Positions 1-64,000 of a stretch of 64,000 nucleotides of DNA are shown in pieces. The translations under genes and the position numbers were made by a program. The notes under the pieces are model-generated. The model was not told the origin of the DNA. It did no database searches and worked only from the letters and a program-made list of their open reading frames with translations. Each line of letters starts with the position of its first letter. Position 1 is the stretch's first letter. The DNA is taken from NCBI GenBank assembly GCA_029262995.1, contig JAJCYH010000008.1, positions 62,001 to 126,000 on the forward strand. The letters run 5' to 3'. The DNA is from Saprospiraceae bacterium (lineage in GTDB: Bacteria; Bacteroidota; Bacteroidia; Chitinophagales; Saprospiraceae).

Positions 1-979
1 CATTCAATAATGAAAATGAAATTTTCTGATCAAAGTTCTTCTTGTCCTTTTTCATCAATTCATAGATATCGTCAAAGTTGTTGACTAAGTTTTTACGAAT
101 AGGGAATATTTTGTGAATAAACAGACTGACTTCTTTTAGTTGGGCATCATTTATTAAACTGCATTGATAACTAAGATGAGCTTCACATATCATACCGATA
201 GCAACACTCTCACCGTGCAATAATCTTTTGTCGGTTTTTAGATAAAAACTTTCAATGGCATGTCCAATGGTATGACCAAAGTTCAGTATTTTTCTTATGC
301 CTTTTTCATAGGGATCCTGACGTGTAATTTCATTTTTTATATGAACGGATTGTTGAATAATATCATGCCAATTATCTAAAGATAAATTTCCTGGTGCAGA
401 TGTTATTTTTTTCCAATATTCTTCAGATTTGATCAAAGCATGTTTGATGACTTCAGCAAATCCACTTTTGATTTCCCTAAATGGTAAGGTGGATAGAAAA
501 TCGGTATTTATCCAAACCAATTCAGGATTGCTGAAAGCACCAATCATATTTTTATAATCTAAAAAGTCAATGCCCACTTTGCCGCCTGCTGACGCATCAA
601 CCTGTGACAAGAGGGTCGTGGGAAGTTGAATGAACCTGACTCCCCTCATAAAGCAAGATGCTGCAAAACCACCCATATCACCTATAACTCCTCCTCCTAA
701 ATTTATTAACAGACAATTCCTGTCTGCTTGATTCGATACCAATGCTTGCCAAATGCCCGAACATGTCTGAAGATTTTTATATTTTTCTCCAGCAGGCACT
801 TGAATGGCAGTGAAGTTCAGTTTTAATTTTTCTTCGATATAAGGAAGACAATGTTTCTTTGAATTTTCATCAACGAGAATGAAGACTTTAGTAGGATTTA
901 ATTGCTCAATGCTTGACTTGAGTACGGCGATGTCCTCATTGATAAGTATGTTATAATGATTGCTTTTTATAACAGACAT
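1..979 (-). CDS. aroB: 3-dehydroquinate synthase (C-terminus cut by window)
   Basis: Converts DAHP to 3-dehydroquinate, the second step of the shikimate pathway, in the cytoplasm. About 326 codons are visible and the last 20-30 residues expected for the family lie outside the window. The NAD-binding signature GGGVIGDMGGF is at residues 95-105, the dehydroquinate-synthase segment with NPELVW and GFAEVIKHALI follows, and the metal-ligand motif NFGHTIGHAIE is near residue 230. The start is ATG at 979; its A is also the last base of the upstream gene's TAA, so translation is probably coupled. A second shikimate gene, aroA, lies 22 kb away in another operon. The assignment is secure. Confidence 0.96.
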   Translation of the reverse strand, partial: MSVIKSNHYNILINEDIAVLKSSIEQLNPTKVFILVDENSKKHCLPYIEEKLKLNFTAIQVPAGEKYKNLQTCSGIWQALVSNQADRNCLLINLGGGVIGDMGGFAASCFMRGVRFIQLPTTLLSQVDASAGGKVGIDFLDYKNMIGAFSNPELVWINTDFLSTLPFREIKSGFAEVIKHALIKSEEYWKKITSAPGNLSLDNWHDIIQQSVHIKNEITRQDPYEKGIRKILNFGHTIGHAIESFYLKTDKRLLHGESVAIGMICEAHLSYQCSLINDAQLKEVSLFIHKIFPIRKNLVNNFDDIYELMKKDKKNFDQKISFSLLN

Positions 980-1278
980 TACTCTAATGTATGAAGTTTG
1001 GTAAAACTGGTAGCTTCTGCTTTAGAAGCAAACATCGCTTTGGTTTCTTCCCAAGTTTCAGCAAATAATTCTGAATACCTATAATCGTTAAGCTCTTGTT
1101 CTGATTCCCAATGACTATAGGTCATAAAAACATTACTCTTGGCTTCTGTCCCTTGGAGCAATTCAAGATGAAGACATCCAGGAAATGATCTTATGAGATG
1201 TTTTTTCGAATCAAACATTCTTTTGAAATTTTCAACTTCTTCCTTACGAAATTCCATTTTAACAATTCTTACAATCAT
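979..1278 (-). CDS. ABM-family (antibiotic biosynthesis monooxygenase fold) protein
   Basis: A 99-residue single-domain protein of the dimeric alpha/beta-barrel ABM superfamily, which includes quinol monooxygenases and heme-degrading enzymes. The start IVRIVKMEFRKEEVENF, the motif FPGCLHLELLQG and a segment VFMTYSHWESEQEL fit the family pattern in which a strand with a His/Trp pair closes the barrel. No cofactor is needed by many members, so the substrate cannot be told from sequence. It overlaps the DUF62 gene upstream by 4 bases and aroB downstream by 1 base, so the three are very probably one transcript. A housekeeping role in quinone or aromatic metabolism is inference. Confidence 0.8.
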   Translation of the reverse strand: MIVRIVKMEFRKEEVENFKRMFDSKKHLIRSFPGCLHLELLQGTEAKSNVFMTYSHWESEQELNDYRYSELFAETWEETKAMFASKAEATSFTKLHTLE

Positions 1279-2048
1279 TCGTCAAGAAATTTGATTTGTA
1301 TTGTTTCATCTTTCATCAAATCCAATTGACTGGCTGCAGCACCCATATTGATTGCAATTTCAAGGTAATTGGCAGTATTGAATAAACAAACAGCTTCCCC
1401 CTCTGGTACGTCACTATAAATCTTGCTGATTTCCTTGATGGGGTTATAAAATTTAAAAAATAGCTCAAAATCACGACCCATTCTTGCATGTTCAAAAAAT
1501 TCTCTATGAACGTTAAGAATTACATTGTCAAATCTGTCAATATGTATTATCGTTGCCCTGATTTCATTATTGGTTATTACAGGTTGTACTTCGAGCTTTT
1601 TAACATAGCGATTAAGTGGTACACCGACTTCGGTAATTGCCATGTCCTGTGAGATAAGACTAATGGCATGAGCCACAAGGTCGAATAACTGACAATCATC
1701 CTCATCAAGAACTATTTTATATATCTCGTCTTCATTTACAGAATCAAAAGCCAAAGAGAAAACACCATTGTTAGGACCGACATAGAAATGATCTTTATAT
1801 TCAAAAATGATAAACTCAAAGTTTGGTTCATAATAATTATTGACAGCTACTACATGAATACTACCTTTAGGAAACTTCTTGGCCGTAGCATTTAGGACAT
1901 AAGCGGCTTGACGAATATCATGTGTATCGATCTCGTGAGTAATATCGATAATTTGAATATTCGAATCGAGACTAAGAATACTTCCTTTGAGCAAGGCAGC
2001 ATAATAATCCTTGGTTCCAAAATCCGATATTAATGTAACAAGCTGCAT
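1275..2048 (-). CDS. SAM hydroxide adenosyltransferase family protein (DUF62)
   Basis: A 257-residue protein of the family that includes the SAM-dependent fluorinase and chlorinase and, more commonly, SAM hydroxide adenosyltransferases that split S-adenosylmethionine to adenosine and methionine. The N-terminal signature TLISDFGTKDYYAALLKG and the ITHEIDTHDIRQAAYVL segment match the family's SAM-binding domain, followed by VGPNNGVFSL and a C-terminal beta-barrel. The fluorinase-specific halide-site insert is not evident, so plain SAM hydrolysis is the likelier activity. It is the first gene of a tightly overlapping set with the ABM protein and aroB, 47 bases downstream of uvrA. Function within the set is unknown. 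Confidence 0.88.
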   Translation of the reverse strand: MQLVTLISDFGTKDYYAALLKGSILSLDSNIQIIDITHEIDTHDIRQAAYVLNATAKKFPKGSIHVVAVNNYYEPNFEFIIFEYKDHFYVGPNNGVFSLAFDSVNEDEIYKIVLDEDDCQLFDLVAHAISLISQDMAITEVGVPLNRYVKKLEVQPVITNNEIRATIIHIDRFDNVILNVHREFFEHARMGRDFELFFKFYNPIKEISKIYSDVPEGEAVCLFNTANYLEIAINMGAAASQLDLMKDETIQIKFLDE

Positions 2049-2095
2049 AGTAGAGCTTAATTTTTATCAAAAATAAGAAACAACATAAAGTATTT

Positions 2096-4915
2096 TTATT
2101 TCAATTCACTTAATAAAAATTTTGCCGTATGGCTGTGCTTGTTTTTTGCAAGCTTTTCAGGTGTTCCGGAGCAAACTATCTTACCACCAGCATGTCCTCC
2201 TTCAGGTCCTATATCTACTATATGGTCAGCTACCTTAACTACATCCATGTTGTGTTCAATAACTACAACAGTATTGCCTTTATCTACAAGTTTGTTTAAA
2301 ACAATCAATAAATGCTTTATGTCTTCAAAATGAAGTCCTGTAGTTGGTTCATCCAGTATATAAAAAGTGTTTCCGGTATCTTTTTTTGAAAGCTCTTCTG
2401 CCAATTTTACCCTTTGCGCCTCACCTCCAGATAGACTTGTTGCTTGCTGTCCAAGTGTTATATAGCCAAGTCCAACATCCATAAGTGTTTTCAACTTTCT
2501 ATAGATTTTAGGAATGTTTTTGAAAAATACCACAGCTTCTGCAACTGGCATTTCTAATACATCAGAAATGGACTTTCCTTTATAAAATATCTCAAGTGTT
2601 TCTCTTTGATATCTCTTTCCCATACACGCTTCACATTCCACATATACATTGGGCAGAAAATTCATTTCGATTAAACGCATTCCTCCTCCTTCACACGTAT
2701 TGCATCTCCCTTCCTTAACATTGAAAGAAAACCTACCTGGCTTATAACCTCGGATTTTAGATTCTGGTAGATCTGAAAATATTTTTCTGATGTCTGTAAA
2801 AACACCAATATAGGTGGCAGGGTTAGATCTTGGCGTTCTTCCAATAGGACTTTGGTCTATTTCAATAACCTTGTCTACATGCTCTAACCCTAAGATCTTA
2901 TCGTATGGTAGAGGTTTTTTTATACTCTTGTAAAAATGCTGCCTTAGAATATGGTAAAGTGTTTCATTGATAACTGTGGACTTACCACTACCAGAAACAC
3001 CCGTGATACAAACAAAAGTGCCTAAGGGAATCGTAAGTTTTATATTTTTAAGATTGTGACCCTTTGCTCCTGTTAATATAAGTTTATGACCATTGCCTTT
3101 TCTTCTTTCCTTAGGTACCTCAATTCGTCTTTTATTGTTTAAGTATTGGGCAGTTATTCCCTTACCATTGAAAAAGGTTGTAGGGATGCCTTCATCTACA
3201 ATTAAACCCCCATTTATGCCGGCACCTGGACCTAGGTCAATTAAGTAATCTGAAGCAAGCATAATGTCTTTGTCATGTTCAACTACGATAACCGTATTGC
3301 CTATATATGTTAGGTTTTTAAGCGCATTTATAAGTCTTTGATTGTCTCTTTGATGTAGTCCTATGCTTGGTTCATCCATAATATAGGTGATGCCAGACAA
3401 CTGTGAGCCTATTTGTGTTGCGAGGCGAGTTCTCTGTGATTCACCTCCAGACAGTGTTCGAGTTGGTCTGTTCAAACTTAAATACGAAAGACCAACGTCC
3501 AAAAGAAATTGAAGACGCATATTGATTTCCTTGAGAATGTCTTTTGCAATAGTCTTTTGCTTCTTGTTCAATTGCTTCTCAAGTTGGGGCATCCATTCAT
3601 TCAAATCAACAAGATCCATATTGGCTAATTCTCCAATATGTTTTTCTCCTAGTTTGAAGTGCAATGACTCTTTTTTAAGTCTGTATGTTTGACAGTCTGG
3701 GCAGCTTATAATGGTCATAAACTCTTCTGCCCAAGAACGTATTTTTTCTGATGTTGTACTTTCTTGCCACCTGTTGAGCATATTGATAAGGCCTTCGTGT
3801 GCAAGATTGTATATCATTTCATGACTGTGATAATTTAGTTTGATGTCATACAATTCTAAACCCCCGTATAAAATGGTTTGTAAGGCCTCTTTGGGTATGT
3901 CTTTTATTGGTGTGGCGAAGCTGAATTTAAACTTTTTACTAATTTCCCTAAGTTGTTTGAAAGTATAAGTATCCCTTACTTCTCCAAAGGGAACAATGCC
4001 GATTTGGTTAATGGACTTATTATTGTCAGGAATGACTTTATCCATATCAACTTCGTGGCATTCACCGAGTCCTTTACATCTTGGGCATGTGCCATAAGGT
4101 GAGTTGAACGAGAAGGCATTAGGTGATGGTTCCTCATAAGATATGCCTGTGTCTGGACACATAAGATGTTTGCTATAGGTTCGGAATTCGTTAGTGTCGT
4201 TATCCAGAATCTGTATGAAGTCGGGACTTTGCTTGAAGGCGATATCAATGGATTGCGAAATTCTTTCTTTCTTATCTGAATTGACCTTAATCCTATCGAT
4301 TACAATTTCAATATCATGTACCTTATAACGGTCCAGCTGTAGACCTGGTACTAAATCCTTTATTTCTCCATCTGCTCTAACTTTGGTATATCCCTTTTTT
4401 CTGGTTTGTTCAAAAAGCTCTCTATAGTGTCCTTTTCTTCCCCTAATAACCGGAGCAAGAACAGATATTTTCCGCTCATTAAAATTTTTCAGAATATGTT
4501 CTATGATTTGAACTTCAGTATACTGCACCATCCTTTTGCCTGTGTTGTAACTGTAGGCTTCCCCAACACGGGCGTATAATAGCCTTAGAAAGTCATAGAT
4601 TTCTGTTGTAGTTCCTACTGTACTTCTAGGGTTCCAGGCTGTAGTTTTTTGCTCTATAGAAATTACAGGACTTAGACCATCAATTTTTTCAACTTCAGGT
4701 CTTTCCATTTTGCCAAGAAACTGTCTAGCATAGGAAGAAAAAGTCTCCATATACCTTCGTTGTCCTTCCGCAAATAAGGTATCAAAAGCAAGTGAGGATT
4801 TACCACTACCACTTAAGCCAGTAATCACTACCAGCTTATTTTTAGGAATTTTTACATCAATGTTTTTGAGGTTATTCTCTTTGGCTCCTACAATTTCAAT
4901 AAAGTCTTGTTCCAA
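2096..4915 (-). CDS. uvrA: Excinuclease ABC subunit A
   Basis: Damage-recognition ATPase of nucleotide excision repair, acting with UvrB and UvrC. At 939 residues it has the family length. The first ATPase half has Walker [10 protein letters not shown] near residue 35 and signature [16 protein letters not shown] near 485. The second half has GVSGSGKST near 630, a complete zinc module CNTC...CEAC near 737-762, and [15 protein letters not shown] near 830. The first zinc module near residue 253 reads CPDT...CPRC, so one of the four usual cysteines is threonine. Start ATG 4915 has a TATATTTG promoter element 24 bases upstream. It lies 47 bases before the DUF62 gene and could be cotranscribed with it. 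Confidence 0.97.
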
Positions 4916-4938
4916 TGTTTTCTATAATATAAAATTTC

Positions 4939-4946
4939 CAAATATA
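4939..4946 (-). promoter_or_regulatory. Probable -7 promoter element of uvrA
   Basis: On the minus strand the octamer TATATTTG matches the Bacteroidota -7 consensus TAnnTTTG and lies 24 bases before the uvrA ATG. No good TTG/TTTG -33 element is found at 19-21 bases, so the call is tentative. Confidence 0.4.
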
Positions 4947-5020
4947 AGGCTACTCTCGTGATTCTTTACATTTTAAAAAGTAGCTTTTGAGCTTTTTTAC
5001 AGCCTAGAGTTGCTAGTTTT

Positions 5021-5863
5021 TTATAAGTCAGAGGCTAAATTCTCATTATATGTATTGATAATTTCATTCACGAGTCTTGAAAGTACGGGAGTAGCCTTTT
5101 GAGCTACTGTTATAACATCTTCAACGGTAGTAGGTTTAATGTTTTCTAAAGGAAAGCAAACATTTGTGACAACAGAAAGAACTGATACTGTCATTCCACA
5201 GTGATTGGCGACAATAACTTCTGGAACAGTAGACATACCGACTAGGTCTGCACCTATTTTATTTAGGAAAAAATATTCAGCTGGGGTTTCTAGACTTGGC
5301 CCTTGAAAACAAGCATAAACACCTTCTTTAATAGGGATTTCTAGCTTAGCGCAAATGGTTTTAATGCTATTTCGAAATTTGTCGTCATAGGCATTGGACA
5401 TATCAGGGAATCGAGGACCAAATCTTTCGTCATTTTCTCCTCTTAGAGGATTTTCTGGTAGTAGGTTGATATGATCTTTCACCAAAATGACCTCGGAGGG
5501 CTGATAATTTGGGTTTAACCCACCAGCAGCATTCGTCATTACTACATGAGAAATACCTAGTAATTTCAGAATTCTAATGGGAAATCCAACCTCTCTGGTA
5601 CTATAGCCTTCATAATAGTGTAATCTGCCACTAAGTGCACAGAATCGCTTGCCCTTACTCTCTAGGACTAAAAATTCACCCCTGTGGAAGGTGGCTTCAT
5701 TCAAGTGGGGAATCTTTGAAAAGGGGAATCGCTCTATTAGGGTGTATTGGCTAAGTATGGTTTCTAGTCCAGATCCCGTAATTACACATATCTTACCCAA
5801 TTCTTCTACCCGTTGGCGTATATATCTTGCCGCTCCTGCTGCTCTTTTATAAATATCACTCAT
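5021..5863 (-). CDS. Purine nucleoside phosphorylase
   Basis: Trimeric-type purine nucleoside phosphorylase, cleaving inosine, guanosine or related nucleosides with phosphate for purine salvage. The protein has the phosphate-site motif ITGSGLE near the N-terminus, the FHRGEFLVLESKGKRFCALSGR-type segment with GRLHYYEG, MTNAAGGLNPNYQPSEVILVKDHINLLPENPL, and the purine-site region YACFQGPSLETPAE followed by GADLVGMSTVPEVIVANHCG. I place the start at ATG 5863 (MSDIYKRAAG, 280 residues). The upstream ATG at 5920 would add 19 residues unlike the family and overlaps a near-consensus -7 element (TTTATTTG, 5918-5925, minus). It is divergent from rimP, with a shared control region of about 100 bases. 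Confidence 0.93.
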   Translation of the reverse strand: MSDIYKRAAGAARYIRQRVEELGKICVITGSGLETILSQYTLIERFPFSKIPHLNEATFHRGEFLVLESKGKRFCALSGRLHYYEGYSTREVGFPIRILKLLGISHVVMTNAAGGLNPNYQPSEVILVKDHINLLPENPLRGENDERFGPRFPDMSNAYDDKFRNSIKTICAKLEIPIKEGVYACFQGPSLETPAEYFFLNKIGADLVGMSTVPEVIVANHCGMTVSVLSVVTNVCFPLENIKPTTVEDVITVAQKATPVLSRLVNEIINTYNENLASDL

Positions 5864-5962
5864 ACTGATCTGTTCAATTATATTATAAACATAATTTGTT
5901 TTTGGGATAAGATTATCCAAATAAATAAATCATTAAAGTTGAGTTCATAAATAGATAGGTGC

Positions 5963-5997
5963 TTTGTTGTCAAAACCACAATATTTACTTATCTTTG
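5963..5997 (+). promoter_or_regulatory. Promoter of the rimP-nusA-infB operon
   Basis: TTTGTTG at 5963-5969 (with TTG at 5967-5969) is followed after 20 bases by TATCTTTG at 5990-5997. This is a near-perfect Bacteroidota sigma-A type promoter (TTTG, 19-21 bases, TAnnTTTG). Transcription should start near 6003-6006, only a few bases before the hairpin at 6009-6036. Confidence 0.8.
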
Positions 5998-6008
5998 CAA
6001 CGGATTTT

Positions 6009-6037
6009 AAAGGAGGGAGCGAATGTTCCCTCTTTTT
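6009..6037 (+). promoter_or_regulatory. 5'-terminal hairpin with U-run in the rimP leader
   Basis: A 12-bp stem pairs 6009-6020 with 6025-6036 (two G-U pairs) around a GAAU loop, and the 3' arm ends in five T. It has the form of an intrinsic terminator placed at the very start of the transcript. The ATG at 6023 lies inside the loop and stem, so it is an unlikely rimP start. An attenuator or transcript-stabilising cap for the operon is inference. Confidence 0.7.
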
Positions 6038-6049
6038 AATTTATGGATA

Positions 6050-6529
6050 TTGGAAAATATAATTGTCAAAATAGAAAGTATCGTAGAACAAAGACTTGCA
6101 GAAGAGGATTTGAATGCATGTTATCTTGTCGATACTGTTCATAGCGGCACTAAAGTTCAAATATTCATCGATTCAGACGAAGGGGTTAGTTTTGGGGAAT
6201 GCCAAAAACTGAGTAGATACATTGAAAGTGTTTTAGACGAGACATTAATACTAGGAGAAAAATACGTTTTAGAAGTATCTTCTCCTGGAATTGAAAGACC
6301 ACTGAAATTTTTAAGACAGTATCCAAAAAACATTGGTCGAGAGATCAAATCTAAATTAAAAGATGGATCAGTAATTAAAGGCGTTCTTAAAGAGGTTAAA
6401 GAAGAAGTGCTATTCATCGAATCTGAAGGAAAGAATAAAAAAGAATCCATTATTAACGAAATAACATTTGATGCTGTTGATAGCTCAAAGATTTTAATTT
6501 CATTTGGTAAGCAAAAGATGAAAAAATGA
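6050..6529 (+). CDS. rimP: Ribosome maturation factor RimP
   Basis: Needed for 30S subunit maturation. The protein has the two-domain RimP fold: a region around LVDTVHSGTKVQIFIDSDEGVSFGECQKLSRYIESVL, then the conserved YVLEVSSPGIERPLK, and a C-terminal SH3-like domain. I choose the TTG at 6050, giving MENIIVKIES and 159 residues. The in-frame ATG at 6023 is buried in the leader hairpin and would add FPLFNLWI, which is merely translated hairpin sequence. Another alternative is initiation at a later non-ATG codon. The stop overlaps the nusA start by 4 bases (ATGA). It is the first gene of the conserved rimP-nusA-infB operon. Confidence 0.92.
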   Translation: MENIIVKIESIVEQRLAEEDLNACYLVDTVHSGTKVQIFIDSDEGVSFGECQKLSRYIESVLDETLILGEKYVLEVSSPGIERPLKFLRQYPKNIGREIKSKLKDGSVIKGVLKEVKEEVLFIESEGKNKKESIINEITFDAVDSSKILISFGKQKMKK

Positions 6530-7764
6530 ATCTTGTAGAATCGTTTTCCGAATTTAAAGCGGGAAAAAATATTGATAGGCCAACTATGGTCAGAGTTTTG
6601 GAAGATGTTTTCAGAACTTTAATAAAGAAGAAGTATGGATCTGATGAAAACTTCGATGTCATCGTCAATACTCAAAACGGAGACCTTGAAATGTGGAGGG
6701 TTAGAGAAATCGTTCCAGATGGTGAGGTAACGGATGAGATGAGCCAAATTTCTTCTTCAGAAGCTTTATCTATAGATGAAGATTATGAAATTGGTGAGGA
6801 ATGTTACGAGCAATTAGGATTGGAAGACTTCGGAAGAAGAGCAATCCTTGCTGCAAGACAGACCTTGATTTCAAGAATCATGGAGCTTGAAAAAGATGAA
6901 ATTTATAAGCGATACTCCGATCGTATTGGTGAACTAATTTTAGGTGAGGTAGCACAAGTTCTAAAAAGAGAATTCTTGATTATTGATGATGTTACAGGAA
7001 GTGAAATTATTCTCCCAAGAACAGAAATGATCCGCGGTGATTTTTTGAGAAAGGGTGACATGGTTAAGGGTGTGATCAAGATCGTAGAAATGAAGAATAA
7101 CAACCCTGTTGTTGTTATGTCTAGAACGGATAGTATGTTTCTTGAAAAATTAATGGAACAGGAAGTACCCGAGATTGAAGATGGTTTGATTACAATTAAA
7201 AAAATTGTAAGAATCCCGGGAGAAAGAGCAAAAGTTGCTGTAGAATCCTATGATGATAGAATCGATCCTGTTGGTGCTTGCGTAGGAATGAAAGGATCAA
7301 GAATTCATGGTATTGTAAGAGAGTTGAAAAATGAGAACATAGATATAGTTAACTATACCGCCAATTCAACTTTATTTATTCAGAGATCTTTGACACCTGC
7401 AAAGGTCTCAAACATTGAGTTAAATGTTGAAAAAGGAACAGCAGCTGTATTCTTAAAAGCAGATCAAGTTTCTTTAGCCATTGGAAAAGGGGGGTCCAAC
7501 ATTAAGTTAGCAAGCCGATTAACAGGTTTTGAAATTGATGTTTATAGAGAAGATGATGATCCAGGATTGGAAGATGTGGATTTGGATGAATTCTCTGATG
7601 AAATAGAAGAATGGGTAATAAATTCTCTGAAATCCATTGGGTGCGATACAGCTAGAAGTGTTTTAGATTTGAGCAAGGATGAATTGCTAAGAAGAACAGA
7701 CCTAGAAGAAGAGACTATTGATTCAGTAATTCAAGTTTTAGAATCTGAATTTGCTGACGATTAG
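6526..7764 (+). CDS. nusA: Transcription termination/antitermination factor NusA
   Basis: RNA-polymerase-binding factor controlling pausing, termination and antitermination. The 412 residues show the N-terminal polymerase-binding domain (1 to about 130), an S1 domain (LGEVAQVLKREFLIIDDVTGSEIILPRTEM), and two KH domains with VGACVGMKGSRIHGIVREL and the second GXXG site IGKGGSNIKLASRLTG. An acidic tail rich in Asp and Glu follows, then a short helix-hairpin-like C-terminus (WVINSLKSIGCDTARSVLDLSKDEL). The length is typical for Bacteroidota, without the two acidic repeats of E. coli NusA. It overlaps rimP by 4 bases and is 36 bases before infB. Confidence 0.96.
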   Translation: MNLVESFSEFKAGKNIDRPTMVRVLEDVFRTLIKKKYGSDENFDVIVNTQNGDLEMWRVREIVPDGEVTDEMSQISSSEALSIDEDYEIGEECYEQLGLEDFGRRAILAARQTLISRIMELEKDEIYKRYSDRIGELILGEVAQVLKREFLIIDDVTGSEIILPRTEMIRGDFLRKGDMVKGVIKIVEMKNNNPVVVMSRTDSMFLEKLMEQEVPEIEDGLITIKKIVRIPGERAKVAVESYDDRIDPVGACVGMKGSRIHGIVRELKNENIDIVNYTANSTLFIQRSLTPAKVSNIELNVEKGTAAVFLKADQVSLAIGKGGSNIKLASRLTGFEIDVYREDDDPGLEDVDLDEFSDEIEEWVINSLKSIGCDTARSVLDLSKDELLRRTDLEEETIDSVIQVLESEFADD

Positions 7765-7800
7765 GGCAATATAATTATTTGATAAAATTTATAGCGATAC

Positions 7801-10515
7801 ATGTCACAACGCTTAGTTAAGATAGCGAAAGAATTAAATGTAGGAACTTCCACTATTGTGGAATTCCTAAGAGAAAATGGGTTTGAAATAGAAAACAAGC
7901 CTACATCTAAAGTTTCTGATGATATGTATGAAGCTTTGATCAAGGAATTCAGCAACTCCATTGCCGTAAAGGAAAAGGCAGACAAATTAGTCATTGGTAA
8001 TCGAGTGCAACCGGAACCTGGAGTGCCTGAAAAACCCGTTGCTCCTGTTAAAGTAGAAGTTGCCAAACCAGAAGAAATCAAAGAAGAGGAAAAGCCTGCT
8101 CCAGAAGAGCCAAAAGCCGAACCTGTAATTGAAAAAAAACCAAAGTCTGAATTGAAGGTTGTTGGTAAAATTGATCTTGAAGACTTAAAGCCTAAGAAGA
8201 AGGTTGAAGTTATAAAGGAAGAAACAAAGCCAGCTCCTGAAGAACCAAAAGCGAAAGAAGTTGAGCCCGAAAAGGCTAAACCGGATGAAACTGAATCAGC
8301 TCCTTCTTCAGCTCCTGAGACCTCCACAGAGATTCCCGAAGAGATGTTAAGAGCAAAAACACCGCAGCTTGCAGGACTAAAAATTCAGGGGAAAATAGAT
8401 ATAAAGAAATTTGATAAACCTAAAAAGAAACCTGAAGCTAAAGCCAAAACAGATAAAGCTTCCGGCGATAAAGACAAAAGGAGCTCCCAGCCTAAACGAA
8501 AAAGAACTCGTAAAAAAGTTACTGCACAATCCTTGATGAAAAGAAACCAGCCTGGATCTAAAGGACCTGGTAAGAAAGATGATGAAGTAAAAACAATTTC
8601 TAAAAAAGAGATTGAAGAAAAGATCAAGGCTACAATGGCCAGGATTTCTGGGGGAGCAAAAAACAAAAGACAAAAAATCCGTAGAGATAGTAGAGCAGAT
8701 AAAAGAGAAAAAGCTGAATTAATCGAACAGCAAACAGAAGAAACCGTATTAAGGTTAACAGAATTTGTGTCTGCTTCTGAATTGGCTAGTTTAATGGATG
8801 TAAGCGTTTCAGAAGTTATTACAAAATGTATGAACCTAGGTGTCATCGTTTCCATAAATCAGAGAATGGATGCCGAAATTATCGAATTGGTAGCAAATGA
8901 ATTTGGACACGATGTAGAGTTCATCTCGGTTGAAGATCAAGAGGATAATATCATCGTCATTGAAGAAGATGATCCAGACACCCTTGAACCAAGAGCGCCA
9001 ATAGTTACAGTTATGGGGCACGTTGATCACGGCAAAACCTCTCTTTTGGATTATATCCGAAATGCAAATGTGGTAGCTGGTGAAGCAGGTGGTATTACAC
9101 AGCACGTAGGTGCCTATTCCGTTTCAGTAAATGAAGGTAAAGTTACTTTCCTTGATACACCAGGTCACGAAGCCTTTACAGCGATGAGGGCCAGAGGGGC
9201 TAAAGTAACCGATATTGTGGTTGTAATAATCGCAGCTGATGATCAAATCATGCCACAAACTAAAGAAGCAATTAGTCACGCTCAAGCAGCACAAGTACCT
9301 ATCGTATTTGCAATAAATAAAATAGATAAGGAAGGTGCTGATCCTACCCGAATCAAACAACAACTTTCAGAAATGAATATCCTTGTTGAGGATTGGGGTG
9401 GTAAATATCAGTCTCAAGACATATCAGCAAAATCAGGATTAAATATTGAACTTCTCCTTGAGAAAATACTTCTTGAAGCAGAAATCCTTGAACTTAAAGC
9501 AAATCCTAATAAATATGCTGTCGGTACAGTAGTAGAGGCTTCTCTTGATAAAGGAAGAGGGTATGTAACCAAATTGCTAGTTCAAGCAGGAACCCTGAAA
9601 ATTGGGGATGCTATGGTTGCAGGCTCTTACGCTGGTAAGATTAAAGCCATGTTTAATGATAAAGGTAAGAAGATAAAAAGTGCTGGTCCTTCAACACCAG
9701 TCGCAATACTTGGTCTAGACGGAGCTCCACAGGCAGGTGAGAAGTTTAAAGTAACAGAAAAAGAACAGGAAGCTAAGTCTATCGCAACCAAGAGATCGCA
9801 GATTGAAAGAGAGCAAACCAACAGAGCTTCCAAGCGTATTAGTTTGGATGAAATCGGTAGACGTCTTGCACTAGGAACTTTCAAGGAATTGAATTTAATT
9901 GTTAAAGGTGATGTCGATGGTTCAGTAGAAGCACTTTCAGATTCGTTGATCAAATTGTCACAGGAAACTGTTCAAGTCAATGTTATTCATAAAGCGGTAG
10001 GTGCTATTGCAGAATCAGATGTATTGTTAGCGTCAGCTTCTGATGCTATCATCATTGGATTCCAAGTTAGACCTTCAGGAACGGCTAGATCAATTGCTGA
10101 AAAAGAAGGTGTTCAGATTAAGACTTATTCAATAATCTACGAGGCTATTGAAGAAATTAAAAAAGCCATTGAAGGTATGTTGGATACCATCAAAGAGGAG
10201 AAAGTTCTTGGTAATATCGAAATTAAGGAGACATATAAAATAAGTAAAATTGGTACTATAGCAGGTTGTTATGTTACTGAAGGAAAGGTGACACAAGATG
10301 CTAAAGTTAGGGTGATTAGGGATGGTATCGTTGCCTATCCAACCAAAGAAGGTGCTAATGCCGAACTTGCATCTCTTAAACGTTACAAAGATGACGTAAA
10401 AGAAGTAAGAGCTGGTATGGAATGTGGTCTGACGGTTAAAAACTATAACGATTTAAAGGTTGGAGATGTAATCGAGGCTTACGAGATCATCGAAATAAAA
10501 AGAACTTTAGAATAA
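7801..10515 (+). CDS. infB: Translation initiation factor IF-2
   Basis: GTPase that places initiator tRNA on the 30S subunit and promotes subunit joining. The 904 residues start with an IF2_N helix bundle ([34 protein letters not shown]). A low-complexity linker rich in Lys, Glu, Pro and Ala runs to about residue 310 and is followed by a second IF2_N-like segment. The G domain has G1 GHVDHGKT at 406-413, G3 DTPGHEAF and G4 NKID, and domains II-IV follow. The repeated [15 protein letters not shown] units in the linker are the likely reason an unrelated long reading frame appears on the other strand. It is the last gene of the rimP operon. Confidence 0.97.
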
Positions 10516-10540
10516 TTTATCCAATTTACTTAATAGTACT

Positions 10541-11314
10541 GTGCCAGGTATACCTCAAAACTTTGACGCATTAAAAGCATTTCTAGACCTTAAATATGTT
10601 CAATTCAATCACCAGGATTTTATCTTAGATGATCCAATTCAGATTCCTAAGTCTTATTCCCTTTTACAAGACATAGAAATTACAGCTTTATGGACCGCAT
10701 TGCTTTCTTGGGGTCAAAGGAAAACTATTATCAACAAGTGTGGTGAACTCTTTGCATTAATGGATAATGCGCCTTATGACTTTATTATAAATCATAAAGA
10801 GTCAGACCGTAAAGTCTTTTCAAATTTTAAACACCGCACTTTTCAGTATACTGATACACTATATTTCCTTGAATTTTTTCAATGGTACTATTCAAAAAAC
10901 GATACGCTTGAAGATTTTTTTCTTAAATATTCAACGATCGAATCGGCATTGACAGATTTTCATAATTATTTTTTTCAACTTGATAATGCACCGAAAAGAA
11001 CAAGAAAACATATAGCCTCTCCAGAGCGAAACTCTACCTGTAAAAGATTAAATATGTTTTTAAGGTGGATGGTCCGAAAGGATGAGAATGCTGTTGATTT
11101 CGGTTTGTGGAGCAAGATTCAACCCTCCATTTTGATGATGCCACTTGATGTTCACGTTGAAAGAGTAGCAAGGAAATTAAATCTACTTAAGCGAAAGCAA
11201 AGAGATTGGAAAGCTGTTGTCGAACTAACAAATTCCCTTAGACAATTTGATCCAAGTGACCCCGTTAAATACGATTTTGCATTATTCGGATTAGGTGTTA
11301 TCCATGAATTATAA
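10541..11314 (+). CDS. TIGR02757 / DUF2400 family protein
   Basis: A 257-residue member of the DUF2400 (TIGR02757) family, common in Bacteroidota and of unknown biochemical function. Recognisable features are the start with YVQFNHQDFILDDPIQIP, the ALWTALLSWGQRKTIINK helix, a region with SPERNSTCKRLNMFLRWMVRKD, and LMMPLDVHVERVARKLNLLKRKQRDWK, whose DVHVxRVxRxLxLxxR pattern resembles HhH-type DNA-glycosylase folds. The start is GTG at 10541, 25 bases after infB, so readthrough from that operon is possible. Its 3' end overlaps the convergent DUF4783 gene by 6 bases, so no separate terminator exists between them. Conserved but uncharacterised. Confidence 0.82.
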   Translation: MPGIPQNFDALKAFLDLKYVQFNHQDFILDDPIQIPKSYSLLQDIEITALWTALLSWGQRKTIINKCGELFALMDNAPYDFIINHKESDRKVFSNFKHRTFQYTDTLYFLEFFQWYYSKNDTLEDFFLKYSTIESALTDFHNYFFQLDNAPKRTRKHIASPERNSTCKRLNMFLRWMVRKDENAVDFGLWSKIQPSILMMPLDVHVERVARKLNLLKRKQRDWKAVVELTNSLRQFDPSDPVKYDFALFGLGVIHEL

Positions 11315-11704
11315 TGCTTTTCTGAATTTAATAGTAGAAACTATACTCCTAGAGCCTACACTTTTGGTATATAGAAATATACGCAAACTGTTTCCGGAAG
11401 CATTATAGGCCTTCAATATTTGATAATTTGCATCACTCCCTTCTGATTCTCCTTGATGCATACGTTCCCATTTCACAGGATTGAATTTTGCCAAATGCTT
11501 TTTGATAATATTTAATGCTTCTTCTTTCTTATAAGCAACTTTTTTCCTGTCAATTTCAATGGTTATAGTATCATCTAAATGTTTTGCAAAAGTATTATAT
11601 GATTTGCTTTCAAGCAAATAATTGAAATCTTGAGCATTTCCAGATTGATGATTATAACCAACAAAACAGAAAATTAATATCGTACAATTAATTATTTTAT
11701 TCAT
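11309..11704 (-). CDS. DUF4783 family exported protein
   Basis: A 131-residue protein with an N-terminal signal segment (MNKIINCTILIFCFVGYNHQSGNAQ, probable cleavage after Ala24). The rest resembles the DUF4783 family of Bacteroidota: LLESKSYNTFAKHLDDTITIEI, then YKKEEALNIIKKHLAKFNP and a C-terminal sheet ending in STIKFRK. The fold resembles NTF2-like or cystatin-like alpha+beta proteins. It probably lies in the periplasm and its function is not known. In many Bacteroidota genomes this family sits near nadC, but here nadC is 30 kb away. Its 3' end overlaps the DUF2400 gene by 6 bases. Confidence 0.75.
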   Translation of the reverse strand: MNKIINCTILIFCFVGYNHQSGNAQDFNYLLESKSYNTFAKHLDDTITIEIDRKKVAYKKEEALNIIKKHLAKFNPVKWERMHQGESEGSDANYQILKAYNASGNSLRIFLYTKSVGSRSIVSTIKFRKAL

Positions 11705-11833
11705 AACAGAGTATTCTATTCAATCTATCCAACGAAAGCTTTGGTGATTCCGTTTTCCACGTACTGATAAATATATGTTAAAGAAACGTAGTCTCTTATA
11801 GCTTTGTTACAGTTTTGAAATTTTATTTTGGTC

Positions 11834-11863
11834 TTTGAAGATTGCAATAGTAATCTAAATTTG
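11834..11863 (+). promoter_or_regulatory. Promoter of gpmI
   Basis: TTTG at 11834-11837, an 18-base spacer and TAAATTTG at 11856-11863 match the Bacteroidota consensus. Transcription would begin near 11870, so any upstream in-frame start (11828) is excluded and ATG 11882 is the start. Confidence 0.7.
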
Positions 11864-11881
11864 CATTTTAATAATAATAAT

Positions 11882-13399
11882 ATGAAAAATAGAAAGGTGA
11901 TTTTGTGCATTTTGGACGGGTGGGGACATGGAAAGATACCTGAAGTGAGTGCTTTGGCTCGAGCCAATACGCCTTATGTAGATGAATTGTATAAGAGATA
12001 TCCCAATGCTGAATTAGTTACCTTTGGAGGACAAGTAGGCTTGCCTGATGGACAGATGGGGAATTCTGAAGTTGGGCACCTCAATATTGGGGCCGGTAGA
12101 GTAGTCTATCAAGAACTTGCTCGAATTAATAAAGCTGTTAGAGAAGACGAATTAGAATCAAATCATGAATTTAAGAGACTGATTGATTATGCAATTTCAA
12201 ATAATAAACCTGTTCACCTTCTTGGATTATTATCCGATGGGGGCGTTCATTCACATATAGATCATATTATTGAATTGGCCAATAAACTAAGCTCTAAAAA
12301 TATTAATTGCTATCTACATATGTTTTTGGATGGTAGAGATACTTCTCCTACCGCTGGACTAACATATTTGACTGAATTGACAAGTCAATTAAATGATAAG
12401 GCTCAAGTCGTCAGCGTAATAGGACGATATTATGCCATGGATAGGGATAAGAGATGGGAACGCATCAAGAAGGCTTATGATCTTTTGACAAAAGGAATTG
12501 GAGAACAAACCAACGCCTTGATTGATGCCGTAAAAGGCTATTATGACAAGCAAGTGACAGATGAATTTATGGAGCCAATAAAACTAGGAGGAAAAGAATT
12601 TGGTACTATTCAAGATGGTGATGCTGTATTATTTACAAATTTTAGAACAGATAGACCTCGTCAATTAACAAAAGTGCTTACACAAGAAAATTTTCCTAAA
12701 TATGACATGTCAACTAAAGAATTATACTATGTAACCATGACGGAATATGATGAGCATTATAAAAACGTACATGTATTGTTTACCAAGGCTAAAATAAAAA
12801 ATACTTTGGGAGAGGTAATTTCCAACAATGGTTTAAGACAGTTAAGGATTGCAGAAACAGAAAAATATCCTCATGTGACTTTTTTCTTTTCAGGAGGAAG
12901 AGAAGAAGCTTTTGAAGGGGAAAAAAGATGTTTGGTCAATTCTCCAAAGGTGGCTACTTATGATCTGCAACCAGAAATGAGTGCTGGAGAAATTACAACT
13001 AGGCTTACACGTATTATTAAGGAGGATTCCCCCGATCTGATAATTCTCAATTATGCAAATGCGGACATGGTTGGACATACAGGTGTTTTTGACGCTGCCG
13101 TTAAAGCAGCAGAAACTCTAGATAGTTGCTTGTCCCAATTAATACCCGAAGCTTTGAAACATAATTATATAAGCATTATTATAGCTGATCATGGCAATTC
13201 TGATATTATGATTAATAAAGATGGTTCTCCTCATACAGCCCATACCACTAATCCTGTACCCATAATTGTTTTGGATCCTGAAAACAAAGTAACTCAGGTT
13301 AAGTCTGGTAAATTAGCAGATATTGCGCCTACTATTCTCTATTTGATGGGCATAGAAATACCTGATGAAATGACTGGTGAAATTCTGGTAAATCATTAA
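11882..13399 (+). CDS. gpmI: 2,3-bisphosphoglycerate-independent phosphoglycerate mutase
   Basis: Interconverts 3- and 2-phosphoglycerate in glycolysis and gluconeogenesis, a manganese enzyme of the alkaline phosphatase superfamily. The protein has 505 residues. It opens with KVILCILDGWGHG (metal-binding Asp) and has the phosphoserine nucleophile in GQMGNSEVGHLNIGAGR (Ser62). The phosphotransferase insert carries FLDGRDTSP and GRYYAMDRDKRWER. The C-terminal metal sites are NYANADMVGHTG and IADHGNSD followed by HTAHTTNPVP. The start at ATG 11882 is fixed by a promoter just upstream. It is a single-gene unit; a terminator follows after the mini-gene downstream. Confidence 0.97.
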   Translation: MKNRKVILCILDGWGHGKIPEVSALARANTPYVDELYKRYPNAELVTFGGQVGLPDGQMGNSEVGHLNIGAGRVVYQELARINKAVREDELESNHEFKRLIDYAISNNKPVHLLGLLSDGGVHSHIDHIIELANKLSSKNINCYLHMFLDGRDTSPTAGLTYLTELTSQLNDKAQVVSVIGRYYAMDRDKRWERIKKAYDLLTKGIGEQTNALIDAVKGYYDKQVTDEFMEPIKLGGKEFGTIQDGDAVLFTNFRTDRPRQLTKVLTQENFPKYDMSTKELYYVTMTEYDEHYKNVHVLFTKAKIKNTLGEVISNNGLRQLRIAETEKYPHVTFFFSGGREEAFEGEKRCLVNSPKVATYDLQPEMSAGEITTRLTRIIKEDSPDLIILNYANADMVGHTGVFDAAVKAAETLDSCLSQLIPEALKHNYISIIIADHGNSDIMINKDGSPHTAHTTNPVPIIVLDPENKVTQVKSGKLADIAPTILYLMGIEIPDEMTGEILVNH

Positions 13400-13471
13400 T
13401 TTTTCACAAAGCATGAATTGACAAATATTGTCTTGATTAAAAACTAAAATCATAAAATATATATCAAGCTA

Positions 13472-13502
13472 TTGTATATTTAAGAAATATTGCTTATCTT
13501 TT
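13472..13502 (+). promoter_or_regulatory. Possible promoter of the 28-residue mini-gene
   Basis: TTG at 13472-13474, a 20-base spacer and TATCTTTT at 13495-13502, one base off TAnnTTTG. It predicts a transcript starting about 15 bases before the mini-gene ATG. Confidence 0.4.
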
Positions 13503-13522
13503 CTGTAATAAAAATTCTATCT

Positions 13523-13609
13523 ATGACAATATTTTACATTATTCTTGCATTTTTTGCGTGTGCCTTTATGTTTACATATTTCATGTATAAAAAAAATGTG
13601 GACGCATAA
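13523..13609 (+). CDS. Candidate 28-residue single-pass membrane mini-protein
   Basis: A short frame, ATG 13523 to TAA 13607-13609, encodes 28 residues: a hydrophobic helix rich in Ile, Phe, Ala and Met over about residues 3-22 followed by a positive tail YKKNVDA. That is the usual look of a small inner-membrane protein with a cytoplasmic C-terminus. A near-consensus promoter lies 21 bases upstream and a strong intrinsic terminator begins 44 bases downstream, so the gene has a complete transcription unit between gpmI and the convergent DUF2461 gene. No family is recognised. It could still be a chance frame within the gpmI 3' region. Confidence 0.45.
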   Translation: MTIFYIILAFFACAFMFTYFMYKKNVDA

Positions 13610-13652
13610 ATCACCAATTAAATGAAAAAATGTACAGTGAAAATCAAAAGTT

Positions 13653-13688
13653 AAAGAGGTGAAAAAATGAATTTTTTACCTCTTTTTT
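13653..13688 (+). terminator. Intrinsic terminator, probably bidirectional
   Basis: A long stem pairs AAAGAGGT and following A-rich bases (13653-13668) with the T-rich arm ending ACCTCTTTTTT (13671-13688). The T-run on the plus strand suits gpmI and the mini-gene. On the minus strand the tail is less T-rich but can serve the convergent DUF2461 gene, whose stop codon lies in the 3' arm. Confidence 0.75.
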
Positions 13689-14364
13689 ATGACTCATATA
13701 GAGGAATACCATTCAAATCATGAGTTAAGATATCTGTCATATAGTCAAAAAATGGTATCATAGCGTTATAGCCTTTCACAAGTTCTTTCATAAAATTATC
13801 CTGACAGACTTCCTTGTCAGTAAAGACTTTCTTAATAATAAATTGCTTATACTGGATATGTTCCAAAGCTGGATCGTTTTTATCAAATCCTCTTGGTGCA
13901 GAACTTAATTTTTCACCATAAAGTTGACCAAAATTAGACTTGAAGGCTTTTGAATTCAACACCTTTTCTAAGCGTTTCTTATCACTAGAAATATGCGATC
14001 TTATTAATTTCAAATCGGAAGGTTCTGGATTCCAAAAGCCCCCGGCAAGCATAGTATCTCCAGGTGTAATTCTAAGGTAATAGCCACCTCTTCTAAAAGC
14101 ACCTTCCCTACTCATAGACATTGAAATATGTGTGTTATAGGGTGTTTTATCTTTTGAAAACCTCACATCTCGATAAATTCTGAAAAGTTTAGTTTTTTCT
14201 ATAACATCATGCTTGTTCATTTCATTTTCAAGTCCTGCAAGGAATTCCTTTGCATTCGTCTTTACTTCTTCATAGTCTTTAGAATGATCTTTAAACCATT
14301 CCCTATTGTTGTTTTTGGACAGATCATTAAGAAACTTTAAAGTCGACTTTTGAATGGTTGCCAT
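13687..14364 (-). CDS. DUF2461 (TIGR02453) family protein
   Basis: A 225-residue cytoplasmic protein of the DUF2461 family, widespread and of unknown function. Hallmarks are TLKFLNDLSKNNNREWFKDHSKDYEE at the N-terminus, then LFRIYRDVRFSKDKTPYNTHISMSM, which is the best-conserved stretch (RDVRFSKDKTPY), and GGYYLRITPGDTMLAGGFWNPEP. No signal peptide or membrane segment is seen. It is transcribed toward the terminator shared with gpmI. A 43-base gap separates it from typA, so it may be the distal gene of a typA transcript. No catalytic residues can be assigned. Confidence 0.85.
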   Translation of the reverse strand: MATIQKSTLKFLNDLSKNNNREWFKDHSKDYEEVKTNAKEFLAGLENEMNKHDVIEKTKLFRIYRDVRFSKDKTPYNTHISMSMSREGAFRRGGYYLRITPGDTMLAGGFWNPEPSDLKLIRSHISSDKKRLEKVLNSKAFKSNFGQLYGEKLSSAPRGFDKNDPALEHIQYKQFIIKKVFTDKEVCQDNFMKELVKGYNAMIPFFDYMTDILTHDLNGIPLYES

Positions 14365-14407
14365 GGCATTAGATATTGATATTTGGAAACAGTAATTCTT
14401 CTATTTA

Positions 14408-16180
14408 TCAAGAATGATGAATCTTTCTCATTCTTAAGTTTAACGGCGTAACTTCAAGATACTCATCTTCTCTGATATACTCCATTGCCTCCTCCAAAGA
14501 AAAAACAAGTTTTGGTGCAATTTTATTAGCATCGTCAGATCCTGAAGCTCGCATATTTGTTAACTTCTTACCTTTAATAACATTAACATCCATATCGCCT
14601 TCCCTGGTATTCTCACCAATAACTTGGCCTTTGTATACTTTTTCTCCTGGATCAATAAAGAATCTACCCCTATCTTGTAATCTATCGATTGCAAAGGCTA
14701 ATGCTTGACCTTCCATTCCAGATACAATCGATCCTTTAAATCTTGAAGGTATCTCACCTTTAAAATCTTCATAGGCCTTAAACCTATGAGTCATTACAGC
14801 TTTTCCAGATGTCGCTGTGAGCATATTATTTCTCAACCCAATTAGTCCTCTAGATGGTATATCAAACTCAAGATGCTGTACATCTCCTTTTGGCTCCATG
14901 ATATTAAGCATACCTTTTTTCTGCGTAACCATTTCGATAACTTTTCCAGCAAATTCTTCTGATACATCAACGACCAACGATTCCACGGGCTCCTGTTTTC
15001 TTCCTTCTTCTGATTCCTTAAAAATCACTTCTGGTTTACCTACCTGTAATTCATAGCCTTCCCTTCTCATTGTCTCTATTAATACAGACAAATGAAGAAT
15101 TCCTCTTCCAAAAACTGTAAACTTGTCCTCAGAGTCCATATCCTTTACTCTTAAGGCAAGGTTTTTTTCCGTTTCTTTATATAACCTGTCTCTTAAATGT
15201 CTAGAGGTAACAAACTTACCTTCCTTACCAAAAAATGGAGAATTGTTAATGGTAAACAACATAGACATAGTCGGTTCATCTACTTTTATCCTTTTTATGG
15301 CTTCTGGGTTTTCAAGATCTGCTATGGTATCTCCTATATCAAATGCATCCAATCCTACGATAGCACAAATATCTCCACTTCTCGCTTTGTCAACCTTTGT
15401 TTTGCCCAATCCGTCAAACAGAAATAATTCTTTTATTCTGACTTTCTTTTTGACATCATCTTTTAAACATAACATATAGTCTTTACCCGATTCAATATAG
15501 CCTCTCCATATTCTGCCTATGGCTATCCTTCCAGTAAAATTGGAATAATCCAATGAAGTAATCTGCATTTGGGAAGGCCCCTCCTTAAATGGTGCTTCAG
15601 GAATGTGGTCCATAACAGCTTGCAGTAATGGGAAAATATCAGTTGTTTTTTTATTGGCGTCAAAACTCATCCAACCGAATTTCGAAGACCCAAATAAAGT
15701 GACAAAATCAAGTTGTTCTTCTGTAGCACCCAAATTAAACATAAGATCAAAAACATCACTTTGAACTTCTTCTGGTTTGCAATTTTCTTTATCTACCTTA
15801 TTGATAACCAAAATTGGTTTTAGACCCAACTCGATCGCTTTGCCTAAAACGAATCTTGTTTGTGGCATAGCACCTTCGAATGCATCAACCAGCAATAATA
15901 CGCCATCTGCCATTTTTAAGACACGTTCAACTTCACCTCCAAAATCTGCGTGACCTGGTGTATCAATGATGTTTATTTTAACACCATTGTACATAGCAGA
16001 TACATTTTTAGACGTTATTGTGATTCCTCTTTCTCTTTCGAGGTCCATATTATCCAAAATGAGGTCTTGTTTGTCTTTTCTTTCATCTAAAACTTGACAA
16101 GCCTCGATGATTTTATCAACCAGTGTGGTTTTACCATGATCGACGTGTGCTATTATAGCAATGTTTCTTATGCTTTGCAT
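14408..16180 (-). CDS. typA: Translational GTPase TypA/BipA
   Basis: Ribosome-associated GTPase of the EF-G/LepA group, involved in 50S assembly and stress or cold adaptation. The 590 residues begin with [21 protein letters not shown] (G1 at about 11-20). They then show [11 protein letters not shown] (G2), [21 protein letters not shown] (G3) and [13 protein letters not shown] (G4). Domain II, an EF-G-like domain with [17 protein letters not shown], and the BipA-specific C-terminal domain ([36 protein letters not shown]) follow. Length and motifs are complete. The 5' region ends in CATCTTTG about 16 bases before the start, one base off the -7 consensus. The assignment is secure. Confidence 0.97.
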
Positions 16181-16286
16181 TTTTCAAATTGAGGTGCAAA
16201 GATGATAAAATTATTACTTGTATGTCCAGCATTTTTTTTCAGGCTAAAAAATGTATTTTTAATACTAAAGAGGGCCTGAAATACAC

Positions 16287-16558
16287 ATGAATATAAATGT
16301 CTTTTTTGTGTTCTTTCTGATTATCAGCAGTTGTACCCAAAGTTGAATATTAACAGGCAGGTTCATAAGAGACAACTTCGATTGATATTGTTGAAATGAT
16401 GTTCGATAAAGAGTGGAATGGCACACTCCTGGCTTCCAATTGACCAATATTACCATGGGAAATCGGATTCTAAGCTTGATTTTCAAAGCACTTATAAACA
16501 GAGGATTGATCTATGCAGGAATATTTGGTGAATTTGTTCTTGGTAGGTTAATAAGAAT
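16287..16558 (+). pseudogene. Probable relic of a small lipoprotein gene
   Basis: ATG 16287 opens a 19-residue lipoprotein signal segment (MNINVFFVFFLIISSC, lipobox IISSC) that stops at TGA 16344. Protein-like segments continue in other frames: DIVEMMFDKEWNGTLLASN in the +1 frame from 16384, and DQYYHGKSDSKLDFQSTYKQ in the +2 frame from 16442. Together they look like a 70-90 residue lipoprotein broken by a stop and at least two frameshifts. The other frames here give only short, unconvincing products. No family can be named. Alternatively the signal-like start is coincidence in A/T-rich sequence. Confidence 0.35.
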
Positions 16559-16560
16559 TC

Positions 16561-17829
16561 CTAAATATCTAAGCCTAAAACTTCATCAGGATCTACTTTT
16601 ACTACTCTTAGGATTTCTATTTTAGTATCATCCACTTTTTCAATGATGAACTTATAGTCTCCTAGAATAACTTCTTGCCCTAACTCAGGAATGGTTTCGG
16701 ATGTCATTACAACGTAACCCGAGATGGTTTGAAATTGGCCTTCAGGCAAATTAAATTCAGGAAATTTTTCTTTGATAAAATCGATTTCCAATCTTCCCGA
16801 TAACAGATATTCATTTTCATTTATTTTCTCAAGGATATGTTCTTCTTCATCATGCTCATCCTCGATTTCGCCAAAGATTTCTTCTAGGATATCTTCTAAA
16901 GTTATAATTCCGGCAGTGCCACCAAACTCATCCACGACACAGGCAATTGATGTTCCTTCTTTCATGAATTGTAACATAAGGTCCTTAAGGTTCATTACCT
17001 CTGGCACATATAATATGTTCAAAATTATCTCTTGTAAACTGGAGGGATTGGTTAAAAGCTGCTGATGGTGTATGTAGCCAACAATATTTTCTATTTCTCC
17101 GTCAATAACCAGAATTCTTGATAATCTTGATTCTTTAAAAACTTCAACGACTTCATCTATCGTGGCTAATTTGTCAATGCTTACAATTTCAGGTCTAGGA
17201 ACCATACATTGACCAACCGTATTATGACCAAGGTTCAATGCATTGGTTAAGATTTCCTTATCGATTTCATCTTGGTCATCACTTAAGCTATCAGCAATGA
17301 AATGTTCAAGATCTAGTCTTGTCAGAGCATTTTCTGCGTTTGCTGCCGATACTCTAAATATTTTGGTTAAAATAAAGTTGGAAGTTAAAGTCATAAAGAA
17401 AGTAGGAATGGCCAGTAGTATCTTGAAAAAAGCCAGAGGATAAGCAAAAATGAATAAGGCTTTATTTGAATACATTCCAAAAAATGTTTTTGGTAAAAAC
17501 TCGCCAAAAATGAGAACAACAACAGTTATTATTAATGTGTAGATTATCAAGGCAGTAAATCCTTCTCCCAAGTAAGGTTCAATAAAAGGAGATATTAATT
17601 GAGTGGAGAAAAAGGTAAATGCAACAAGTGCAATGTTGTTACCAACTAACATAGAACTTAAAAAGCCTTCACGATCCTCATAAAACTTAGAAATAATTAA
17701 ACCCCTAGGCGTGTTTTGTTCCTTTTTTACTGCTATGCCTAATTTATTGGCAGAAACAAAGGCTATTTCTGAGCCAGAAAAAAAAGCTGATAGAATTAAG
17801 AAAACGAGGATGCTCGTTATTAATGCCAT
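16561..17829 (-). CDS. CNNM/HlyC-CorC family membrane protein (GldE-like)
   Basis: A 422-residue protein with an N-terminal DUF21/CNNM transmembrane domain and a cytoplasmic CBS pair. The membrane part starts ALITSILVFLILSAFFSGSEIAFVSANKL and has about four helices up to residue 150. The CBS pair is seen in VPRPEIVSIDKLATIDEVVEVFKESRLSRILVIDG and ACVVDEFGGTAGIITLEDILEEIFGEIEDE, and a CorC_HlyC FAD-like domain ends the protein. The family exports Mg or Co ions; the Bacteroidota gliding protein GldE belongs to the same architecture and size, so GldE is a possible identity. It is divergent from rlmN. A precise name cannot be given without a tree. Confidence 0.85.
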   Translation of the reverse strand: MALITSILVFLILSAFFSGSEIAFVSANKLGIAVKKEQNTPRGLIISKFYEDREGFLSSMLVGNNIALVAFTFFSTQLISPFIEPYLGEGFTALIIYTLIITVVVLIFGEFLPKTFFGMYSNKALFIFAYPLAFFKILLAIPTFFMTLTSNFILTKIFRVSAANAENALTRLDLEHFIADSLSDDQDEIDKEILTNALNLGHNTVGQCMVPRPEIVSIDKLATIDEVVEVFKESRLSRILVIDGEIENIVGYIHHQQLLTNPSSLQEIILNILYVPEVMNLKDLMLQFMKEGTSIACVVDEFGGTAGIITLEDILEEIFGEIEDEHDEEEHILEKINENEYLLSGRLEIDFIKEKFPEFNLPEGQFQTISGYVVMTSETIPELGQEVILGDYKFIIEKVDDTKIEILRVVKVDPDEVLGLDI

Positions 17830-17941
17830 AGAATTTATTATTTGACAAATTTACATTAAAAGATGGTTTGAATGGTTGTGATGTTTTAAGATTTCAGTCC
17901 TTCGCAATGTTCTTTCTCCAACTTCTCTTCTTTTATTGATC

Positions 17942-17949
17942 TATTTTTG
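17942..17949 (+). promoter_or_regulatory. -7 promoter element of rlmN
   Basis: TATTTTTG matches TAnnTTTG. It covers the TTG at 17947 that opens the longest reading frame, so that TTG cannot be the translation start. No good -33 element is visible. Confidence 0.5.
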
Positions 17950-17964
17950 CACAAAGTTTTTGAA

Positions 17965-18999
17965 TTGAAAATCGATATTAGGAAAATAGAATATTCAGAG
18001 TTGGAGGATTTTATCTTGGCCAATGCTATACCCAAGTTTAAAGCCCAGCAAATTTGGGATTGGATATGGAAGAAATCAAAAACCGATTTTGACGAAATGC
18101 ATAATCTTCCCAAAGATCTAAAGGACTTATTGAAAGCCAACTTTTTCATCAATGTTATGACTCTTGATAAGATTCAAAAAAGTACTGATGGCACAATGAA
18201 ATCTCGCCTGAAACTGCATGATGGCCACCTTATCGAAGCTGTATTGATTCCAGTCACTAAAGACAAAAGATTTACGGCTTGCGTTTCTTCACAGGTAGGT
18301 TGTAGTTTGTCTTGTAAGTTTTGTGCCACAGGAACAATGGATAGGGTAAGGAACCTTGATCCCGCCGAAATATATGATCAGGTGGTAATGGTCAATCAAC
18401 AATCAATCAAAAGCTTTGGTCATCCATTGACCAATATCGTATTTATGGGCATGGGTGAACCATTGCTTAACTATAACAATTTGCTAAAAAGCATTGAATA
18501 TATTGGAGCTGAAGGACTGGGTATTTCTCCTAAGCGGATAACAGTCAGTACAGTAGGTTTGTCTAAAATGATTAGAAAGTTAGCTGACGACAATGTAAAA
18601 TTCAATCTGGCATTGTCCCTGCACGCTGCTAATGATGCCAAACGGTCGGAGATTATGCCGATTAATGATCAGAATGACCTTGAAAGTATCATGGAATCTT
18701 TAAAATACTTCTATGAAATCACAAAAAACAGGTTGAGTTACGAGTACATAAGTTTTAAAGATTTTAATGATTCTATTGAAGATGCCAACAGTTTGGCACG
18801 ATTATGTCGTTTTTTCCCAGTAAAAGTGAATATTATAGAGTATAATCAAATTTCTGGCGTGAATTTTGAAAGATCAAAGGCTGTGAGTATTGACAATTTT
18901 GCAAAACATTTAAGAGAAAAGGGTGTTATGGTTACTGTTAGAAAAAGTCGTGGCATGGATATCGAAGCGGCTTGCGGACAATTAGCAAATAAAGGGTAA
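17965..18999 (+). CDS. rlmN: 23S rRNA (adenine2503-C2)-methyltransferase RlmN
   Basis: Radical-SAM dual-specificity RNA methyltransferase acting on A2503 of 23S rRNA and A37 of some tRNAs. The 344 residues contain the N-terminal domain with FKAQQIWDWIWKK. The radical-SAM cysteines are in CSLSCKFCATG (CX3CX2C), followed by FMGMGEPLLNYNNLLKS and ALSLHAANDAKRSEIMP. The acceptor cysteine is in the C-terminal RGMDIEAACGQLANK. I place the start at TTG 17965 (MKIDIRKIEYSELED), because the upstream TTG overlaps a promoter element; the leader is then only about 10 bases. Single-gene unit, divergent from the CNNM gene. No erythromycin-resistance-like changes of the Cfr type are seen. Confidence 0.95.
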   Translation: MKIDIRKIEYSELEDFILANAIPKFKAQQIWDWIWKKSKTDFDEMHNLPKDLKDLLKANFFINVMTLDKIQKSTDGTMKSRLKLHDGHLIEAVLIPVTKDKRFTACVSSQVGCSLSCKFCATGTMDRVRNLDPAEIYDQVVMVNQQSIKSFGHPLTNIVFMGMGEPLLNYNNLLKSIEYIGAEGLGISPKRITVSTVGLSKMIRKLADDNVKFNLALSLHAANDAKRSEIMPINDQNDLESIMESLKYFYEITKNRLSYEYISFKDFNDSIEDANSLARLCRFFPVKVNIIEYNQISGVNFERSKAVSIDNFAKHLREKGVMVTVRKSRGMDIEAACGQLANKG

Positions 19000-19044
19000 T
19001 CCCTTATTTATAATTACAAAAATTATAATATTTTTGAATACTGG

Positions 19045-19074
19045 TTGTCCCATTAACCTCTCCCTTTAATATTG
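19045..19074 (+). promoter_or_regulatory. Probable promoter of the metalloprotease gene
   Basis: TTG at 19045-19047, a 19-base spacer and TAATATTG at 19067-19074 (one mismatch to TAnnTTTG). Transcription from about 19080 would include the hairpin at 19106-19123. Confidence 0.5.
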
Positions 19075-19105
19075 CAGAATCCCTTGTAAAACCGGTATTT
19101 TTATA

Positions 19106-19123
19106 AAATCTCCTCGGAGATTT
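19106..19123 (+). promoter_or_regulatory. 5'-UTR hairpin before the metalloprotease gene
   Basis: AAATCTCCTCGGAGATTT is a perfect inverted repeat giving a 7-bp stem with a CTCG loop, ending 27 bases before the ATG. It is not followed by a T-run, so it is not a terminator. A role in mRNA stability is possible. Confidence 0.45.
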
Positions 19124-19150
19124 ATCAATTAAAGGAAAACCTGAGAATAG

Positions 19151-22100
19151 ATGCGAAGTATAACTACACTTTTTGCAGTCATCGTAATATTAGCTACTGC
19201 ACATGCGCAAGAATCAATATTTGGCGAATTGGTAGAATCCAATGGACAGTTTGAAACTGTGGATGCCAATTTTGAAAATTATGAGATTTATAGAATTCAA
19301 ATCCAAAAGCAATTGGTTGAAAACCAATCGTCTAGTTTCTTATTAGATTTGCATTTTGGAAATAGAACATTCAAACTAAACCTTTTCAAGGATAATTTAA
19401 CCACCTCTTTTGTAGCAGAGAACAAGCCCGTCACACTTGGTGGCTCCTTGTATTCTGGTGGATCAGTCAGTTTGACCATTAATGACGGCTTCATTTTTGG
19501 ATTTATACAAGAAGGAAATAGCAAATATTATATAGAACCACTACGTCGACTTGAAAAGTCTGCAGATTCTGATCTATTCTTGTTTTATCATGTCGATGAT
19601 GTTATTGACACGGGAGAGCATATTTGCGGATCAGATTTGGTTGATTCAAAAACACCAAAGCTTCCTGATGCATTTCTGAAAATGCCTACTACAGCCTGTA
19701 AGATTGTCGATTATGCTATTGCCAATACATTCGATATGATAGCAGCTATTGGAGGTGGAACTACAGGTGTAATGAATTTTAATATTGGGGTTTTAAACGA
19801 TGTTCAGACCAATTACAGATCTGAATTTGATACCAATCTTGAATATGATGTTGTAGCCAATTATGTGTCTACCTCAACTGCAAATAACCCATATGAGCCT
19901 CAAACTTCAAGCACAAATGGAAGTACTCTATTATTTAGATTCAGAGAATGGGCAAGAGGACCAGGTAATGCTGGTGGAGGAAATACCGGGGGTGCTACCG
20001 GTGGGTTTGGCGTAGATTATAATATGGCTGGTGTATGGACAGATACAGATTTTAGTGGAGGTGTAGTCGGAATAGCATACACGCCAGGATGGCACCATAT
20101 TCTTGAGAATTATACAAGTTCTGCCGCAAGTCTAAATGCCATGGTTTCTCATGAGATCGGACACAACTGGAATGCTCCGCATGTTGGATCCTGTGGAAAT
20201 AACAATATAATGGCACCTTGTGTCACACTTACAGATATATGGGCAGCTTCTACTAAAACAACGATCAGTACTAGAATTGCATCGCAAGGATACCTTGATA
20301 ATTGCTCTGTTATAGGACCTCCAATTGCAGATTTCTTTCAGGGGGGAATAGCAGGTTGTACAGGTTCAACGATCTCATTTGAGGATCAATCTCAATATGG
20401 TGCAACAAGGACATGGGATTTTATTACGGGAACACCGCCAACTTCTACAAGTGAAAAGCCTACCATTACTTTTAATACTGTAGGATTGCACCCAGTTACA
20501 ATTACTTCTACAAATGGTGCAGGTAGTGATACAGAAGTGAAATATGTAGATATTCAGGCAGCTCCACCAACGCCTTGTACGCCATCAGGTACAGGAGGCT
20601 CTGCTGGTATAACCTTGTTCAGATTGACTTCTATCAATAACAGCAGTACTACAACTGGAGTCTATGAAGATTTTTCTTGTGATGGTTCTGCAGTTTTGGA
20701 CGAGAGTACTACATATTCATATACATTAGGGGTTCAGGGTGTTACAAGATTAAGATACTTTTTTGATTATAATGACGATGGTGATTTTAATGATACTGGC
20801 GAGTCGTCATCTCAATATACATTAAGTAATCCCAATGGTACTTATAATGTTTCTTTTACAACTCCTTCTGCACCAGTTCAAGGTCAACTATTGCGAATGC
20901 GTGTAACTGTTTCTACGACGAGTATCGCAAGTGGCGGTTGTACGACTCCTTCTGCAGGACAAGTTGAAGACTACTCACTTTATTTTGAAGCACCTCAGGT
21001 ATATGGATGTACTGATCCTGCGGCAACAAACTATGATCCTACGGCAACGATAGATGATGGAAGTTGTACGTACGGTTCGATAACATGGTATAGGGATTTT
21101 GATAGTGATAATTTTGGAGACCCTAACATAAGTCAACAATCTGCTTCACAGCCAGCTGGATATGTAGTTGATGATACAGATTGTGATGATAATGATGCTA
21201 ATGCATTTCCAGGTAATCCAGAAGTATGTGATGGTGTTGACAATGACTGTGACGGTAATATTGATAATGGAGTGCTAACAACATATTATAGGGATTTTGA
21301 TAGTGATAATTTTGGAGACCCTAATATCATTTCTCAAGCTTGTACTCAACCTATTGGATTTGTTAGCAATAATGATGACTGTGATGATAACGATCCTTTA
21401 GAATTTCCAGATCAAATCTGGTATAGGGATTTTGATAACGATTTGCATGGTAATGGTATAAATATTGTCCAGTGTACAAGACCTGCTGGTTATTTTGTAA
21501 GTGCTGAATTAATATCTGTGGATTTGGATTGTAATGATGATGATCCTACCGCTTTTCCTGGTAATCCAGAAGTTTGCGATGGAGTAGACAATGATTGTAA
21601 TGATATAATCGACGATGGTGTGTTGTTGATGTTCTTCAGAGATTTTGATAATGACAATTATGGCGATATAGACGTTTACACACAAGCTTGTACTCAACCA
21701 ATAGGATATGTAACGAACGACCTGGATTGTAATGACAATGATCCTCTTGAATTTCCAGGTCAAGTTTGGTATTTAGATGAAGATGGCGATGCGTATGGAG
21801 AAGGTACATCATTGGTAAACTGTACACGACCAACCAACTATTACGTTTCTTCTGAATTGATTTCGACAAATTCTGATTGTAATGACAATGATGCTTCAAT
21901 TAACCCAGGTGAAATAGATGTTTGCGGAGATGGTATTGATAATGACTGTAGTGGTCAAGCTGATGAAGGCTGTGGTTCTCCACCTGATTGTGATGCTGCT
22001 AATCTAGTTATCCCTGTAATAACACAAAATGAATATAGAGCGGAACTTGGTATAGAAAGTGATGCATTAGTTGATAACGGTCAGAGTGTATTGTTTACTG

Positions 22101-22459
22101 CAGGTACTCAGCTTGATTTTGAAAGTGGGTTTGAAGTTGTGGCGGGAACACTTTTTGAAGCGATTATAGCACCTTGTTTCAACGGATTTGATGGTCCCGA
22201 AAATGATGACGTTTCTAAAGCTACAATTGTATTAGATTTAGAAGAGTTATCTCAATTGGTTCTTGAAGATCATTCTGAACGATCTACTCTTCACGTATTT
22301 TTCTTTAATAAATATGGAGAGGAGATTATTGAGTTTACTTCAGAGGCACAAAGCTTCAAAACCACAATACAGCAAAAATTAAACACTTTGGATAAAGGAC
22401 ATTATTTAATAATGGTCAATTATGGTGATAAGTGGCTTACCATGAATTTGATGCAGTAA
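19151..22459 (+). CDS. Secreted reprolysin-type metalloprotease with PKD, GEVED and MopE-type repeats
   Basis: A 1102-residue exported zinc peptidase. Residues 1-19 are a signal peptide (ending ATAHAQ). The catalytic domain has HEIGHNWNAPH at 334-344 (HExxHxxxxxH) with a Met-turn CGNNNIMAPC. A PKD domain spans about 390-472 and a GEVED domain about 475-615 (FDYNDDGDFNDTGE, GQVEDYSLYF). A YGCTDPAATNYDP unit is near 617. Five Asp-rich MopE-type repeats at about 645-942 combine Ca-loop-like DFDSDNFGD with DCxDNDxxxFPG and VCDGVDNDCD. A coathanger-like segment (ALVDNGQSVLFTAGTQLDFESGF) follows. The C-terminal 60 residues (GEEIIEF...LDKGHYLIMVNYGDKW) resemble a divergent type A T9SS sorting domain. 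Outer surface or medium location is inferred. Confidence 0.88.
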   Translation: MRSITTLFAVIVILATAHAQESIFGELVESNGQFETVDANFENYEIYRIQIQKQLVENQSSSFLLDLHFGNRTFKLNLFKDNLTTSFVAENKPVTLGGSLYSGGSVSLTINDGFIFGFIQEGNSKYYIEPLRRLEKSADSDLFLFYHVDDVIDTGEHICGSDLVDSKTPKLPDAFLKMPTTACKIVDYAIANTFDMIAAIGGGTTGVMNFNIGVLNDVQTNYRSEFDTNLEYDVVANYVSTSTANNPYEPQTSSTNGSTLLFRFREWARGPGNAGGGNTGGATGGFGVDYNMAGVWTDTDFSGGVVGIAYTPGWHHILENYTSSAASLNAMVSHEIGHNWNAPHVGSCGNNNIMAPCVTLTDIWAASTKTTISTRIASQGYLDNCSVIGPPIADFFQGGIAGCTGSTISFEDQSQYGATRTWDFITGTPPTSTSEKPTITFNTVGLHPVTITSTNGAGSDTEVKYVDIQAAPPTPCTPSGTGGSAGITLFRLTSINNSSTTTGVYEDFSCDGSAVLDESTTYSYTLGVQGVTRLRYFFDYNDDGDFNDTGESSSQYTLSNPNGTYNVSFTTPSAPVQGQLLRMRVTVSTTSIASGGCTTPSAGQVEDYSLYFEAPQVYGCTDPAATNYDPTATIDDGSCTYGSITWYRDFDSDNFGDPNISQQSASQPAGYVVDDTDCDDNDANAFPGNPEVCDGVDNDCDGNIDNGVLTTYYRDFDSDNFGDPNIISQACTQPIGFVSNNDDCDDNDPLEFPDQIWYRDFDNDLHGNGINIVQCTRPAGYFVSAELISVDLDCNDDDPTAFPGNPEVCDGVDNDCNDIIDDGVLLMFFRDFDNDNYGDIDVYTQACTQPIGYVTNDLDCNDNDPLEFPGQVWYLDEDGDAYGEGTSLVNCTRPTNYYVSSELISTNSDCNDNDASINPGEIDVCGDGIDNDCSGQADEGCGSPPDCDAANLVIPVITQNEYRAELGIESDALVDNGQSVLFTAGTQLDFESGFEVVAGTLFEAIIAPCFNGFDGPENDDVSKATIVLDLEELSQLVLEDHSERSTLHVFFFNKYGEEIIEFTSEAQSFKTTIQQKLNTLDKGHYLIMVNYGDKWLTMNLMQ
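21080..21975 (+). repeat. Coding tandem repeats (five MopE-type units)
   Basis: Five degenerate Asp/Asn-rich units inside the metalloprotease gene, alternating longer (with VCDGVDNDCD) and shorter forms. A 38-base stretch beginning TATAGGGATTTTGATAGTGA at 21091 recurs identically near 21289, showing recent duplication or homogenisation of units 1 and 2. The units probably bind calcium and extend the protein. Confidence 0.8.
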
Positions 22460-22482
22460 AAAATAAATATTTTAAGCTAATG

Positions 22483-22514
22483 AAAAGGCACGGCTATTTA
22501 GTCGTGCCTTTTTT
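22483..22514 (+). terminator. Intrinsic terminator after the metalloprotease gene
   Basis: Arms AAAAGGCACG (22483-22492) and CGTGCCTTTTTT (22503-22514) pair around a 10-base loop, followed by T. The A-run on the 5' side makes it bidirectional, so it also serves the convergent aroA, whose stop codon lies at its edge. Confidence 0.85.
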
Positions 22515-23739
22515 AGCTTATAGTAAAACCAAGTTTTTGTAGATTTTCCCAAAAAGAAGGATAAGATTTATTTACCACATCAACATCATTGATCCATATA
22601 GGAGCTATACATGAGAGAACACTTAATGCCATAGCCATTCTATGGTCATTGTATGTTTCGAATTCAGGCAAATTAATTTGAGGATTTCCTAGTAATTCAT
22701 ATTCACAAGTATCATCAACGCAAGCATTTAATGAAACTCCAATTTTTGCCAACTCTGTTTGCAAGGCAACTATTCTATTTGTTTCTTTTAATTTCAGAGT
22801 ACTCAGTCCTTTTGCGTAAAGCTTTATATTTTTGGCTGCAGCCAAAACGGCAATTGTCTGAAAAAGATCTGGTTGTTCTATGAAATCGTAAGCGAAAACA
22901 GAACTGTAATTGGTAGTAGACTTCAGTTCAACATAATCCTTACCAAACGATGATTGCACACCAAAGTTTACCATCATCTCAACTAATCGGCAATCTCCTT
23001 GAAGACTTTCTTTAAAGAAGTTTTTCAAAGTAATATTCGTATTTGGTATTAAAGCCGCAATGGCATAATGATATCCTGCAGACGACCAGTCAGATTCAAC
23101 AACATAATCTACTGCCTCATAGGGTTGAGGTAGAATATGAATGCTTGATCCATTAAAAGTACTTTTAATGCCAAATTTGGACATTATTTTTAGAGTCATT
23201 TCCAGATATGGTTTGGAAACTAATTTTCCCTCTAATTGTATTTGAAGACCAAGAGGTAGTCTAGGTGCAATAAGACATAAGGCTGAAATGAACTGACTGC
23301 TGATATTTGATTTAATTTTTACAGCAGCAGTTTTTTGTTTGAGATACGTACCAATTTTTAATGGAGGAAAACCTTCCTTCTCAAGATACTCTATTTCAAC
23401 GCCTATGTTTTTTAATGCCTCTACTAGTGGTGCTATCGGTCTCTGTTTCATTCTATCTGAACCGGTCAGAATTTGGTATCCTGATTGTAAGCAAAGATAG
23501 GCTGTCAAGAATCTGAAGCTGGTGCCAGCATGATGGACGTCATATACTTTTTGTAATGGAGATTGTAGACTCTTTTTCAGAACAGACGTATCATCACTTT
23601 CGGAAAGATTTTCAATGTCAAAACTTTGAGTGCACAGGGATTTAATAATTAGAACGCGATTGGAAATACTCTTGGAGCCACTTATTTCAAGTTCTGTCTT
23701 AATAGGATTAGCCGGGGCTGTTATTTTATATCTTGGCAT
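22513..23739 (-). CDS. aroA: 3-phosphoshikimate 1-carboxyvinyltransferase (EPSP synthase)
   Basis: Joins shikimate-3-phosphate with PEP, the sixth shikimate-pathway step. The 408 residues are slightly shorter than E. coli AroA (427), as usual in Bacteroidota. Recognisable sites are SGSKSISNRVLIIKSL (PEP/S3P lysine and Ser-Arg), HHAGTSFRFLTAYL in place of the classic NAGTAMRPL loop, ISSQFISALCLIAP, DWSSAGYHYAIAAL and the C-terminal YNDHRMAMALSVLS. It is the last gene of phoH-osmC-aroA, 12 bases after osmC. It ends in the shared terminator. The altered substrate loop is a lineage form rather than evidence of lost activity. Confidence 0.93.
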   Translation of the reverse strand: MPRYKITAPANPIKTELEISGSKSISNRVLIIKSLCTQSFDIENLSESDDTSVLKKSLQSPLQKVYDVHHAGTSFRFLTAYLCLQSGYQILTGSDRMKQRPIAPLVEALKNIGVEIEYLEKEGFPPLKIGTYLKQKTAAVKIKSNISSQFISALCLIAPRLPLGLQIQLEGKLVSKPYLEMTLKIMSKFGIKSTFNGSSIHILPQPYEAVDYVVESDWSSAGYHYAIAALIPNTNITLKNFFKESLQGDCRLVEMMVNFGVQSSFGKDYVELKSTTNYSSVFAYDFIEQPDLFQTIAVLAAAKNIKLYAKGLSTLKLKETNRIVALQTELAKIGVSLNACVDDTCEYELLGNPQINLPEFETYNDHRMAMALSVLSCIAPIWINDVDVVNKSYPSFWENLQKLGFTIS

Positions 23740-23751
23740 TTGAAAACTTGC

Positions 23752-24162
23752 CTATGCTTTTGTCCAGTGAATGCTCAGGTTTTCTAAAGTATGATCACTA
23801 AGGCTAAGCGAAACTGGACAATGATGAGCTGCTTTTTCTAGGATTTTCTTTTGTTTATCTGTATAGAGATTGTCTGGCATATAGAGATCGATTTTGATCT
23901 CTGCTATTCTTCTAGGATTACTGCCCATAACTTTAATTACTTCAGCCTTAGCTCCTTCCATTGGAATATCATGAGTGCTTGCAGCGATTCCCATGATAGT
24001 CATCAGACAGCTAGCCAGAGAAGTAGAAGCGAGATCCGTTGGAGAAAAAGCTTCCCCATTACCACTGTTGTCAATAGGTGCATCTGTAATAATTACATTT
24101 CCTGACCTAAGATGCGTAGCCTCAGTTCTTAAGTTTCCTTTATAAACTACAGTTGAAATCAT
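23752..24162 (-). CDS. OsmC-family peroxiredoxin-like protein
   Basis: A 136-residue OsmC/Ohr superfamily protein, expected to reduce organic hydroperoxides or act in sulfur stress. Both redox cysteines are present: one in LASTSLASCLMTIMGIAAS near residue 53, and one in AHHCPVSLSLSD near residue 113. The N-terminal strand YKGNLRTEATHLRSGNVIITDAP and the helix AKAEVIKVMGSNPRRIAEIKI complete the fold. It resembles the YhfA/OsmC branch rather than Ohr, but the exact substrate cannot be read. Its start overlaps the phoH stop by 4 bases and aroA follows after 12 bases. Confidence 0.88.
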   Translation of the reverse strand: MISTVVYKGNLRTEATHLRSGNVIITDAPIDNSGNGEAFSPTDLASTSLASCLMTIMGIAASTHDIPMEGAKAEVIKVMGSNPRRIAEIKIDLYMPDNLYTDKQKKILEKAAHHCPVSLSLSDHTLENLSIHWTKA

Positions 24163-25160
24163 TCTTCTTGAAATTTAGCTTTCCTTCTTTCAGAGTCTTC
24201 TTCATACCTGTTGATAATATCTTTTACCAATTTATGTCTTACAACGTCTTCTGAAGTTAGAAATAATTTTGCAATTCCTTCTAGATCAGAAAGAATATTC
24301 AAAGCATTGGACAATCCAGATCTTTGATTTCTTGGCAAGTCAATCTGGGATAGATCTCCTGTGATTATACATTTTGCGGAAGGCCCCAGCCTTGTTAAAA
24401 ACATCTTGATCTGAGTTGATGTCGCATTTTGCGCTTCATCAAGAATGATAAATGCTTTATCAAGAGTTCTGCCTCTCATAAATGCTAAAGGGGCTACCTC
24501 AATAACCCTTGTTTGCATAAAATGATCTAGTTTTTCGCTAGGCAGCATATCGTCAAGAGCATCATATAAGGGCCTGAGATATGGATCGATTTTATCTTTT
24601 AAGTCTCCTGGTAAGAACCCAAGGTTTTCGCCAGCTTCAACAGCAGGTCTTGTCAATATTATTTTTCTGACCATTTTGCTTTTCAACGCTCTTACAGCTA
24701 AAGCTACGGCAGTATAGGTTTTCCCAGTTCCAGCAGGTCCGACTGCAAATACAATGTCATTTTCTTCCGACAATTGAACCATTTTCTTTTGGTTTCTGGT
24801 TCTAGCCTTGATCGCTTTTGCATTTCTGCCATAAACGATGACATTATTATTGGTGGGTAATAGCTTATCCTCAGCATCACTTGGCGTTTCTTCAAGATTA
24901 AAAGCTACATATCCATTAAGCACATCTTTTAATTTGTCGATGTTCAAAACATCTTCATTTCTAATGATTTTTACCAGCTGCTCAATTTTCGCTTTTGCCT
25001 TTTGAGTATCTTTCTTTTCTCCGCTAATTTTTAATTTTTCTCCTCTGGAATTGAATAGAAGTGCTGGAAATGCTTGCTTGATGATATTTAATTTATTGTT
25101 TTGTTGACCAAACAGTTCTACTGGATTAATGCCGTCGATGGTAAGTACAATTTCGCTCAA
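24159..25160 (-). CDS. PhoH family ATPase
   Basis: A 333-residue PhoH-like protein, a superfamily-1-like ATPase found in nearly all bacteria and linked to RNA metabolism and phosphate or stress responses. An N-terminal KH-like segment (about 1-80) precedes the ATPase core with Walker A GPAGTGKTYTAVALA near 137-151. TRPAVEAGENLGFLPGDLKDKIDPYLRPLYD and Walker B IILDEAQNATSTQIKMFLTRLG follow, with RSGLSNALNIL and EDVVRHKLVKDIINRYE near the end. It is the first gene of the phoH-osmC-aroA operon, divergent from glyS. On the minus strand TAATTTTG at 25241-25248 could be its -7 promoter element, but no matching -33 element is seen. Confidence 0.93.
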   Translation of the reverse strand: MSEIVLTIDGINPVELFGQQNNKLNIIKQAFPALLFNSRGEKLKISGEKKDTQKAKAKIEQLVKIIRNEDVLNIDKLKDVLNGYVAFNLEETPSDAEDKLLPTNNNVIVYGRNAKAIKARTRNQKKMVQLSEENDIVFAVGPAGTGKTYTAVALAVRALKSKMVRKIILTRPAVEAGENLGFLPGDLKDKIDPYLRPLYDALDDMLPSEKLDHFMQTRVIEVAPLAFMRGRTLDKAFIILDEAQNATSTQIKMFLTRLGPSAKCIITGDLSQIDLPRNQRSGLSNALNILSDLEGIAKLFLTSEDVVRHKLVKDIINRYEEDSERRKAKFQEE

Positions 25161-25362
25161 ATCTTTTTTCCTGATTTTGATGATTTTTAATTGTTATGGC
25201 TTAACGCCAAAATTCTGAACAAGTTTCCTTGAAGTATACACAAAATTATGATTACTGAATCAAATAGACACATTTATTTTCAATTTGCATGACCTTCTAC
25301 CGAATTGTTGATGTGAATTTGATAAATAAGCTACTAATTAAGTTTCAGTGCCTCATCTTTCT

Positions 25363-25370
25363 TACTTTTG
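25363..25370 (+). promoter_or_regulatory. -7 promoter element of glyS
   Basis: TACTTTTG fits TAnnTTTG and lies 27 bases before ATG 25397. Because it is inside the longer reading frame opened at 25289, that upstream start is excluded. The -33 element is not clear. Confidence 0.5.
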
Positions 25371-25396
25371 CATTTCATAAAAAGGAAGCAAATAAA

Positions 25397-26929
25397 ATGA
25401 ACCTTAAACAACTGATTTCTCATTGTAAAGAATATGGATTTATATTTCAGTCAAGTGAAATATATGATGGACTGGCTGCTGTTTATGATTATGGTCCTCT
25501 AGGCATTGAACTAAAAAATAATATCAAACAATACTGGTGGAAGAGTATGGTTCAGATGCATCAGAATATAGTAGGAATAGATTCATCTATTTTTATGCAT
25601 CCCAAAACATGGGAAGCTTCGGGTCATGTGGATGCCTTCAATGATCCTTTAATAGATAATAAAGATTCTAAGAAAAGATACAGAGCAGATCAACTTATTG
25701 AATCCTATGTAGGAAAAATTGAAGCCAAATCCCAAAAAGATATTGATAAAGCCTCAGCTAAATTTGGTGATGCTTTTGATGAAGTTCAATTCAGATCAAC
25801 AAATAACAGGATAATTGATAGGCAAACTAAAATTGACTATGCCTTAAATGCGATGAATAAATTTCTTGCCAGTGAAGATATGGAAGGGCTTAAGAATCTC
25901 ATTGAGGAATTAGAGATTGCTTGTCCGGAAAGTGGATCAAGGAACTGGACTGAAGTCAGACAATTTAATCTGATGTTTTCAACCCAGCTTGGCAATATTT
26001 CTGGTGAAGAGTCGAAGCTATATTTGAGGCCTGAAACGGCACAAGGTATTTTTGTTAACTTTTTAAACGTTCAAAAGTCAAGTCGTCAAAAAATTCCTTT
26101 TGGCATAGCACAGATCGGTAAAGCCTTCAGAAATGAAATTGTTGCTAGACAATTTATCTTCAGAATGAGAGAATTTGAGCAAATGGAAATGCAATTCTTT
26201 GTAAGACCTGGAGAGGAAATGAAATGGTATGAATACTGGAAAGAATCAAGAATGAAATGGCATAAAGCTCTTGGTACTCCTGAGGATCATCTCAATTTTC
26301 ACAATCATGAAAATCTTGCCCATTATGCAAATGCTGCTGTAGACATTGAATTCAAATTTCCATTTGGGTTCAGAGAACTTGAAGGCATCCATTCAAGAAC
26401 AGATTTTGACCTATTAAGCCACCAGGAGTTATCTGGTAAAAAACTTCAGTATTTTGATCCAGAATTAAACGAAAACTATGTTCCCTATGTGGTTGAAACC
26501 TCGATAGGTTGCGATCGTATGTTTTTGTCTCAAATGAGCATGGCATTACAAGAAGAAACGGTACCTGATGCAAACGGAAAAGAATCAACGAGGGTAGTTG
26601 CTAAATTACACCCTGCGTTGGCACCTGTTAAAGCTGCTGTCTTGCCTTTGGTAAAGAATAAAGAAGAACTTGTGAATGCAGCATCTGATGTTTATAACAA
26701 ATTAAAGAAGGACTTCATTTGTCAATATGATGAGAAGGATGCCATTGGACGAAGATATAGAAGGCAAGATGCTATTGGTACCCCGTTTTCAATTACGATT
26801 GACTTTGAGACATTGGAGAATAATACCGTAACCATAAGAGAAAGAGATTCCATGGATCAACAACGAATTCCTATCGAACAACTGAATAAAAGAATTTCTG
26901 AAGTTACTTCAATTAATAACATCCTTTAA
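25397..26929 (+). CDS. glyS: Glycine--tRNA ligase (alpha2 type)
   Basis: Class II glycyl-tRNA synthetase of the homodimeric, eukaryote/archaea-like type. The 510 residues begin MNLKQLISHCKEYGFIFQSSEIYDGLAAVYDYGPLG, the typical motif around the glycine site. Class II motif 2 is seen in GIAQIGKAFRNEI followed by FRMREFEQMEMQFF. The anticodon-binding domain at the C-terminus starts AKLHPALAPVKAAVLPL and includes DAIGRRYRRQDAIGTPFSITID. The N-terminal extension possible from 25289 is rejected on promoter position. The HAD gene starts 2 bases after its stop, so glyS, HAD and recX form one transcript. Confidence 0.96.
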   Translation: MNLKQLISHCKEYGFIFQSSEIYDGLAAVYDYGPLGIELKNNIKQYWWKSMVQMHQNIVGIDSSIFMHPKTWEASGHVDAFNDPLIDNKDSKKRYRADQLIESYVGKIEAKSQKDIDKASAKFGDAFDEVQFRSTNNRIIDRQTKIDYALNAMNKFLASEDMEGLKNLIEELEIACPESGSRNWTEVRQFNLMFSTQLGNISGEESKLYLRPETAQGIFVNFLNVQKSSRQKIPFGIAQIGKAFRNEIVARQFIFRMREFEQMEMQFFVRPGEEMKWYEYWKESRMKWHKALGTPEDHLNFHNHENLAHYANAAVDIEFKFPFGFRELEGIHSRTDFDLLSHQELSGKKLQYFDPELNENYVPYVVETSIGCDRMFLSQMSMALQEETVPDANGKESTRVVAKLHPALAPVKAAVLPLVKNKEELVNAASDVYNKLKKDFICQYDEKDAIGRRYRRQDAIGTPFSITIDFETLENNTVTIRERDSMDQQRIPIEQLNKRISEVTSINNIL

Positions 26930-26931
26930 TC

Positions 26932-27573
26932 ATGAATGAACCTCGTAAGACGATCATTTTTGACTTTGGAAATGTATTAATCGATTTGGATTACGAAAAA
27001 CACTTTAGTGCATTGTCTGAACTATTTGGATCACAATGGCCCAATGAAGGATATCCTCCCGCCATCAATCTTGCTATTTACAAATACGATAAGGGATTGA
27101 TTTCTGATGATGCGTTTATCTGGCAGTTTCAGCAATTTAATGTAGAGGTAAACCCATCTTTAATTGTTCAGGCATGGAATAACATGATCAGTTTATTGCC
27201 AATGCAAAGACTGTTAATGCTAGAGAAATTAAAAAGAAATTACAATTTGGTTTTGCTTAGCAATATAAATGCATTACATCTAAGGCATATCCACTTATAT
27301 CTAACGAGAGAACATTCACTAACTAACTTTGAAGAAAAGTATTTTGATAAAATCTTCTACTCTCATCTAATTCAAAAGCGAAAACCAGAATCAGAAATAT
27401 ATTCTTATGTGTTGAGCCAATTAAATCAGTCGCTAGAACAAATTCTTTTTATTGACGACAAACTTGAAAATGTAGAGTCAGCTATTAGCCAGGGTTGGAA
27501 TGCAATTCGCCACAATCCAGAATTTGATATTGTTGACAATATTGAAAAATACCTTTCCACATTTGATTTCTAA
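26932..27573 (+). CDS. HAD-superfamily hydrolase (YihX-like)
   Basis: A 213-residue HAD subfamily IA phosphatase. Motif I is FDFGNVLIDLD, where the usual second Asp of DxD is Gly, as in YihX-type sugar phosphatases. Motif II is VLLSNINALH, motif III the lysine in QKRKPESEIY, and motif IV LFIDDKLENVESA. An alpha-helical cap domain lies between residues 20 and 90. Members dephosphorylate small sugar phosphates or nucleotides, but the natural substrate is unknown. It sits between glyS and recX with 2-base and 1-base gaps, so it is cotranscribed with a tRNA synthetase; there is no evident metabolic link. Confidence 0.87.
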   Translation: MNEPRKTIIFDFGNVLIDLDYEKHFSALSELFGSQWPNEGYPPAINLAIYKYDKGLISDDAFIWQFQQFNVEVNPSLIVQAWNNMISLLPMQRLLMLEKLKRNYNLVLLSNINALHLRHIHLYLTREHSLTNFEEKYFDKIFYSHLIQKRKPESEIYSYVLSQLNQSLEQILFIDDKLENVESAISQGWNAIRHNPEFDIVDNIEKYLSTFDF

Positions 27574-27574
27574 T

Positions 27575-28039
27575 ATGTCTAATATGCCTCTAGACAAAAA
27601 AGATGTACTTCAAAAATTGATGAAGTATTGTGCCTTTCAGGAAAGATGTCACCAGGAAGTAAGGCAAAAGATACTATCATATTCTATTTATGGAGATGAG
27701 TTGGAAGAAATTATTTATGAATTGATTAATAGCAACTATTTGAATGAAGAGCGTTTTGCAATTACTTTTGCTGGTGGAAAATTCCGTTTGAAGAGATGGG
27801 GTAAAAACCGAATTCGATTTGAGCTGCAACAACGTAATATTTCTCAGTACTGCATAGATAAAGCTGTTAATGAAATAGATGCTGAAGACTATCAATCATG
27901 TCTTGAAAAACTCGTAGATGAAAGATTGAGAATGCATAGTCATATCGACCTCATTTTAGCAAAAGATAAAGTTTTGAAATTTTGTACTGCTAAAGGTTTT
28001 GAAATAGATTTCGTTTTGAAAGAACTTAGAAAGTATTAA
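27575..28039 (+). CDS. recX: Regulatory protein RecX
   Basis: A 154-residue helical RecX, which binds RecA filaments and limits recombinase activity. The three tandem three-helix repeats are seen: CAFQERCHQEVRQKILSYSI, LINSNYLNEERFAITFAGGKFRLKRWGKNRIRFELQQRNIS (the most conserved part, NEERFAxxFAxxKFRxKxWGKxRIxxEL), and a C-terminal repeat. ATG 27575 is used; ATG 27584 is an equally possible alternative. recA is not in the window, so control is likely independent of it. The end overlaps the convergent hypothetical gene by 4 bases. Confidence 0.92.
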   Translation: MSNMPLDKKDVLQKLMKYCAFQERCHQEVRQKILSYSIYGDELEEIIYELINSNYLNEERFAITFAGGKFRLKRWGKNRIRFELQQRNISQYCIDKAVNEIDAEDYQSCLEKLVDERLRMHSHIDLILAKDKVLKFCTAKGFEIDFVLKELRKY

Positions 28040-28380
28040 TTTAAATATCCTGTGCGGAAAAGGATTCCCTTCTTTGCGTCATAACCAGGTGTAACACCTC
28101 TATGTATTAATGCTTGCTTGTAATTATAGGTTTTAGCGTCAATAATATAGACTTTACAGCCAATGGCAGACTCCAATTCTGGATGACTATTTTTCCATAG
28201 ATATGATAATTCTTGGGCAGTTGCATTGAAGTCTTTTGACCACCTTTTGCCTAATACTACTTCAATGGTAAATACACCAAATGAATAATCTACGATTTTG
28301 GATGACAGACCGTAACCAACGCGGTAGTACATGTCTGTTTCAATAAAATGTTTTCTATTTATTTCTTCGATATTCATCAC
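28036..28380 (-). CDS. Conserved-looking hypothetical protein, 114 residues
   Basis: I do not recognise the family. The 114 residues have no signal peptide or membrane segment and read as a mixed alpha/beta cytoplasmic protein: MYYRVGYGLSSKIVDYSFGVFTIEVVLG, then SKDFNATAQELSYLWKNSHPE, and a C-terminal IDAKTYNYKQALIHRGVTPGYDAKKG. The start could be either ATG at 28380 or 28377. Codon use resembles the neighbours. It is a lone minus-strand gene between recX and the oxidoreductase lipoprotein, overlapping recX tail to tail by 4 bases. Because no long convincing frame exists on the other strand here, it is likely real. Confidence 0.6.
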   Translation of the reverse strand: MMNIEEINRKHFIETDMYYRVGYGLSSKIVDYSFGVFTIEVVLGKRWSKDFNATAQELSYLWKNSHPELESAIGCKVYIIDAKTYNYKQALIHRGVTPGYDAKKGILFRTGYLN

Positions 28381-28510
28381 ATAGTGATGGAAGCAGAAAT
28401 TGTGCCAGTTTCATTAAATGGAGTTTACAGGCTTTTGCCATTTAGCCTGATAAATTGATATTATGCTTAGAAAAAAGAATGTATTTTACGGGTTTAATAC
28501 TATAATTATC

Positions 28511-31500
28511 ATGCAAAAGACCTTTCTATTCTGCTTATTAATAGCTTTGTTTGTCTCTTGTTCGTCTGATTCAGATACCTCTGCTTTGGGTAATAAACGA
28601 CCGATGGATACTTGGGTATTTCGTTCAGTCTTAGATCAAAAGCCAAGGATGTTAGTCGCTGCCTTACATAAGGATTTATATGTCGCCTATGATACGCAAA
28701 AGGGCAAACTGTATAAGGCTTGGAATGGAATTGTTAATTTTCAAGGCGCAGTCTACGACGGTGCACATGGTCCACAACCTACATCTGTTGGTGATGCCTA
28801 TATAATTGACGACTCTATGGATGGCGTATGGTTTATAAAAAAAGGCGATCAGCTTGCTCCTGCTGAATATAATTATAGAGGACACAGAATGACCAAACAG
28901 TCCTTTGAACTCATGTATGAATTGTCAACAGCAAATGGAGATATAGCCTTGATTACTGAAGAAGTTAATTTTCTAATAACTGAAAACGGGCAACTTAAAC
29001 TAATCAGAAACTTTAGTGCTAAAAACAATACTGATATAGTGTGGAAGAGCAATGCTATTCTAGTTGATAAATCACAAATAGAAAGCAATGCTAATTTTGT
29101 CGTTGGGGAGGGCTCTCCTATGAATTTCAAAAGTAAGCAATTCTTTAATTATCCAATTCAATTGCATCTAAATGAAAACGGAAATTCTCAATTGGAAATT
29201 CCTCTTCTGGAAACAGTTTTTTTAGATCCTAATATTGATGATGGTTTTGAATCTGATGAAAGCAGTCTTCCACTGGGAGCGCAGCTGATAGGAAGAAATG
29301 ATTGTAAGATTTGCCACAATGTTTCAAAGCAAACCGTTGGACCTTCTTATAAAGCTATTGCTAAAAAATATGAGCATTCAGATGAAAATATGGTCATGCT
29401 TACCGATAAAATTAAAGCTGGTGGATCAGGTATTTGGGGTCAACAAGTCATGACACCACATCCGGAAGTTCCTGAGAATGATTTAAGAGAGATGGTAAAA
29501 TATATCTTTTTATTGGATGAATTTGAAGGAGAATCCAGTACCCCAAAAGGAGATCTTAGTTTGATAAATGCTATTGAGATAGATGAATCTAAGTTGATGC
29601 CCGGTATATTGACCAGAATATATTCAATTCCAAACAATACCCAGTTAATGCCAATAAATCTTATGGATCAAAAGCCTATACAAGCCGGAATTCTGCAAAA
29701 CTATAACAATATCAGTGGTGGAGATTTCAAGGAATTAGAAGATAATTTTGCTTTAGTGGGAATAGGGATGCTTAATATTGAGGAAACTACTATTTATAAT
29801 TTTCGGCTTTGGTCTGATGATGGCTCTAAATTATTTCTTCATAATAAGGCAGTTATAGATAATGACGGAAACCACAGCACAGAGATGAAACAGGTAAGCG
29901 TAATGCTTGAAAAAGGACTCCATCCCTTTCGAATTGAGTTTTTCCAGGGCAATGGGGGTAAGTTTTTATCATTTAATATGAAATCCGAAAAAGATAAGTC
30001 ATGGAAAGTAGTTCCGCCTGAGATGTTAAGTCATGATAAAGGCGATAGAAAATATGTTTCTAGCTTAAGTCTTCCTATGTCTGTCATCACAAAAATACCT
30101 GGAGATAGAATGCCGGTTTTGGATGTTCATCCTGCATTTGATATCACACAAGCTAGACCAGATGATTTTTCAAAGAAAATTGGTGGATTAGATTTTTTAT
30201 CGGATGGTAGCATGTTGGTTAGTGTTTGGGAAAAAGACGGTTCAGTTTACAAATTAGAAAATCATGCAAATGGAAATCCTGATGAAATTAGTTACAAAAA
30301 GATAGCAGAAGGACTTGCAGAACCTCTTGGGTTAAAAGTTGTAGATGATCGTATTTTTATAATGCAAAAACAAGAGCTTACGGAATTGATAGATTTAGAT
30401 GGTGACCATATCATTGATGAATATAGAACTGTTTGTGATGATTGGGGCGTGACCGCTAATTTTCATGAATTTGGCTTTGGATTAGAGGAAAAGCATGGCT
30501 ACTTATATGCTAATTTGGCTACTGGGATTTTACCAGGAGGAGCTGGAATGCCGAATCAACACCAAGACAGAGGCAGTTGTATCAAGGTGTCTATTGAGGA
30601 TGGTTCAATGGAAATTCTTGCGAATGGTTTAAGAACGCCAAATGGGATAGGTTTAGGCTTTAACGATGAGTTATTTATTGCCGATAACCAAGGTGATTGG
30701 TTGCCCTCATCTAAGATTATCCATGTTACAAAAGGTGATTGGTTTGGTTCAAGAGTAGTTGATTTTGATGGTACTAAAGAGTTTAAAGAGAAAAAACCGG
30801 TTGTTTGGTTGCCACAAGATGAAATAGGAAATTCTCCATCTACGCCATTATGGTTAAATGTAGGACCTTACAAAAATCAAATGATACATGGAGAGGTAAC
30901 CCATGGTGGCATCAAACGTGTTTTTGTTGAAGAAGTAAATGGTGCATTCCAGGGAGCAGTTTTTAGATTTATTCAAGGTCTTGAAGCTGGAGTTAACAGA
31001 ATCAGATGGGCTCCTGATGGATCATTATATGCAGGAGGAATCGGAAATCCTGGGAATTGGCAGCAATCAGGCAAATTATGGTATGGTTTGCAGAGATTAA
31101 ATTATAATGGAAATTCTGCATTTGAAATGCTGGCTGTAAGAGCAAAATCAGATGGTATAGAAATTGAATTTACCGAAGTCTTAAAGCCTGGTGACGGTGT
31201 GATAAAAGATGATTATGAAATCAGACAATGGTACTACCTACCCACAGAAAATTATGGAGGACCGAAATTAGATGATAAGCCTTTAGATATTTTATCCGTA
31301 AATGTTTCTGAAGACAGGAAAAGGGTATTTATTGAATTAGATGACATGGAAGAGGACCATGTGGTTTATATCCGCCTTAAGAATCATTTTATTAGTGAAG
31401 AAGAACATTCGTTATGGTCGACTGAGGCTTGGTACACAATGAATTATATTCCTCAGAATGATTTCGGATTTAAATCAAAACAAGTATCATTTGTAAAATC

Positions 31501-32140
31501 TAATGGTCTGACGGAGTTAGAATCTGAAGATGGGTGGATATTACTTTTTGATGGAAATAAAATTGATCAATTCCACACTTACAATGGTCAAGGAGTAGAT
31601 AGTAAATGGAAAATCGATAACGGAGCTTTACATTTTAATCCTGAGGCTGAAGGAAACGGAGGCGACCTGGTAACAAATGATGAATTTGAAAACTTTGAAC
31701 TTTGTCTTGAGTGGAAGATAAGTAATTGTGGAAATAGTGGAATCTTCTTTAATTCAGTTGAGGATAAAAAGTATTGTTGCCCTTATTTGACAGGTCCAGA
31801 AATGCAGGTTCTTGATAATACATGCCATCCTGATTCCAGATTTGAGACACACAGAGCTGGAGATTTGTATGATATGATTGAAACAAGTATTGTTACAGTT
31901 AACCCTGCTGGGGAATGGAATAAGGTCCGAATAATTTCGAACCAAGGAGATGTTCAGTTCTGGCTGAATGGATATAAGGTTGTTGAATTTGGAATGTATG
32001 ACGAAAATTGGAATGCCATGATTGCAGATAGTAAATTCAAAGACTGGGAGGATTTTGGTAAATTTAAATCTGGTCATATTGGTTTGCAAGATCATGGTGA
32101 CAAAGTATGGTATAGAAATATTAAAATAAAGAGACTTTAG
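28511..32140 (+). CDS. Lipoprotein fusing cytochrome c, PA14, sugar-dehydrogenase propeller and DUF1080 domains
   Basis: A 1209-residue lipoprotein; lipobox FVSC puts the acylated Cys at residue 17. An unnamed N-terminal domain runs to about 260. A c-type haem site follows, CKICH at 265-269 with candidate axial Met314. A PA14-like beta domain lies about 361-500. A six-bladed propeller of the PQQ/sorbosone-dehydrogenase type lies about 537-867, with NGIGLGFNDELFIADNQGDW. The C-terminal 3-keto-disaccharide hydrolase (DUF1080) lies about 1000-1209: GWILLFDGNKIDQFHTYNG, GNSGIFFNS, GPEMQVLDN, HRAGDLYDM. ATG 28511 is chosen for the signal peptide. A sugar-oxidising lipoprotein passing electrons to its haem and cleaving the 3-keto product is inference. 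Confidence 0.85.
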   Translation: MQKTFLFCLLIALFVSCSSDSDTSALGNKRPMDTWVFRSVLDQKPRMLVAALHKDLYVAYDTQKGKLYKAWNGIVNFQGAVYDGAHGPQPTSVGDAYIIDDSMDGVWFIKKGDQLAPAEYNYRGHRMTKQSFELMYELSTANGDIALITEEVNFLITENGQLKLIRNFSAKNNTDIVWKSNAILVDKSQIESNANFVVGEGSPMNFKSKQFFNYPIQLHLNENGNSQLEIPLLETVFLDPNIDDGFESDESSLPLGAQLIGRNDCKICHNVSKQTVGPSYKAIAKKYEHSDENMVMLTDKIKAGGSGIWGQQVMTPHPEVPENDLREMVKYIFLLDEFEGESSTPKGDLSLINAIEIDESKLMPGILTRIYSIPNNTQLMPINLMDQKPIQAGILQNYNNISGGDFKELEDNFALVGIGMLNIEETTIYNFRLWSDDGSKLFLHNKAVIDNDGNHSTEMKQVSVMLEKGLHPFRIEFFQGNGGKFLSFNMKSEKDKSWKVVPPEMLSHDKGDRKYVSSLSLPMSVITKIPGDRMPVLDVHPAFDITQARPDDFSKKIGGLDFLSDGSMLVSVWEKDGSVYKLENHANGNPDEISYKKIAEGLAEPLGLKVVDDRIFIMQKQELTELIDLDGDHIIDEYRTVCDDWGVTANFHEFGFGLEEKHGYLYANLATGILPGGAGMPNQHQDRGSCIKVSIEDGSMEILANGLRTPNGIGLGFNDELFIADNQGDWLPSSKIIHVTKGDWFGSRVVDFDGTKEFKEKKPVVWLPQDEIGNSPSTPLWLNVGPYKNQMIHGEVTHGGIKRVFVEEVNGAFQGAVFRFIQGLEAGVNRIRWAPDGSLYAGGIGNPGNWQQSGKLWYGLQRLNYNGNSAFEMLAVRAKSDGIEIEFTEVLKPGDGVIKDDYEIRQWYYLPTENYGGPKLDDKPLDILSVNVSEDRKRVFIELDDMEEDHVVYIRLKNHFISEEEHSLWSTEAWYTMNYIPQNDFGFKSKQVSFVKSNGLTELESEDGWILLFDGNKIDQFHTYNGQGVDSKWKIDNGALHFNPEAEGNGGDLVTNDEFENFELCLEWKISNCGNSGIFFNSVEDKKYCCPYLTGPEMQVLDNTCHPDSRFETHRAGDLYDMIETSIVTVNPAGEWNKVRIISNQGDVQFWLNGYKVVEFGMYDENWNAMIADSKFKDWEDFGKFKSGHIGLQDHGDKVWYRNIKIKRL

Positions 32141-32164
32141 GATTGATGAATAAAACAAGAACTA

Positions 32165-33328
32165 ATGTCAGATAAATCAAGATTATTTATAGCCAGTTGT
32201 ATTGCCTTGGTCGTTACTTCTATGACTTTTGCCATAAGAGCAAGGTTAGAAACAGTATTTGGACCAGAAGGTGTAGGGTTAAGTTTGGAACAGATCGGTT
32301 ATGCATTTACACCCGCTTTTTGGGGATTTACTCTAGCAATGATAATCGGAGGACCATTAGTAGATACACTGGGAATTAAAAGAATAACCCAATTTGCTTT
32401 TTTCTCTCATTTAATAGGAGTTGTCTTAACATTATTTGCAACCAATTTAACTACTCTCTTTACTGCAACCTTGTTTATTGGTATTGGAAATGGGATGGTT
32501 GAGGCTGCATTAAATCCAATGGTAGCTTCTTTATATCCTGAGCAAAAAACAAAAATGCTAAACAGATTTCATGTTTGGTTTCCAGGAGGAATTGTTATTG
32601 GCGCCTTTTTGGGTTATATAATTATGGATGTTATGAATTTAAATTGGCAAGTAATGGTGGCAACTTTGTTTATTCCTTTGTTGCTTTATGGATATTTATT
32701 TACAGGACAAAAATTTCCTCGAACGGAACGTGTTGAAATGGGTGTGAGCAATAGTAGGATGTGGAAAAGTATTTTTACACCATTATTCCTTTTTATGGGA
32801 TTTTGTATGTTGTTAACTGCTGCAACAGAACTCGGAACCAATCAGAGGATAGAATCATTACTTAGCTCCTCAGGTGTTGTGCCTCTTTTGGTATTAGCAT
32901 TCATAAATGGTATAATGGCTATTGGTCGGGCATTTGCTGGACCTATAGCCCACAGATTAAAACCATCCGGTATGTTGTTATTTTCTGCTATATTTTCATT
33001 TTTAGGATTATGGGCCTTTACGCAATTTTCAGGATCTATGACATTTGTTGCAGCAGGAATCTTTGCCATAGGAATTACCTTTTTCTGGCCTACAATGATT
33101 TCTTTTATTGCAGAAAATATTCCGGAATCAGGTGCCCTTGGTTTAGCAGTCATTGGTGGCTTAGGAATGCTTTCTGTTTCAATAGTTTTGCCTATAATGG
33201 GTTATATACTTGATGGAGCGACGGGAATTGATGCACTTAAATTAATATCAATTTTACCAGGAGTTTTGATTCTATTGTTTGCTGGACTTTATTATCACAT
33301 GCACAAGAGGAAGCAATTCGCTAAATAG
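32165..33328 (+). CDS. MFS transporter
   Basis: A 387-residue major facilitator superfamily carrier with twelve predicted membrane segments. The typical intracellular loop after helix 2 appears as GGPLVDTLGIKRITQF, and helix 4-5 carries GIGNGMVEAALNPMVASLYPEQKTKMLNRFHVWFPGG, resembling the fucose/sugar branch of MFS. The last helices include SGALGLAVIGGLGMLSVSIVLPIMGYILDG. It starts 24 bases after the DUF1080-fusion lipoprotein and is followed 28 bases later by the antiporter, so the three are probably cotranscribed. The carrier may import the sugar or keto-sugar released outside, which is inference from context. The substrate is not readable. Confidence 0.88.
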   Translation: MSDKSRLFIASCIALVVTSMTFAIRARLETVFGPEGVGLSLEQIGYAFTPAFWGFTLAMIIGGPLVDTLGIKRITQFAFFSHLIGVVLTLFATNLTTLFTATLFIGIGNGMVEAALNPMVASLYPEQKTKMLNRFHVWFPGGIVIGAFLGYIIMDVMNLNWQVMVATLFIPLLLYGYLFTGQKFPRTERVEMGVSNSRMWKSIFTPLFLFMGFCMLLTAATELGTNQRIESLLSSSGVVPLLVLAFINGIMAIGRAFAGPIAHRLKPSGMLLFSAIFSFLGLWAFTQFSGSMTFVAAGIFAIGITFFWPTMISFIAENIPESGALGLAVIGGLGMLSVSIVLPIMGYILDGATGIDALKLISILPGVLILLFAGLYYHMHKRKQFAK

Positions 33329-33356
33329 AAAATTTATATACTAAAAAATAATATCA

Positions 33357-35210
33357 ATGCTGGAATTAGGGAGCGTTATCATATTGGGCATCTTAGCGCA
33401 ATGGTTGGCATGGAGGATTAAGGTCCCTGCAATTCTACCTTTATTGTTGATAGGGCTAACTGTTGGTCCTTTATCTACATTATGGACGGTAGATGGTCAA
33501 AAGTTGCTTGAACCGATGTGGAATGGGCAAAAGGGATTATTTGCTGGAGATCACCTCTTTCATTTTGTTGAATTGGCAATTGGCTTAATTCTCTTTGAAG
33601 GAGGAATGAGTTTGAAAAGAGAAGAGCTAAGGGGTGTTGGCCCAGCAATCATTAATTTAATCACTTTAGGTTCCTTAGTGACTTTTGTAGGAGGTGCGTT
33701 TATGGCTTTTTTCATAATGGGATTGCCTTGGGATATCTCTTTTTTATTCTCAGGATTGATAATTGTAACTGGTCCCACTGTGATCGGCCCAATTTTAAGA
33801 AATTTGAATCTAAAGCGTAATGTTTCGGCTATTCTGAAATGGGAGGGGATATTAATAGATCCAATAGGAGCCTTGGTGGCAGTATTGGTTTATGAATTTA
33901 TTCGCCTTTTTCATAATCCTGAATTTGGAGGAGGAGGAGATTTTACCGGAATGGCAATCAGGCAATTTTTGACAATATCACTTCTAGGAACTTCGTTGGG
34001 TTTCTTCTCAGCTCATGGATTAAAATGGCTTTTGAAGCGCTCCTTGGTGCCTCATTACTTATTAACGGTATTTACATTGTCTTATGTTCTTTCAGTCTTT
34101 GTAGGATCTCATTTCCTCGTAGCAGATTCAGGGCTATTAACTGTTGTTGTTTTAGGTATGGTAATAGGCAATATTGATATGCCTCATAAAAAGGAGATTG
34201 CAGATTTCGGGGAATCAATTAGTATATTATTGATTGCGATCTTGTTTATTTTGCTTAGCGCAAATATTGATATGTTGGACCTTCAGCTATTAAATGATTG
34301 GAGAGTTTTTGCATTATTTGCAAGTATAATTTTGGTTTTAAGACCTTTAGGCGTATTTCTTAGTACAAGGAGTTCTGGAATTGCATTTAAAGAAAAGCTT
34401 TTCATCAGTTGGGTAGGTCCTCGCGGTATCGTAGCCGCTGGGATTGCCTCTCTTTTTGGTTCAAAATTGGTGAATGAGGGTGTACCAGGGGCAGAATACA
34501 TTACGCCTTTAGTATTCATGATCGTATTAGGAACGGTCATTTTGAATGCTACGACGGCAGGTTTAATAGCACGAATGTTAAATGTATTACTTACCAAGAG
34601 CAATGGAATATTAATTTTGGGTGCACATCGAGCTTCAAGATTAATTGCAAAATATTTGGTAGATAACAATAGGCATGTAATTTTGGTTGACAGTAATATG
34701 GCTAATGTTGAGCTAAGTCTTGAATTGGGTATTGATTCATTCCAGACTAATATTTATTCAGATGAACTCAATGACAATAGCGATTTAAATGATGTTGGTT
34801 TTATGCTAGCAATGACGGGTAGCACTGAAGTAAATGAATATGCTCTTAAGACATTCTCGGGTCAGTTTGGTGAAAATGGTGCATATAGATTAATTTCAGT
34901 GAATGAGTTACAACATCCTGAAAATATAGAAGAGGATCACTTGTTTTCAAATAAAGATGACTTCATTAACCTTCTAGAAGTTGCAAGAGATTATCCTGAA
35001 ATCCATGAATTGGAAATCAATTCACAAGAACATCTTCAGCAGAGTTTACAGGCTATACATATGGAAGAAAAGATTATACCTTTATTTGTTAAGGAGTCCG
35101 ACACCGACGAATATAAAATTGTGGTCTCGGACTTTTCAAAAATTACCGCTCAAGAAGGAGATAAACTTGTTTACATGGGTAAAAAGCTATTCCTTTCTCC
35201 ACCAGAATAA
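33357..35210 (+). CDS. Cation/proton antiporter with TrkA-N domain
   Basis: A 617-residue inner-membrane antiporter of the CPA family (NhaP/KefB-like). About twelve helices fill residues 1-405, with LAIGLILFEGGMSL and the functional region TGPTVIGPILRNLNLKRNVSAILKWEGILIDPIGALVAVLVYE, which is a typical cation site (the D of IDP). WVGPRGIVAAGIASLFG is the second family signature. From about residue 418 a Rossmann TrkA-N domain follows (ILILGAHRASRLIAKYLVDNNRHVILVDSN) that may sense NAD(H) or nucleotides. The ion could be Na or K. It is the third gene of the lipoprotein-MFS set; the functional link to it is uncertain. Confidence 0.9.
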   Translation: MLELGSVIILGILAQWLAWRIKVPAILPLLLIGLTVGPLSTLWTVDGQKLLEPMWNGQKGLFAGDHLFHFVELAIGLILFEGGMSLKREELRGVGPAIINLITLGSLVTFVGGAFMAFFIMGLPWDISFLFSGLIIVTGPTVIGPILRNLNLKRNVSAILKWEGILIDPIGALVAVLVYEFIRLFHNPEFGGGGDFTGMAIRQFLTISLLGTSLGFFSAHGLKWLLKRSLVPHYLLTVFTLSYVLSVFVGSHFLVADSGLLTVVVLGMVIGNIDMPHKKEIADFGESISILLIAILFILLSANIDMLDLQLLNDWRVFALFASIILVLRPLGVFLSTRSSGIAFKEKLFISWVGPRGIVAAGIASLFGSKLVNEGVPGAEYITPLVFMIVLGTVILNATTAGLIARMLNVLLTKSNGILILGAHRASRLIAKYLVDNNRHVILVDSNMANVELSLELGIDSFQTNIYSDELNDNSDLNDVGFMLAMTGSTEVNEYALKTFSGQFGENGAYRLISVNELQHPENIEEDHLFSNKDDFINLLEVARDYPEIHELEINSQEHLQQSLQAIHMEEKIIPLFVKESDTDEYKIVVSDFSKITAQEGDKLVYMGKKLFLSPPE

Positions 35211-35294
35211 CTTTATCTCCTGTAATAGGTGATTATTCCATGAATCAAAAGCTCAATTAATATAATGATAAAGTATTGCATGATTTGTTGGTAT

Positions 35295-35924
35295 TTAAAA
35301 CATCCTGGTTTTGATGCCTCTACTAAGGTCATCTAATTTGTTTTTCAAGTCTTTTAAGCCATTTTCAACGGAATTAGCTATAGAGTCTATATTAATGTCT
35401 TCTCCTTTCATTGCTAAAAAATCACTTGTTGTTTTTGCTTTAGGAACTGCAATCCAAAGTATAATATAAGTTATTAGACCTAAGCCACCAGATACAGTAA
35501 ATATAACAAATAGGATCCTGATGATTATTGGATCTGAGATTCCAAAGTATGACGACAATCCACTGGCTACACCAGCAATTACTTTATCCTCTGGATGTCT
35601 GAAAAGTCTTTTACCTGTTTTGAGTTTTGGAATGCTGCTTTTAGTTTCACTTTCAGTATACTCTTCTCCACCAAACTCTCTTGGATGTCCCATTGTATTT
35701 TTTATCATTTCTACTTTTGCCATTGTAATAACAGTATTTCTATGAGTTTCTTCTTCAAACAATTCTGCTATTCTGTTTTCAATATCATACATGATATCCT
35801 CTAATCCTTGTGAATTTTTAAAGTGCTTTTCAATAGATCTAAGGTATTTGTCTAATTCATCGTAAGCATCAGTGTCGATGACTAAGGCTCTTCCACCTAA
35901 ATTGATATGCATTACTTTTTTCAT
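35295..35924 (-). CDS. PspC-domain membrane protein
   Basis: A 209-residue protein. An N-terminal region of about 100 residues, common in Bacteroidota PspC proteins, contains KVMHINLGGRALVIDTDAYDELDKYLRSIEKHF and IENRIAELFEEE. The PspC domain (about 107-165) is KRLFRHPEDKVIAGVASGLSSYFGISDPIIIRILFVIF with a membrane helix, then GGLGLITYIILWIAVPK as a second helix. The C-terminal tail is a helix of amphipathic repeats (ENGLKDLKNKLDDLSRG). In enterobacteria PspC is part of the phage-shock envelope response; in Bacteroidota a PadR-PspC pair is common. It lies 28 bases after padR and is presumably coexpressed with and controlled by it. Confidence 0.9.
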   Translation of the reverse strand: MKKVMHINLGGRALVIDTDAYDELDKYLRSIEKHFKNSQGLEDIMYDIENRIAELFEEETHRNTVITMAKVEMIKNTMGHPREFGGEEYTESETKSSIPKLKTGKRLFRHPEDKVIAGVASGLSSYFGISDPIIIRILFVIFTVSGGLGLITYIILWIAVPKAKTTSDFLAMKGEDINIDSIANSVENGLKDLKNKLDDLSRGIKTRMF

Positions 35925-35952
35925 CTTATTGTTTTCTTTTACTTGATTTAAA

Positions 35953-36285
35953 TTATTTGCTTTCTTTAATGGTTGAATTAACAGCTGAAGAAAGATTCTT
36001 CCATGTTTTGATCAATTGATCTTTGATTGAGCTGCCTTCTTCAGTTATTTTAAAATATTTCCTTGGAGGTCCAGAATTTGATTCTTTCCAAACATAATCT
36101 AGAAGTCCTTCATTTTTTAACCTGGTTAGCATGGGATAAAGTGTTCCTTCTACAATAATCATTTCCTGATCTTTAAGTTTTTTAATGATATCTGATGGAT
36201 ACATTTCATCAACCGAGACAATGGCTAACACACAGAGCTCCAGTAATCCCTTTCTCATCTGTGCTATTGTATTTTCTATTTTCAT
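35953..36285 (-). CDS. PadR-family transcriptional regulator
   Basis: A 110-residue winged-helix regulator of the PadR family. It has the family pattern RKGLLELCVLAIVSVDEMYPSDIIKKLKDQ in the first helices, then the winged-helix ending IVEGTLYPMLTRLKNEGLLDYVWKESNSGPPRKYFKITEEG, which is the strongest family signature (EGTLYPxLxRLxxxGL and GPPRKYYxLT). A short C-terminal helix serves dimerisation. PadR proteins repress a neighbouring membrane-protein gene and themselves. It is the first gene of padR-pspC, and the upstream inverted repeat over the -33 box is a likely operator. The inducing signal is unknown. Confidence 0.93.
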   Translation of the reverse strand: MKIENTIAQMRKGLLELCVLAIVSVDEMYPSDIIKKLKDQEMIIVEGTLYPMLTRLKNEGLLDYVWKESNSGPPRKYFKITEEGSSIKDQLIKTWKNLSSAVNSTIKESK

Positions 36286-36317
36286 AATTTTAAATTGCTA
36301 TGAGTAATATTCTAGTG

Positions 36318-36360
36318 CAATTATAAAACAATAACAGGTACTATGCAATACATAGTTCCT
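36318..36360 (-). promoter_or_regulatory. padR-pspC promoter with candidate PadR operator
   Basis: Reading the minus strand, TTG (bases 36346-36348) is followed after 20 bases by TATAATTG (36318-36325), close to the Bacteroidota promoter. An inverted repeat with arms AGGTACTATG (36336-36345) and CATAGTTCCT (36351-36360) spans the -33 box, 9 of 10 positions symmetric around a 5-base centre. This is where an autorepressor would bind. Confidence 0.65.
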
Positions 36361-36413
36361 TTTTTTGCAAAATAGACGACGAATGAAATGAAATTATCGA
36401 CTTATTGCAATAA

Positions 36414-36445
36414 AAAAAGGCTTGGCAAATTTGCCAAGCCTTTTT
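36414..36445 (-). terminator. Intrinsic terminator of the T9SS cargo gene
   Basis: A perfect 32-base inverted repeat, two 16-base arms meeting at 36429/36430 (AAAAAGGCTTGGCAAA and its complement). It starts 21 bases downstream of the stop of the minus-strand T9SS gene and ends in a T-run on that strand. It also works in the other direction. Confidence 0.85.
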
Positions 36446-36465
36446 CTTATGACTATTGTTAATTA

Positions 36466-37155
36466 TTATCTTTTAGTTAGGCGAGATACCTTCAAAATGT
36501 TTTGCTCTTTATTAAGCATTCTTATCAGGTAAATGCCTCTATCCAAATCAGAAATATCATGAGATTGACCTATTGTATGATTAACTCTTCTTATTTTTTT
36601 TCCAATCAAGTTATATATGATAATTTCCTTTACTTCAGCATCTTCTTTGATGTTAATGTTTTGAGAACTAGGGTTTGGATATATATTAATATTATTGTTT
36701 AAATCTCCAAAAGAAGTACTAGTAGTCTCTTCTACCATAAATGTAATTGGAATATCCATTGCAGTAGTAGTACTTTCACATTCATCTATAAGTCTTAATT
36801 CAACAACACCAGTTCCAGGAACTCCATTTGGAATGATGTTCATCTTCCATACATTTGAAGAATTGCCTAATAAGACATTAGGCTTGTTGCAAGGGCATGA
36901 TGTAACGGCAGGTGTGTAGCATAGATTATTATCACATATATATAATTCCCATTCCTCAGGAGAATTTGTCGACACAAAGTCCCAATACACTACTTTGTCC
37001 GTGCTTGTATTATTGTTAATTGTAAAACTAATATATACATCCTCGTCTGCCACTGTTAATTCTTTAATCACAGGGTCTGGACTTATTGTAAGATCTTGTG
37101 CATTGATGCCCGTAGTTATAGCTAAAAATAAAATATAGAGTATAATTTTTTTCAT
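36466..37155 (-). CDS. T9SS type A sorting-domain protein
   Basis: A 229-residue exported protein with signal peptide MKKIILYILFLAITTGINAQ. Residues 20-140 form a beta-rich domain (DLTISPDPVIKELTVADEDVYISFTINNN...) with a CPCN pair and other cysteines. It then has a type A type IX secretion C-terminal domain from about 155: NINIYPNPSSQNINI, VKEIIIYNLIGKKIR, ISDLDRGIYLIRML, ending KVSRLTKR. It is therefore predicted to be exported to the outer surface by the type IX system. Domain function is unknown. Single-gene unit with its own terminator; its upstream region borders the IS1595 relic. Confidence 0.9.
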   Translation of the reverse strand: MKKIILYILFLAITTGINAQDLTISPDPVIKELTVADEDVYISFTINNNTSTDKVVYWDFVSTNSPEEWELYICDNNLCYTPAVTSCPCNKPNVLLGNSSNVWKMNIIPNGVPGTGVVELRLIDECESTTTAMDIPITFMVEETTSTSFGDLNNNINIYPNPSSQNINIKEDAEVKEIIIYNLIGKKIRRVNHTIGQSHDISDLDRGIYLIRMLNKEQNILKVSRLTKR

Positions 37156-37259
37156 ACAACTGTCATTTGCTCAAATATAGCTAAAAGCATTCAATAAAAG
37201 GTCTTAATGGATCGTTAATGTCTACTTAAAACTATGTTTGTCAGGTAAGTTCTAAATTA

Positions 37260-37290
37260 AAGAAGCCGCATGGATTACATGAGGCTTCTT
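37260..37290. other. Orphan stem-loop
   Basis: AAGAAGCC, a G-A mismatch, CATG, loop GATTA, CATG and GGCTTCTT form a 13-pair stem. It resembles a terminator, slightly better in the minus direction where TTTAATTT follows, but no intact gene ends here. It may be left from a gene lost beside the IS relic. Confidence 0.4.
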
Positions 37291-37320
37291 GCTTTGTCAA
37301 TCAAATTAATGATAACATTT

Positions 37321-38312
37321 CTGAGTCTCCGTAGTCATGCCTAAATGCAAGTAAGCTGCAAAGTAGTACCCAATTTATATCAAAAAGTTGATATGAATAT
37401 ATTGGCATTTAACGAGGTATTTTCTGATGAAAAGAATTGCCGAAATCATTTTAAATCAACAAGGAAAGTCTAGGAATGATTTGCAATAAAATGTAGCCCA
37501 AAAGATCATTACTGCCTAAATAAAAAGTGGCGGTGGCAATATAAGTTATGTACTTTTGGGACAACCATATGCAGCGGTACAATTAAGGAAAACATTAACC
37601 TTCCGTTACGTGTGTGGTTTTTGTTTATGGCACTAATGACTCAATCTATGAAAGGTATCATTGCTCTTGAGAGGTAAAGCCAGCTTGGGTTTAAGAGATA
37701 CGAACCTGTGTGGGCCATGATGCATAAAAGAAGGTCAGCAATGGGATGTCGAGATGGTTTATAGGGACTACATGATATTGTTAATATGATGAAGATTTTT
37801 TACATAAAAGATAAGAAAAGGCTCAAAACTTATGCTTGGCTGGGGTTCACGGAATAAGCAAAATGTAGCAGTATTAGCAGAATCGGAATCTTTAGAAGAC
37901 GTTGAAACTGGAAAATATCTAGTCAGTTCAGATATTTCAAAATGGTAGTATTTTAAGTTCATAAGTCAGAAACTGTAGACAAGACATTAAAATACAGCTT
38001 ACAACAAAGCAATGTGGTTTTGAGTGTTAAAAGCAAAAGCTATGTACTATATTTCAAATTATGTAGAGATTTATTTCCATGAAAAATTGGATAAACAAAC
38101 AACCAGCTCTACATTAAAATGGGTGCACATTGCCATAACAAATGCTGAGAAATGGTAGCTAGGTATTCATCACATGATTAAAGGAAAATACTTACATAAT
38201 TATTAAAATGAATTTTGCTATAAATTGAACAGACGATATTTCAAAAACAGATTATTTAAATGAGTGCCTTTAGCTGTAGCTAAATCCTATTGACATATTT
38301 AAGGATACTCAG
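37321..38312 (+). mobile_element. Decayed IS1595-family insertion sequence (about 990 bp)
   Basis: The ends carry a short inverted repeat, CTGAGTCTCC (37321-37330) and GGATACTCAG (38303-38312), 9 of 10 matching, and enclose a transposase relic. The span of 992 bases fits IS1595 elements, which are near 1 kb. No clean target-site duplication is seen in the flanks. The element is inactive. Confidence 0.65.
37393..38290 (+). pseudogene. IS1595-family transposase remnant
   Basis: Broken into several frames by stops and indels but recognisable along its full length. It has an N-terminal MNILAFNEVFSDEKNCRNHF and zinc-ribbon area, then WRWQYKLCTFGTTICSGTI. ENINLPLRVWFLFMALMTQSMKGI, QLGFKRYEPVWAMMHKRRSAMG and QNVAVLAESESLEDVETGKY follow. 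The C-terminal stretch is LDKQTTSSTLKWVHIAITNA, followed by LGIHHMIKGKYLHNY and NEFCYKLNRRYFKNRLFK. These match the order of the IS1595 (ISXO2-like) transposase: zinc ribbon, DDE core and the HxAIxNAKR plus LNEFCYRxNRRYF signature. At least eight in-frame stops show it is long dead. Confidence 0.85.
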
Positions 38313-38469
38313 ATATTTATATTTTTTTTATCCAAAGTAAAGTCATTACTTAGATTATAAACCATGATGTCTTGATGGCGGCTTTTCGTAACTGTCTTTA
38401 CTTTGACATATTAACTCAATTTATAAACTCTTTGCAAATCTTGCTTAAAACAATCAGTTATTTAATACT

Positions 38470-39798
38470 ATGAAAGTAGCAATTATTGGAAATGGAGTTA
38501 GTGGAATTACTGCCGCCAGGTGGATTCGCAAATTGGGGAATCACCAAATTTCAGTTATCTCTTCTGAATCTGACTACTTTTTTTCCAGAACTGCCCTAAT
38601 GTATGTTTATATGGGGCATATGAAATTTGATGATATTCAACCATATGAACCTGATTTTTGGTTAAAAAACCGTATTGATCTTGTAAAGGATAGGGTCAAG
38701 CAAGTTGTTTTTGATGAGAAGAAATTAATACTGGAAAGCTCAGAGCCAATAGTATATGACAAACTAATTTTCGCCTTGGGTTCCAAATCAAATATGTTTG
38801 GTTGGCCAGGACAAGACTTGAATGGTGTTGGAGGTCTATATGCACTTCAAGATCTTCAGAATATGGAAGCTTTTAGCTCTGGATTGGAAAGAGCAGTTGT
38901 TGTTGGAGGAGGACTTATTGGAATTGAAATGGCAGAAATGTTTCACTCTCGAAAGATTCCAGTAACAATGTTGGTAAGAGAATCAGATTATTGGAATAAT
39001 GTACTACCTCCAGAGGAATCAGCTATGATTTCAAGACATATTGTTAAACATGGCATAGATCTTAGATTGAATTCTAATCTTGGTGAAATTATAGATGATG
39101 GTGATGGCAAGGCTTGTGCAGTCGTTGTGAAAGAGACGGGAGATAAAGTTAATTGTGGTTATGTAGGTTTGACGGCTGGAGTTAGCCCGAATGTAGATTT
39201 TTTGAAAAACTCTTCATTGGAAGTGGAAAGAGGCATCATGGTTGATGATTACCTACGGACCAATATAGGTGATGTATATGCAATAGGAGATTGCGCGCAA
39301 ATAAGAGAAGCAAAGCCAGGAAGAAAAAATATTGAAGCAGTGTGGTACACAGGTAGGATGATGGGTGAGGTGGTTGCACATAATGTTTGTGGAAATAAGA
39401 TTGATTATGATCCAGGAATATGGTTTAATTCGGCTAAATTTATCGATATTGAATATCAAGTTTATGGCGATGTACCACAAGAAAGCAATTCAATATATTG
39501 GGAACATTCTTGTGGAGAAAAGTCAATACGCATTGTTTATGATCAAAACACTCAAATCGTTACTGGTCTCAATCTTATGGGAATTAGATTTCGACATGAA
39601 GTGTGTGAAAAGTGGCTTGCCAGTAAAGCAAAATTAGAAGATGTTTTAGAAAACATTTGCCTAGCAGACTTCAACCCAGAATTTTATGAGACTTATGAGA
39701 AATCACTAATAAGTCAATACAATGAGAGTTTTGGAAAAGAATTAGTACTGAAATCTAAACGTTCCCTTAATAGTGTATTATCATTTTTAAAACAATAA
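38470..39798 (+). CDS. FAD-dependent NAD(P)-disulfide-type oxidoreductase
   Basis: A 442-residue cytoplasmic flavoprotein of the pyridine nucleotide-disulfide reductase superfamily, nearest in pattern to rubredoxin/ferredoxin reductases and the N-half of nitrite reductase NirB. FAD-binding GXGXXG is IGNGVSGITAARWIRK (about 5-20). The NAD(P) site is VVVGGGLIGIEMAEM near 143, and the second FAD motif VYAIGDCAQ is near 271. No active-site CXXXXC disulfide is seen. ATG 38470 gives the Rossmann start directly. A polyferredoxin gene follows 3 bases after its stop, so an electron-transfer pair from NAD(P)H is probable. The final acceptor is not known. Confidence 0.9.
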   Translation: MKVAIIGNGVSGITAARWIRKLGNHQISVISSESDYFFSRTALMYVYMGHMKFDDIQPYEPDFWLKNRIDLVKDRVKQVVFDEKKLILESSEPIVYDKLIFALGSKSNMFGWPGQDLNGVGGLYALQDLQNMEAFSSGLERAVVVGGGLIGIEMAEMFHSRKIPVTMLVRESDYWNNVLPPEESAMISRHIVKHGIDLRLNSNLGEIIDDGDGKACAVVVKETGDKVNCGYVGLTAGVSPNVDFLKNSSLEVERGIMVDDYLRTNIGDVYAIGDCAQIREAKPGRKNIEAVWYTGRMMGEVVAHNVCGNKIDYDPGIWFNSAKFIDIEYQVYGDVPQESNSIYWEHSCGEKSIRIVYDQNTQIVTGLNLMGIRFRHEVCEKWLASKAKLEDVLENICLADFNPEFYETYEKSLISQYNESFGKELVLKSKRSLNSVLSFLKQ

Positions 39799-39801
39799 TT
39801 G

Positions 39802-41364
39802 ATGTCTGATCCTGTTTATAATAGTATGTCGGTCGCTAACCCGCACCCACTGCATTTAGATCTCCAGCAAAAATTAGCCTCTGCATTAGCTGCAATTGGA
39901 TTGCTCATTATCCTTATGGCTGCAATTAATATAAAGATGGTTGCTACAGTTCAGATGCTATGGTTGTCATTAAGTTTGATAAGCATCGGAACCATTTGGT
40001 TTGCTTATAGAGCATATTTAACTAAGTCTCCAGGGATTAAGAATGATGGGATAATGTTTTCAAGTTTAACCAATAAAGGTTTATGGGCCTGGATGGCAGG
40101 CATATTCATTACAGGCTTCTATGTTTTATTGTATTGGTTTCCAAGCTATTTGGGATTGGCGCAAGATGATCAAGGAAACACAGGACTAGTAGCTTTTTTT
40201 GATCCTCTTTCGATGCTTTTAAAATCCAAGCCAGCAAGTCAATGGTTTGTTTATGGTGTTCTTTATACCTTGGCTATATTAATTTTTGGCTTGAGATTTA
40301 TATGGAAATACAGGTATAATAAGTATCAAATTCTTAGAACCCTAAGCGTCATGTTTTTTCAATTAGGATTTGCATTTTTAATTCCTGAATTCTTACAAAA
40401 GTTAAACTATCCATATAATGACATGAAAAATATGTGGCCCTTGAATTATTATTTCTTTGACGAATGGAGTATAAAAGGCTTTTTGGAAGGTGGCAATCTT
40501 GGATGGTTCATGTTGCTATTCGGTATTTTGATGATATTTATAATTTCACCTGTTCTTACATATCTATATGGAAAAAGGTGGTATTGCAGTTGGGTTTGTG
40601 GTTGCGGAGGATTGGCAGAAACAGCAGGTGATGCTTTCCGACATCTATCTGATAAATCGATAAAAGCTTGGCAAATAGAACGGTGGTTGGTCCATCTCGT
40701 ATTATTATTTGCATTTCTGATGACAATGGGTGTAATCTATAGTTTCTTCCATAACAACCCTCAAGGTTATTGGTTTGACAAAGGCAGTATTGTAATGCTA
40801 ATATCAATTATTGTTATTGGGTTAATAGGCACCAATTGGCTTGTAAAACCATTTAAAAATAAAATAGATCAAAAAGCTTTATACATATTCACAGGCGTAA
40901 TGACGTTGGGACTATTGTTAATGATTGTATCTTATTTTACAGGAAATAAGAATGCTTTGTTTATTGATTTCTACACATTAAGAAGTAGTTATGGGTTCAT
41001 TATAGGTGCAATATTTTCCGGAATTGTTGGCGTTGGATTCTACCCATTGATGGGCAATAGGGTTTGGTGTAGGTTTGGTTGTCCTATGGCTGCCATTTTA
41101 GGGATACAGCAAAAATTGTTTTCCAGATTCAGGATTACAACAAATGGTGGTCAATGTATAAGTTGTGGTAATTGTTCGACCTACTGCGAAATGGGTATTG
41201 ATGTTCGCTCTTATGCTCAGAAGGGGCAAAATATTGTTCGCTCTTCTTGTGTTGGCTGTGGGATTTGTGCCGCCGTTTGCCCTAGAGGTGTACTCAGACT
41301 TGAAAACGGTAGTGAAGATTTATTTTCCAAGACAGACGAAATCCGAAATATTCAGGTTAAGTAA
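39802..41364 (+). CDS. Membrane 4Fe-4S polyferredoxin (NapH/NosR/CcoG-like)
   Basis: A 520-residue membrane protein with about six helices and several iron-sulfur motifs. Before the C-terminal part it has CSWVCGCGGLAETAGDAFR near residue 262 and CRFGCPMAAIL near 422. Two ferredoxin clusters follow: CISCGNCSTYC near 451 and CVGCGICAAVCPRG near 483. The architecture resembles NapH, NosR C-terminal and CcoG proteins that move electrons across the inner membrane. ATG 39802 is chosen over TTG 39799. It directly follows the FAD reductase. nadC follows after 128 bases. The partner enzyme that receives electrons is not in the window. Confidence 0.87.
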   Translation: MSDPVYNSMSVANPHPLHLDLQQKLASALAAIGLLIILMAAINIKMVATVQMLWLSLSLISIGTIWFAYRAYLTKSPGIKNDGIMFSSLTNKGLWAWMAGIFITGFYVLLYWFPSYLGLAQDDQGNTGLVAFFDPLSMLLKSKPASQWFVYGVLYTLAILIFGLRFIWKYRYNKYQILRTLSVMFFQLGFAFLIPEFLQKLNYPYNDMKNMWPLNYYFFDEWSIKGFLEGGNLGWFMLLFGILMIFIISPVLTYLYGKRWYCSWVCGCGGLAETAGDAFRHLSDKSIKAWQIERWLVHLVLLFAFLMTMGVIYSFFHNNPQGYWFDKGSIVMLISIIVIGLIGTNWLVKPFKNKIDQKALYIFTGVMTLGLLLMIVSYFTGNKNALFIDFYTLRSSYGFIIGAIFSGIVGVGFYPLMGNRVWCRFGCPMAAILGIQQKLFSRFRITTNGGQCISCGNCSTYCEMGIDVRSYAQKGQNIVRSSCVGCGICAAVCPRGVLRLENGSEDLFSKTDEIRNIQVK

Positions 41365-41492
41365 TGCAGTGTGGTGAATACAATTTTAAAATTCTATTCT
41401 TGATTAGTAATTCATTCATTATAAATATCTTGAGCTATTCAATTTAGGGATTATATTATTTTTACAACATTGTAAATCAAATAATTTTACAC

Positions 41493-42347
41493 TTGGAAGG
41501 TATTAAAGATTCATTACTTGAGGCATTCATAGATGCTGCCTTAAGAGAAGATATCAAAGATGGAGATCATACTTCATTAGCCTGTATTTCAGAATCCTCA
41601 AAAGATAATGCTCATCTTCTTGTGAAAGAAGATGGAGTTATTGCTGGAATAGACTTTGCAAAGCATGTATTTCGAAAACTTGATCCTGATTTCAATTGGG
41701 AGGTTCATATCCATGATGGGACAGATGTAAAATATGGTGATATTGCTTTTGAAGTAGAGGCTGGATCTCGAGCTTTATTAAAGGGAGAAAGGTTGGTTCT
41801 CAATACCATGCAGAGGCTAAGTGGGGTTGCTACAATGAGCAAAAAATATGCAAGACTTGTAGAAGATCTCCCTGTTATAATTCTAGATACCAGAAAAACC
41901 ACTCCACTGATGAGATTTCTAGAAAAATGGGCAGTAAGAACAGGGGGGTGTAGTAATTATAGAAATGGTCTTTACGACTGGATTATGATAAAAGATAATC
42001 ATGTTGAAGCATGTGGAGGTTTGACAATAGCCATTCAAAAGGTTAAAAAATACTTGGACGAAACTGAAAGGTCTTTAAATATCACTGTTGAGGTAAGAGA
42101 CTTTGATGAATTGAAGGAAGCCCTAACCGAAGGAGGTATTAAAAGAATAATGCTTGATAATTTTCAAATTTCAGATTTGCGTAAAGCAGTAGGAATTGTA
42201 GACAAGAAGTTTGAAACGGAAGCATCAGGCGGAATAACTATAGAAACTTTAAGATCTGTTGCAGAAACTGGCGTTGATTTTATTTCAGTAGGTGCGCTTA
42301 CCCATTCGGCAGGATCCATGGATTTGAGTTTGAAAATCAGTAAATAA
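41493..42347 (+). CDS. nadC: Nicotinate-nucleotide pyrophosphorylase (quinolinate phosphoribosyltransferase)
   Basis: Makes nicotinate mononucleotide from quinolinate and PRPP in de novo NAD synthesis. The 284 residues start with a TTG at 41493 (MEGIKDSLLEAFIDAALREDIKDGDHTSLACI). They carry the type II PRTase motifs: GERLVLNTMQRLSGVATMSKKY, LDTRKTTPLMRFLEKWAVRTGGCSNYRNGLYDWIMIKDNHVEA (substrate lysines and arginines), EVRDFDELKEAL, IMLDNF and EASGGITIETLR with SVGALTHSA. No clear promoter is found; it may be read from the polyferredoxin operon. A hairpin that forms a terminator for the minus strand overlaps its end. Confidence 0.95.
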   Translation: MEGIKDSLLEAFIDAALREDIKDGDHTSLACISESSKDNAHLLVKEDGVIAGIDFAKHVFRKLDPDFNWEVHIHDGTDVKYGDIAFEVEAGSRALLKGERLVLNTMQRLSGVATMSKKYARLVEDLPVIILDTRKTTPLMRFLEKWAVRTGGCSNYRNGLYDWIMIKDNHVEACGGLTIAIQKVKKYLDETERSLNITVEVRDFDELKEALTEGGIKRIMLDNFQISDLRKAVGIVDKKFETEASGGITIETLRSVAETGVDFISVGALTHSAGSMDLSLKISK

Positions 42348-42385
42348 AAAACAGTCATACTGATATTGAGATCAATATGACTGTT
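42346..42385 (-). terminator. Intrinsic terminator on the minus strand, for the 35-residue mini-gene
   Basis: Arms AACAGTCATA (42350-42359) and TATGACTGTT (42376-42385) with an inner TGAT/ATCA pairing. The T-run (TTTTTTATTT) follows only in the minus direction, so it ends transcripts of the mini-gene 25 bases upstream rather than nadC. Confidence 0.7.
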
Positions 42386-42410
42386 CGTCGACGTGTTAAA
42401 TCTATACGTT

Positions 42411-42518
42411 TTATCCAGGATAACTCATAATCAAAAAACTCAAAAGTATGAGCGAGAAGATCACAACAACCCAGAATCTTAAATCAGTATAGATATTCTG
42501 GTCATCTTTCTGCATCAT
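42411..42518 (-). CDS. Candidate 35-residue single-pass membrane mini-protein
   Basis: From ATG 42518 to TAA 42411-42413 a frame encodes 35 residues. A polar N-terminus MMQKDDQNIYTDLRFW is followed by a hydrophobic helix VVVIFSLILLSFLIM and SYPG. This looks like a type II single-pass inner-membrane peptide with a cytoplasmic N-terminus. The next ATG (42515) could also serve. The intrinsic terminator just downstream, with its T-run on this strand only, suggests a real transcription unit. No clean -33/-7 promoter is found upstream. No family is recognised; small subunits or regulators of respiratory enzymes have this size. Confidence 0.55.
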   Translation of the reverse strand: MMQKDDQNIYTDLRFWVVVIFSLILLSFLIMSYPG

Positions 42519-42780
42519 AACACGTAATAGGGTTTTGGTTATTAATCAGGTTAAATCAATACGATGAGTCAACCTTTGATCTCATTAAGCCAAAAAGAAT
42601 ACCATATGTATTAATCGTTATATGTTATGTACACAGAAACTAGCTGTGATTAAAGGGTAAACTATTTATAACAGAAATAACTTATCTATAAAGCCTTTAT
42701 AGTAAGCTGTTTTTAAATGCATCATATAGTTTATTTAAATAATTGCACAAGGAATACAATTTATAAAATACCCAAAAGCT
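42519..42780. other. Intergenic region without recognisable gene
   Basis: 262 A/T-rich bases between the mini-gene and pyrD. It presumably carries the mini-gene promoter, although no consensus match was found, and the pyrD 3' end. No terminator with a T-run is evident for pyrD. Confidence 0.5.
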
Positions 42781-43818
42781 TTAGATACCTTTTGATAGAT
42801 GTTTTTTAATGTTTTTCACAAAAGTTGGACCTTGATAGATTAATCCTGAATATACTTGAATCAAATTTGCACCAGAATCAATCATTTTCTGGGCATCTTC
42901 GGGCGAATTTATACCACCAGCGCCAATAATAGGAATTTCAGAATTATTATCTCTAATCTTTTTAACGATGTTTCTGGAGATACGTGTCAAAGGTTTACCG
43001 CTTAGACCCCCGTTTCCAATAGCATTAAGTGTTTGTGTGGAAGTTTTCAAATGATCTCTTGAAATTGTTGTATTGGTTGCTATTACACCATCAAGTTGTT
43101 CATTTTTCAAGATGTCAAAAATGTCTTCTAGTTGTTCATCGCTTAAGTCAGGAGCGATTTTTAAAAGGACAGGTTTTTTTAATGGTTTGGAATCTCTTAG
43201 GGTAATAAGATGTCTTAATAATTTTGTAAGTGGCTCTTTGCCTTGAAGTTCTCTTAGTCCTGGCGTATTTGGCGAACTTACATTAACAACAAAATAGTCG
43301 ACATGATCATATAGTTTTTCGAATGCAAAATGATAATCTTCTATGGCATTTGCATTAGGTGTTAGTTTGTTTTTTCCAATATTACCGCCAATGATAATAT
43401 TTTTGTTTTTTCTTTTAATAAGGCGGTTAACCAGAGTCTCTACACCTTCATTATTGAATCCCATTCTGTTTATTAGCCCCTCATCCTCTGGCAATCTGAA
43501 TAGTCTTGGTTTTGCATTACCTTCCTGCGGCTTTGGGGTGACGGTTCCTATTTCTAAAAAGCCAAATCCTAATGCTGACATGGCTTCAAAGTGCTTACCA
43601 TCTTTATCGAATCCTGCTGCCAGACCAACACGATTTGGAAAATTGATTCCCCAAAGAGATGTTTCAAGCTTTTTATCGTGATAACTTAAGGACCATTTTA
43701 CCAAATGGCTAATTATTGGAATCCGCAATATAATGCTAAAGCTCTTGGCGGTCAATTGGTGAGCACTTTCTGCGTCAAGTAAAAATAGAAGAGGTTTAAG
43801 AAGGTACTTATACAACAA
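42781..43818 (-). CDS. pyrD: Quinone-dependent dihydroorotate dehydrogenase (class 2)
   Basis: Membrane-associated flavoprotein oxidising dihydroorotate to orotate in pyrimidine synthesis, passing electrons to quinone. The 345 residues open with an amphipathic membrane-binding helix (MLYKYLLKPLLFLLDAESAHQLTAKSF). They contain FPNRVGLAAGFDKDGK and MGFNNEGVETL. The catalytic-base serine is in FVVNVSSPNTPGLRELQ, and FMN sites are IATNTTISR and GGLSGKPL with IIGAGGINSPEDA. The Crp/Fnr gene's stop directly abuts its start, so the two are cotranscribed. That pairing of a regulator with a respiratory-chain enzyme is unusual and may be accidental. Confidence 0.96.
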   Translation of the reverse strand: MLYKYLLKPLLFLLDAESAHQLTAKSFSIILRIPIISHLVKWSLSYHDKKLETSLWGINFPNRVGLAAGFDKDGKHFEAMSALGFGFLEIGTVTPKPQEGNAKPRLFRLPEDEGLINRMGFNNEGVETLVNRLIKRKNKNIIIGGNIGKNKLTPNANAIEDYHFAFEKLYDHVDYFVVNVSSPNTPGLRELQGKEPLTKLLRHLITLRDSKPLKKPVLLKIAPDLSDEQLEDIFDILKNEQLDGVIATNTTISRDHLKTSTQTLNAIGNGGLSGKPLTRISRNIVKKIRDNNSEIPIIGAGGINSPEDAQKMIDSGANLIQVYSGLIYQGPTFVKNIKKHLSKGI

Positions 43819-44505
43819 TTACTTTATTTCACTTAATAATTTATCTAGGTCTCGGACCAATAATCTTTTTCTGTTAAAGGTAATAATGTCATCCGCTCTC
43901 AATTCATTAAGAACCGTGGTTACTGTCTGCCTGGATGTTGCTGTTAGATTAGCAATTTCTTGATGAGTGATAAAATGTCTAACTACCCATTCATAGCCAA
44001 CTCGCTGTCCTCTCTTCCTTACCAATTCACCAAGATATTCGATGATCCGACTTCGTGAATCCTTAAATACAAGTGATTCCAGTCTATTTTCCATTTCAAT
44101 CACTTTAGAGCCCATTATTTTCATAAAGAACAAACTTAAAGAGCTGTGATCTTTGATAAGATTTTTCATTTGCTCTGAGGAAATGACACAGACATCAGTA
44201 TCTTCAACTGCTAGTGCATAGTCTCTTCTTTTGGCTTCTCCAATCATAGCCAGTTCTCCAAACACCTCACCTTTTCCTAGTATAGCTTTGGTAATTTCTT
44301 TGCCATTATCGGCAAATGATCCGATTTTTATTCTACCTGAGTTTATAAAGAAAATTTTATCGCTTTCTTGATCGGGGAGGTAAACGTATTCATCCTTTTT
44401 GATAAGCTTAACCTGGTGGTCATTTAGCTGTTCACCCATTTTCTGGGGACAAAATATTCCTCCTACATCGATGTTTTCAAGATACCAGATGGCTTTTTCA
44501 TTCAT
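43819..44505 (-). CDS. Crp/Fnr-family transcriptional regulator
   Basis: A 228-residue regulator with an N-terminal cyclic-nucleotide-binding-type beta barrel (YVYLPDQESDKIFFINSGRIKIGSFADNGKEITKAILGKGEVFGELAMIGE). A long dimerisation helix and a C-terminal winged helix (HQEIANLTATSRQTVTTVLNELRADDIITFNRKRLLVRDLDKL) follow. There is no CX2-3C...C cluster typical of Fnr, so an oxygen-sensing iron-sulfur role is unlikely; the ligand is unknown. It lies 33 bases after dnaX and directly before pyrD, so the order dnaX-crp-pyrD probably forms one transcript. Targets cannot be read from the sequence. Confidence 0.93.
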   Translation of the reverse strand: MNEKAIWYLENIDVGGIFCPQKMGEQLNDHQVKLIKKDEYVYLPDQESDKIFFINSGRIKIGSFADNGKEITKAILGKGEVFGELAMIGEAKRRDYALAVEDTDVCVISSEQMKNLIKDHSSLSLFFMKIMGSKVIEMENRLESLVFKDSRSRIIEYLGELVRKRGQRVGYEWVVRHFITHQEIANLTATSRQTVTTVLNELRADDIITFNRKRLLVRDLDKLLSEIK

Positions 44506-44538
44506 AATTCAGTGGATTAGCTTCTCTAAATTTAATGA

Positions 44539-46308
44539 TTAGTTATGAATCTTCAATTTAAACTCTGAAACCAATTTTTCAAAATTGGGATTTATACTGA
44601 TTAACTTATCGTACTTTTCTTTTGTTGTCAAATGTGTCGGTTTTTTTGGTGCTTTGTATTCTGGGAATGTCTCTTCACGGACTTCAAACTTTATTTTTAT
44701 ATCAAGATTCGGAAAAGTTTCGTGTATATCATCAATCAACTTCAATTCTTGTTTGATATAGTCTATATAAATTTGTGTAGGTGTAAACACAAAAATTTCT
44801 TGATCTCCAATTTCGAATTTGGTATACTCTAGTGCTGACTGTAAAGACTTTGAGCTTACTGTGGATTTATAGTTTTCAAAAACTACTCTCAAGTTCTCAA
44901 CAGTAAGTTCTTTACCGTTTTCTTTATTTTCATTTTCTTTTTTGATCAATGTAACAAGAAGTGCATCAACATCCGTTGTAAGGGTTGGAGAAACGCGTTT
45001 TGCTTGAGTAATCTCTCTTGGTTTAGCTTTTGAAGGTGGATTGACTGTTTTTGTTTCAGAAAGTTTTTCTTCCGGTTTGTCAAGGTCGAAAACTTCTTTA
45101 CTAGAGTCATTTTTAGATTCTACTTGCTTAATAACGGCACTAATTGGTTCAATTATCTCTTCTTTTCTTTCATCTTTAGGATCATTCGGTTCCTCGAAGA
45201 GTTTTTTTTTATCGATAATGCGATTAAGATGACAAATTTTACTAAAAGTTATTTCTAGGGTGAGTCTTTTGTTTTGGGATCTAACGAGATCTATATCGGT
45301 TTGATTTAAAATTGAAAGAGCAGTAAGAATAAATGATTTGCTACACAAAGAAGCTTGATCTTCATACCTTTTCTTAAGGGTATCTCCTGCCTCCAACAAT
45401 TGGGCAGTTTTTAAATCCTGAACAATAAGGAGTTGTCTTAGATGCTCCATCATACCTAAAGTCAATTGCTCGGATTCAAATCCATGTTTGAATATTTCAT
45501 CAAGTAGTAATAATTGGCTTGGCAAATCTTCTTTGATAGATGTATCTACTAGTTTGAAATAGTAGTCATAATCCAGGACATTTAAATTTTCGGCTACGGC
45601 CTTGTAGCTAATGTCATTTTCAACTGCACTAACAATTTTGTCATAAATCGAAAGGGCATCTCTAAGGGCGCCATCAGATTTTTGTGCAATTAGATGCAGG
45701 GCTTCATCATCTATTTTACGACCTTCCTTTTCAGCAATATTACTTAACTGATTGACAATATCTTTTATCTGAATTCTTCTAAAATCAAAAATTTGACATC
45801 TAGAGAGAATAGTTGGAATAATTTTATGTTTTTCGGTTGTTGCCAAGATAAACTTAGCATAGGATGGAGGTTCTTCAAGAGTTTTAAGAAATGCATTAAA
45901 CGCAGCCGTTGAGAGCATATGAACCTCATCTATAATATATATCTTGTAAGAACCTTGTTGAGGTTGAAAGCGGACTTGTTCGTTTAGTGCTCTGATGTGC
46001 TCGACACTATTATTGGAGGCAGCATCTAATTCAAAAATATTGAAAGATGCATTTTCCATAAAGGATTTACATGAATTACATTCATTACATGCCTTATAGC
46101 CTTCTTGTAAATTTTCGCAGTTTAATACCTTAGCAAGGATTCTTGCGCTTGTAGTTTTACCAACGCCTCTTGGTCCTGAGAATAGGAAAGCATGAGCTAG
46201 ATGATCATTTTTGATAGCATTTTTCAATGTCTGAGCAATATGATCCTGGCCAACCAGCTCATCAAAATTTTGTGGTCTATATTTTCTTGCAGATACTACG
46301 AAACTCAT
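44539..46308 (-). CDS. dnaX: DNA polymerase III subunits gamma/tau
   Basis: Clamp-loader ATPase. The 589 residues from ATG 46308 (MSFVVSARKYRPQNFDELVGQ) contain Walker A GPRGVGKTTSARILAK and a zinc module CENLQEGYKACNECNSC. DEVHML and the SRC sensor LSRCQIFDF follow, with domains II-III to about 365. A C-terminal extension then covers the tau-specific part. At codons 367-369 the coding strand carries nine A in a row (45202-45210), and both slipped frames stop soon after, so a shorter gamma-like form could arise. Extension to an earlier ATG (46380) adds residues unlike the family. It heads the minus-strand set with the Crp/Fnr gene and pyrD. Confidence 0.96.
   Translation of the reverse strand: MSFVVSARKYRPQNFDELVGQDHIAQTLKNAIKNDHLAHAFLFSGPRGVGKTTSARILAKVLNCENLQEGYKACNECNSCKSFMENASFNIFELDAASNNSVEHIRALNEQVRFQPQQGSYKIYIIDEVHMLSTAAFNAFLKTLEEPPSYAKFILATTEKHKIIPTILSRCQIFDFRRIQIKDIVNQLSNIAEKEGRKIDDEALHLIAQKSDGALRDALSIYDKIVSAVENDISYKAVAENLNVLDYDYYFKLVDTSIKEDLPSQLLLLDEIFKHGFESEQLTLGMMEHLRQLLIVQDLKTAQLLEAGDTLKKRYEDQASLCSKSFILTALSILNQTDIDLVRSQNKRLTLEITFSKICHLNRIIDKKKLFEEPNDPKDERKEEIIEPISAVIKQVESKNDSSKEVFDLDKPEEKLSETKTVNPPSKAKPREITQAKRVSPTLTTDVDALLVTLIKKENENKENGKELTVENLRVVFENYKSTVSSKSLQSALEYTKFEIGDQEIFVFTPTQIYIDYIKQELKLIDDIHETFPNLDIKIKFEVREETFPEYKAPKKPTHLTTKEKYDKLISINPNFEKLVSEFKLKIHN
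45202..45210 (-). promoter_or_regulatory. Nine-adenine slippage-prone run within dnaX
   Basis: The minus-strand coding sequence has A9 as the three codons for Lys367-Lys369. Loss of one A leads to a stop after 384 residues and gain of one A after 375 residues, giving truncated gamma-like proteins. Confidence 0.6.
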
Positions 46309-46453
46309 GGAGCGTGAAGATAAGTATTCTTCAAAACAATTGTGTTTAAATTGTGGAAATGATGTTCGACTTGGCATCAAGTCAGTATAAATTACTTTGT
46401 GATTGATCTATTCGATATTGAATTAGGGCATTTAGTATAATTACAATTTAGAG

Positions 46454-46461
46454 TAACTTTG
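46454..46461 (+). promoter_or_regulatory. -7 promoter element of nadE
   Basis: TAACTTTG matches TAnnTTTG and lies 21 bases before the nadE ATG. The -33 element is poor. Confidence 0.5.
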
Positions 46462-46481
46462 TACTTGCAAATAAGGTATGA

Positions 46482-48119
46482 ATGAAAATAGCTATAGCAC
46501 AACTTAATTATGTGATTGGGGATTTTGAAGGGAATCTTGCGAAAATTCTAAAATATATTGAGAAAGCAAGGAAAAAGAAAGCAGACATTGTATTGTTTGG
46601 AGAGCTTGCTGTTTGTGGATATCCTCCTGGTGATTTTTTGGAATTTGAAGACTTTATACAAAATGCACAAAAGAGTATTGAAGCGATTAGATCTGCCTCT
46701 GAAGGTATTGCAGTAGTAGTAGGAAGCCCTACTGTTAATCCAGATAAGGAAGGAAAGGACTTGTTTAATTCAGCTTATTTTATTGAAGATGGGATTATCA
46801 AACATGTTCAACACAAAACCTTATTGCCAACTTACGATATATTTGATGAATATAGATATTTTGAACCTGCAATAAATCACAAATGTGTGCATTATAAAGG
46901 TCTCAAAATTGCCTTGACTGTATGTGAGGATATATGGAATATCGGTAATGAAAACCCTCTATACAGAGTTTGTCCCCTTGATATATTAAGTTTGGAAGAA
47001 CCTGATTTTGTACTTAACATCTCTGCTTCTCCTTTCAGTTATAGTCATGCTGAAACAAGATTAGAGATATTGAAGGCTAATGTTAAGAAGTATGGTCTAC
47101 CAATGTTTTATAGCAATAATGTAGGAGCGCAAACAGAAATTGTTTTTGATGGGGGCTCTATTGTCATGTCACCAGATGGTACTATATTTAGGGAAATGCC
47201 TTACTTTAAGGAGGCGATTGAAATTTTTGATCTTGAGGATGTATTGAATGCTATTCAATCCAAGCAACAAAAGAAAAATGATATTCTTGAGATTCATGAT
47301 GCCTTGGTTTATGGAATCAAGGATTATTTTGGAAAATTAGGGTTTTCAAAAGCAATTGTTGGGCTTTCTGGAGGTATAGATTCTGCAGTAACTATTGCTT
47401 TAGCTGCTAGAGCGTTGGGGAAAGAGAATGTTCGTGGCTTATTAATGCCTTCGCAATTTTCTTCGAACCATTCTATTTCAGATGCAGAGCAAATATCGCA
47501 AAACTTAGGAATTCAGTATGATATTATACCTATTGAGTCGGTTTATGCCTCATTTATGAAATCACTGGAAAAGTCTTTTGAAGGTTTGGCTTTTAATGTC
47601 ACGGAAGAAAATATTCAAGCAAGAATCAGAGGTACATTGTTAATGGCATATTCCAATAAATTTGGGAATATCCTGTTAAATACAACCAATAAAAGTGAAA
47701 TGGCAGTCGGCTATGGCACTTTGTATGGGGATTTAGCTGGAGGCTTATCTGTCTTGGGTGATGTTTATAAAACGCAGGTTTATGAGCTGGCCGAATATAT
47801 TAATAAATCAAAGGAGATAATACCTATCAATTCCATTACCAAACCACCAAGTGCCGAATTAAGACCAGATCAAAAAGATTCTGACAGTTTGCCCGATTAT
47901 GACATTCTAGATAAAATATTATTTCAGTACATCGAAAACACAAAAGGTCCTAAGGAAATAATAAAATTGGGTTTTGAAGCGTCCTTGGTTAAACGCATTT
48001 TGAGAATGGTTAATATCAATGAATTTAAAAGGCATCAGACGGCTCCGGTATTAAGGGTCTCAACTAAAGCTTTTGGCAAAGGAAGGCGCATGCCTATTGT
48101 TGGAAAATATCTTTCCTAA
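46482..48119 (+). CDS. nadE: Glutamine-dependent NAD+ synthase
   Basis: Final step of NAD synthesis. The 545 residues combine an N-terminal nitrilase-type glutaminase with an NAD synthase. The Glu-Lys-Cys triad appears in FGELAVCGYPPGD, HKTLLPTYDIFDEYRYF and LTVCEDIW. The synthase P-loop is GLSGGIDSAVTIALA near 295, with TTNKSEMAVGYGTLYGDLAGG and KPPSAELRPDQKD further on. ATG 46482 begins MKIAIAQLNYVIGDFEGNL. An ATG at 46478 is out of frame. The GNAT gene follows 1 base after the stop. The nadE-gldB neighbourhood is conserved in gliding Bacteroidota. nadC is 4 kb away. Confidence 0.96.
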   Translation: MKIAIAQLNYVIGDFEGNLAKILKYIEKARKKKADIVLFGELAVCGYPPGDFLEFEDFIQNAQKSIEAIRSASEGIAVVVGSPTVNPDKEGKDLFNSAYFIEDGIIKHVQHKTLLPTYDIFDEYRYFEPAINHKCVHYKGLKIALTVCEDIWNIGNENPLYRVCPLDILSLEEPDFVLNISASPFSYSHAETRLEILKANVKKYGLPMFYSNNVGAQTEIVFDGGSIVMSPDGTIFREMPYFKEAIEIFDLEDVLNAIQSKQQKKNDILEIHDALVYGIKDYFGKLGFSKAIVGLSGGIDSAVTIALAARALGKENVRGLLMPSQFSSNHSISDAEQISQNLGIQYDIIPIESVYASFMKSLEKSFEGLAFNVTEENIQARIRGTLLMAYSNKFGNILLNTTNKSEMAVGYGTLYGDLAGGLSVLGDVYKTQVYELAEYINKSKEIIPINSITKPPSAELRPDQKDSDSLPDYDILDKILFQYIENTKGPKEIIKLGFEASLVKRILRMVNINEFKRHQTAPVLRVSTKAFGKGRRMPIVGKYLS

Positions 48120-48120
48120 T

Positions 48121-48648
48121 ATGAATATTAAACTTAGAAAATTAACGGAAGAGGACAAATACCGGCTGGCGGAATTAAGCAATAACCTTAAAATATGGAG
48201 CAAGCTAAGAGATATGATGCCTTATCCATACTCACTTGATGATGCAATACGATTTATTGAGTTAAAAAAAGATCAAGAACATGATTATGTGTTCGCCATT
48301 GATTATAACGGACAATTGTGCGGTATGATTGGACTTCATCCACAAAAAGACATATACAGGTTAAGTCTTGAGTTGGGCTACTGGATTGGAGAGCCTTATT
48401 GGGGTAAGGGACTGGCTTCAAAGGCTGTGGCGTTGATACTTGATTTTGCATTTACTATACCAGACGTTAATAGGGTATTTGCAGGAGCATTGGAGCATAA
48501 TATTGGGTCGATCAAGGTTTTGGAGAAAAATGGCTTCAAACTTGAAGGCATTGCACGAAAAGCTGTTATTAAAAATGATGTGATTAGAGATGAATGGAGA
48601 TATTCGATTTTAAAGGAAGAGTTTATTCCGAAACACATTAAACTGTAA
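48121..48648 (+). CDS. GNAT family N-acetyltransferase
   Basis: A 175-residue GCN5-related acetyltransferase of the RimJ/RimL-like branch. It shows KLRKLTEEDKYRLAELSNNLKIWSKLRDMMPYPY at the N-terminus, then GYWIGEPYWGKGLASKAVALILDFAF with the acetyl-CoA motif (WGKGLASKAV), and HNIGSIKVLEKNGFKLEGIARKAVIKN near the C-terminus. The start is ATG 48121, one base after the nadE stop; an earlier in-frame ATG (48073) would lie inside nadE and adds unrelated residues. Substrate could be a protein N-terminus or a small amine. It separates nadE from gldB. Confidence 0.88.
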   Translation: MNIKLRKLTEEDKYRLAELSNNLKIWSKLRDMMPYPYSLDDAIRFIELKKDQEHDYVFAIDYNGQLCGMIGLHPQKDIYRLSLELGYWIGEPYWGKGLASKAVALILDFAFTIPDVNRVFAGALEHNIGSIKVLEKNGFKLEGIARKAVIKNDVIRDEWRYSILKEEFIPKHIKL

Positions 48649-48724
48649 GTGGATAGAATATTTTCCTAGAAAGCAGATAGCTATAGCTTGGTTTAAACTG
48701 TAACATTATAATAATTATTAGAGT

Positions 48725-49801
48725 ATGAAGTTCTTAGGAAGTAAATTATTTCAAAAAAGCCATAGAATGTTGTTCATTGCATTGTTGGCATCAGTTTATT
48801 TTTCTTGTTCTGACAAGAAGACATCTATTGATATACCAGAGGTTGAGAGCATAGAGGTATCTGATATTAGTTTTGTACGGTTTGACAGAGTTGTGTCTCA
48901 GATGGATACCAGTAATATCAATAATGCCTACTTGCAAACAGTTAGTAAGTATCCAAATATTACAGATTTATATTTTAAGAAATTGCTAAATTTTGACAGC
49001 AGCAATAAAGACAGTTTTTATAACTCAATTGCACAGTTTGTTGCAGCTCCTGAAATTCAAGAATTGCAAGACACAATTGATGGCTTGTATCCAGATACTA
49101 AAGATATTGAAGATGAATTCAAACAAGCTTTTAGATTCATTAAATATTATTTTCCAGATTATGAGTTGCCTAATGTTTATTTTTTTCAAACAGAGTTTGG
49201 TTACCAGACGATATTGTTTTCTGATTTAGAGCGTGATGGAGTTGGCGTAGGTCTTGATATGTTTTTGGGTGATATTTATAATTATAAAAATTTGGATCCA
49301 ACCAACCCGTCTTTTTCAACTTATTTGACGAGGACTTATAACCGTGATCATATTGTAAAAAAAGTGTTGGATATGATCATTGATGAGCTGCTAGGTCAAT
49401 CAAATGGTAAGCGATTTATTGATCAAATTATTCATCAAGGAAAAAAGATATTTTTATTAAGGCGCTTGCTTCCTTATGCTGCAGATACTGTTGTTACAGA
49501 GTTTTCACAAGCGCAAATGGACTGGCTTTATAAAAATGAATTAGAGATGTGGAGTTTTTTCCTTGAGCAAGATATAATGTATGAAACCAGTTTTCTTAAA
49601 GTTGACAAATACATTTACCCTAGCCCGAGCTCACCTGGAATGCCGAAGGAGGCACCTGGACGGACCGGTAGTTTTATTGGTTGGTTGATCGTTGAGTCAT
49701 ATATGGACAGATATCCAGAATTGACAATAAATGACCTATTAACAGAAGTGGATGCTCAAAAACTAATGGAAAAGTCTAAATACAAGCCTAAAAGACGATA
49801 A
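48725..49801 (+). CDS. gldB: Gliding motility lipoprotein GldB
   Basis: A 358-residue lipoprotein needed for gliding and linked with type IX secretion in Bacteroidota. The signal peptide ends at VYFSC with lipid Cys28. The GldB body is seen in SDISFVRFDRVVSQMDTSNINNAYLQTVSKYP, DEFKQAFRFIKYYFPDYELPNVYFFQ, LFSDLERDGVGVGLDMFLG and GRTGSFIGWLIVESYMDRYPELTINDLL. The position after nadE matches Flavobacterium, where gldB is followed by gldC; here gldC is absent and an oxygenase follows. Cell location is the inner membrane or periplasm face. Confidence 0.93.
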   Translation: MKFLGSKLFQKSHRMLFIALLASVYFSCSDKKTSIDIPEVESIEVSDISFVRFDRVVSQMDTSNINNAYLQTVSKYPNITDLYFKKLLNFDSSNKDSFYNSIAQFVAAPEIQELQDTIDGLYPDTKDIEDEFKQAFRFIKYYFPDYELPNVYFFQTEFGYQTILFSDLERDGVGVGLDMFLGDIYNYKNLDPTNPSFSTYLTRTYNRDHIVKKVLDMIIDELLGQSNGKRFIDQIIHQGKKIFLLRRLLPYAADTVVTEFSQAQMDWLYKNELEMWSFFLEQDIMYETSFLKVDKYIYPSPSSPGMPKEAPGRTGSFIGWLIVESYMDRYPELTINDLLTEVDAQKLMEKSKYKPKRR

Positions 49802-49806
49802 ATACT

Positions 49807-49814
49807 TATCTTTG
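49807..49814 (+). promoter_or_regulatory. -7 promoter element of the oxygenase-ileS unit
   Basis: TATCTTTG matches TAnnTTTG and lies 5 bases after the gldB stop, 20 bases before ATG 49834. A good -33 element is not seen. Confidence 0.5.
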
Positions 49815-49833
49815 CATTTCAAAATGAATCGCT

Positions 49834-50787
49834 ATGAGTAATCGAAGTATTCCAGTTGTAGATTTGTCAAATTTTACCTCCGGTGATAAGAATCAAAGAG
49901 AGGAGTTTGTTCAGAATATTGGACAGTCTTTTCATGAATTTGGCTTCGTAGGTGTGCTTAATCATGGAGTGCCAACAGAATTGGTAGATGCTTTTTATAA
50001 TGTGTCAAAGAAGTTTTTCTCTTTACCTGTAGAGATTAAGAGAAAATATGAGATTGATGGATTAGCAGGTCAAAGAGGCTACACTGCTTTTGGTAAAGAA
50101 CATGCAAAACATTCGGAAGTAGCGGATTTAAAGGAATTTTTTCAGTTGGGGCAATATGTAGATCAAAATGATCCTCTGAAATCTGAATACCCTGATAATG
50201 TAAATGTTGCTGAGTTAGAAGAATTTAGTGTATTGGGTAAGCAATTATATAAGGCATTTGAAAAGTCAGGCGGAATGCTCTTAAAGGCAATTGCTGTTTA
50301 TCTCGGTATTGGAGAAAATTACTTTGACGAGCATATTGAAAAAGGCAATAGTATATTGAGATCAATTCACTATCCTCCTATTACTTCTGAGCCATCTTCT
50401 GCAATTAGATCGGAGCAACATGAAGATATAAATTTGATAACCTTATTGGTAGGGGCCTCTGCGGGAGGTCTTCAAATACTAAGTAATGAAGGCAAATGGT
50501 TAGATATTGTTCCGGAAGAGGGAGAAATCGTAATAAATGTTGGAGATATGCTGCAAAGGATGACCAACAATTATCTAAAGTCGACAACTCATAGGGTTGT
50601 TAATCCACCAAAGGAGATGTGGCATGTACCACGTTTAAGTATTCCATTTTTCTTACATCCAAAAAGCAATATGGATTTATCGTGTTTGGCTTCTTGCATT
50701 AGCGAGACCAACCCAAAGCATTACTCCGATATAACTGCCGGAGAATACCTTGATGAACGATTAAAGGAAATTGGGCTGAAAAAATAA
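49834..50787 (+). CDS. 2-oxoglutarate/Fe(II)-dependent oxygenase (isopenicillin N synthase-like)
   Basis: A 317-residue non-haem iron oxygenase of the DIOX_N plus 2OG-FeII_Oxy type. The N-terminal domain is IPVVDLSNFTSGDKNQREEFVQNIGQSFHEFGFVGVLNHG. The catalytic jelly roll has His196-x-Asp198 (EQHEDINLITLL) and His253 (TTHRVVNPP), with an Arg in PRLSIPFFLHP for 2-oxoglutarate. The family includes plant-type hydroxylases and IPNS; beta-lactam synthesis is not implied, since no cluster for it is nearby. Substrate unknown. It is followed after 27 bases by ileS, so it could share that transcript. Confidence 0.88.
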   Translation: MSNRSIPVVDLSNFTSGDKNQREEFVQNIGQSFHEFGFVGVLNHGVPTELVDAFYNVSKKFFSLPVEIKRKYEIDGLAGQRGYTAFGKEHAKHSEVADLKEFFQLGQYVDQNDPLKSEYPDNVNVAELEEFSVLGKQLYKAFEKSGGMLLKAIAVYLGIGENYFDEHIEKGNSILRSIHYPPITSEPSSAIRSEQHEDINLITLLVGASAGGLQILSNEGKWLDIVPEEGEIVINVGDMLQRMTNNYLKSTTHRVVNPPKEMWHVPRLSIPFFLHPKSNMDLSCLASCISETNPKHYSDITAGEYLDERLKEIGLKK

Positions 50788-50814
50788 TTTAATAAATAAT
50801 TTCGATAAGTCGAT

Positions 50815-53800
50815 ATGACAAAGTATAGGGAAAGTAAATCGCTTGATTTAGCTGCGATTGACAAGGAAGTTTTATCTTTTTGGGAAGAGAATAAAATTTT
50901 TAATAAAAGTGTAGAACAAAGACCAGAAGCTAACAGTTTTGTTTTTTACGAAGGACCACCATCTGCAAACGGTAAGCCAGGCATTCATCATGTTATGGCT
51001 CGTACGGTTAAAGATTTGTTTTGTCGCTATCATACGATGAAAGGACAGCGTGTTGAAAGAAAGGGGGGATGGGATACTCATGGATTACCGATTGAATTAA
51101 GTGTCGAAAAAAACTTGGGGATCACCAAGATTGACATCGGCACCAAAATAACTGTAGAGGAGTATAATTTGGCTTGTCGCACAACAGTTATGCAATTCAA
51201 GGATCAATGGGACAGCATTACAAAGAAGATGGGTTATTGGGTTGACCTAGACAATCCCTATATCACTTTTGATAATAACTATATTGAAACCGTGTGGTGG
51301 TTGTTGAACAGACTTTATGACAGAGATTTTTTATATAAAGGCTATACTGTTCAGCCGTATTCTCCAGCCGCTGGTACGGGATTAAGTACACATGAATTGA
51401 ATTTACCTGGTTGTTATAAAGAGATAAAAGATTTATCAGTCACAGCTCAGTTTAAATTGATTAGAAATGATAAATCTGAATTCTTATTTGAGGGTCATCC
51501 AAATGATGTTTTCTTTCTTGCTTGGACAACAACACCGTGGACATTGCCATCCAATTGTGCTGTTGCTTTAGGTGCAAAAATTGATTATGCTCTGGTTCAG
51601 ACTTATAATGCTTATACCAGATTGCCAATTACCGTTATTATTGCAAAGGACCTTATCCATAAATATTTCAAAGCTGAAGGGGAAGAAATGGATATGGATT
51701 CCTTAGATGAAAAAGCAAAGCTTGTTCCTTATAGAATTATTAAATTGATAAAAGGAGCTGAGATAGAAGGTATACATTATGAGCAGCTAATGCCTTATGT
51801 TCAGCCTGAGGAGGGAGATGCTTTTAGAGCTATTTTGGGTGATTTTGTTTCCACAGAGGACGGTACGGGTATAGTTCATACTGCTTCAGTATTTGGCAGT
51901 GATGATTACCGCGTATGTAAGGAAAACAATGTTCCATCGATAATGGTCAAAAGAGGAAATTTGTGGGAACCTCTGGTTGATAAAGAAGGAAAATTTGTTG
52001 AAGAGGTAGGAGAATTTGGTGGTCTTTATGTTCGAGAAGAATACTATGATGATGCATCAAGATCTGCCGAGGGTTTTGAATCAGCAGATTTACAGATTGC
52101 TATTAAATTAAAGAAAGACAATAAGGCATTTAAAGTTGAGAAATATGTTCACTCTTATCCACATTGTTGGAGAACCGATAAGCCTATCTTATATTATCCT
52201 TTAGACAGTTGGTTTATTCGCTCTTCTTCGCTAAGGAATAGGATGGCTGAATTAAACAAGACGATCAACTGGAAGCCATCTCATACGGGAACTGGTCGTT
52301 TTCAAATTTGGTTGGAAAACTTGCAAGACTGGAATCTGTCTCGTTCTAGATTCTGGGGAATTCCACTTCCTATATGGAGAACCAAAGATGGGACTAAGGC
52401 TATTTGCATTGGTTCAATTGATGAACTGACTACAGAAATTAAGAAGGCTAATGAAACCTTGGGGCTTGAGCAAGAAACACCATCTGACTTGCATAAGCCA
52501 TATATTGATCGCGTAGTATTGGTTAGTGCTACTGGTGAGGAGATGCACCGTGAATCTGACCTGATTGATGTCTGGTTTGATTCAGGAGCAATGCCTTATG
52601 CACAATGGCATTATCCATTTGAAAATAAGGAGATATTTGAAAGAAACTTTCCTGCTGATTTTATTGCAGAAGGTGTTGATCAGACCCGTGGTTGGTTTTA
52701 TACTCTGCATGCTATTGCTACTATGGTCTTTGATAATGTGGCTTACAAGAATGTGGTTTCAAACGGTTTAGTCTTGGATAAGAATGGATTAAAAATGTCT
52801 AAGCGTCTGGGAAATGCTGTAGATCCTTTTGAAACGATTAATACTTATGGTGCAGATGCGACTCGATGGTATATGATGGCGAATGCCAACCCTTGGGATA
52901 ATCTGAAGTTTGACGTAGATGGAATTGAAGAAGTTAGAAGAAAGTTTTTTGGAACACTTTACAATACATATTCATTTTTTGCGCTTTACGCAAACATAGA
53001 TGAATTTAAATATCAGGAAGAAAACATTGCTTTAGAGCAAAGACCCGAAATAGACAGATGGATTATTTCTTTGTTGAATTCTTTGATCGAAGAAGTGGAT
53101 CAAGAATACAAGGATTATGAACCAACCAAAGCGGCAAGAAAAATACAGGAATTTGTTGAGTCTCATCTAAGTAACTGGTATGTTAGACTTTGTAGAAGAC
53201 GATTCTGGAAAGGTGAATATACGGAAGATAAAATTGCAGCTTATCAAACATTATATACTTGCTTGTTAAATATTTCCAAGTTAATGGCACCAATAGCACC
53301 ATTTTTTGGTGATTGGCTATATCAAAACTTAAATGGAACATCTGAATTGGAAAAACATGAATCTGTTCATTTGGCGTTGTTGCCAGAAGTTGATGTTAAA
53401 TGTATTGATAAGGACTTGGAGCAAAGAATGGAATATGCCCAAAGAATTACGTCCCTTGTATTGTCACTCAGAAAGAAAGAGAAGATCAGGGTAAGACAAC
53501 CTTTAATGAAAATATTAATCCCAATTCTAGATCAAAAATTCGAAGATCAGGTAAGAGCTGTTGAGGATTTAATACTTCATGAACTTAACGTAAAGGAGAT
53601 AGAATACATTAAAGATGCAAGTGGTGTTATAAAGAAGAAAATCAAACCAAATTTCAAAACCTTAGGCAAGGTATTGGGGAAACAAATGAAAGCAGCTTCT
53701 CAGTTGATAGCTGGATTCAGTCAGGAAGATATAAAGGGTATTGAGTCTAGCGGGTCATATACTTTAACAATTGAGGGCGAGAGGTTCAATCTGGGTTTAC

Positions 53801-54156
53801 AAGATTTTGAAATTTCTGCAGAAGAAATTCCTGGTTGGCAAGTTGCACAGGATGGGGATATAATCGTTGCTCTTGACATTACACTTACGCCAGAGTTAAT
53901 TGCAGAAGGAATGGCAAGGGAATTGGTTAATAGAATTCAATCCATACGAAGAGAATTAAATCTTGATGTTACAGATAAAATTGTAGTTAATATAGGAAGC
54001 CATGAGGTGATAGGTTCTGCCGTGAGTCAATTTGTTAACTACATCAAAACTGAGGTATTGGCCGTTGATGTCAATATGAGTAATGATCTGGATTCAGGAA
54101 CAAAAGTGGAGTTGCCTGGAGAAATCCAGATCAATATTGAAGTAATTAAGGCGTGA
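50815..54156 (+). CDS. ileS: Isoleucine--tRNA ligase (IleRS2 type with GXHH motif)
   Basis: Class I aminoacyl-tRNA synthetase of 1113 residues, with a Rossmann catalytic core, a CP1 editing domain, an anticodon domain and a C-terminal extension typical of the eukaryote-like type 2 enzyme. The HIGH signature reads NGKPGIHHVMAR: positions 56-59 are Gly-Ile-His-His, the swapped GXHH form. KMSKR is at 660-664. Editing residues appear in WTTTPWTLPSNCA and FGSDDY. The enzyme makes Ile-tRNA. The type 2 form and the swapped motif are associated with mupirocin resistance. The zinc-finger tail of bacterial type 1 IleRS is not obvious. It ends 9 bases from the convergent CBS gene. Confidence 0.95.
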   Translation: MTKYRESKSLDLAAIDKEVLSFWEENKIFNKSVEQRPEANSFVFYEGPPSANGKPGIHHVMARTVKDLFCRYHTMKGQRVERKGGWDTHGLPIELSVEKNLGITKIDIGTKITVEEYNLACRTTVMQFKDQWDSITKKMGYWVDLDNPYITFDNNYIETVWWLLNRLYDRDFLYKGYTVQPYSPAAGTGLSTHELNLPGCYKEIKDLSVTAQFKLIRNDKSEFLFEGHPNDVFFLAWTTTPWTLPSNCAVALGAKIDYALVQTYNAYTRLPITVIIAKDLIHKYFKAEGEEMDMDSLDEKAKLVPYRIIKLIKGAEIEGIHYEQLMPYVQPEEGDAFRAILGDFVSTEDGTGIVHTASVFGSDDYRVCKENNVPSIMVKRGNLWEPLVDKEGKFVEEVGEFGGLYVREEYYDDASRSAEGFESADLQIAIKLKKDNKAFKVEKYVHSYPHCWRTDKPILYYPLDSWFIRSSSLRNRMAELNKTINWKPSHTGTGRFQIWLENLQDWNLSRSRFWGIPLPIWRTKDGTKAICIGSIDELTTEIKKANETLGLEQETPSDLHKPYIDRVVLVSATGEEMHRESDLIDVWFDSGAMPYAQWHYPFENKEIFERNFPADFIAEGVDQTRGWFYTLHAIATMVFDNVAYKNVVSNGLVLDKNGLKMSKRLGNAVDPFETINTYGADATRWYMMANANPWDNLKFDVDGIEEVRRKFFGTLYNTYSFFALYANIDEFKYQEENIALEQRPEIDRWIISLLNSLIEEVDQEYKDYEPTKAARKIQEFVESHLSNWYVRLCRRRFWKGEYTEDKIAAYQTLYTCLLNISKLMAPIAPFFGDWLYQNLNGTSELEKHESVHLALLPEVDVKCIDKDLEQRMEYAQRITSLVLSLRKKEKIRVRQPLMKILIPILDQKFEDQVRAVEDLILHELNVKEIEYIKDASGVIKKKIKPNFKTLGKVLGKQMKAASQLIAGFSQEDIKGIESSGSYTLTIEGERFNLGLQDFEISAEEIPGWQVAQDGDIIVALDITLTPELIAEGMARELVNRIQSIRRELNLDVTDKIVVNIGSHEVIGSAVSQFVNYIKTEVLAVDVNMSNDLDSGTKVELPGEIQINIEVIKA

Positions 54157-54165
54157 AAATATTAA

Positions 54166-54585
54166 TTATTCATTCTCAAAAACTTCAGGGTATAAGGTTT
54201 GACCAGGCTGATATTCTCTTTGCATAACATGACGAAGGACATCGAATGCTGTTACCATGCCTTTTAATTCATTTCTGAGATTTACAACTGGTAAGGTCTT
54301 AAACCTTTTGTCCATGAACAATTCTGCTGCGGTACCTACTTTGTCAATTGGTGTGATCTTTATGACCTTTGTGGTCATAATATCCTTAACAGTTTTGTCT
54401 TTTGTTGATCCAGCCTTCCACAGGTCAAACGATGTTACCAATCCAACAAATTGATTGTTTTCAACAACTGGAAGTTGTTGAACTTTCATTTCGGTCATTA
54501 AATTAGTCAAATCTTCCAATGACTCTTTTGGTGAAACGATGACTGGATTTTTAGTCATGATATTTCTTACCTGTTCGTTCAACAT
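54166..54585 (-). CDS. CBS-domain pair protein
   Basis: A 139-residue protein with two tandem CBS domains and nothing else. The first begins VRNIMTKNPVIVSPKESLEDLTNLMTEMKVQQLPVVENNQFVGLVT, the second KDIMTTKVIKITPIDKVGTAAELFMDKRFKTLPVVNLRNELKGMVTAFDVL. CBS pairs bind adenosine nucleotides and regulate a partner protein or channel. No partner domain is present, so it probably acts by binding another protein; the adjacent crcB fluoride channel or the transferase beyond is possible but unproven. It is 86 bases after crcB, so cotranscription is uncertain. Confidence 0.9.
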   Translation of the reverse strand: MLNEQVRNIMTKNPVIVSPKESLEDLTNLMTEMKVQQLPVVENNQFVGLVTSFDLWKAGSTKDKTVKDIMTTKVIKITPIDKVGTAAELFMDKRFKTLPVVNLRNELKGMVTAFDVLRHVMQREYQPGQTLYPEVFENE

Positions 54586-54671
54586 ATCATTCTTGTTTTA
54601 AGTGCCCTAAATAGAAATATAGGAATTATTATTTAGATTATCAAGAAAAGCCAACATTTAATACTGCTTGT

Positions 54672-55046
54672 TTAGATGGACTCCAAACAATTGTACATTT
54701 TCATTCCAAGTGCAATGGATAAGAGACATATTATAACACTTCCTAAGATATAGCTGATACCAATAATGTATTGTTCTGATTGAAGCAATTGATAAGTTTC
54801 GTATGAAAAGCTGGAGAATGTGCTGAAACTGCCACAAAAGCCTGTAATAAATAGCAAGTAAAGTTTTGAATTTTCACCTTTTTGGAGGAAATAAGCCATA
54901 AGAATACCGACGATAATACTGCTTATGACATTAGCGGTAAAAGTAGCCCATGGAAATTTGTTTGCGGCGTTGCCGATTGCTTTTAAGAGACCAAATCTGC
55001 AAAGTGCTCCTAACCCTCCACCAAGAAAAACAAAAGCGATATTCAT
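54672..55046 (-). CDS. crcB: Fluoride ion channel CrcB/Fluc
   Basis: A 124-residue, four-helix inner-membrane protein that forms a dual-topology dimer exporting fluoride. The family motifs are GGGLGALCRFGLLKA near the N-terminus, FPWATFTANVISSIIVGILM, and the signature GFCGSFSTFSSFSYE near residue 76. One gene suffices for a homodimer. No fluoride riboswitch (the conserved crcB motif) is visible in its 5' region, which is simply the end of the previous gene. Its ATG directly follows the transferase stop, so the two are translated from one transcript. Confidence 0.95.
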   Translation of the reverse strand: MNIAFVFLGGGLGALCRFGLLKAIGNAANKFPWATFTANVISSIIVGILMAYFLQKGENSKLYLLFITGFCGSFSTFSSFSYETYQLLQSEQYIIGISYILGSVIICLLSIALGMKMYNCLESI

Positions 55047-56117
55047 CTAATAGGAGTTTTGAATTTGACTTTTCTTGTTTAGATTCAGTCCTTTAAGGTA
55101 ATAGACAATTACGGTAAGAGCTGATGAGACTAACAATAGAACACATAATAGGGCTAATGTTCCAATATGTTGAAAACGATAGATCATGAAAATATAGGCC
55201 ATATTTACAACGATTAATATTGCAGTTGCCTGCATATGGCTTAATCCTAAATCTAAGAGTAAATGATGTATATGATTTCTATCTGCTTTAAAAGGAGATT
55301 TGCCTGATAAAATCCTTGTGACAACCAATCTTAAAGTATCAAACAAAGGCAGGATGAGAATTCCTACAGCAATAGCAGGTGCGGATTGAAAAGCATATTT
55401 GGAGTCTATTATTTCCTTATGGTATTCAATAAAGCTGATTGCTAGAATGGCGGCCACAATACCTAGAAATAATGAACCCGTATCTCCCATGAATATTTTG
55501 GCCGGCGTAACATTGTAATATAAAAACGCCAGAATTGATCCCACTAGGGCAAATGCAACAGATGCTAATTCAATTCTATCCACTAGAAAAAACCAAGTTC
55601 CAAAAGTAACTGCCATAAGTATACCGATGCTTCCTGATAATCCATTGATGCCGTCTATTAAGTTAAATGCATTAATGATGACGATGATAATAAAAATACT
55701 AAGAATGCAGCTTGCCGCAAAAGATAATGTTTCAATACCAAAGACTCCATACAAACTACTGATTCTGATATTGGCAAAAAACACAAGTATTGCAGTAGCG
55801 AAAAGTTGGATCAAAAACTTTTTCTTAGGTTGTACAGGATCAAGATCATCTTTTGTGCCAAGCAAGAAAATAATGATGAAAGCACATAATATGTATTGAA
55901 GGTCACCAAAGTATTTGAACGGCGTCCAGAGCAGGATTGAAAATAAAGTACCAACAAAAATCCCGATTCCACCTAAACTTGGTGTACTCACACTATGCGA
56001 TCTTCTTTCTCCAGGCTCATCTACCAAATGCTTTTTGCGTGCAATATTGATGATGGAAGGAATTGCAAAAAACGTTAAGAGAAAAGAAGTAATAAAAGCT
56101 AAAACAATATCATACAT
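55047..56117 (-). CDS. MraY/WecA-family glycosyl-1-phosphate transferase
   Basis: A 356-residue membrane enzyme with about ten helices. It transfers a sugar-1-phosphate (probably GlcNAc-1-P) to undecaprenyl phosphate to start surface-polysaccharide or teichoic-type synthesis. The family sites are DEPGERRSHSVSTPSLGGIGIFVG, DDLDPVQPKKKFLIQL (Asp pair), NAFNLIDGINGLSGS, GDTGSLFLGIVAA and RNHIHHLLLDLG (His motif), all in order. The loop details point to the WecA rather than the MraY branch. uppS, which supplies the lipid carrier, lies about 760 bases upstream in the opposite orientation. Confidence 0.92.
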   Translation of the reverse strand: MYDIVLAFITSFLLTFFAIPSIINIARKKHLVDEPGERRSHSVSTPSLGGIGIFVGTLFSILLWTPFKYFGDLQYILCAFIIIFLLGTKDDLDPVQPKKKFLIQLFATAILVFFANIRISSLYGVFGIETLSFAASCILSIFIIIVIINAFNLIDGINGLSGSIGILMAVTFGTWFFLVDRIELASVAFALVGSILAFLYYNVTPAKIFMGDTGSLFLGIVAAILAISFIEYHKEIIDSKYAFQSAPAIAVGILILPLFDTLRLVVTRILSGKSPFKADRNHIHHLLLDLGLSHMQATAILIVVNMAYIFMIYRFQHIGTLALLCVLLLVSSALTVIVYYLKGLNLNKKSQIQNSY

Positions 56118-56269
56118 AGTTCATAGACTTAACCAAGGGGTTTGTATCATTCAAAGCTAACATCTTTTTTTAAAAGCTATCTGAAAAATAAGCATAATTT
56201 TATATTATATATGTGATTTTCAGACTTTTAAATAGTAAAAAGAAATAGATATGACTTCATCTTGGTTTG

Positions 56270-56732
56270 CTATTTATTAATTGAATCTTTCATGTTTTCT
56301 CCAAATTCTTCCACTTTTCCAACAAAGGAATCGATAAGAATAGGCAATTCCTAATCGAGCATGACTTCAATCAAGCTAGAAAAATGATCTGTAGATTTTT
56401 CCACGAGCTTTTCGATTGCGTCAGCAATATATTTTTGAATGTGCTCAAAAGCAATATCGTTTAAACCGACATTTAAGATCCCTCTTTTTCTTTTTGACCA
56501 AGCTCTGATTTGATTTTTTATGGCAGTTTTAATCCATGGATTCATATCTTTTTTCATGCGAAACAATTTCTTGGTCCAATTAGTCTTCTGAAGTCTTATC
56601 GAGAGTTCTTCAAGAAATGAATTAGAGCTTTCGATAAATTGATTTTTGCTAGAGCAAGCATCTTATTGGCAAAAAATTAAAGCAATTTGATACGATTGCT
56701 ATAAGAGCAACGAATACTGTTTTGATATTCAT
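56270..56732 (-). pseudogene. Decayed gene for a small exported protein
   Basis: Starting at ATG 56732, MNIKTVFVALIAIVSNCFNFL is a signal-like segment that ends at a TAG after 27 codons. A frameshift then leads into a second frame reading QFIESSNSFLEELSIRLQKTNWTKKLF, then MKKDMNPWIKTAIKNQIRAW, then HIQKYIADAIEKLVEKSTDH and SLIEVMLD. An in-frame TAG at 56351-56353 interrupts that. The frame resumes (ELPILIDSFVGKVEEFGENMKDSINK) to a stop at 56270-56272. The original protein would be about 150 residues, probably exported and helical. Family not recognised. The remaining flanks, 56118-56269 and 56733-56825, show nothing. Confidence 0.55.
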
Positions 56733-56825
56733 GTTTTAGTAATAATAGAAAGTGATACAAAGCACTTTATACTTTATTTTTCAGCTAGGACTTCCATATA
56801 ATGATGAACATCATCTAATGATTAA

Positions 56826-56833
56826 TATTTTTG
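56826..56833 (+). promoter_or_regulatory. -7 promoter element of uppS
   Basis: TATTTTTG matches TAnnTTTG. It covers the TTG at 56831 that begins a longer frame, so the start must lie further down, at ATG 56879. Confidence 0.5.
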
Positions 56834-56878
56834 GATAGATATCGTACATTGTGTGTTTTAAATGATCTGTGTATTCTC

Positions 56879-57628
56879 ATGTCGGATTTAAAGAATCAAA
56901 TTAACCTCACCAAATTGCCCAAACATGTTGCCATTATTATGGATGGTAATGGACGTTGGGCAAAAGCACATGGCAAAGCAAGAGTCTTTGGACATCAGAA
57001 CGGGGTTAAATCGGTAAGAGAGGTCACAGAAGCTGCTGCCGAATTAGGCGTTTCTTATCTAACATTATATGCTTTCTCTACTGAAAACTGGGATCGTCCC
57101 AAGTTGGAAGTAAATGCATTGATGCACCTCCTTATTGACACGGTAAGAAATGAGCTTTCCACCTTAAATAACAATGATATTAAATTGATGGCAATAGGTG
57201 ATTTAAGCAAATTGCCATCTAAAACTCATAGAGCATTGTTGGAAGGCATTGAAAACACCAAAAACAACAAGAGGATGACTTTGATACTTGCCTTGAATTA
57301 TAGTTCAAGGTGGGAACTGGCTGAAGCTTTCCGAGTAATGTCAAAGGAGATTGAGCAAGGAAAATTGTCATCTGATTCGATTTGTGAAAATATTATTGAA
57401 AATTATTTAGCGACAAGTAATATTCCAGATCCAGAATTGATGATCAGAACATCTGGTGAATTGCGGATCAGTAATTTTCTTCTATGGCAATTGGCCTATT
57501 CTGAACTATATTTTACCGATATTTTCTGGCCAGATTTCAGGAAAGAAAACTTTTATGAAGCATTGTTGGATTATCAGAATAGAGAAAGAAGATTTGGTAA
57601 AACTTCAGAACAGCTTTCAAGAACTTAG
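56879..57628 (+). CDS. uppS: Isoprenyl transferase (undecaprenyl diphosphate synthase)
   Basis: A cis-prenyltransferase of 249 residues that builds the undecaprenyl carrier for peptidoglycan and surface glycans. The signature IIMDGNGRWAKAHGKARVFGHQNGVKSVREVTEAA (with the catalytic Asp) is followed by LTLYAFSTENWDRPKLEVNALMHL, LIRTSGELRISNFLLWQLAYSELYF-type pattern (MIRTSGELRISNFLLWQ) and FTDIFWPDFRKENFYEAL. ATG 56879 starts MSDLKNQINLTKLPKHVA; the longer frame is rejected because of the promoter. The product supplies the WecA-like enzyme. bamA is the next gene, 199 bases on, with its own promoter. Confidence 0.96.
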   Translation: MSDLKNQINLTKLPKHVAIIMDGNGRWAKAHGKARVFGHQNGVKSVREVTEAAAELGVSYLTLYAFSTENWDRPKLEVNALMHLLIDTVRNELSTLNNNDIKLMAIGDLSKLPSKTHRALLEGIENTKNNKRMTLILALNYSSRWELAEAFRVMSKEIEQGKLSSDSICENIIENYLATSNIPDPELMIRTSGELRISNFLLWQLAYSELYFTDIFWPDFRKENFYEALLDYQNRERRFGKTSEQLSRT

Positions 57629-57714
57629 ATTCAGGATGACTTATCTTCAATAGCCCAAAAGTCTAAAGATCATGGGATATAAGGGAATATTTCAATTAAA
57701 GAATCGTTAAAGCA

Positions 57715-57746
57715 TTGCAAAACAATGAAGAAGAAGTTTAGTTTTG
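57715..57746 (+). promoter_or_regulatory. Promoter of bamA
   Basis: TTG at 57715-57717, a 21-base spacer and TAGTTTTG at 57739-57746 fit the Bacteroidota consensus. The leader would be about 75 bases long. Confidence 0.6.
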
Positions 57747-57827
57747 CATTCTTTTATGACAATTATGGAGTTCATTATAATTTATAATACCATTAGTGTC
57801 AAATTTATCAATAGCAGAAACGACTGA

Positions 57828-60449
57828 ATGAAGGGATTAATTTCCATAAAATCGGCTTTTAAAATTGCAGCCTTATTCTACGCCATTGCATTTATTCATA
57901 CAAATGTAAATGCACAACAAGATAGCTTGTATCAGTTATTTGACTATTCTGAGCGTAAAAAATTCAACATTTCGGAGATTAAGATTGAAGGAGCTGTAAA
58001 CAGAGACAGGAATGCCATTAAGTCTATTGCAGGTCTAAGAGAAGGAGAACAAGTCCTTGTGCCAGGAGATGCCATCCCTAATGCTGTAAAAGCTTTACTA
58101 AGACTAAGACTTTTTGAAGATGTACAGATATATGCAGAAAAAGTAGAAGGTGACTTAATCTTTCTTAAAATTATACTGTTAGAAAGACCTACTTTATCTC
58201 GTTACAGTATTGAAGGCGAGAAAAAAGGAAAACATACCTCTCTGACAGATATTATTGATGAAACGCTCAACAAAGGTTCAATTGTTACTCAGGATCTTAA
58301 AGACTTGTGTATTACCAAATTGAAGAATTATTACATTGAAAAGGGATTCCTTGATGCTTCAATTACAATTGAGGAATATGATGATGATATAAAACCAAAT
58401 GCTGTAAGGTTGGTATTTCATGTTGATAAAGGGGAGAGGGTAAAAATTGCCAATATAACAATACTAGGAAATGTCAAGTTTGCTGATGCAAAACTTAAGA
58501 AGAAATTAAAAGGAACAAAAGAAATAGGAACATTCCTTAAAAAATCCAAACTGGTCAAAGCAGAATACGAAGAGGATAAGAAAGCTCTAGTACAGTTTTA
58601 CAATAAAAATGGTTACAGGGATGCAGCAGTTATTTCTGATACCATCTGGCGTTCTTTTGGCGGTGATCTATTCCTTGAAATGAAAATTTATGAAGGAAAG
58701 CAGTACTATTTCAGAAATATATCCTGGAAGGGAAATTCTAAATACACGGATGAATATTTGAGTGCAATTCTAGGTATTGAAAAAGGTTCTGTATATGATC
58801 CCGAGTTATTGGATAAAAGACTATCATTCAGTATTGATGGTAGAGATGTATCGTCTTTATATCTGGATGATGGATACTTGTTTTTCAGTGTGGACCCGGT
58901 AGAAATTGCCATTGTAAATGACTCTATTGACATGCAGATGCAAATCTTTGAAGGTGCCCAAGCTACCATTTCAAGTGTAGGCATTTCAGGAAATGATAGA
59001 ACCCATGAACATGTAATCAGAAGAGAGCTAAGAACAAGACCTGGTTATAAGTTTAGTCGTTCAGATATAATCAGGTCTCAAAGAGCTATTATGAATCTCG
59101 GCTATTTTAACCCCGAGAATCTTGATATACAAACACCAGTAAACCAGCAAAATGGCACAGTTGAAGTAAATTATGCGGTAGAAGAAAGACCTTCGGATCA
59201 GCTGGAGTTATCAGCAGGTTATGGAGGTTCACAAGGAGGATTGATTGGAACGCTTGGTGTTACTTTTAATAACTTCTCACTAAGAAACATTAAAGACAAG
59301 TCTACATGGAGTCCATTGCCGCAAGGTGATGGCCAAAAACTAAGTATCAGAGCACAATCTAATAGCCGATTTTTCAGGTCGTACAATATGTCTTTTACGG
59401 AACCTTGGCTAGGAGGTAAAAGGCCAACATCATTTACCTTAGGAGCGGTTAGCTCTGCTTTTGATCAGAAAGATTTTGGGTTAGGGTCTTTAAACATTAC
59501 AAGGATATTTACAGGATTAGGCACACAGTTGAAATGGCCGGATGACTTTTTCTCCATAGGAGGTACACTTACGATGGAGACAATCAAATTGAATCAATAT
59601 TCAAATGGAGGATTTTTTGTTGATGGCGTAAGTGTCACCGACGGCAATTTCAAAAATTTCAGTTTTACGGCGACTCTTTCTAGAAGCTCTGTTTCAGAGC
59701 CTATTTTCCCTAGGAGTGGATCTCGAATTACTTTATCTGTGCAATTTACACCACCATATTCAATTTTCAGATCAGATAATTTCTGGAAATTAAATCAAAT
59801 GGAAATTGATGATCTTGAAGATAGGTTAATTGATAAATTAGGTCCTGGAGCAATAATAAATTTAGCAACTGAAATTGCTCGAGTAGAAATTTCAAGAAGA
59901 TTTGAATTTTTGGAATATCATAAATGGCAATTAAAAGGAGAATGGTATTATAATATTGTGGATAAGCTTGTCTTGGCAGCGAATATCAAATTTGGTTTCT
60001 TAGGAAATTACAGCAACTCTATTGGAATTTCTCCTTTTGAGAGATTTGAATTGGGTGGCGATGGATTATCCAATCAAAATGTTGGTATTGTTGGTAGAGA
60101 TATCATTTCTATGAGAGGATATGAAACCTCTGACTTTGGCGTTAATACACAAGGTGGGGGAGCTGTTTATAACAAGCTAACAATGGAACTGAGATATCCA
60201 TTATCTTTAAATCCTAACTCTTCGATCTATGTACATGGATTTGTTCAAGGTGGAAATGCTTGGTCTAGTTTCAAGGAGTTTAATCCTTATGATATGAAAA
60301 GATCTGCAGGTTTTGGTTTGAGAGTATTCCTTCCCATGTTTGGATTGCTTGGATTTGATTATGGTTTGGGCTTTGATAAAGATCCAAATGCAACAGGATT
60401 CCAGGGGTATGGACAATTTAATATTGTCTTAGGCTTTGAACCAGAATAA
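57828..60449 (+). CDS. bamA: Outer membrane protein assembly factor BamA
   Basis: The central Omp85 insertase of the outer membrane. The 873 residues have a signal peptide ending NVNAQQ near 30, about five POTRA domains (residues 45-440) such as ISEIKIEGAVNRDRNAIKSIAGLREGEQV and VKIANITILGNVKFADAKLKKKL, and a C-terminal 16-strand barrel. In the barrel, SFTLGAVSSAF and ISMRGYETSDFG (L6 VRGF/Y-type motif) are recognisable, and the final strand ends FNIVLGFEPE. The sequence is complete. It is preceded by uppS as in many Bacteroidota, but skp/ompH does not follow; hflX lies convergent 5 bases away. Confidence 0.95.
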   Translation: MKGLISIKSAFKIAALFYAIAFIHTNVNAQQDSLYQLFDYSERKKFNISEIKIEGAVNRDRNAIKSIAGLREGEQVLVPGDAIPNAVKALLRLRLFEDVQIYAEKVEGDLIFLKIILLERPTLSRYSIEGEKKGKHTSLTDIIDETLNKGSIVTQDLKDLCITKLKNYYIEKGFLDASITIEEYDDDIKPNAVRLVFHVDKGERVKIANITILGNVKFADAKLKKKLKGTKEIGTFLKKSKLVKAEYEEDKKALVQFYNKNGYRDAAVISDTIWRSFGGDLFLEMKIYEGKQYYFRNISWKGNSKYTDEYLSAILGIEKGSVYDPELLDKRLSFSIDGRDVSSLYLDDGYLFFSVDPVEIAIVNDSIDMQMQIFEGAQATISSVGISGNDRTHEHVIRRELRTRPGYKFSRSDIIRSQRAIMNLGYFNPENLDIQTPVNQQNGTVEVNYAVEERPSDQLELSAGYGGSQGGLIGTLGVTFNNFSLRNIKDKSTWSPLPQGDGQKLSIRAQSNSRFFRSYNMSFTEPWLGGKRPTSFTLGAVSSAFDQKDFGLGSLNITRIFTGLGTQLKWPDDFFSIGGTLTMETIKLNQYSNGGFFVDGVSVTDGNFKNFSFTATLSRSSVSEPIFPRSGSRITLSVQFTPPYSIFRSDNFWKLNQMEIDDLEDRLIDKLGPGAIINLATEIARVEISRRFEFLEYHKWQLKGEWYYNIVDKLVLAANIKFGFLGNYSNSIGISPFERFELGGDGLSNQNVGIVGRDIISMRGYETSDFGVNTQGGGAVYNKLTMELRYPLSLNPNSSIYVHGFVQGGNAWSSFKEFNPYDMKRSAGFGLRVFLPMFGLLGFDYGLGFDKDPNATGFQGYGQFNIVLGFEPE

Positions 60450-60454
60450 TTGGC

Positions 60455-61666
60455 TTACCAAGTTTTGGTTTGATAAGGATAACGTATTTCATATTCTTCT
60501 TCAATCATTTTTTGCATTGTAGCTCTTAACTGATCAATATTTTCATTTGTCTTAGCGGAAACAAACAGAACATCCTGTTCATAGCTGCTTTGAATTTTTT
60601 CAATCACCTCTGAGAGAATTTCCTCTTTGGACTCTTCATCGAGCAAGTCATCAAATACCTTAGTTCTAAAGCTATCTAGTTTATTAAAGACTAGAATTTG
60701 TTTTTTATCCTGACAGTCCAGATCTTTTAATGTCTCTACTACGGTTTTAATATGTTCTTCATATTGTGGATGAGCAAAATCAACAACATGCAATAGAATA
60801 TCACTTTCACGTACTTCGTCAAGTGTTGATTTGAAACTTTCGATTAAATGATGAGGGAGCTTTCTGATAAATCCAACTGTATCGGATAATAAGAATGGCA
60901 TACTTTCCCAAACCACCTTCCTCACTGTGGTATCAAGTGTAGCAAATAATTTATCTTCGGCAAACACTTCTGATTTGGAAATCAGATTCATTAAGGTAGA
61001 TTTACCAACGTTGGTATAACCAACCAATGCCACTCTGATAAGGGTACCTCTATTTTTTCGTTGAGTGACGTTTTGTTGATCTATTTTTTCCAACTTCTTT
61101 TTAAGTAGTGAAATTTTATCTCTAACAATCCTTCTGTCAGTTTCAATTTCCATTTCACCTGGACCTCTCATTCCTATTCCCCCTCTTTGTCTTTCAAGGT
61201 GTGTCCATAAGCCTCTAAGTCGAGGAAGTAAGTATTGCATTTGAGCCATTTCAACTTGTGTTTTGGCTTGTGCCGTTTGTGCTCTACTCGCAAAGATGTC
61301 GAGTATCAAAGAACTGCGATCGACAATCTTTACCTTTAATTGCTTTTCCAGAATCGCATTTTGTTTTGCCGAAAGGTCATCATCAAAAATCACAAGATCA
61401 ATGTCATTTTCTTCAATATATAATTCAATCTCTTCAACTTTTCCGCTACCTACAAAGGTTCTTACGTCTGGATGTTTTAGTTTTTGAACAAATTTCTTTT
61501 TTATGGTTGCTCCTGCTGTTGAAGCTAGAAATTCCAATTCGTCTAAATACTCTTCAACTTGTTCGGTGCTTTGATTCCATAGCACTAAACCAACAAGAAC
61601 GGCATTCTCTTTGGTTTTTTTCAGTCCTGCATTTTTTCCTTTCCCTATGTTCCACTGATCTGACAT
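60455..61666 (-). CDS. hflX: GTPase HflX
   Basis: Ribosome-splitting GTPase of 403 residues, involved in rescue of stalled or heat-damaged ribosomes. The N-terminal HflX domain has TKENAVLVGLVLWNQSTEQVEEYLDELEFLASTAGA and FVGSGKVEEIELYIEENDIDLVIFDDDLSAKQNAILEK. A coiled linker carries RQRGGIGMRGPGEMEIETDRRIV. The G domain has GYTNVGKSTLMNLI (G1), DTTVRK (G2), DTVGFI (G3) and NKLDS (G4). Complete and canonical. It is convergent with bamA with only 5 bases between, so no separate terminator is present. Upstream neighbour is the LytM-like gene at 61703. Confidence 0.96.
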   Translation of the reverse strand: MSDQWNIGKGKNAGLKKTKENAVLVGLVLWNQSTEQVEEYLDELEFLASTAGATIKKKFVQKLKHPDVRTFVGSGKVEEIELYIEENDIDLVIFDDDLSAKQNAILEKQLKVKIVDRSSLILDIFASRAQTAQAKTQVEMAQMQYLLPRLRGLWTHLERQRGGIGMRGPGEMEIETDRRIVRDKISLLKKKLEKIDQQNVTQRKNRGTLIRVALVGYTNVGKSTLMNLISKSEVFAEDKLFATLDTTVRKVVWESMPFLLSDTVGFIRKLPHHLIESFKSTLDEVRESDILLHVVDFAHPQYEEHIKTVVETLKDLDCQDKKQILVFNKLDSFRTKVFDDLLDEESKEEILSEVIEKIQSSYEQDVLFVSAKTNENIDQLRATMQKMIEEEYEIRYPYQTKTW

Positions 61667-61702
61667 ACACTGATATTTACATTTTTTTTTAATTTAAAGA
61701 TA

Positions 61703-62710
61703 CTATCCATTCTTTAACCAATGAATTGGATCTATGTTCTTTGAGCCTTTCCAGACTTCAAATTGCAATTCATTTTTACCGGAATTATTTAGAGAAGCTG
61801 AACCAAGAGATTCTTGGTAAAGAATTTTCTGACCGTAACTTACAAACGCTGAGCTTAATCGGCTATACACTGTATAATAATTATCGCTATGCATTAAAAC
61901 TATTGTGTAATTATTTGGGCCTAATTTTTTTGCATAAATTACCTGACCCTGACATACGCTTTGAACTAGACTTTGATCTGAAATAAAAACCATTGGTTTA
62001 CCATTGCCAGAAAACCTGTCTTTGATCATTGAATTGACTAGGGGCCAGCTCATAAACGCTTGTCTGTCTTTAAACGATTTGGGGTCCTTAGAAAGTTCCA
62101 ATTCGTACTTAATTCCGCTTTCAATTGATGCAATAATGATTTGTTTTACAATGCTATTGGTATTGTAAAGTTCATCAGAATTAGATTTTGGTTTGGCTTC
62201 CGTTATTTGATTTTGTTGTTTTGTTTTTTCTTTATTGAGTTCTGAACTGAGATATACCTTTAACTTTACTATTGCTTCTTCCTGAGACTTTATACTTTCT
62301 TGCCAGAACTTTACTTTTTGTTTATTTGGATTGGTCCGTGTAATATCTTTTGAACCATGAGACTTAAGGGATAATAGGTGAATCAATTCGACTGAAGCAT
62401 TGACGGATTTCTTAGAACCGTTATTTTGAATTTTTCTAAAATAGGCATCATTGATCAAATTGTCCATAATTTGATTTGAAACGGAATCAACATTGGTTTC
62501 ACTTTCAAGTTCTTCAAACATCGAAATGCTGTCTTTGAGTGTTTCTATATAGGCATAACGTAGTTCCAGTAGTTTATTAGCCAGAATGGATGTTGATAAT
62601 TCTTCCTGGCTTAATTTAGTGATCTGGTTATTTAATTCACTTAAGCTAAGATTTTGCATAAATGCAAAACTCGGGATACAAAACAATATAAATAATACGA
62701 TAACTTTCAA
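61703..62710 (-). CDS. EnvC/LytM-like factor with degenerate peptidase site
   Basis: A 335-residue exported protein (signal peptide MKVIVLFILFCIPSFAFMQ). A long coiled-coil region (about 20-180) precedes a C-terminal LytM/M23 fold. In the M23 region the pattern is kept (VCQGQVIYAKKLGPNNYTIVLMHSDNYYTVYSRLS and KNELQFEVWKGSKNIDPIHWL), but the zinc ligands HxxxD of the first motif are missing and the last motif is LQFE rather than LHFE. It is therefore probably not a peptidase but an amidase activator of the EnvC/NlpD type, acting in cell division. It lies 10 bases after the DUF4292 gene in a three-gene envelope operon. Confidence 0.85.
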   Translation of the reverse strand: MKVIVLFILFCIPSFAFMQNLSLSELNNQITKLSQEELSTSILANKLLELRYAYIETLKDSISMFEELESETNVDSVSNQIMDNLINDAYFRKIQNNGSKKSVNASVELIHLLSLKSHGSKDITRTNPNKQKVKFWQESIKSQEEAIVKLKVYLSSELNKEKTKQQNQITEAKPKSNSDELYNTNSIVKQIIIASIESGIKYELELSKDPKSFKDRQAFMSWPLVNSMIKDRFSGNGKPMVFISDQSLVQSVCQGQVIYAKKLGPNNYTIVLMHSDNYYTVYSRLSSAFVSYGQKILYQESLGSASLNNSGKNELQFEVWKGSKNIDPIHWLKNG

Positions 62711-62720
62711 TGGTTGAGAT

Positions 62721-63491
62721 TTAGTTGACTCTTAAATAGTGATCAGGAATAGAGAAATTTATTTCATAAGGAGTATTAATTTCTATATCGTTAAAGTCTA
62801 TTTCAAGATCAAAATAATTTTCTTCATCAAAGTTAACATGAAATTTTCTTTGATAGGGAAGTATCAAGTGTTCAATTGGATTATGTTCAGAATATGTCCA
62901 GCTTCCTTCTGAGATGGACCTTTCATAGAACTTTCCTGAACTCAGGTAACCAGTGATTTTATTAAAGTTGAAATCCAGGATGATATTTTTATAAATACTT
63001 CTGAAATTATATTCTTCAATGGATTCCTTTTGCTGCCAGAGTCTTGTAGTATCAACCTGAGGAATACTGCCGACCAGTGTTTGCTGCAGAAAATTAAAAT
63101 CAGGAAGCATACCAAATACGCTTGATAAACTATCTAAGGAATTGACTTGATAAGTTTTTTCAAACCTATAGATAATCGATAGCGAATCTTTGGTGATCAA
63201 AGCTCTTGCTGCTTCTAAGCTATGCTTTTTAATTACAATCCAAATGACTGAATCTGACTTCATTCTGACGTACATCGTTGCTCTTTGGCTACCATTGTTA
63301 TCTGTTACCTTGATTTTGGCCTTCCCTGAAAACCAGTCGATATTTTTCTTGTCGAATATTGAATTGTAAACATCTTGTTTCGATACCAAATGATCTTTCG
63401 GTACAATAAGGTTTTTATTCGTTTTACAGGAGCTAATAAGGAATATCCCTAGGATGACAATAAATGAAGATAGCCATAGATGCTTTATCAT
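62721..63491 (-). CDS. DUF4292 lipoprotein
   Basis: A 256-residue lipoprotein of the DUF4292 family of Bacteroidota. The signal peptide ends LISSC with lipid Cys22, and the rest is a beta-rich fold (FSGKAKIKVTDNNGSQRATMYVRMKSDSVIWIVI...). Related LolA/LolB-like folds bind lipids, so a role in outer-membrane lipoprotein or lipid transfer is possible but unproven. Its start overlaps the TPR gene's stop by one base and it is followed after 10 bases by the LytM-like gene, an order (TPR, DUF4292, M23/LytM) that recurs in Bacteroidota. Probably located in the periplasm, attached to the outer membrane. Confidence 0.88.
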   Translation of the reverse strand: MIKHLWLSSFIVILGIFLISSCKTNKNLIVPKDHLVSKQDVYNSIFDKKNIDWFSGKAKIKVTDNNGSQRATMYVRMKSDSVIWIVIKKHSLEAARALITKDSLSIIYRFEKTYQVNSLDSLSSVFGMLPDFNFLQQTLVGSIPQVDTTRLWQQKESIEEYNFRSIYKNIILDFNFNKITGYLSSGKFYERSISEGSWTYSEHNPIEHLILPYQRKFHVNFDEENYFDLEIDFNDIEINTPYEINFSIPDHYLRVN

Positions 63492-64000
63492 TAATTTAAG
63501 GTACTTATTTTTTGTTCTATTCGACTTTTATCCGCACCCATGTTAACTGCTAGGTTCCAGAATTTTTTGGTTTGAATTGGATCTCCTGCCTTTAGGTGTA
63601 AGTCTCCAAGGAGTTCAAAGAAAACCGGACTCGTTATGTTGCTTTGATCAATGCTAGAAAGCCAATGCTTATTATTATTTAGCAAATTCATATCGGTCTC
63701 TAACCACATTTCCAGGATTTTTATGGCTTCTTTATATCTTGGATTATTACCGGCCATCAATTTACTTTCTTCAAGATAGTACTGAGCTTCTTTATGGTCG
63801 TTTAATTTTTTTGCCGCAAGGCAATAATATAATGAAGCATTTACTTGATTTGGGAAATAGTCTGCTGCTTCCAATGCCTTATTTTTCATTTTGGTGTAAG
63901 CCTCTAATTCCCAAAGGTTTATAAGCCATTGATCCCAGAGTGTATATTTACTGTCATCAAGAGAAATAGCTTTTTCATAAAGTTTTTCCGATTCCTCAAT
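63491..64000 (-). CDS. Tetratricopeptide-repeat protein (N-terminus cut by window)
   Basis: The last 170 codons or so of a TPR protein; the start lies outside the window. The frame is open to the window edge, reading IEESEKLYEKAISLDDSKYTLWDQWLINLWELEAYTKM before the first internal ATG at 63889. Recognisable TPR-like repeats include NQVNASLYYCLAAKKLNDHKEAQYYLEESKLMAGNNPRYKEAIKILEMWL and SPVFFELLGDLHLKAGDPIQTKKFWNLAVNMGADKSRIEQK. TPR proteins act as scaffolds. Its stop overlaps the DUF4292 start by one base. It is the first visible gene of the envelope operon. Confidence 0.85.
   Translation of the reverse strand: MEESEKLYEKAISLDDSKYTLWDQWLINLWELEAYTKMKNKALEAADYFPNQVNASLYYCLAAKKLNDHKEAQYYLEESKLMAGNNPRYKEAIKILEMWLETDMNLLNNNKHWLSSIDQSNITSPVFFELLGDLHLKAGDPIQTKKFWNLAVNMGADKSRIEQKISTLN

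Follow-up and report, generated by a model that had tools for sequence, protein, structure and literature searches.

A conserved lipoprotein of the Saprospiraceae that joins cytochrome c, PA14, propeller and DUF1080 domains in one chain, a candidate enzyme of 3-keto-glycoside metabolism

The window analysed here is a stretch of 64,000 nucleotides from a Saprospiraceae bacterium (GCA_029262995.1, contig JAJCYH010000008.1, positions 62,001 to 126,000), and all positions are numbered within it. A single, unbroken open reading frame lies at 28463-32140 on the + strand, and with the ATG at 28511 as start codon it encodes a protein of 1209 amino acids (28511-32140, +), so that the coordinates given in an earlier note on this DNA are correct. 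Along the chain (28511-32140, +) the order is N-terminal domain, cytochrome c, PA14, propeller and DUF1080. In front of them stands a lipoprotein signal peptide (28511..28561, +) read from the sequence, with Cys17 as the lipobox cysteine (LFVSC-SSDSD); this Cys is present in 31/31 of the rows that reach the column in alignment A1, which holds 34 full-length fusion proteins. The signal peptide and lipobox predict a lipid-anchored, extracytoplasmic protein. Surface lipoproteins of Bacteroidota have acidic residues just after the lipobox Cys. A crude rule picked a lipobox Cys in 32 of the 34 proteins, at least two of the picks looking wrong, and Asp or Glu was second or third after the picked Cys in 21/32, a figure that has no background set for comparison.

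The N-terminal domain had been claimed at residues 18-260. The domain exists, but limits of about 32-241 (28604..29233, +) fit better. Its predicted model is all-beta with a pLDDT of 89.5, and weak fold matches suggest a mutarotase-type supersandwich that is distantly DUF6797-like. The best Foldseek match had an E value of 3.7e-3, with nothing at 0.001, and a sequence search of the PDB returned one sub-threshold match. PF20601 (DUF6797) matched 9/32 members at E up to 1 (best 1.2e-4), gave no match in the row of the window's own protein and stayed below the Pfam cut-off, and hhalign of the domain against DUF6797 proteins was also weak. When a Pfam name was sought for this domain, only that weak DUF6797 resemblance surfaced.

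The cytochrome c domain (residues 256-332; 29276..29506, +) scored 25 bits with Cytochrom_C in the Pfam search of the whole protein, the cut-off being 21.3, and comparison with cytochrome chains placed it in class I, c551/c552 type. The haem site pointed out earlier, CKICH (residues 265-269; 29303..29317, +), proved to be complete, as both features of this class are present: the C, C and H of CxxCH and the distal Met314 (29450-29452, +), which lines up with the Met found in chains of the cytochrome c-552 type, are invariant in 34/34 full-length proteins. The PA14 domain (residues 406-494; 29726..29992, +) scored 53.6 bits against a Pfam cut-off of 24. Its SDDG is invariant in A1, and Foldseek matched it to sugar-bound Marinomonas PA14 structures.

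The presence of cytochrome c, PA14, propeller and DUF1080 on a single polypeptide was borne out by the one intact 1209-residue frame. The earlier note had also proposed a search of other genomes for the same fusion, and we found it at full length in one open frame in at least 66 of 199 genomes of the same family, its own included (match start at residue 1-29, end at 1206-1209, zero internal stops). The count is a lower bound, with up to three candidates scored per genome, and the other fusion proteins, at least 65, are 46-60% identical to that of the window. Because at least 66/199 same-family genomes share the intact frame, the fusion is real, and neither chance nor a frameshift explains it. 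A sequencing or assembly artefact, with the domains being separate in close relatives, was ruled out, since these relatives carry the same fused frame. Outside the class, the fusion occurred in three genomes of one genus (G211, G232, G327). A contig scan for close relatives gave 3 loci, all of Saprospiraceae, and in a plasmid scan 0/48 matching records covered 80% of the query. Seven relatives that are more distant genuinely lack DUF1080, and two DUF1080-less proteins fall within the fused clade, so that joint action of the domains on a single molecule is not a necessity. A stand-alone DUF1080 (cluster 43) was sought beside the DUF1080-less relatives, and no neighbour in L086-L092, part of which were profiled, fell into that cluster.

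The chain ends with a 3-keto-disaccharide hydrolase domain (DUF1080, PF06439; residues 1008-1207; 31532..32131, +). It belongs to this family by both score (3keto-disac_hyd, 158.5 bits, Pfam cut-off 26.8) and fold (Foldseek E of 9.6e-21 to 3u1x and 7.6e-19 to 8rr2). In the Foldseek alignment it is 36-38% identical to 8rr2, 9fbe, 8tda and 8v31, all of which are named for 3-keto chemistry (3-keto-glycoside eliminase/hydratase, 3-keto-2-hydroxy-glucal hydratase). The cleaving domain proposed earlier was thus confirmed as a close relative of solved 3-keto-glycoside eliminase/hydratases, and its predicted activity is on 3-keto-glycosides or 2-hydroxy-3-keto-glucal. No second DUF1080 was found in this genome, which is 97.7% complete. 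The DUF1080 protein THTE_1561 is given as an endo-xanthanase/lichenase (PMC9007349), which would suit a domain that hydrolyses or binds glycans in the ordinary way and has no 3-keto chemistry. The names of the four solved relatives and the Gfo/Idh and TIM partner genes argue against such a role here, and we consider it very improbable.

Between PA14 and DUF1080 lies a propeller with a C-terminal beta extension (residues 526-981; 30086..31453, +), previously described as a sugar dehydrogenase. Pfam gave nothing above cut-off for it (DUF7133, 17.4 vs 27), and GSDH (PF07995) was not among the matches of the whole protein at E up to 1. The NCBIfam model TIGR02604 reached 15 bits, short of its cut-off of 122.2 and with its best stretch outside the propeller; it matched 12 of the 16 propellers that make up alignment A3 at E up to 0.01. 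Since no Pfam match exceeds the cut-off, the name "sugar dehydrogenase" rests on fold and profile comparison. Among the 50 Foldseek matches listed, the best solved neighbours were PQQ sugar dehydrogenases (2ism, 1c9u, 1cq1, 3a9g, 6jt5), and the six-bladed fold was judged from these matches rather than from a blade count on coordinates. The propeller shares 11-16% identity with these solved enzymes. The hhalign probability to the GSDH profile was 97.5-98.9%. SGL propellers, wanted as a specificity control, gave no match at the set limit in 20 relatives, and other controls took their place for the 97.5% match, no rival six-bladed family profile being among them: the probability never rose above 0.7% in 20 column shuffles, and it was 0.2% for the reversed profile and 0.1% for a single LVIVD propeller sequence. 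A lone GSDH sequence reached 91.4%. A few A3 members weakly match SGL, NHL or strictosidine synthase, and the propeller may have kinship to other six-bladed families as well. A direct sequence link to a solved PQQ enzyme was looked for by a profile search of the PDB with A3; it returned 16 sequences and no PQQ enzyme, all of them designed Pizza propellers or NHL proteins (brain tumor) whose match was confined to a single short motif, and this line was set aside.

Two residues of the cofactor site are conserved. His652 (30464-30466, +) is the counterpart of the catalytic His (sGDH H144, alignment posterior 0.55) and Arg708 (30632-30634, +) that of the quinone Arg (sGDH R228, alignment posterior 0.9985), and both are invariant in 34/34 proteins of A1 and in 16/16 propellers of A3, down to 28% identity. 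The neighbour of this Arg, where Asn or Asp would be looked for (sGDH N229), is Thr709 in the window, Thr in 34/34 A1 proteins and T, Q, S or A in A3. The position of the HGP calcium loop reads NQG (posterior 0.2-0.6), that of sGDH Lys377 is Thr or Tyr as read from aligned neighbours, and the sGDH pair Arg406/Arg408 aligns poorly, with no confident partner. The earlier note had named a propeller lacking a cofactor site as the finding that would count against it, and the outcome is half and half: His and Arg are kept, whereas the neighbouring Asn is changed. As this Asn is not kept, PQQ is a tentative cofactor of the propeller. A search for pqqC gave no match in this genome, but the control genomes were equally blank; E. 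coli makes a PQQ enzyme without making PQQ.

Propellers of this kind stand beside redox partners in other genomes. A Runella rosea plasmid encodes all four kinds of domain in two neighbouring genes of one strand, first DUF1080-PA14 and then propeller-cytochrome c. In a Catenovulum plasmid, a c-type cytochrome gene adjoins a propeller gene, and DUF1080 is encoded nearby on the opposite strand; around a second such gene pair in Catenovulum, the displayed stretch has no annotated DUF1080. The idea that the Catenovulum cytochrome might be the N-terminal half in split form was rejected because the similarity was not beyond noise. At one locus (L099) the propeller is joined to an azurin-like domain and has no CxxCH, and a Rufibacter plasmid match is annotated as plastocyanin/azurin family. 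A Hymenobacter plasmid cluster comprises genes for a nucleoside permease, Gfo/Idh, TIM isomerases, a c-type cytochrome and DUF1080.

These partners bear on the possibility that the propeller is a structural or glycan-binding platform and not an enzyme, the haem serving another redox task and DUF1080 alone being catalytic. Several PQQ contacts are lost, no propeller Pfam match passes its cut-off, a few members weakly match other propeller families and pqqC was not found (its control also blank), all of which would agree with a platform. On the other hand, an invariant His and Arg in such divergent propellers, and their joining to or pairing with a cytochrome c or azurin-like domain, speak against it, and we regard the platform as unlikely. 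The sugar dehydrogenase assignment is supported at the fold level only: the PQQ-dehydrogenase fold, the His/Arg pair and the redox partners stood up, while several PQQ-contacting residues are altered.

The MFS carrier said to follow at once was confirmed as a 387-aa protein (32165..33328, +; PF07690, MFS_1, 85.4 bits) that starts 24 bases past the stop codon of the fusion. A carrier gene of one of two MFS families lies directly downstream on the same strand in 13/22 relative loci (same-cluster MFS in 7/22, a Nuc_H_symport-type carrier in 6 more), and 8/22 loci have no gene of either carrier cluster within two genes downstream. A Gfo/Idh gene is present in 62/66 fusion genomes vs 4/58 genomes without any match, and it is almost equally common with other matches (63/75 genomes), these being raw counts that include shared ancestry. 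Gfo/Idh and TIM genes fall inside the fetched stretch in 4/22 loci; in this genome they lie elsewhere (69% and 77% identical). The genomic context fits 3-keto-sugar metabolism.

In the sGDH family, oxidation occurs at C1. The propeller could accordingly be a PQQ-type dehydrogenase oxidising C1 of the sugar freed by DUF1080 to a lactone, with another enzyme making the 3-keto group, so that cleavage would precede oxidation. The frequent company of a Gfo/Idh gene and the loss of DUF1080 from some relatives would be in line with this order. However, the Gfo/Idh protein at one fusion locus (L068_11) has no evident export signal and would thus not supply the 3-keto substrate outside the membrane. 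We think that there is only a small chance of this order being the true one.

Taken together, we lean slightly toward a lipid-anchored extracytoplasmic enzyme of 3-keto-glycoside metabolism, in which oxidation, electron transfer to haem, cleavage and import would follow one another. A glycoside would be held by PA14, perhaps also by the N-terminal supersandwich, and a sugar hydroxyl would be oxidised by the propeller, probably with PQQ or another quinone-like cofactor, His652 acting as the base and Arg708 lying at the cofactor. Electrons may then reach the tethered haem of c551 type and, from it, the respiratory chain. DUF1080 would eliminate or hydrate the 3-keto-glycoside and so split it, the adjacent MFS carrier could import the freed (keto)sugar, and the Gfo/Idh oxidoreductase and TIM-barrel isomerase encoded elsewhere in the genome might complete the breakdown in the cytoplasm. 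The earlier note had pictured one machine that oxidises, passes electrons and cleaves; the domains, haem site, DUF1080 kinship, carrier and context agree with it, and the propeller does so as a dehydrogenase by its fold.

More tentatively, and on balance doubtfully, the propeller could be a glycoside 3-dehydrogenase of a new class, with PQQ or a quinone like it as cofactor in place of flavin or NAD. The chain would then oxidise at C3, feed its own haem and split the product on the same molecule, and the wide propeller families that are linked to cytochrome or azurin in Bacteroidota and PVC bacteria would be its relatives. If this is true, many Saprospiraceae own a one-protein oxidative glycosidase. 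As one conserved chain unites the presumed oxidase with an outlet for its electrons, a module for sugar binding and the domain that cleaves, the order of events is testable with one recombinant protein. The fusion also opens a way to study the propeller-plus-cytochrome families DUF7133, TIGR02604 and DUF6797, whose names carry no function, and its substrate would hint at their likely role.

The fusion would represent a variant of known 3-keto-glycoside pathways, and no description of such a fusion turned up in open-licence PMC papers. The solved eliminase/hydratases of Bacteroides and Alistipes (8rr2, 9fbe, 8tda, 8v31) share the Pfam family and fold, but their chains have about 243-256 residues, whereas here DUF1080 is the last part of a chain of 1209 residues that also contains haem, PA14 and propeller. 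The pathway of the glycoside 3-dehydrogenase LacABC and DUF1080 in Caulobacter and Pedobacter likewise has extracytoplasmic oxidation followed by DUF1080 cleavage (PMC9007349). LacABC consists of separate subunits and contains a flavin oxidase; in our protein the presumed dehydrogenase is a propeller and all is one chain. The published 3-keto-glycoside pathways, in the parts consulted, are sets of separate enzymes.

Haem, a six-bladed propeller and a carbohydrate module also share a chain in the Coprinopsis pyranose dehydrogenase CcPDH (AA8 haem b, AA12 PQQ propeller, CBM1), whose catalytic His and Arg have counterparts in the window's propeller. CcPDH differs in having haem b, not c, no cleaving domain and the Asn next to Arg kept; its AA12 propeller is also without the sGDH Lys, and its calcium ligands differ. 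A ThuA-GSDH-PKD-cytochrome c-CBM6 protein (L076:5203-8565) similarly joins a sugar dehydrogenase propeller, haem c and a carbohydrate module, but its GSDH propeller is canonical (130 bits) and ThuA takes the place of DUF1080; its gene is directly upstream of the fusion in L076, and a homologue (cluster 42) takes the same place in L077. The Bacteroidota cytochrome c-DUF6797-propeller proteins, together with the PVC-type haem proteins (TIGR02604), form the last group of related systems. Their propeller region is homologous to ours (hhalign 100% across 555 columns vs 8 such proteins, one without DUF6797); of the 9 profiled, 7 carry cytochrome c and 0 have DUF1080, and the domain order differs. 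Our protein falls far short of the TIGR02604 cut-off.

At 28511-32140 on the plus strand, one gene encodes a single 1209-residue lipoprotein whose signal peptide is of the lipoprotein type (Cys17). Its stop codon is followed after 24 bases by the start of an MFS gene (32165-33328). This arrangement agrees with the earlier note's description of one lipoprotein with a carrier directly after it. Pfam matches above the cut-off mark a cytochrome c domain (residues 256-332), a PA14 domain (406-494) and a 3keto-disac_hyd (DUF1080) domain (1008-1207); between PA14 and DUF1080 all Pfam matches were sub-threshold, with DUF7133 the best. The haem site that had been noticed, CKICH, was also borne out, as both cysteines and the histidine are invariant in 34/34 full-length proteins, along with a later methionine, and the domain aligns with c551/c552 cytochromes. 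A gene for a Na/H exchanger with a TrkA-N domain (33357-35210) starts 28 bases past the MFS gene, and the MFS-exchanger order is also found in L061, a locus of the same genus. Elsewhere in the window, the 1102-residue protein encoded at 19151-22459 matches a reprolysin-type metallopeptidase, PKD, GEVED and, three times, the MopE metal-binding motif. The stretch 38470-41364 carries a NirB-like NAD(P)H oxidoreductase gene and, immediately after it, a NapH-like ferredoxin-type gene, both labels being best NCBIfam matches below the cut-off.

The fusion is real and widespread. The search for it in other genomes, which had been proposed as a check, found the complete chain as a single open frame, free of internal stops, in at least 66 of 199 same-family genomes, the source genome included, and some match (E up to 1e-10) in 141 of the 199. 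Across the phylum, at least six of 395 genomes carry the full-length chain: the source genome, two of the same family (G080 and G170) and three of one genus outside the class (G211, G232 and G327). Named genome contigs searched for close relatives gave three loci, every one from Saprospiraceae. Seven more proteins lack DUF1080 alone, three from the family scan (G116, G193, G068) and four from the phylum scan (G447, G326, G427, G330). In a tree of 33 proteins, the DUF1080-less L090 and L091 group with the fused L078 (support 100/98) and nest among fused proteins, so their position is most simply read as a probable loss of DUF1080. The DUF1080-less L086 has the three fused out-of-class proteins as its sister group (100/98), and the remaining four form a basal group with weak support (86/55) in this midpoint-rooted drawing.

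By Foldseek, the DUF1080 domain is 36-38% identical to its closest solved proteins, which include 3-keto-glycoside eliminase/hydratases (8rr2, 9fbe) and 3-keto-2-hydroxy-glucal hydratases (8tda, 8v31). The PA14 domain matched a Marinomonas PA14 domain in complex with several sugars. The N-terminal domain was modelled with pLDDT 89.5 and had no Foldseek match in the PDB at E 0.001. Among its sub-threshold matches, a Thermococcus glucanotransferase ranked at the top together with cellodextrin and other phosphorylases and with heparinase-type lyases, and YidC came further down; all of these presumably share a mutarotase-type supersandwich. DUF6797 was weakly matched by this domain in 9/32 members (best E 1.2e-4). 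Among 296 phylum genomes, it was matched in ten genomes at eleven places: the window itself, nine fusions or DUF1080-less forms, and a 951-residue paralogue frame in G447.

The full-length structure model covers 1193 residues (pLDDT 83.4, pTM 0.76). Among the best 50 Foldseek rows, the top propeller matches were 2ism, 1c9u, 1cq1, 3a9g and the AA12 domain 6jt5 (11-16% identity), all PQQ sugar dehydrogenases or so titled; DDB1, sialidases and other propeller-bearing chains ranked lower with long patchy alignments. The propeller profile matched a profile of 12 GSDH proteins at 97.9% (98.9% in global mode, 97.5% on gapless columns), and a single GSDH sequence matched it at 91.4%. As controls for specificity, none of 20 column shuffles exceeded 0.7%, reversing the profile gave 0.2%, and the comparison with other propeller families covered one LVIVD sequence (0.1%). 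SGL, NHL or strictosidine synthase was weakly matched by a few propeller members.

Relatives with other arrangements were also found. On the Runella rosea plasmid NZ_CP030853.1 (L155:3982-7860), a DUF1080-PA14 gene precedes a propeller-cytochrome c gene on the same strand, 78 bases apart. Split over two genes, the pair thus carries the four kinds of domain that the window protein combines, and no counterpart of the N-terminal domain was found at this place. A Catenovulum plasmid carries a c-type cytochrome gene and then a gene whose propeller is 33% identical to that of the window, with a DUF1080 gene on the opposite strand, one small gene away; a second plasmid of this strain has a cytochrome-propeller pair and no annotated DUF1080 within the stretch examined. 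The related propeller at L099:7188-9104 has no CxxCH and bears a C-terminal azurin-like domain (32 bits, below the family cut-off of 105). Of nine long proteins retrieved through DUF6797 or the N-terminal domain, seven have cytochrome c, and their propeller region matched that of the window at 100% in profile alignment. Since its relatives accompany one-electron carriers, the propeller is best read, we infer, as a redox enzyme. At L147, two adjoining divergent genes (1684-6003 and 6634-10926; 1440 and 1431 residues) have PA14, cytochrome c and DUF6797 matches. In L076 the fusion is immediately preceded by the gene for another multi-domain sugar machine, the 1121-residue ThuA-GSDH-PKD-cytochrome c-CBM6 protein (5203-8565), and a homologue (cluster 42) occupies the equivalent position in L077.

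Among 22 relative loci picked from the best matches, 13 have a carrier gene directly downstream on the same strand, from the window's MFS_1 cluster in seven and a Nuc_H_symport cluster in six, the families being named from one profiled member per cluster and the window's own gene. L071 has its carrier one gene further downstream, and eight loci have neither cluster within two genes downstream. On the protein tree, loci with one kind of carrier are mixed among those with the other. A Gfo/Idh gene lies inside the fetched stretch in five of the 22 loci, four of which also have a xylose-isomerase-like TIM gene. The source genome (3.77 Mb) has copies of the Gfo/Idh and TIM genes elsewhere (69% and 77% identical), and a second DUF1080 searched for in it was not found. 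In the 199 family genomes, Gfo/Idh (E up to 1e-120) was present in 62/66 with the full fusion, 63/75 with other matches and 4/58 with no match; full-fusion against match-less genomes gave Fisher p 3e-25, counting genomes as independent despite shared ancestry. Therefore, the Gfo/Idh gene goes with this protein family as a whole, both with and without the fusion, and not specifically with the fused form.

We lean, by a little, towards an order in which the sugar would be oxidised, electrons would pass to the haem, the product would be cleaved and the fragments would be imported. This scheme is weakest on the cofactor and on where the sugar would be oxidised. The reverse order, with cleavage first and oxidation at C1 second, seems to us unlikely. 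PMC9007349 describes LacABC with periplasmic DUF1080 proteins, naming THTE_1561 and BT2157, and PMC10628242 reports beta-elimination of a 3-keto-glucoside, then hydration on preliminary evidence, and also Gfo reduction. No description of the cytochrome c-PA14-propeller-DUF1080 fusion was found in the open-licence literature. The lipoprotein may face either the cell surface or the periplasm: acidic residues follow shortly after the presumed lipid cysteine in 21/32 proteins by a crude rule, and from a surface position the electrons would have to cross the outer membrane.

As for the cofactor, sGDH numbering was transferred through the GSDH profile aligned to solved chains, with residue roles taken from PMC6881789 and PMC6881810. 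His652 and Arg708 correspond to His144 and Arg228 of sGDH and are invariant in 34/34 proteins. Thr709 stands in place of Asn229, the HGP loop reads NQG, the Lys377 position is Thr or Tyr as read from neighbouring aligned residues, and the Arg406/408 pair has no confidently aligned partner. Judged from these alignments, the fold and catalytic pair are retained, but the remaining PQQ site is not recognisable. The name sugar dehydrogenase given earlier draws its support from the fold, and the concern that the propeller might lack a cofactor site is answered half for and half against. According to PMC6881789 and PMC6881810, CcPDH, the Coprinopsis pyranose dehydrogenase, has no such Lys either and binds calcium through other ligands, but AA12 enzymes mostly retain Asx (about 94%).
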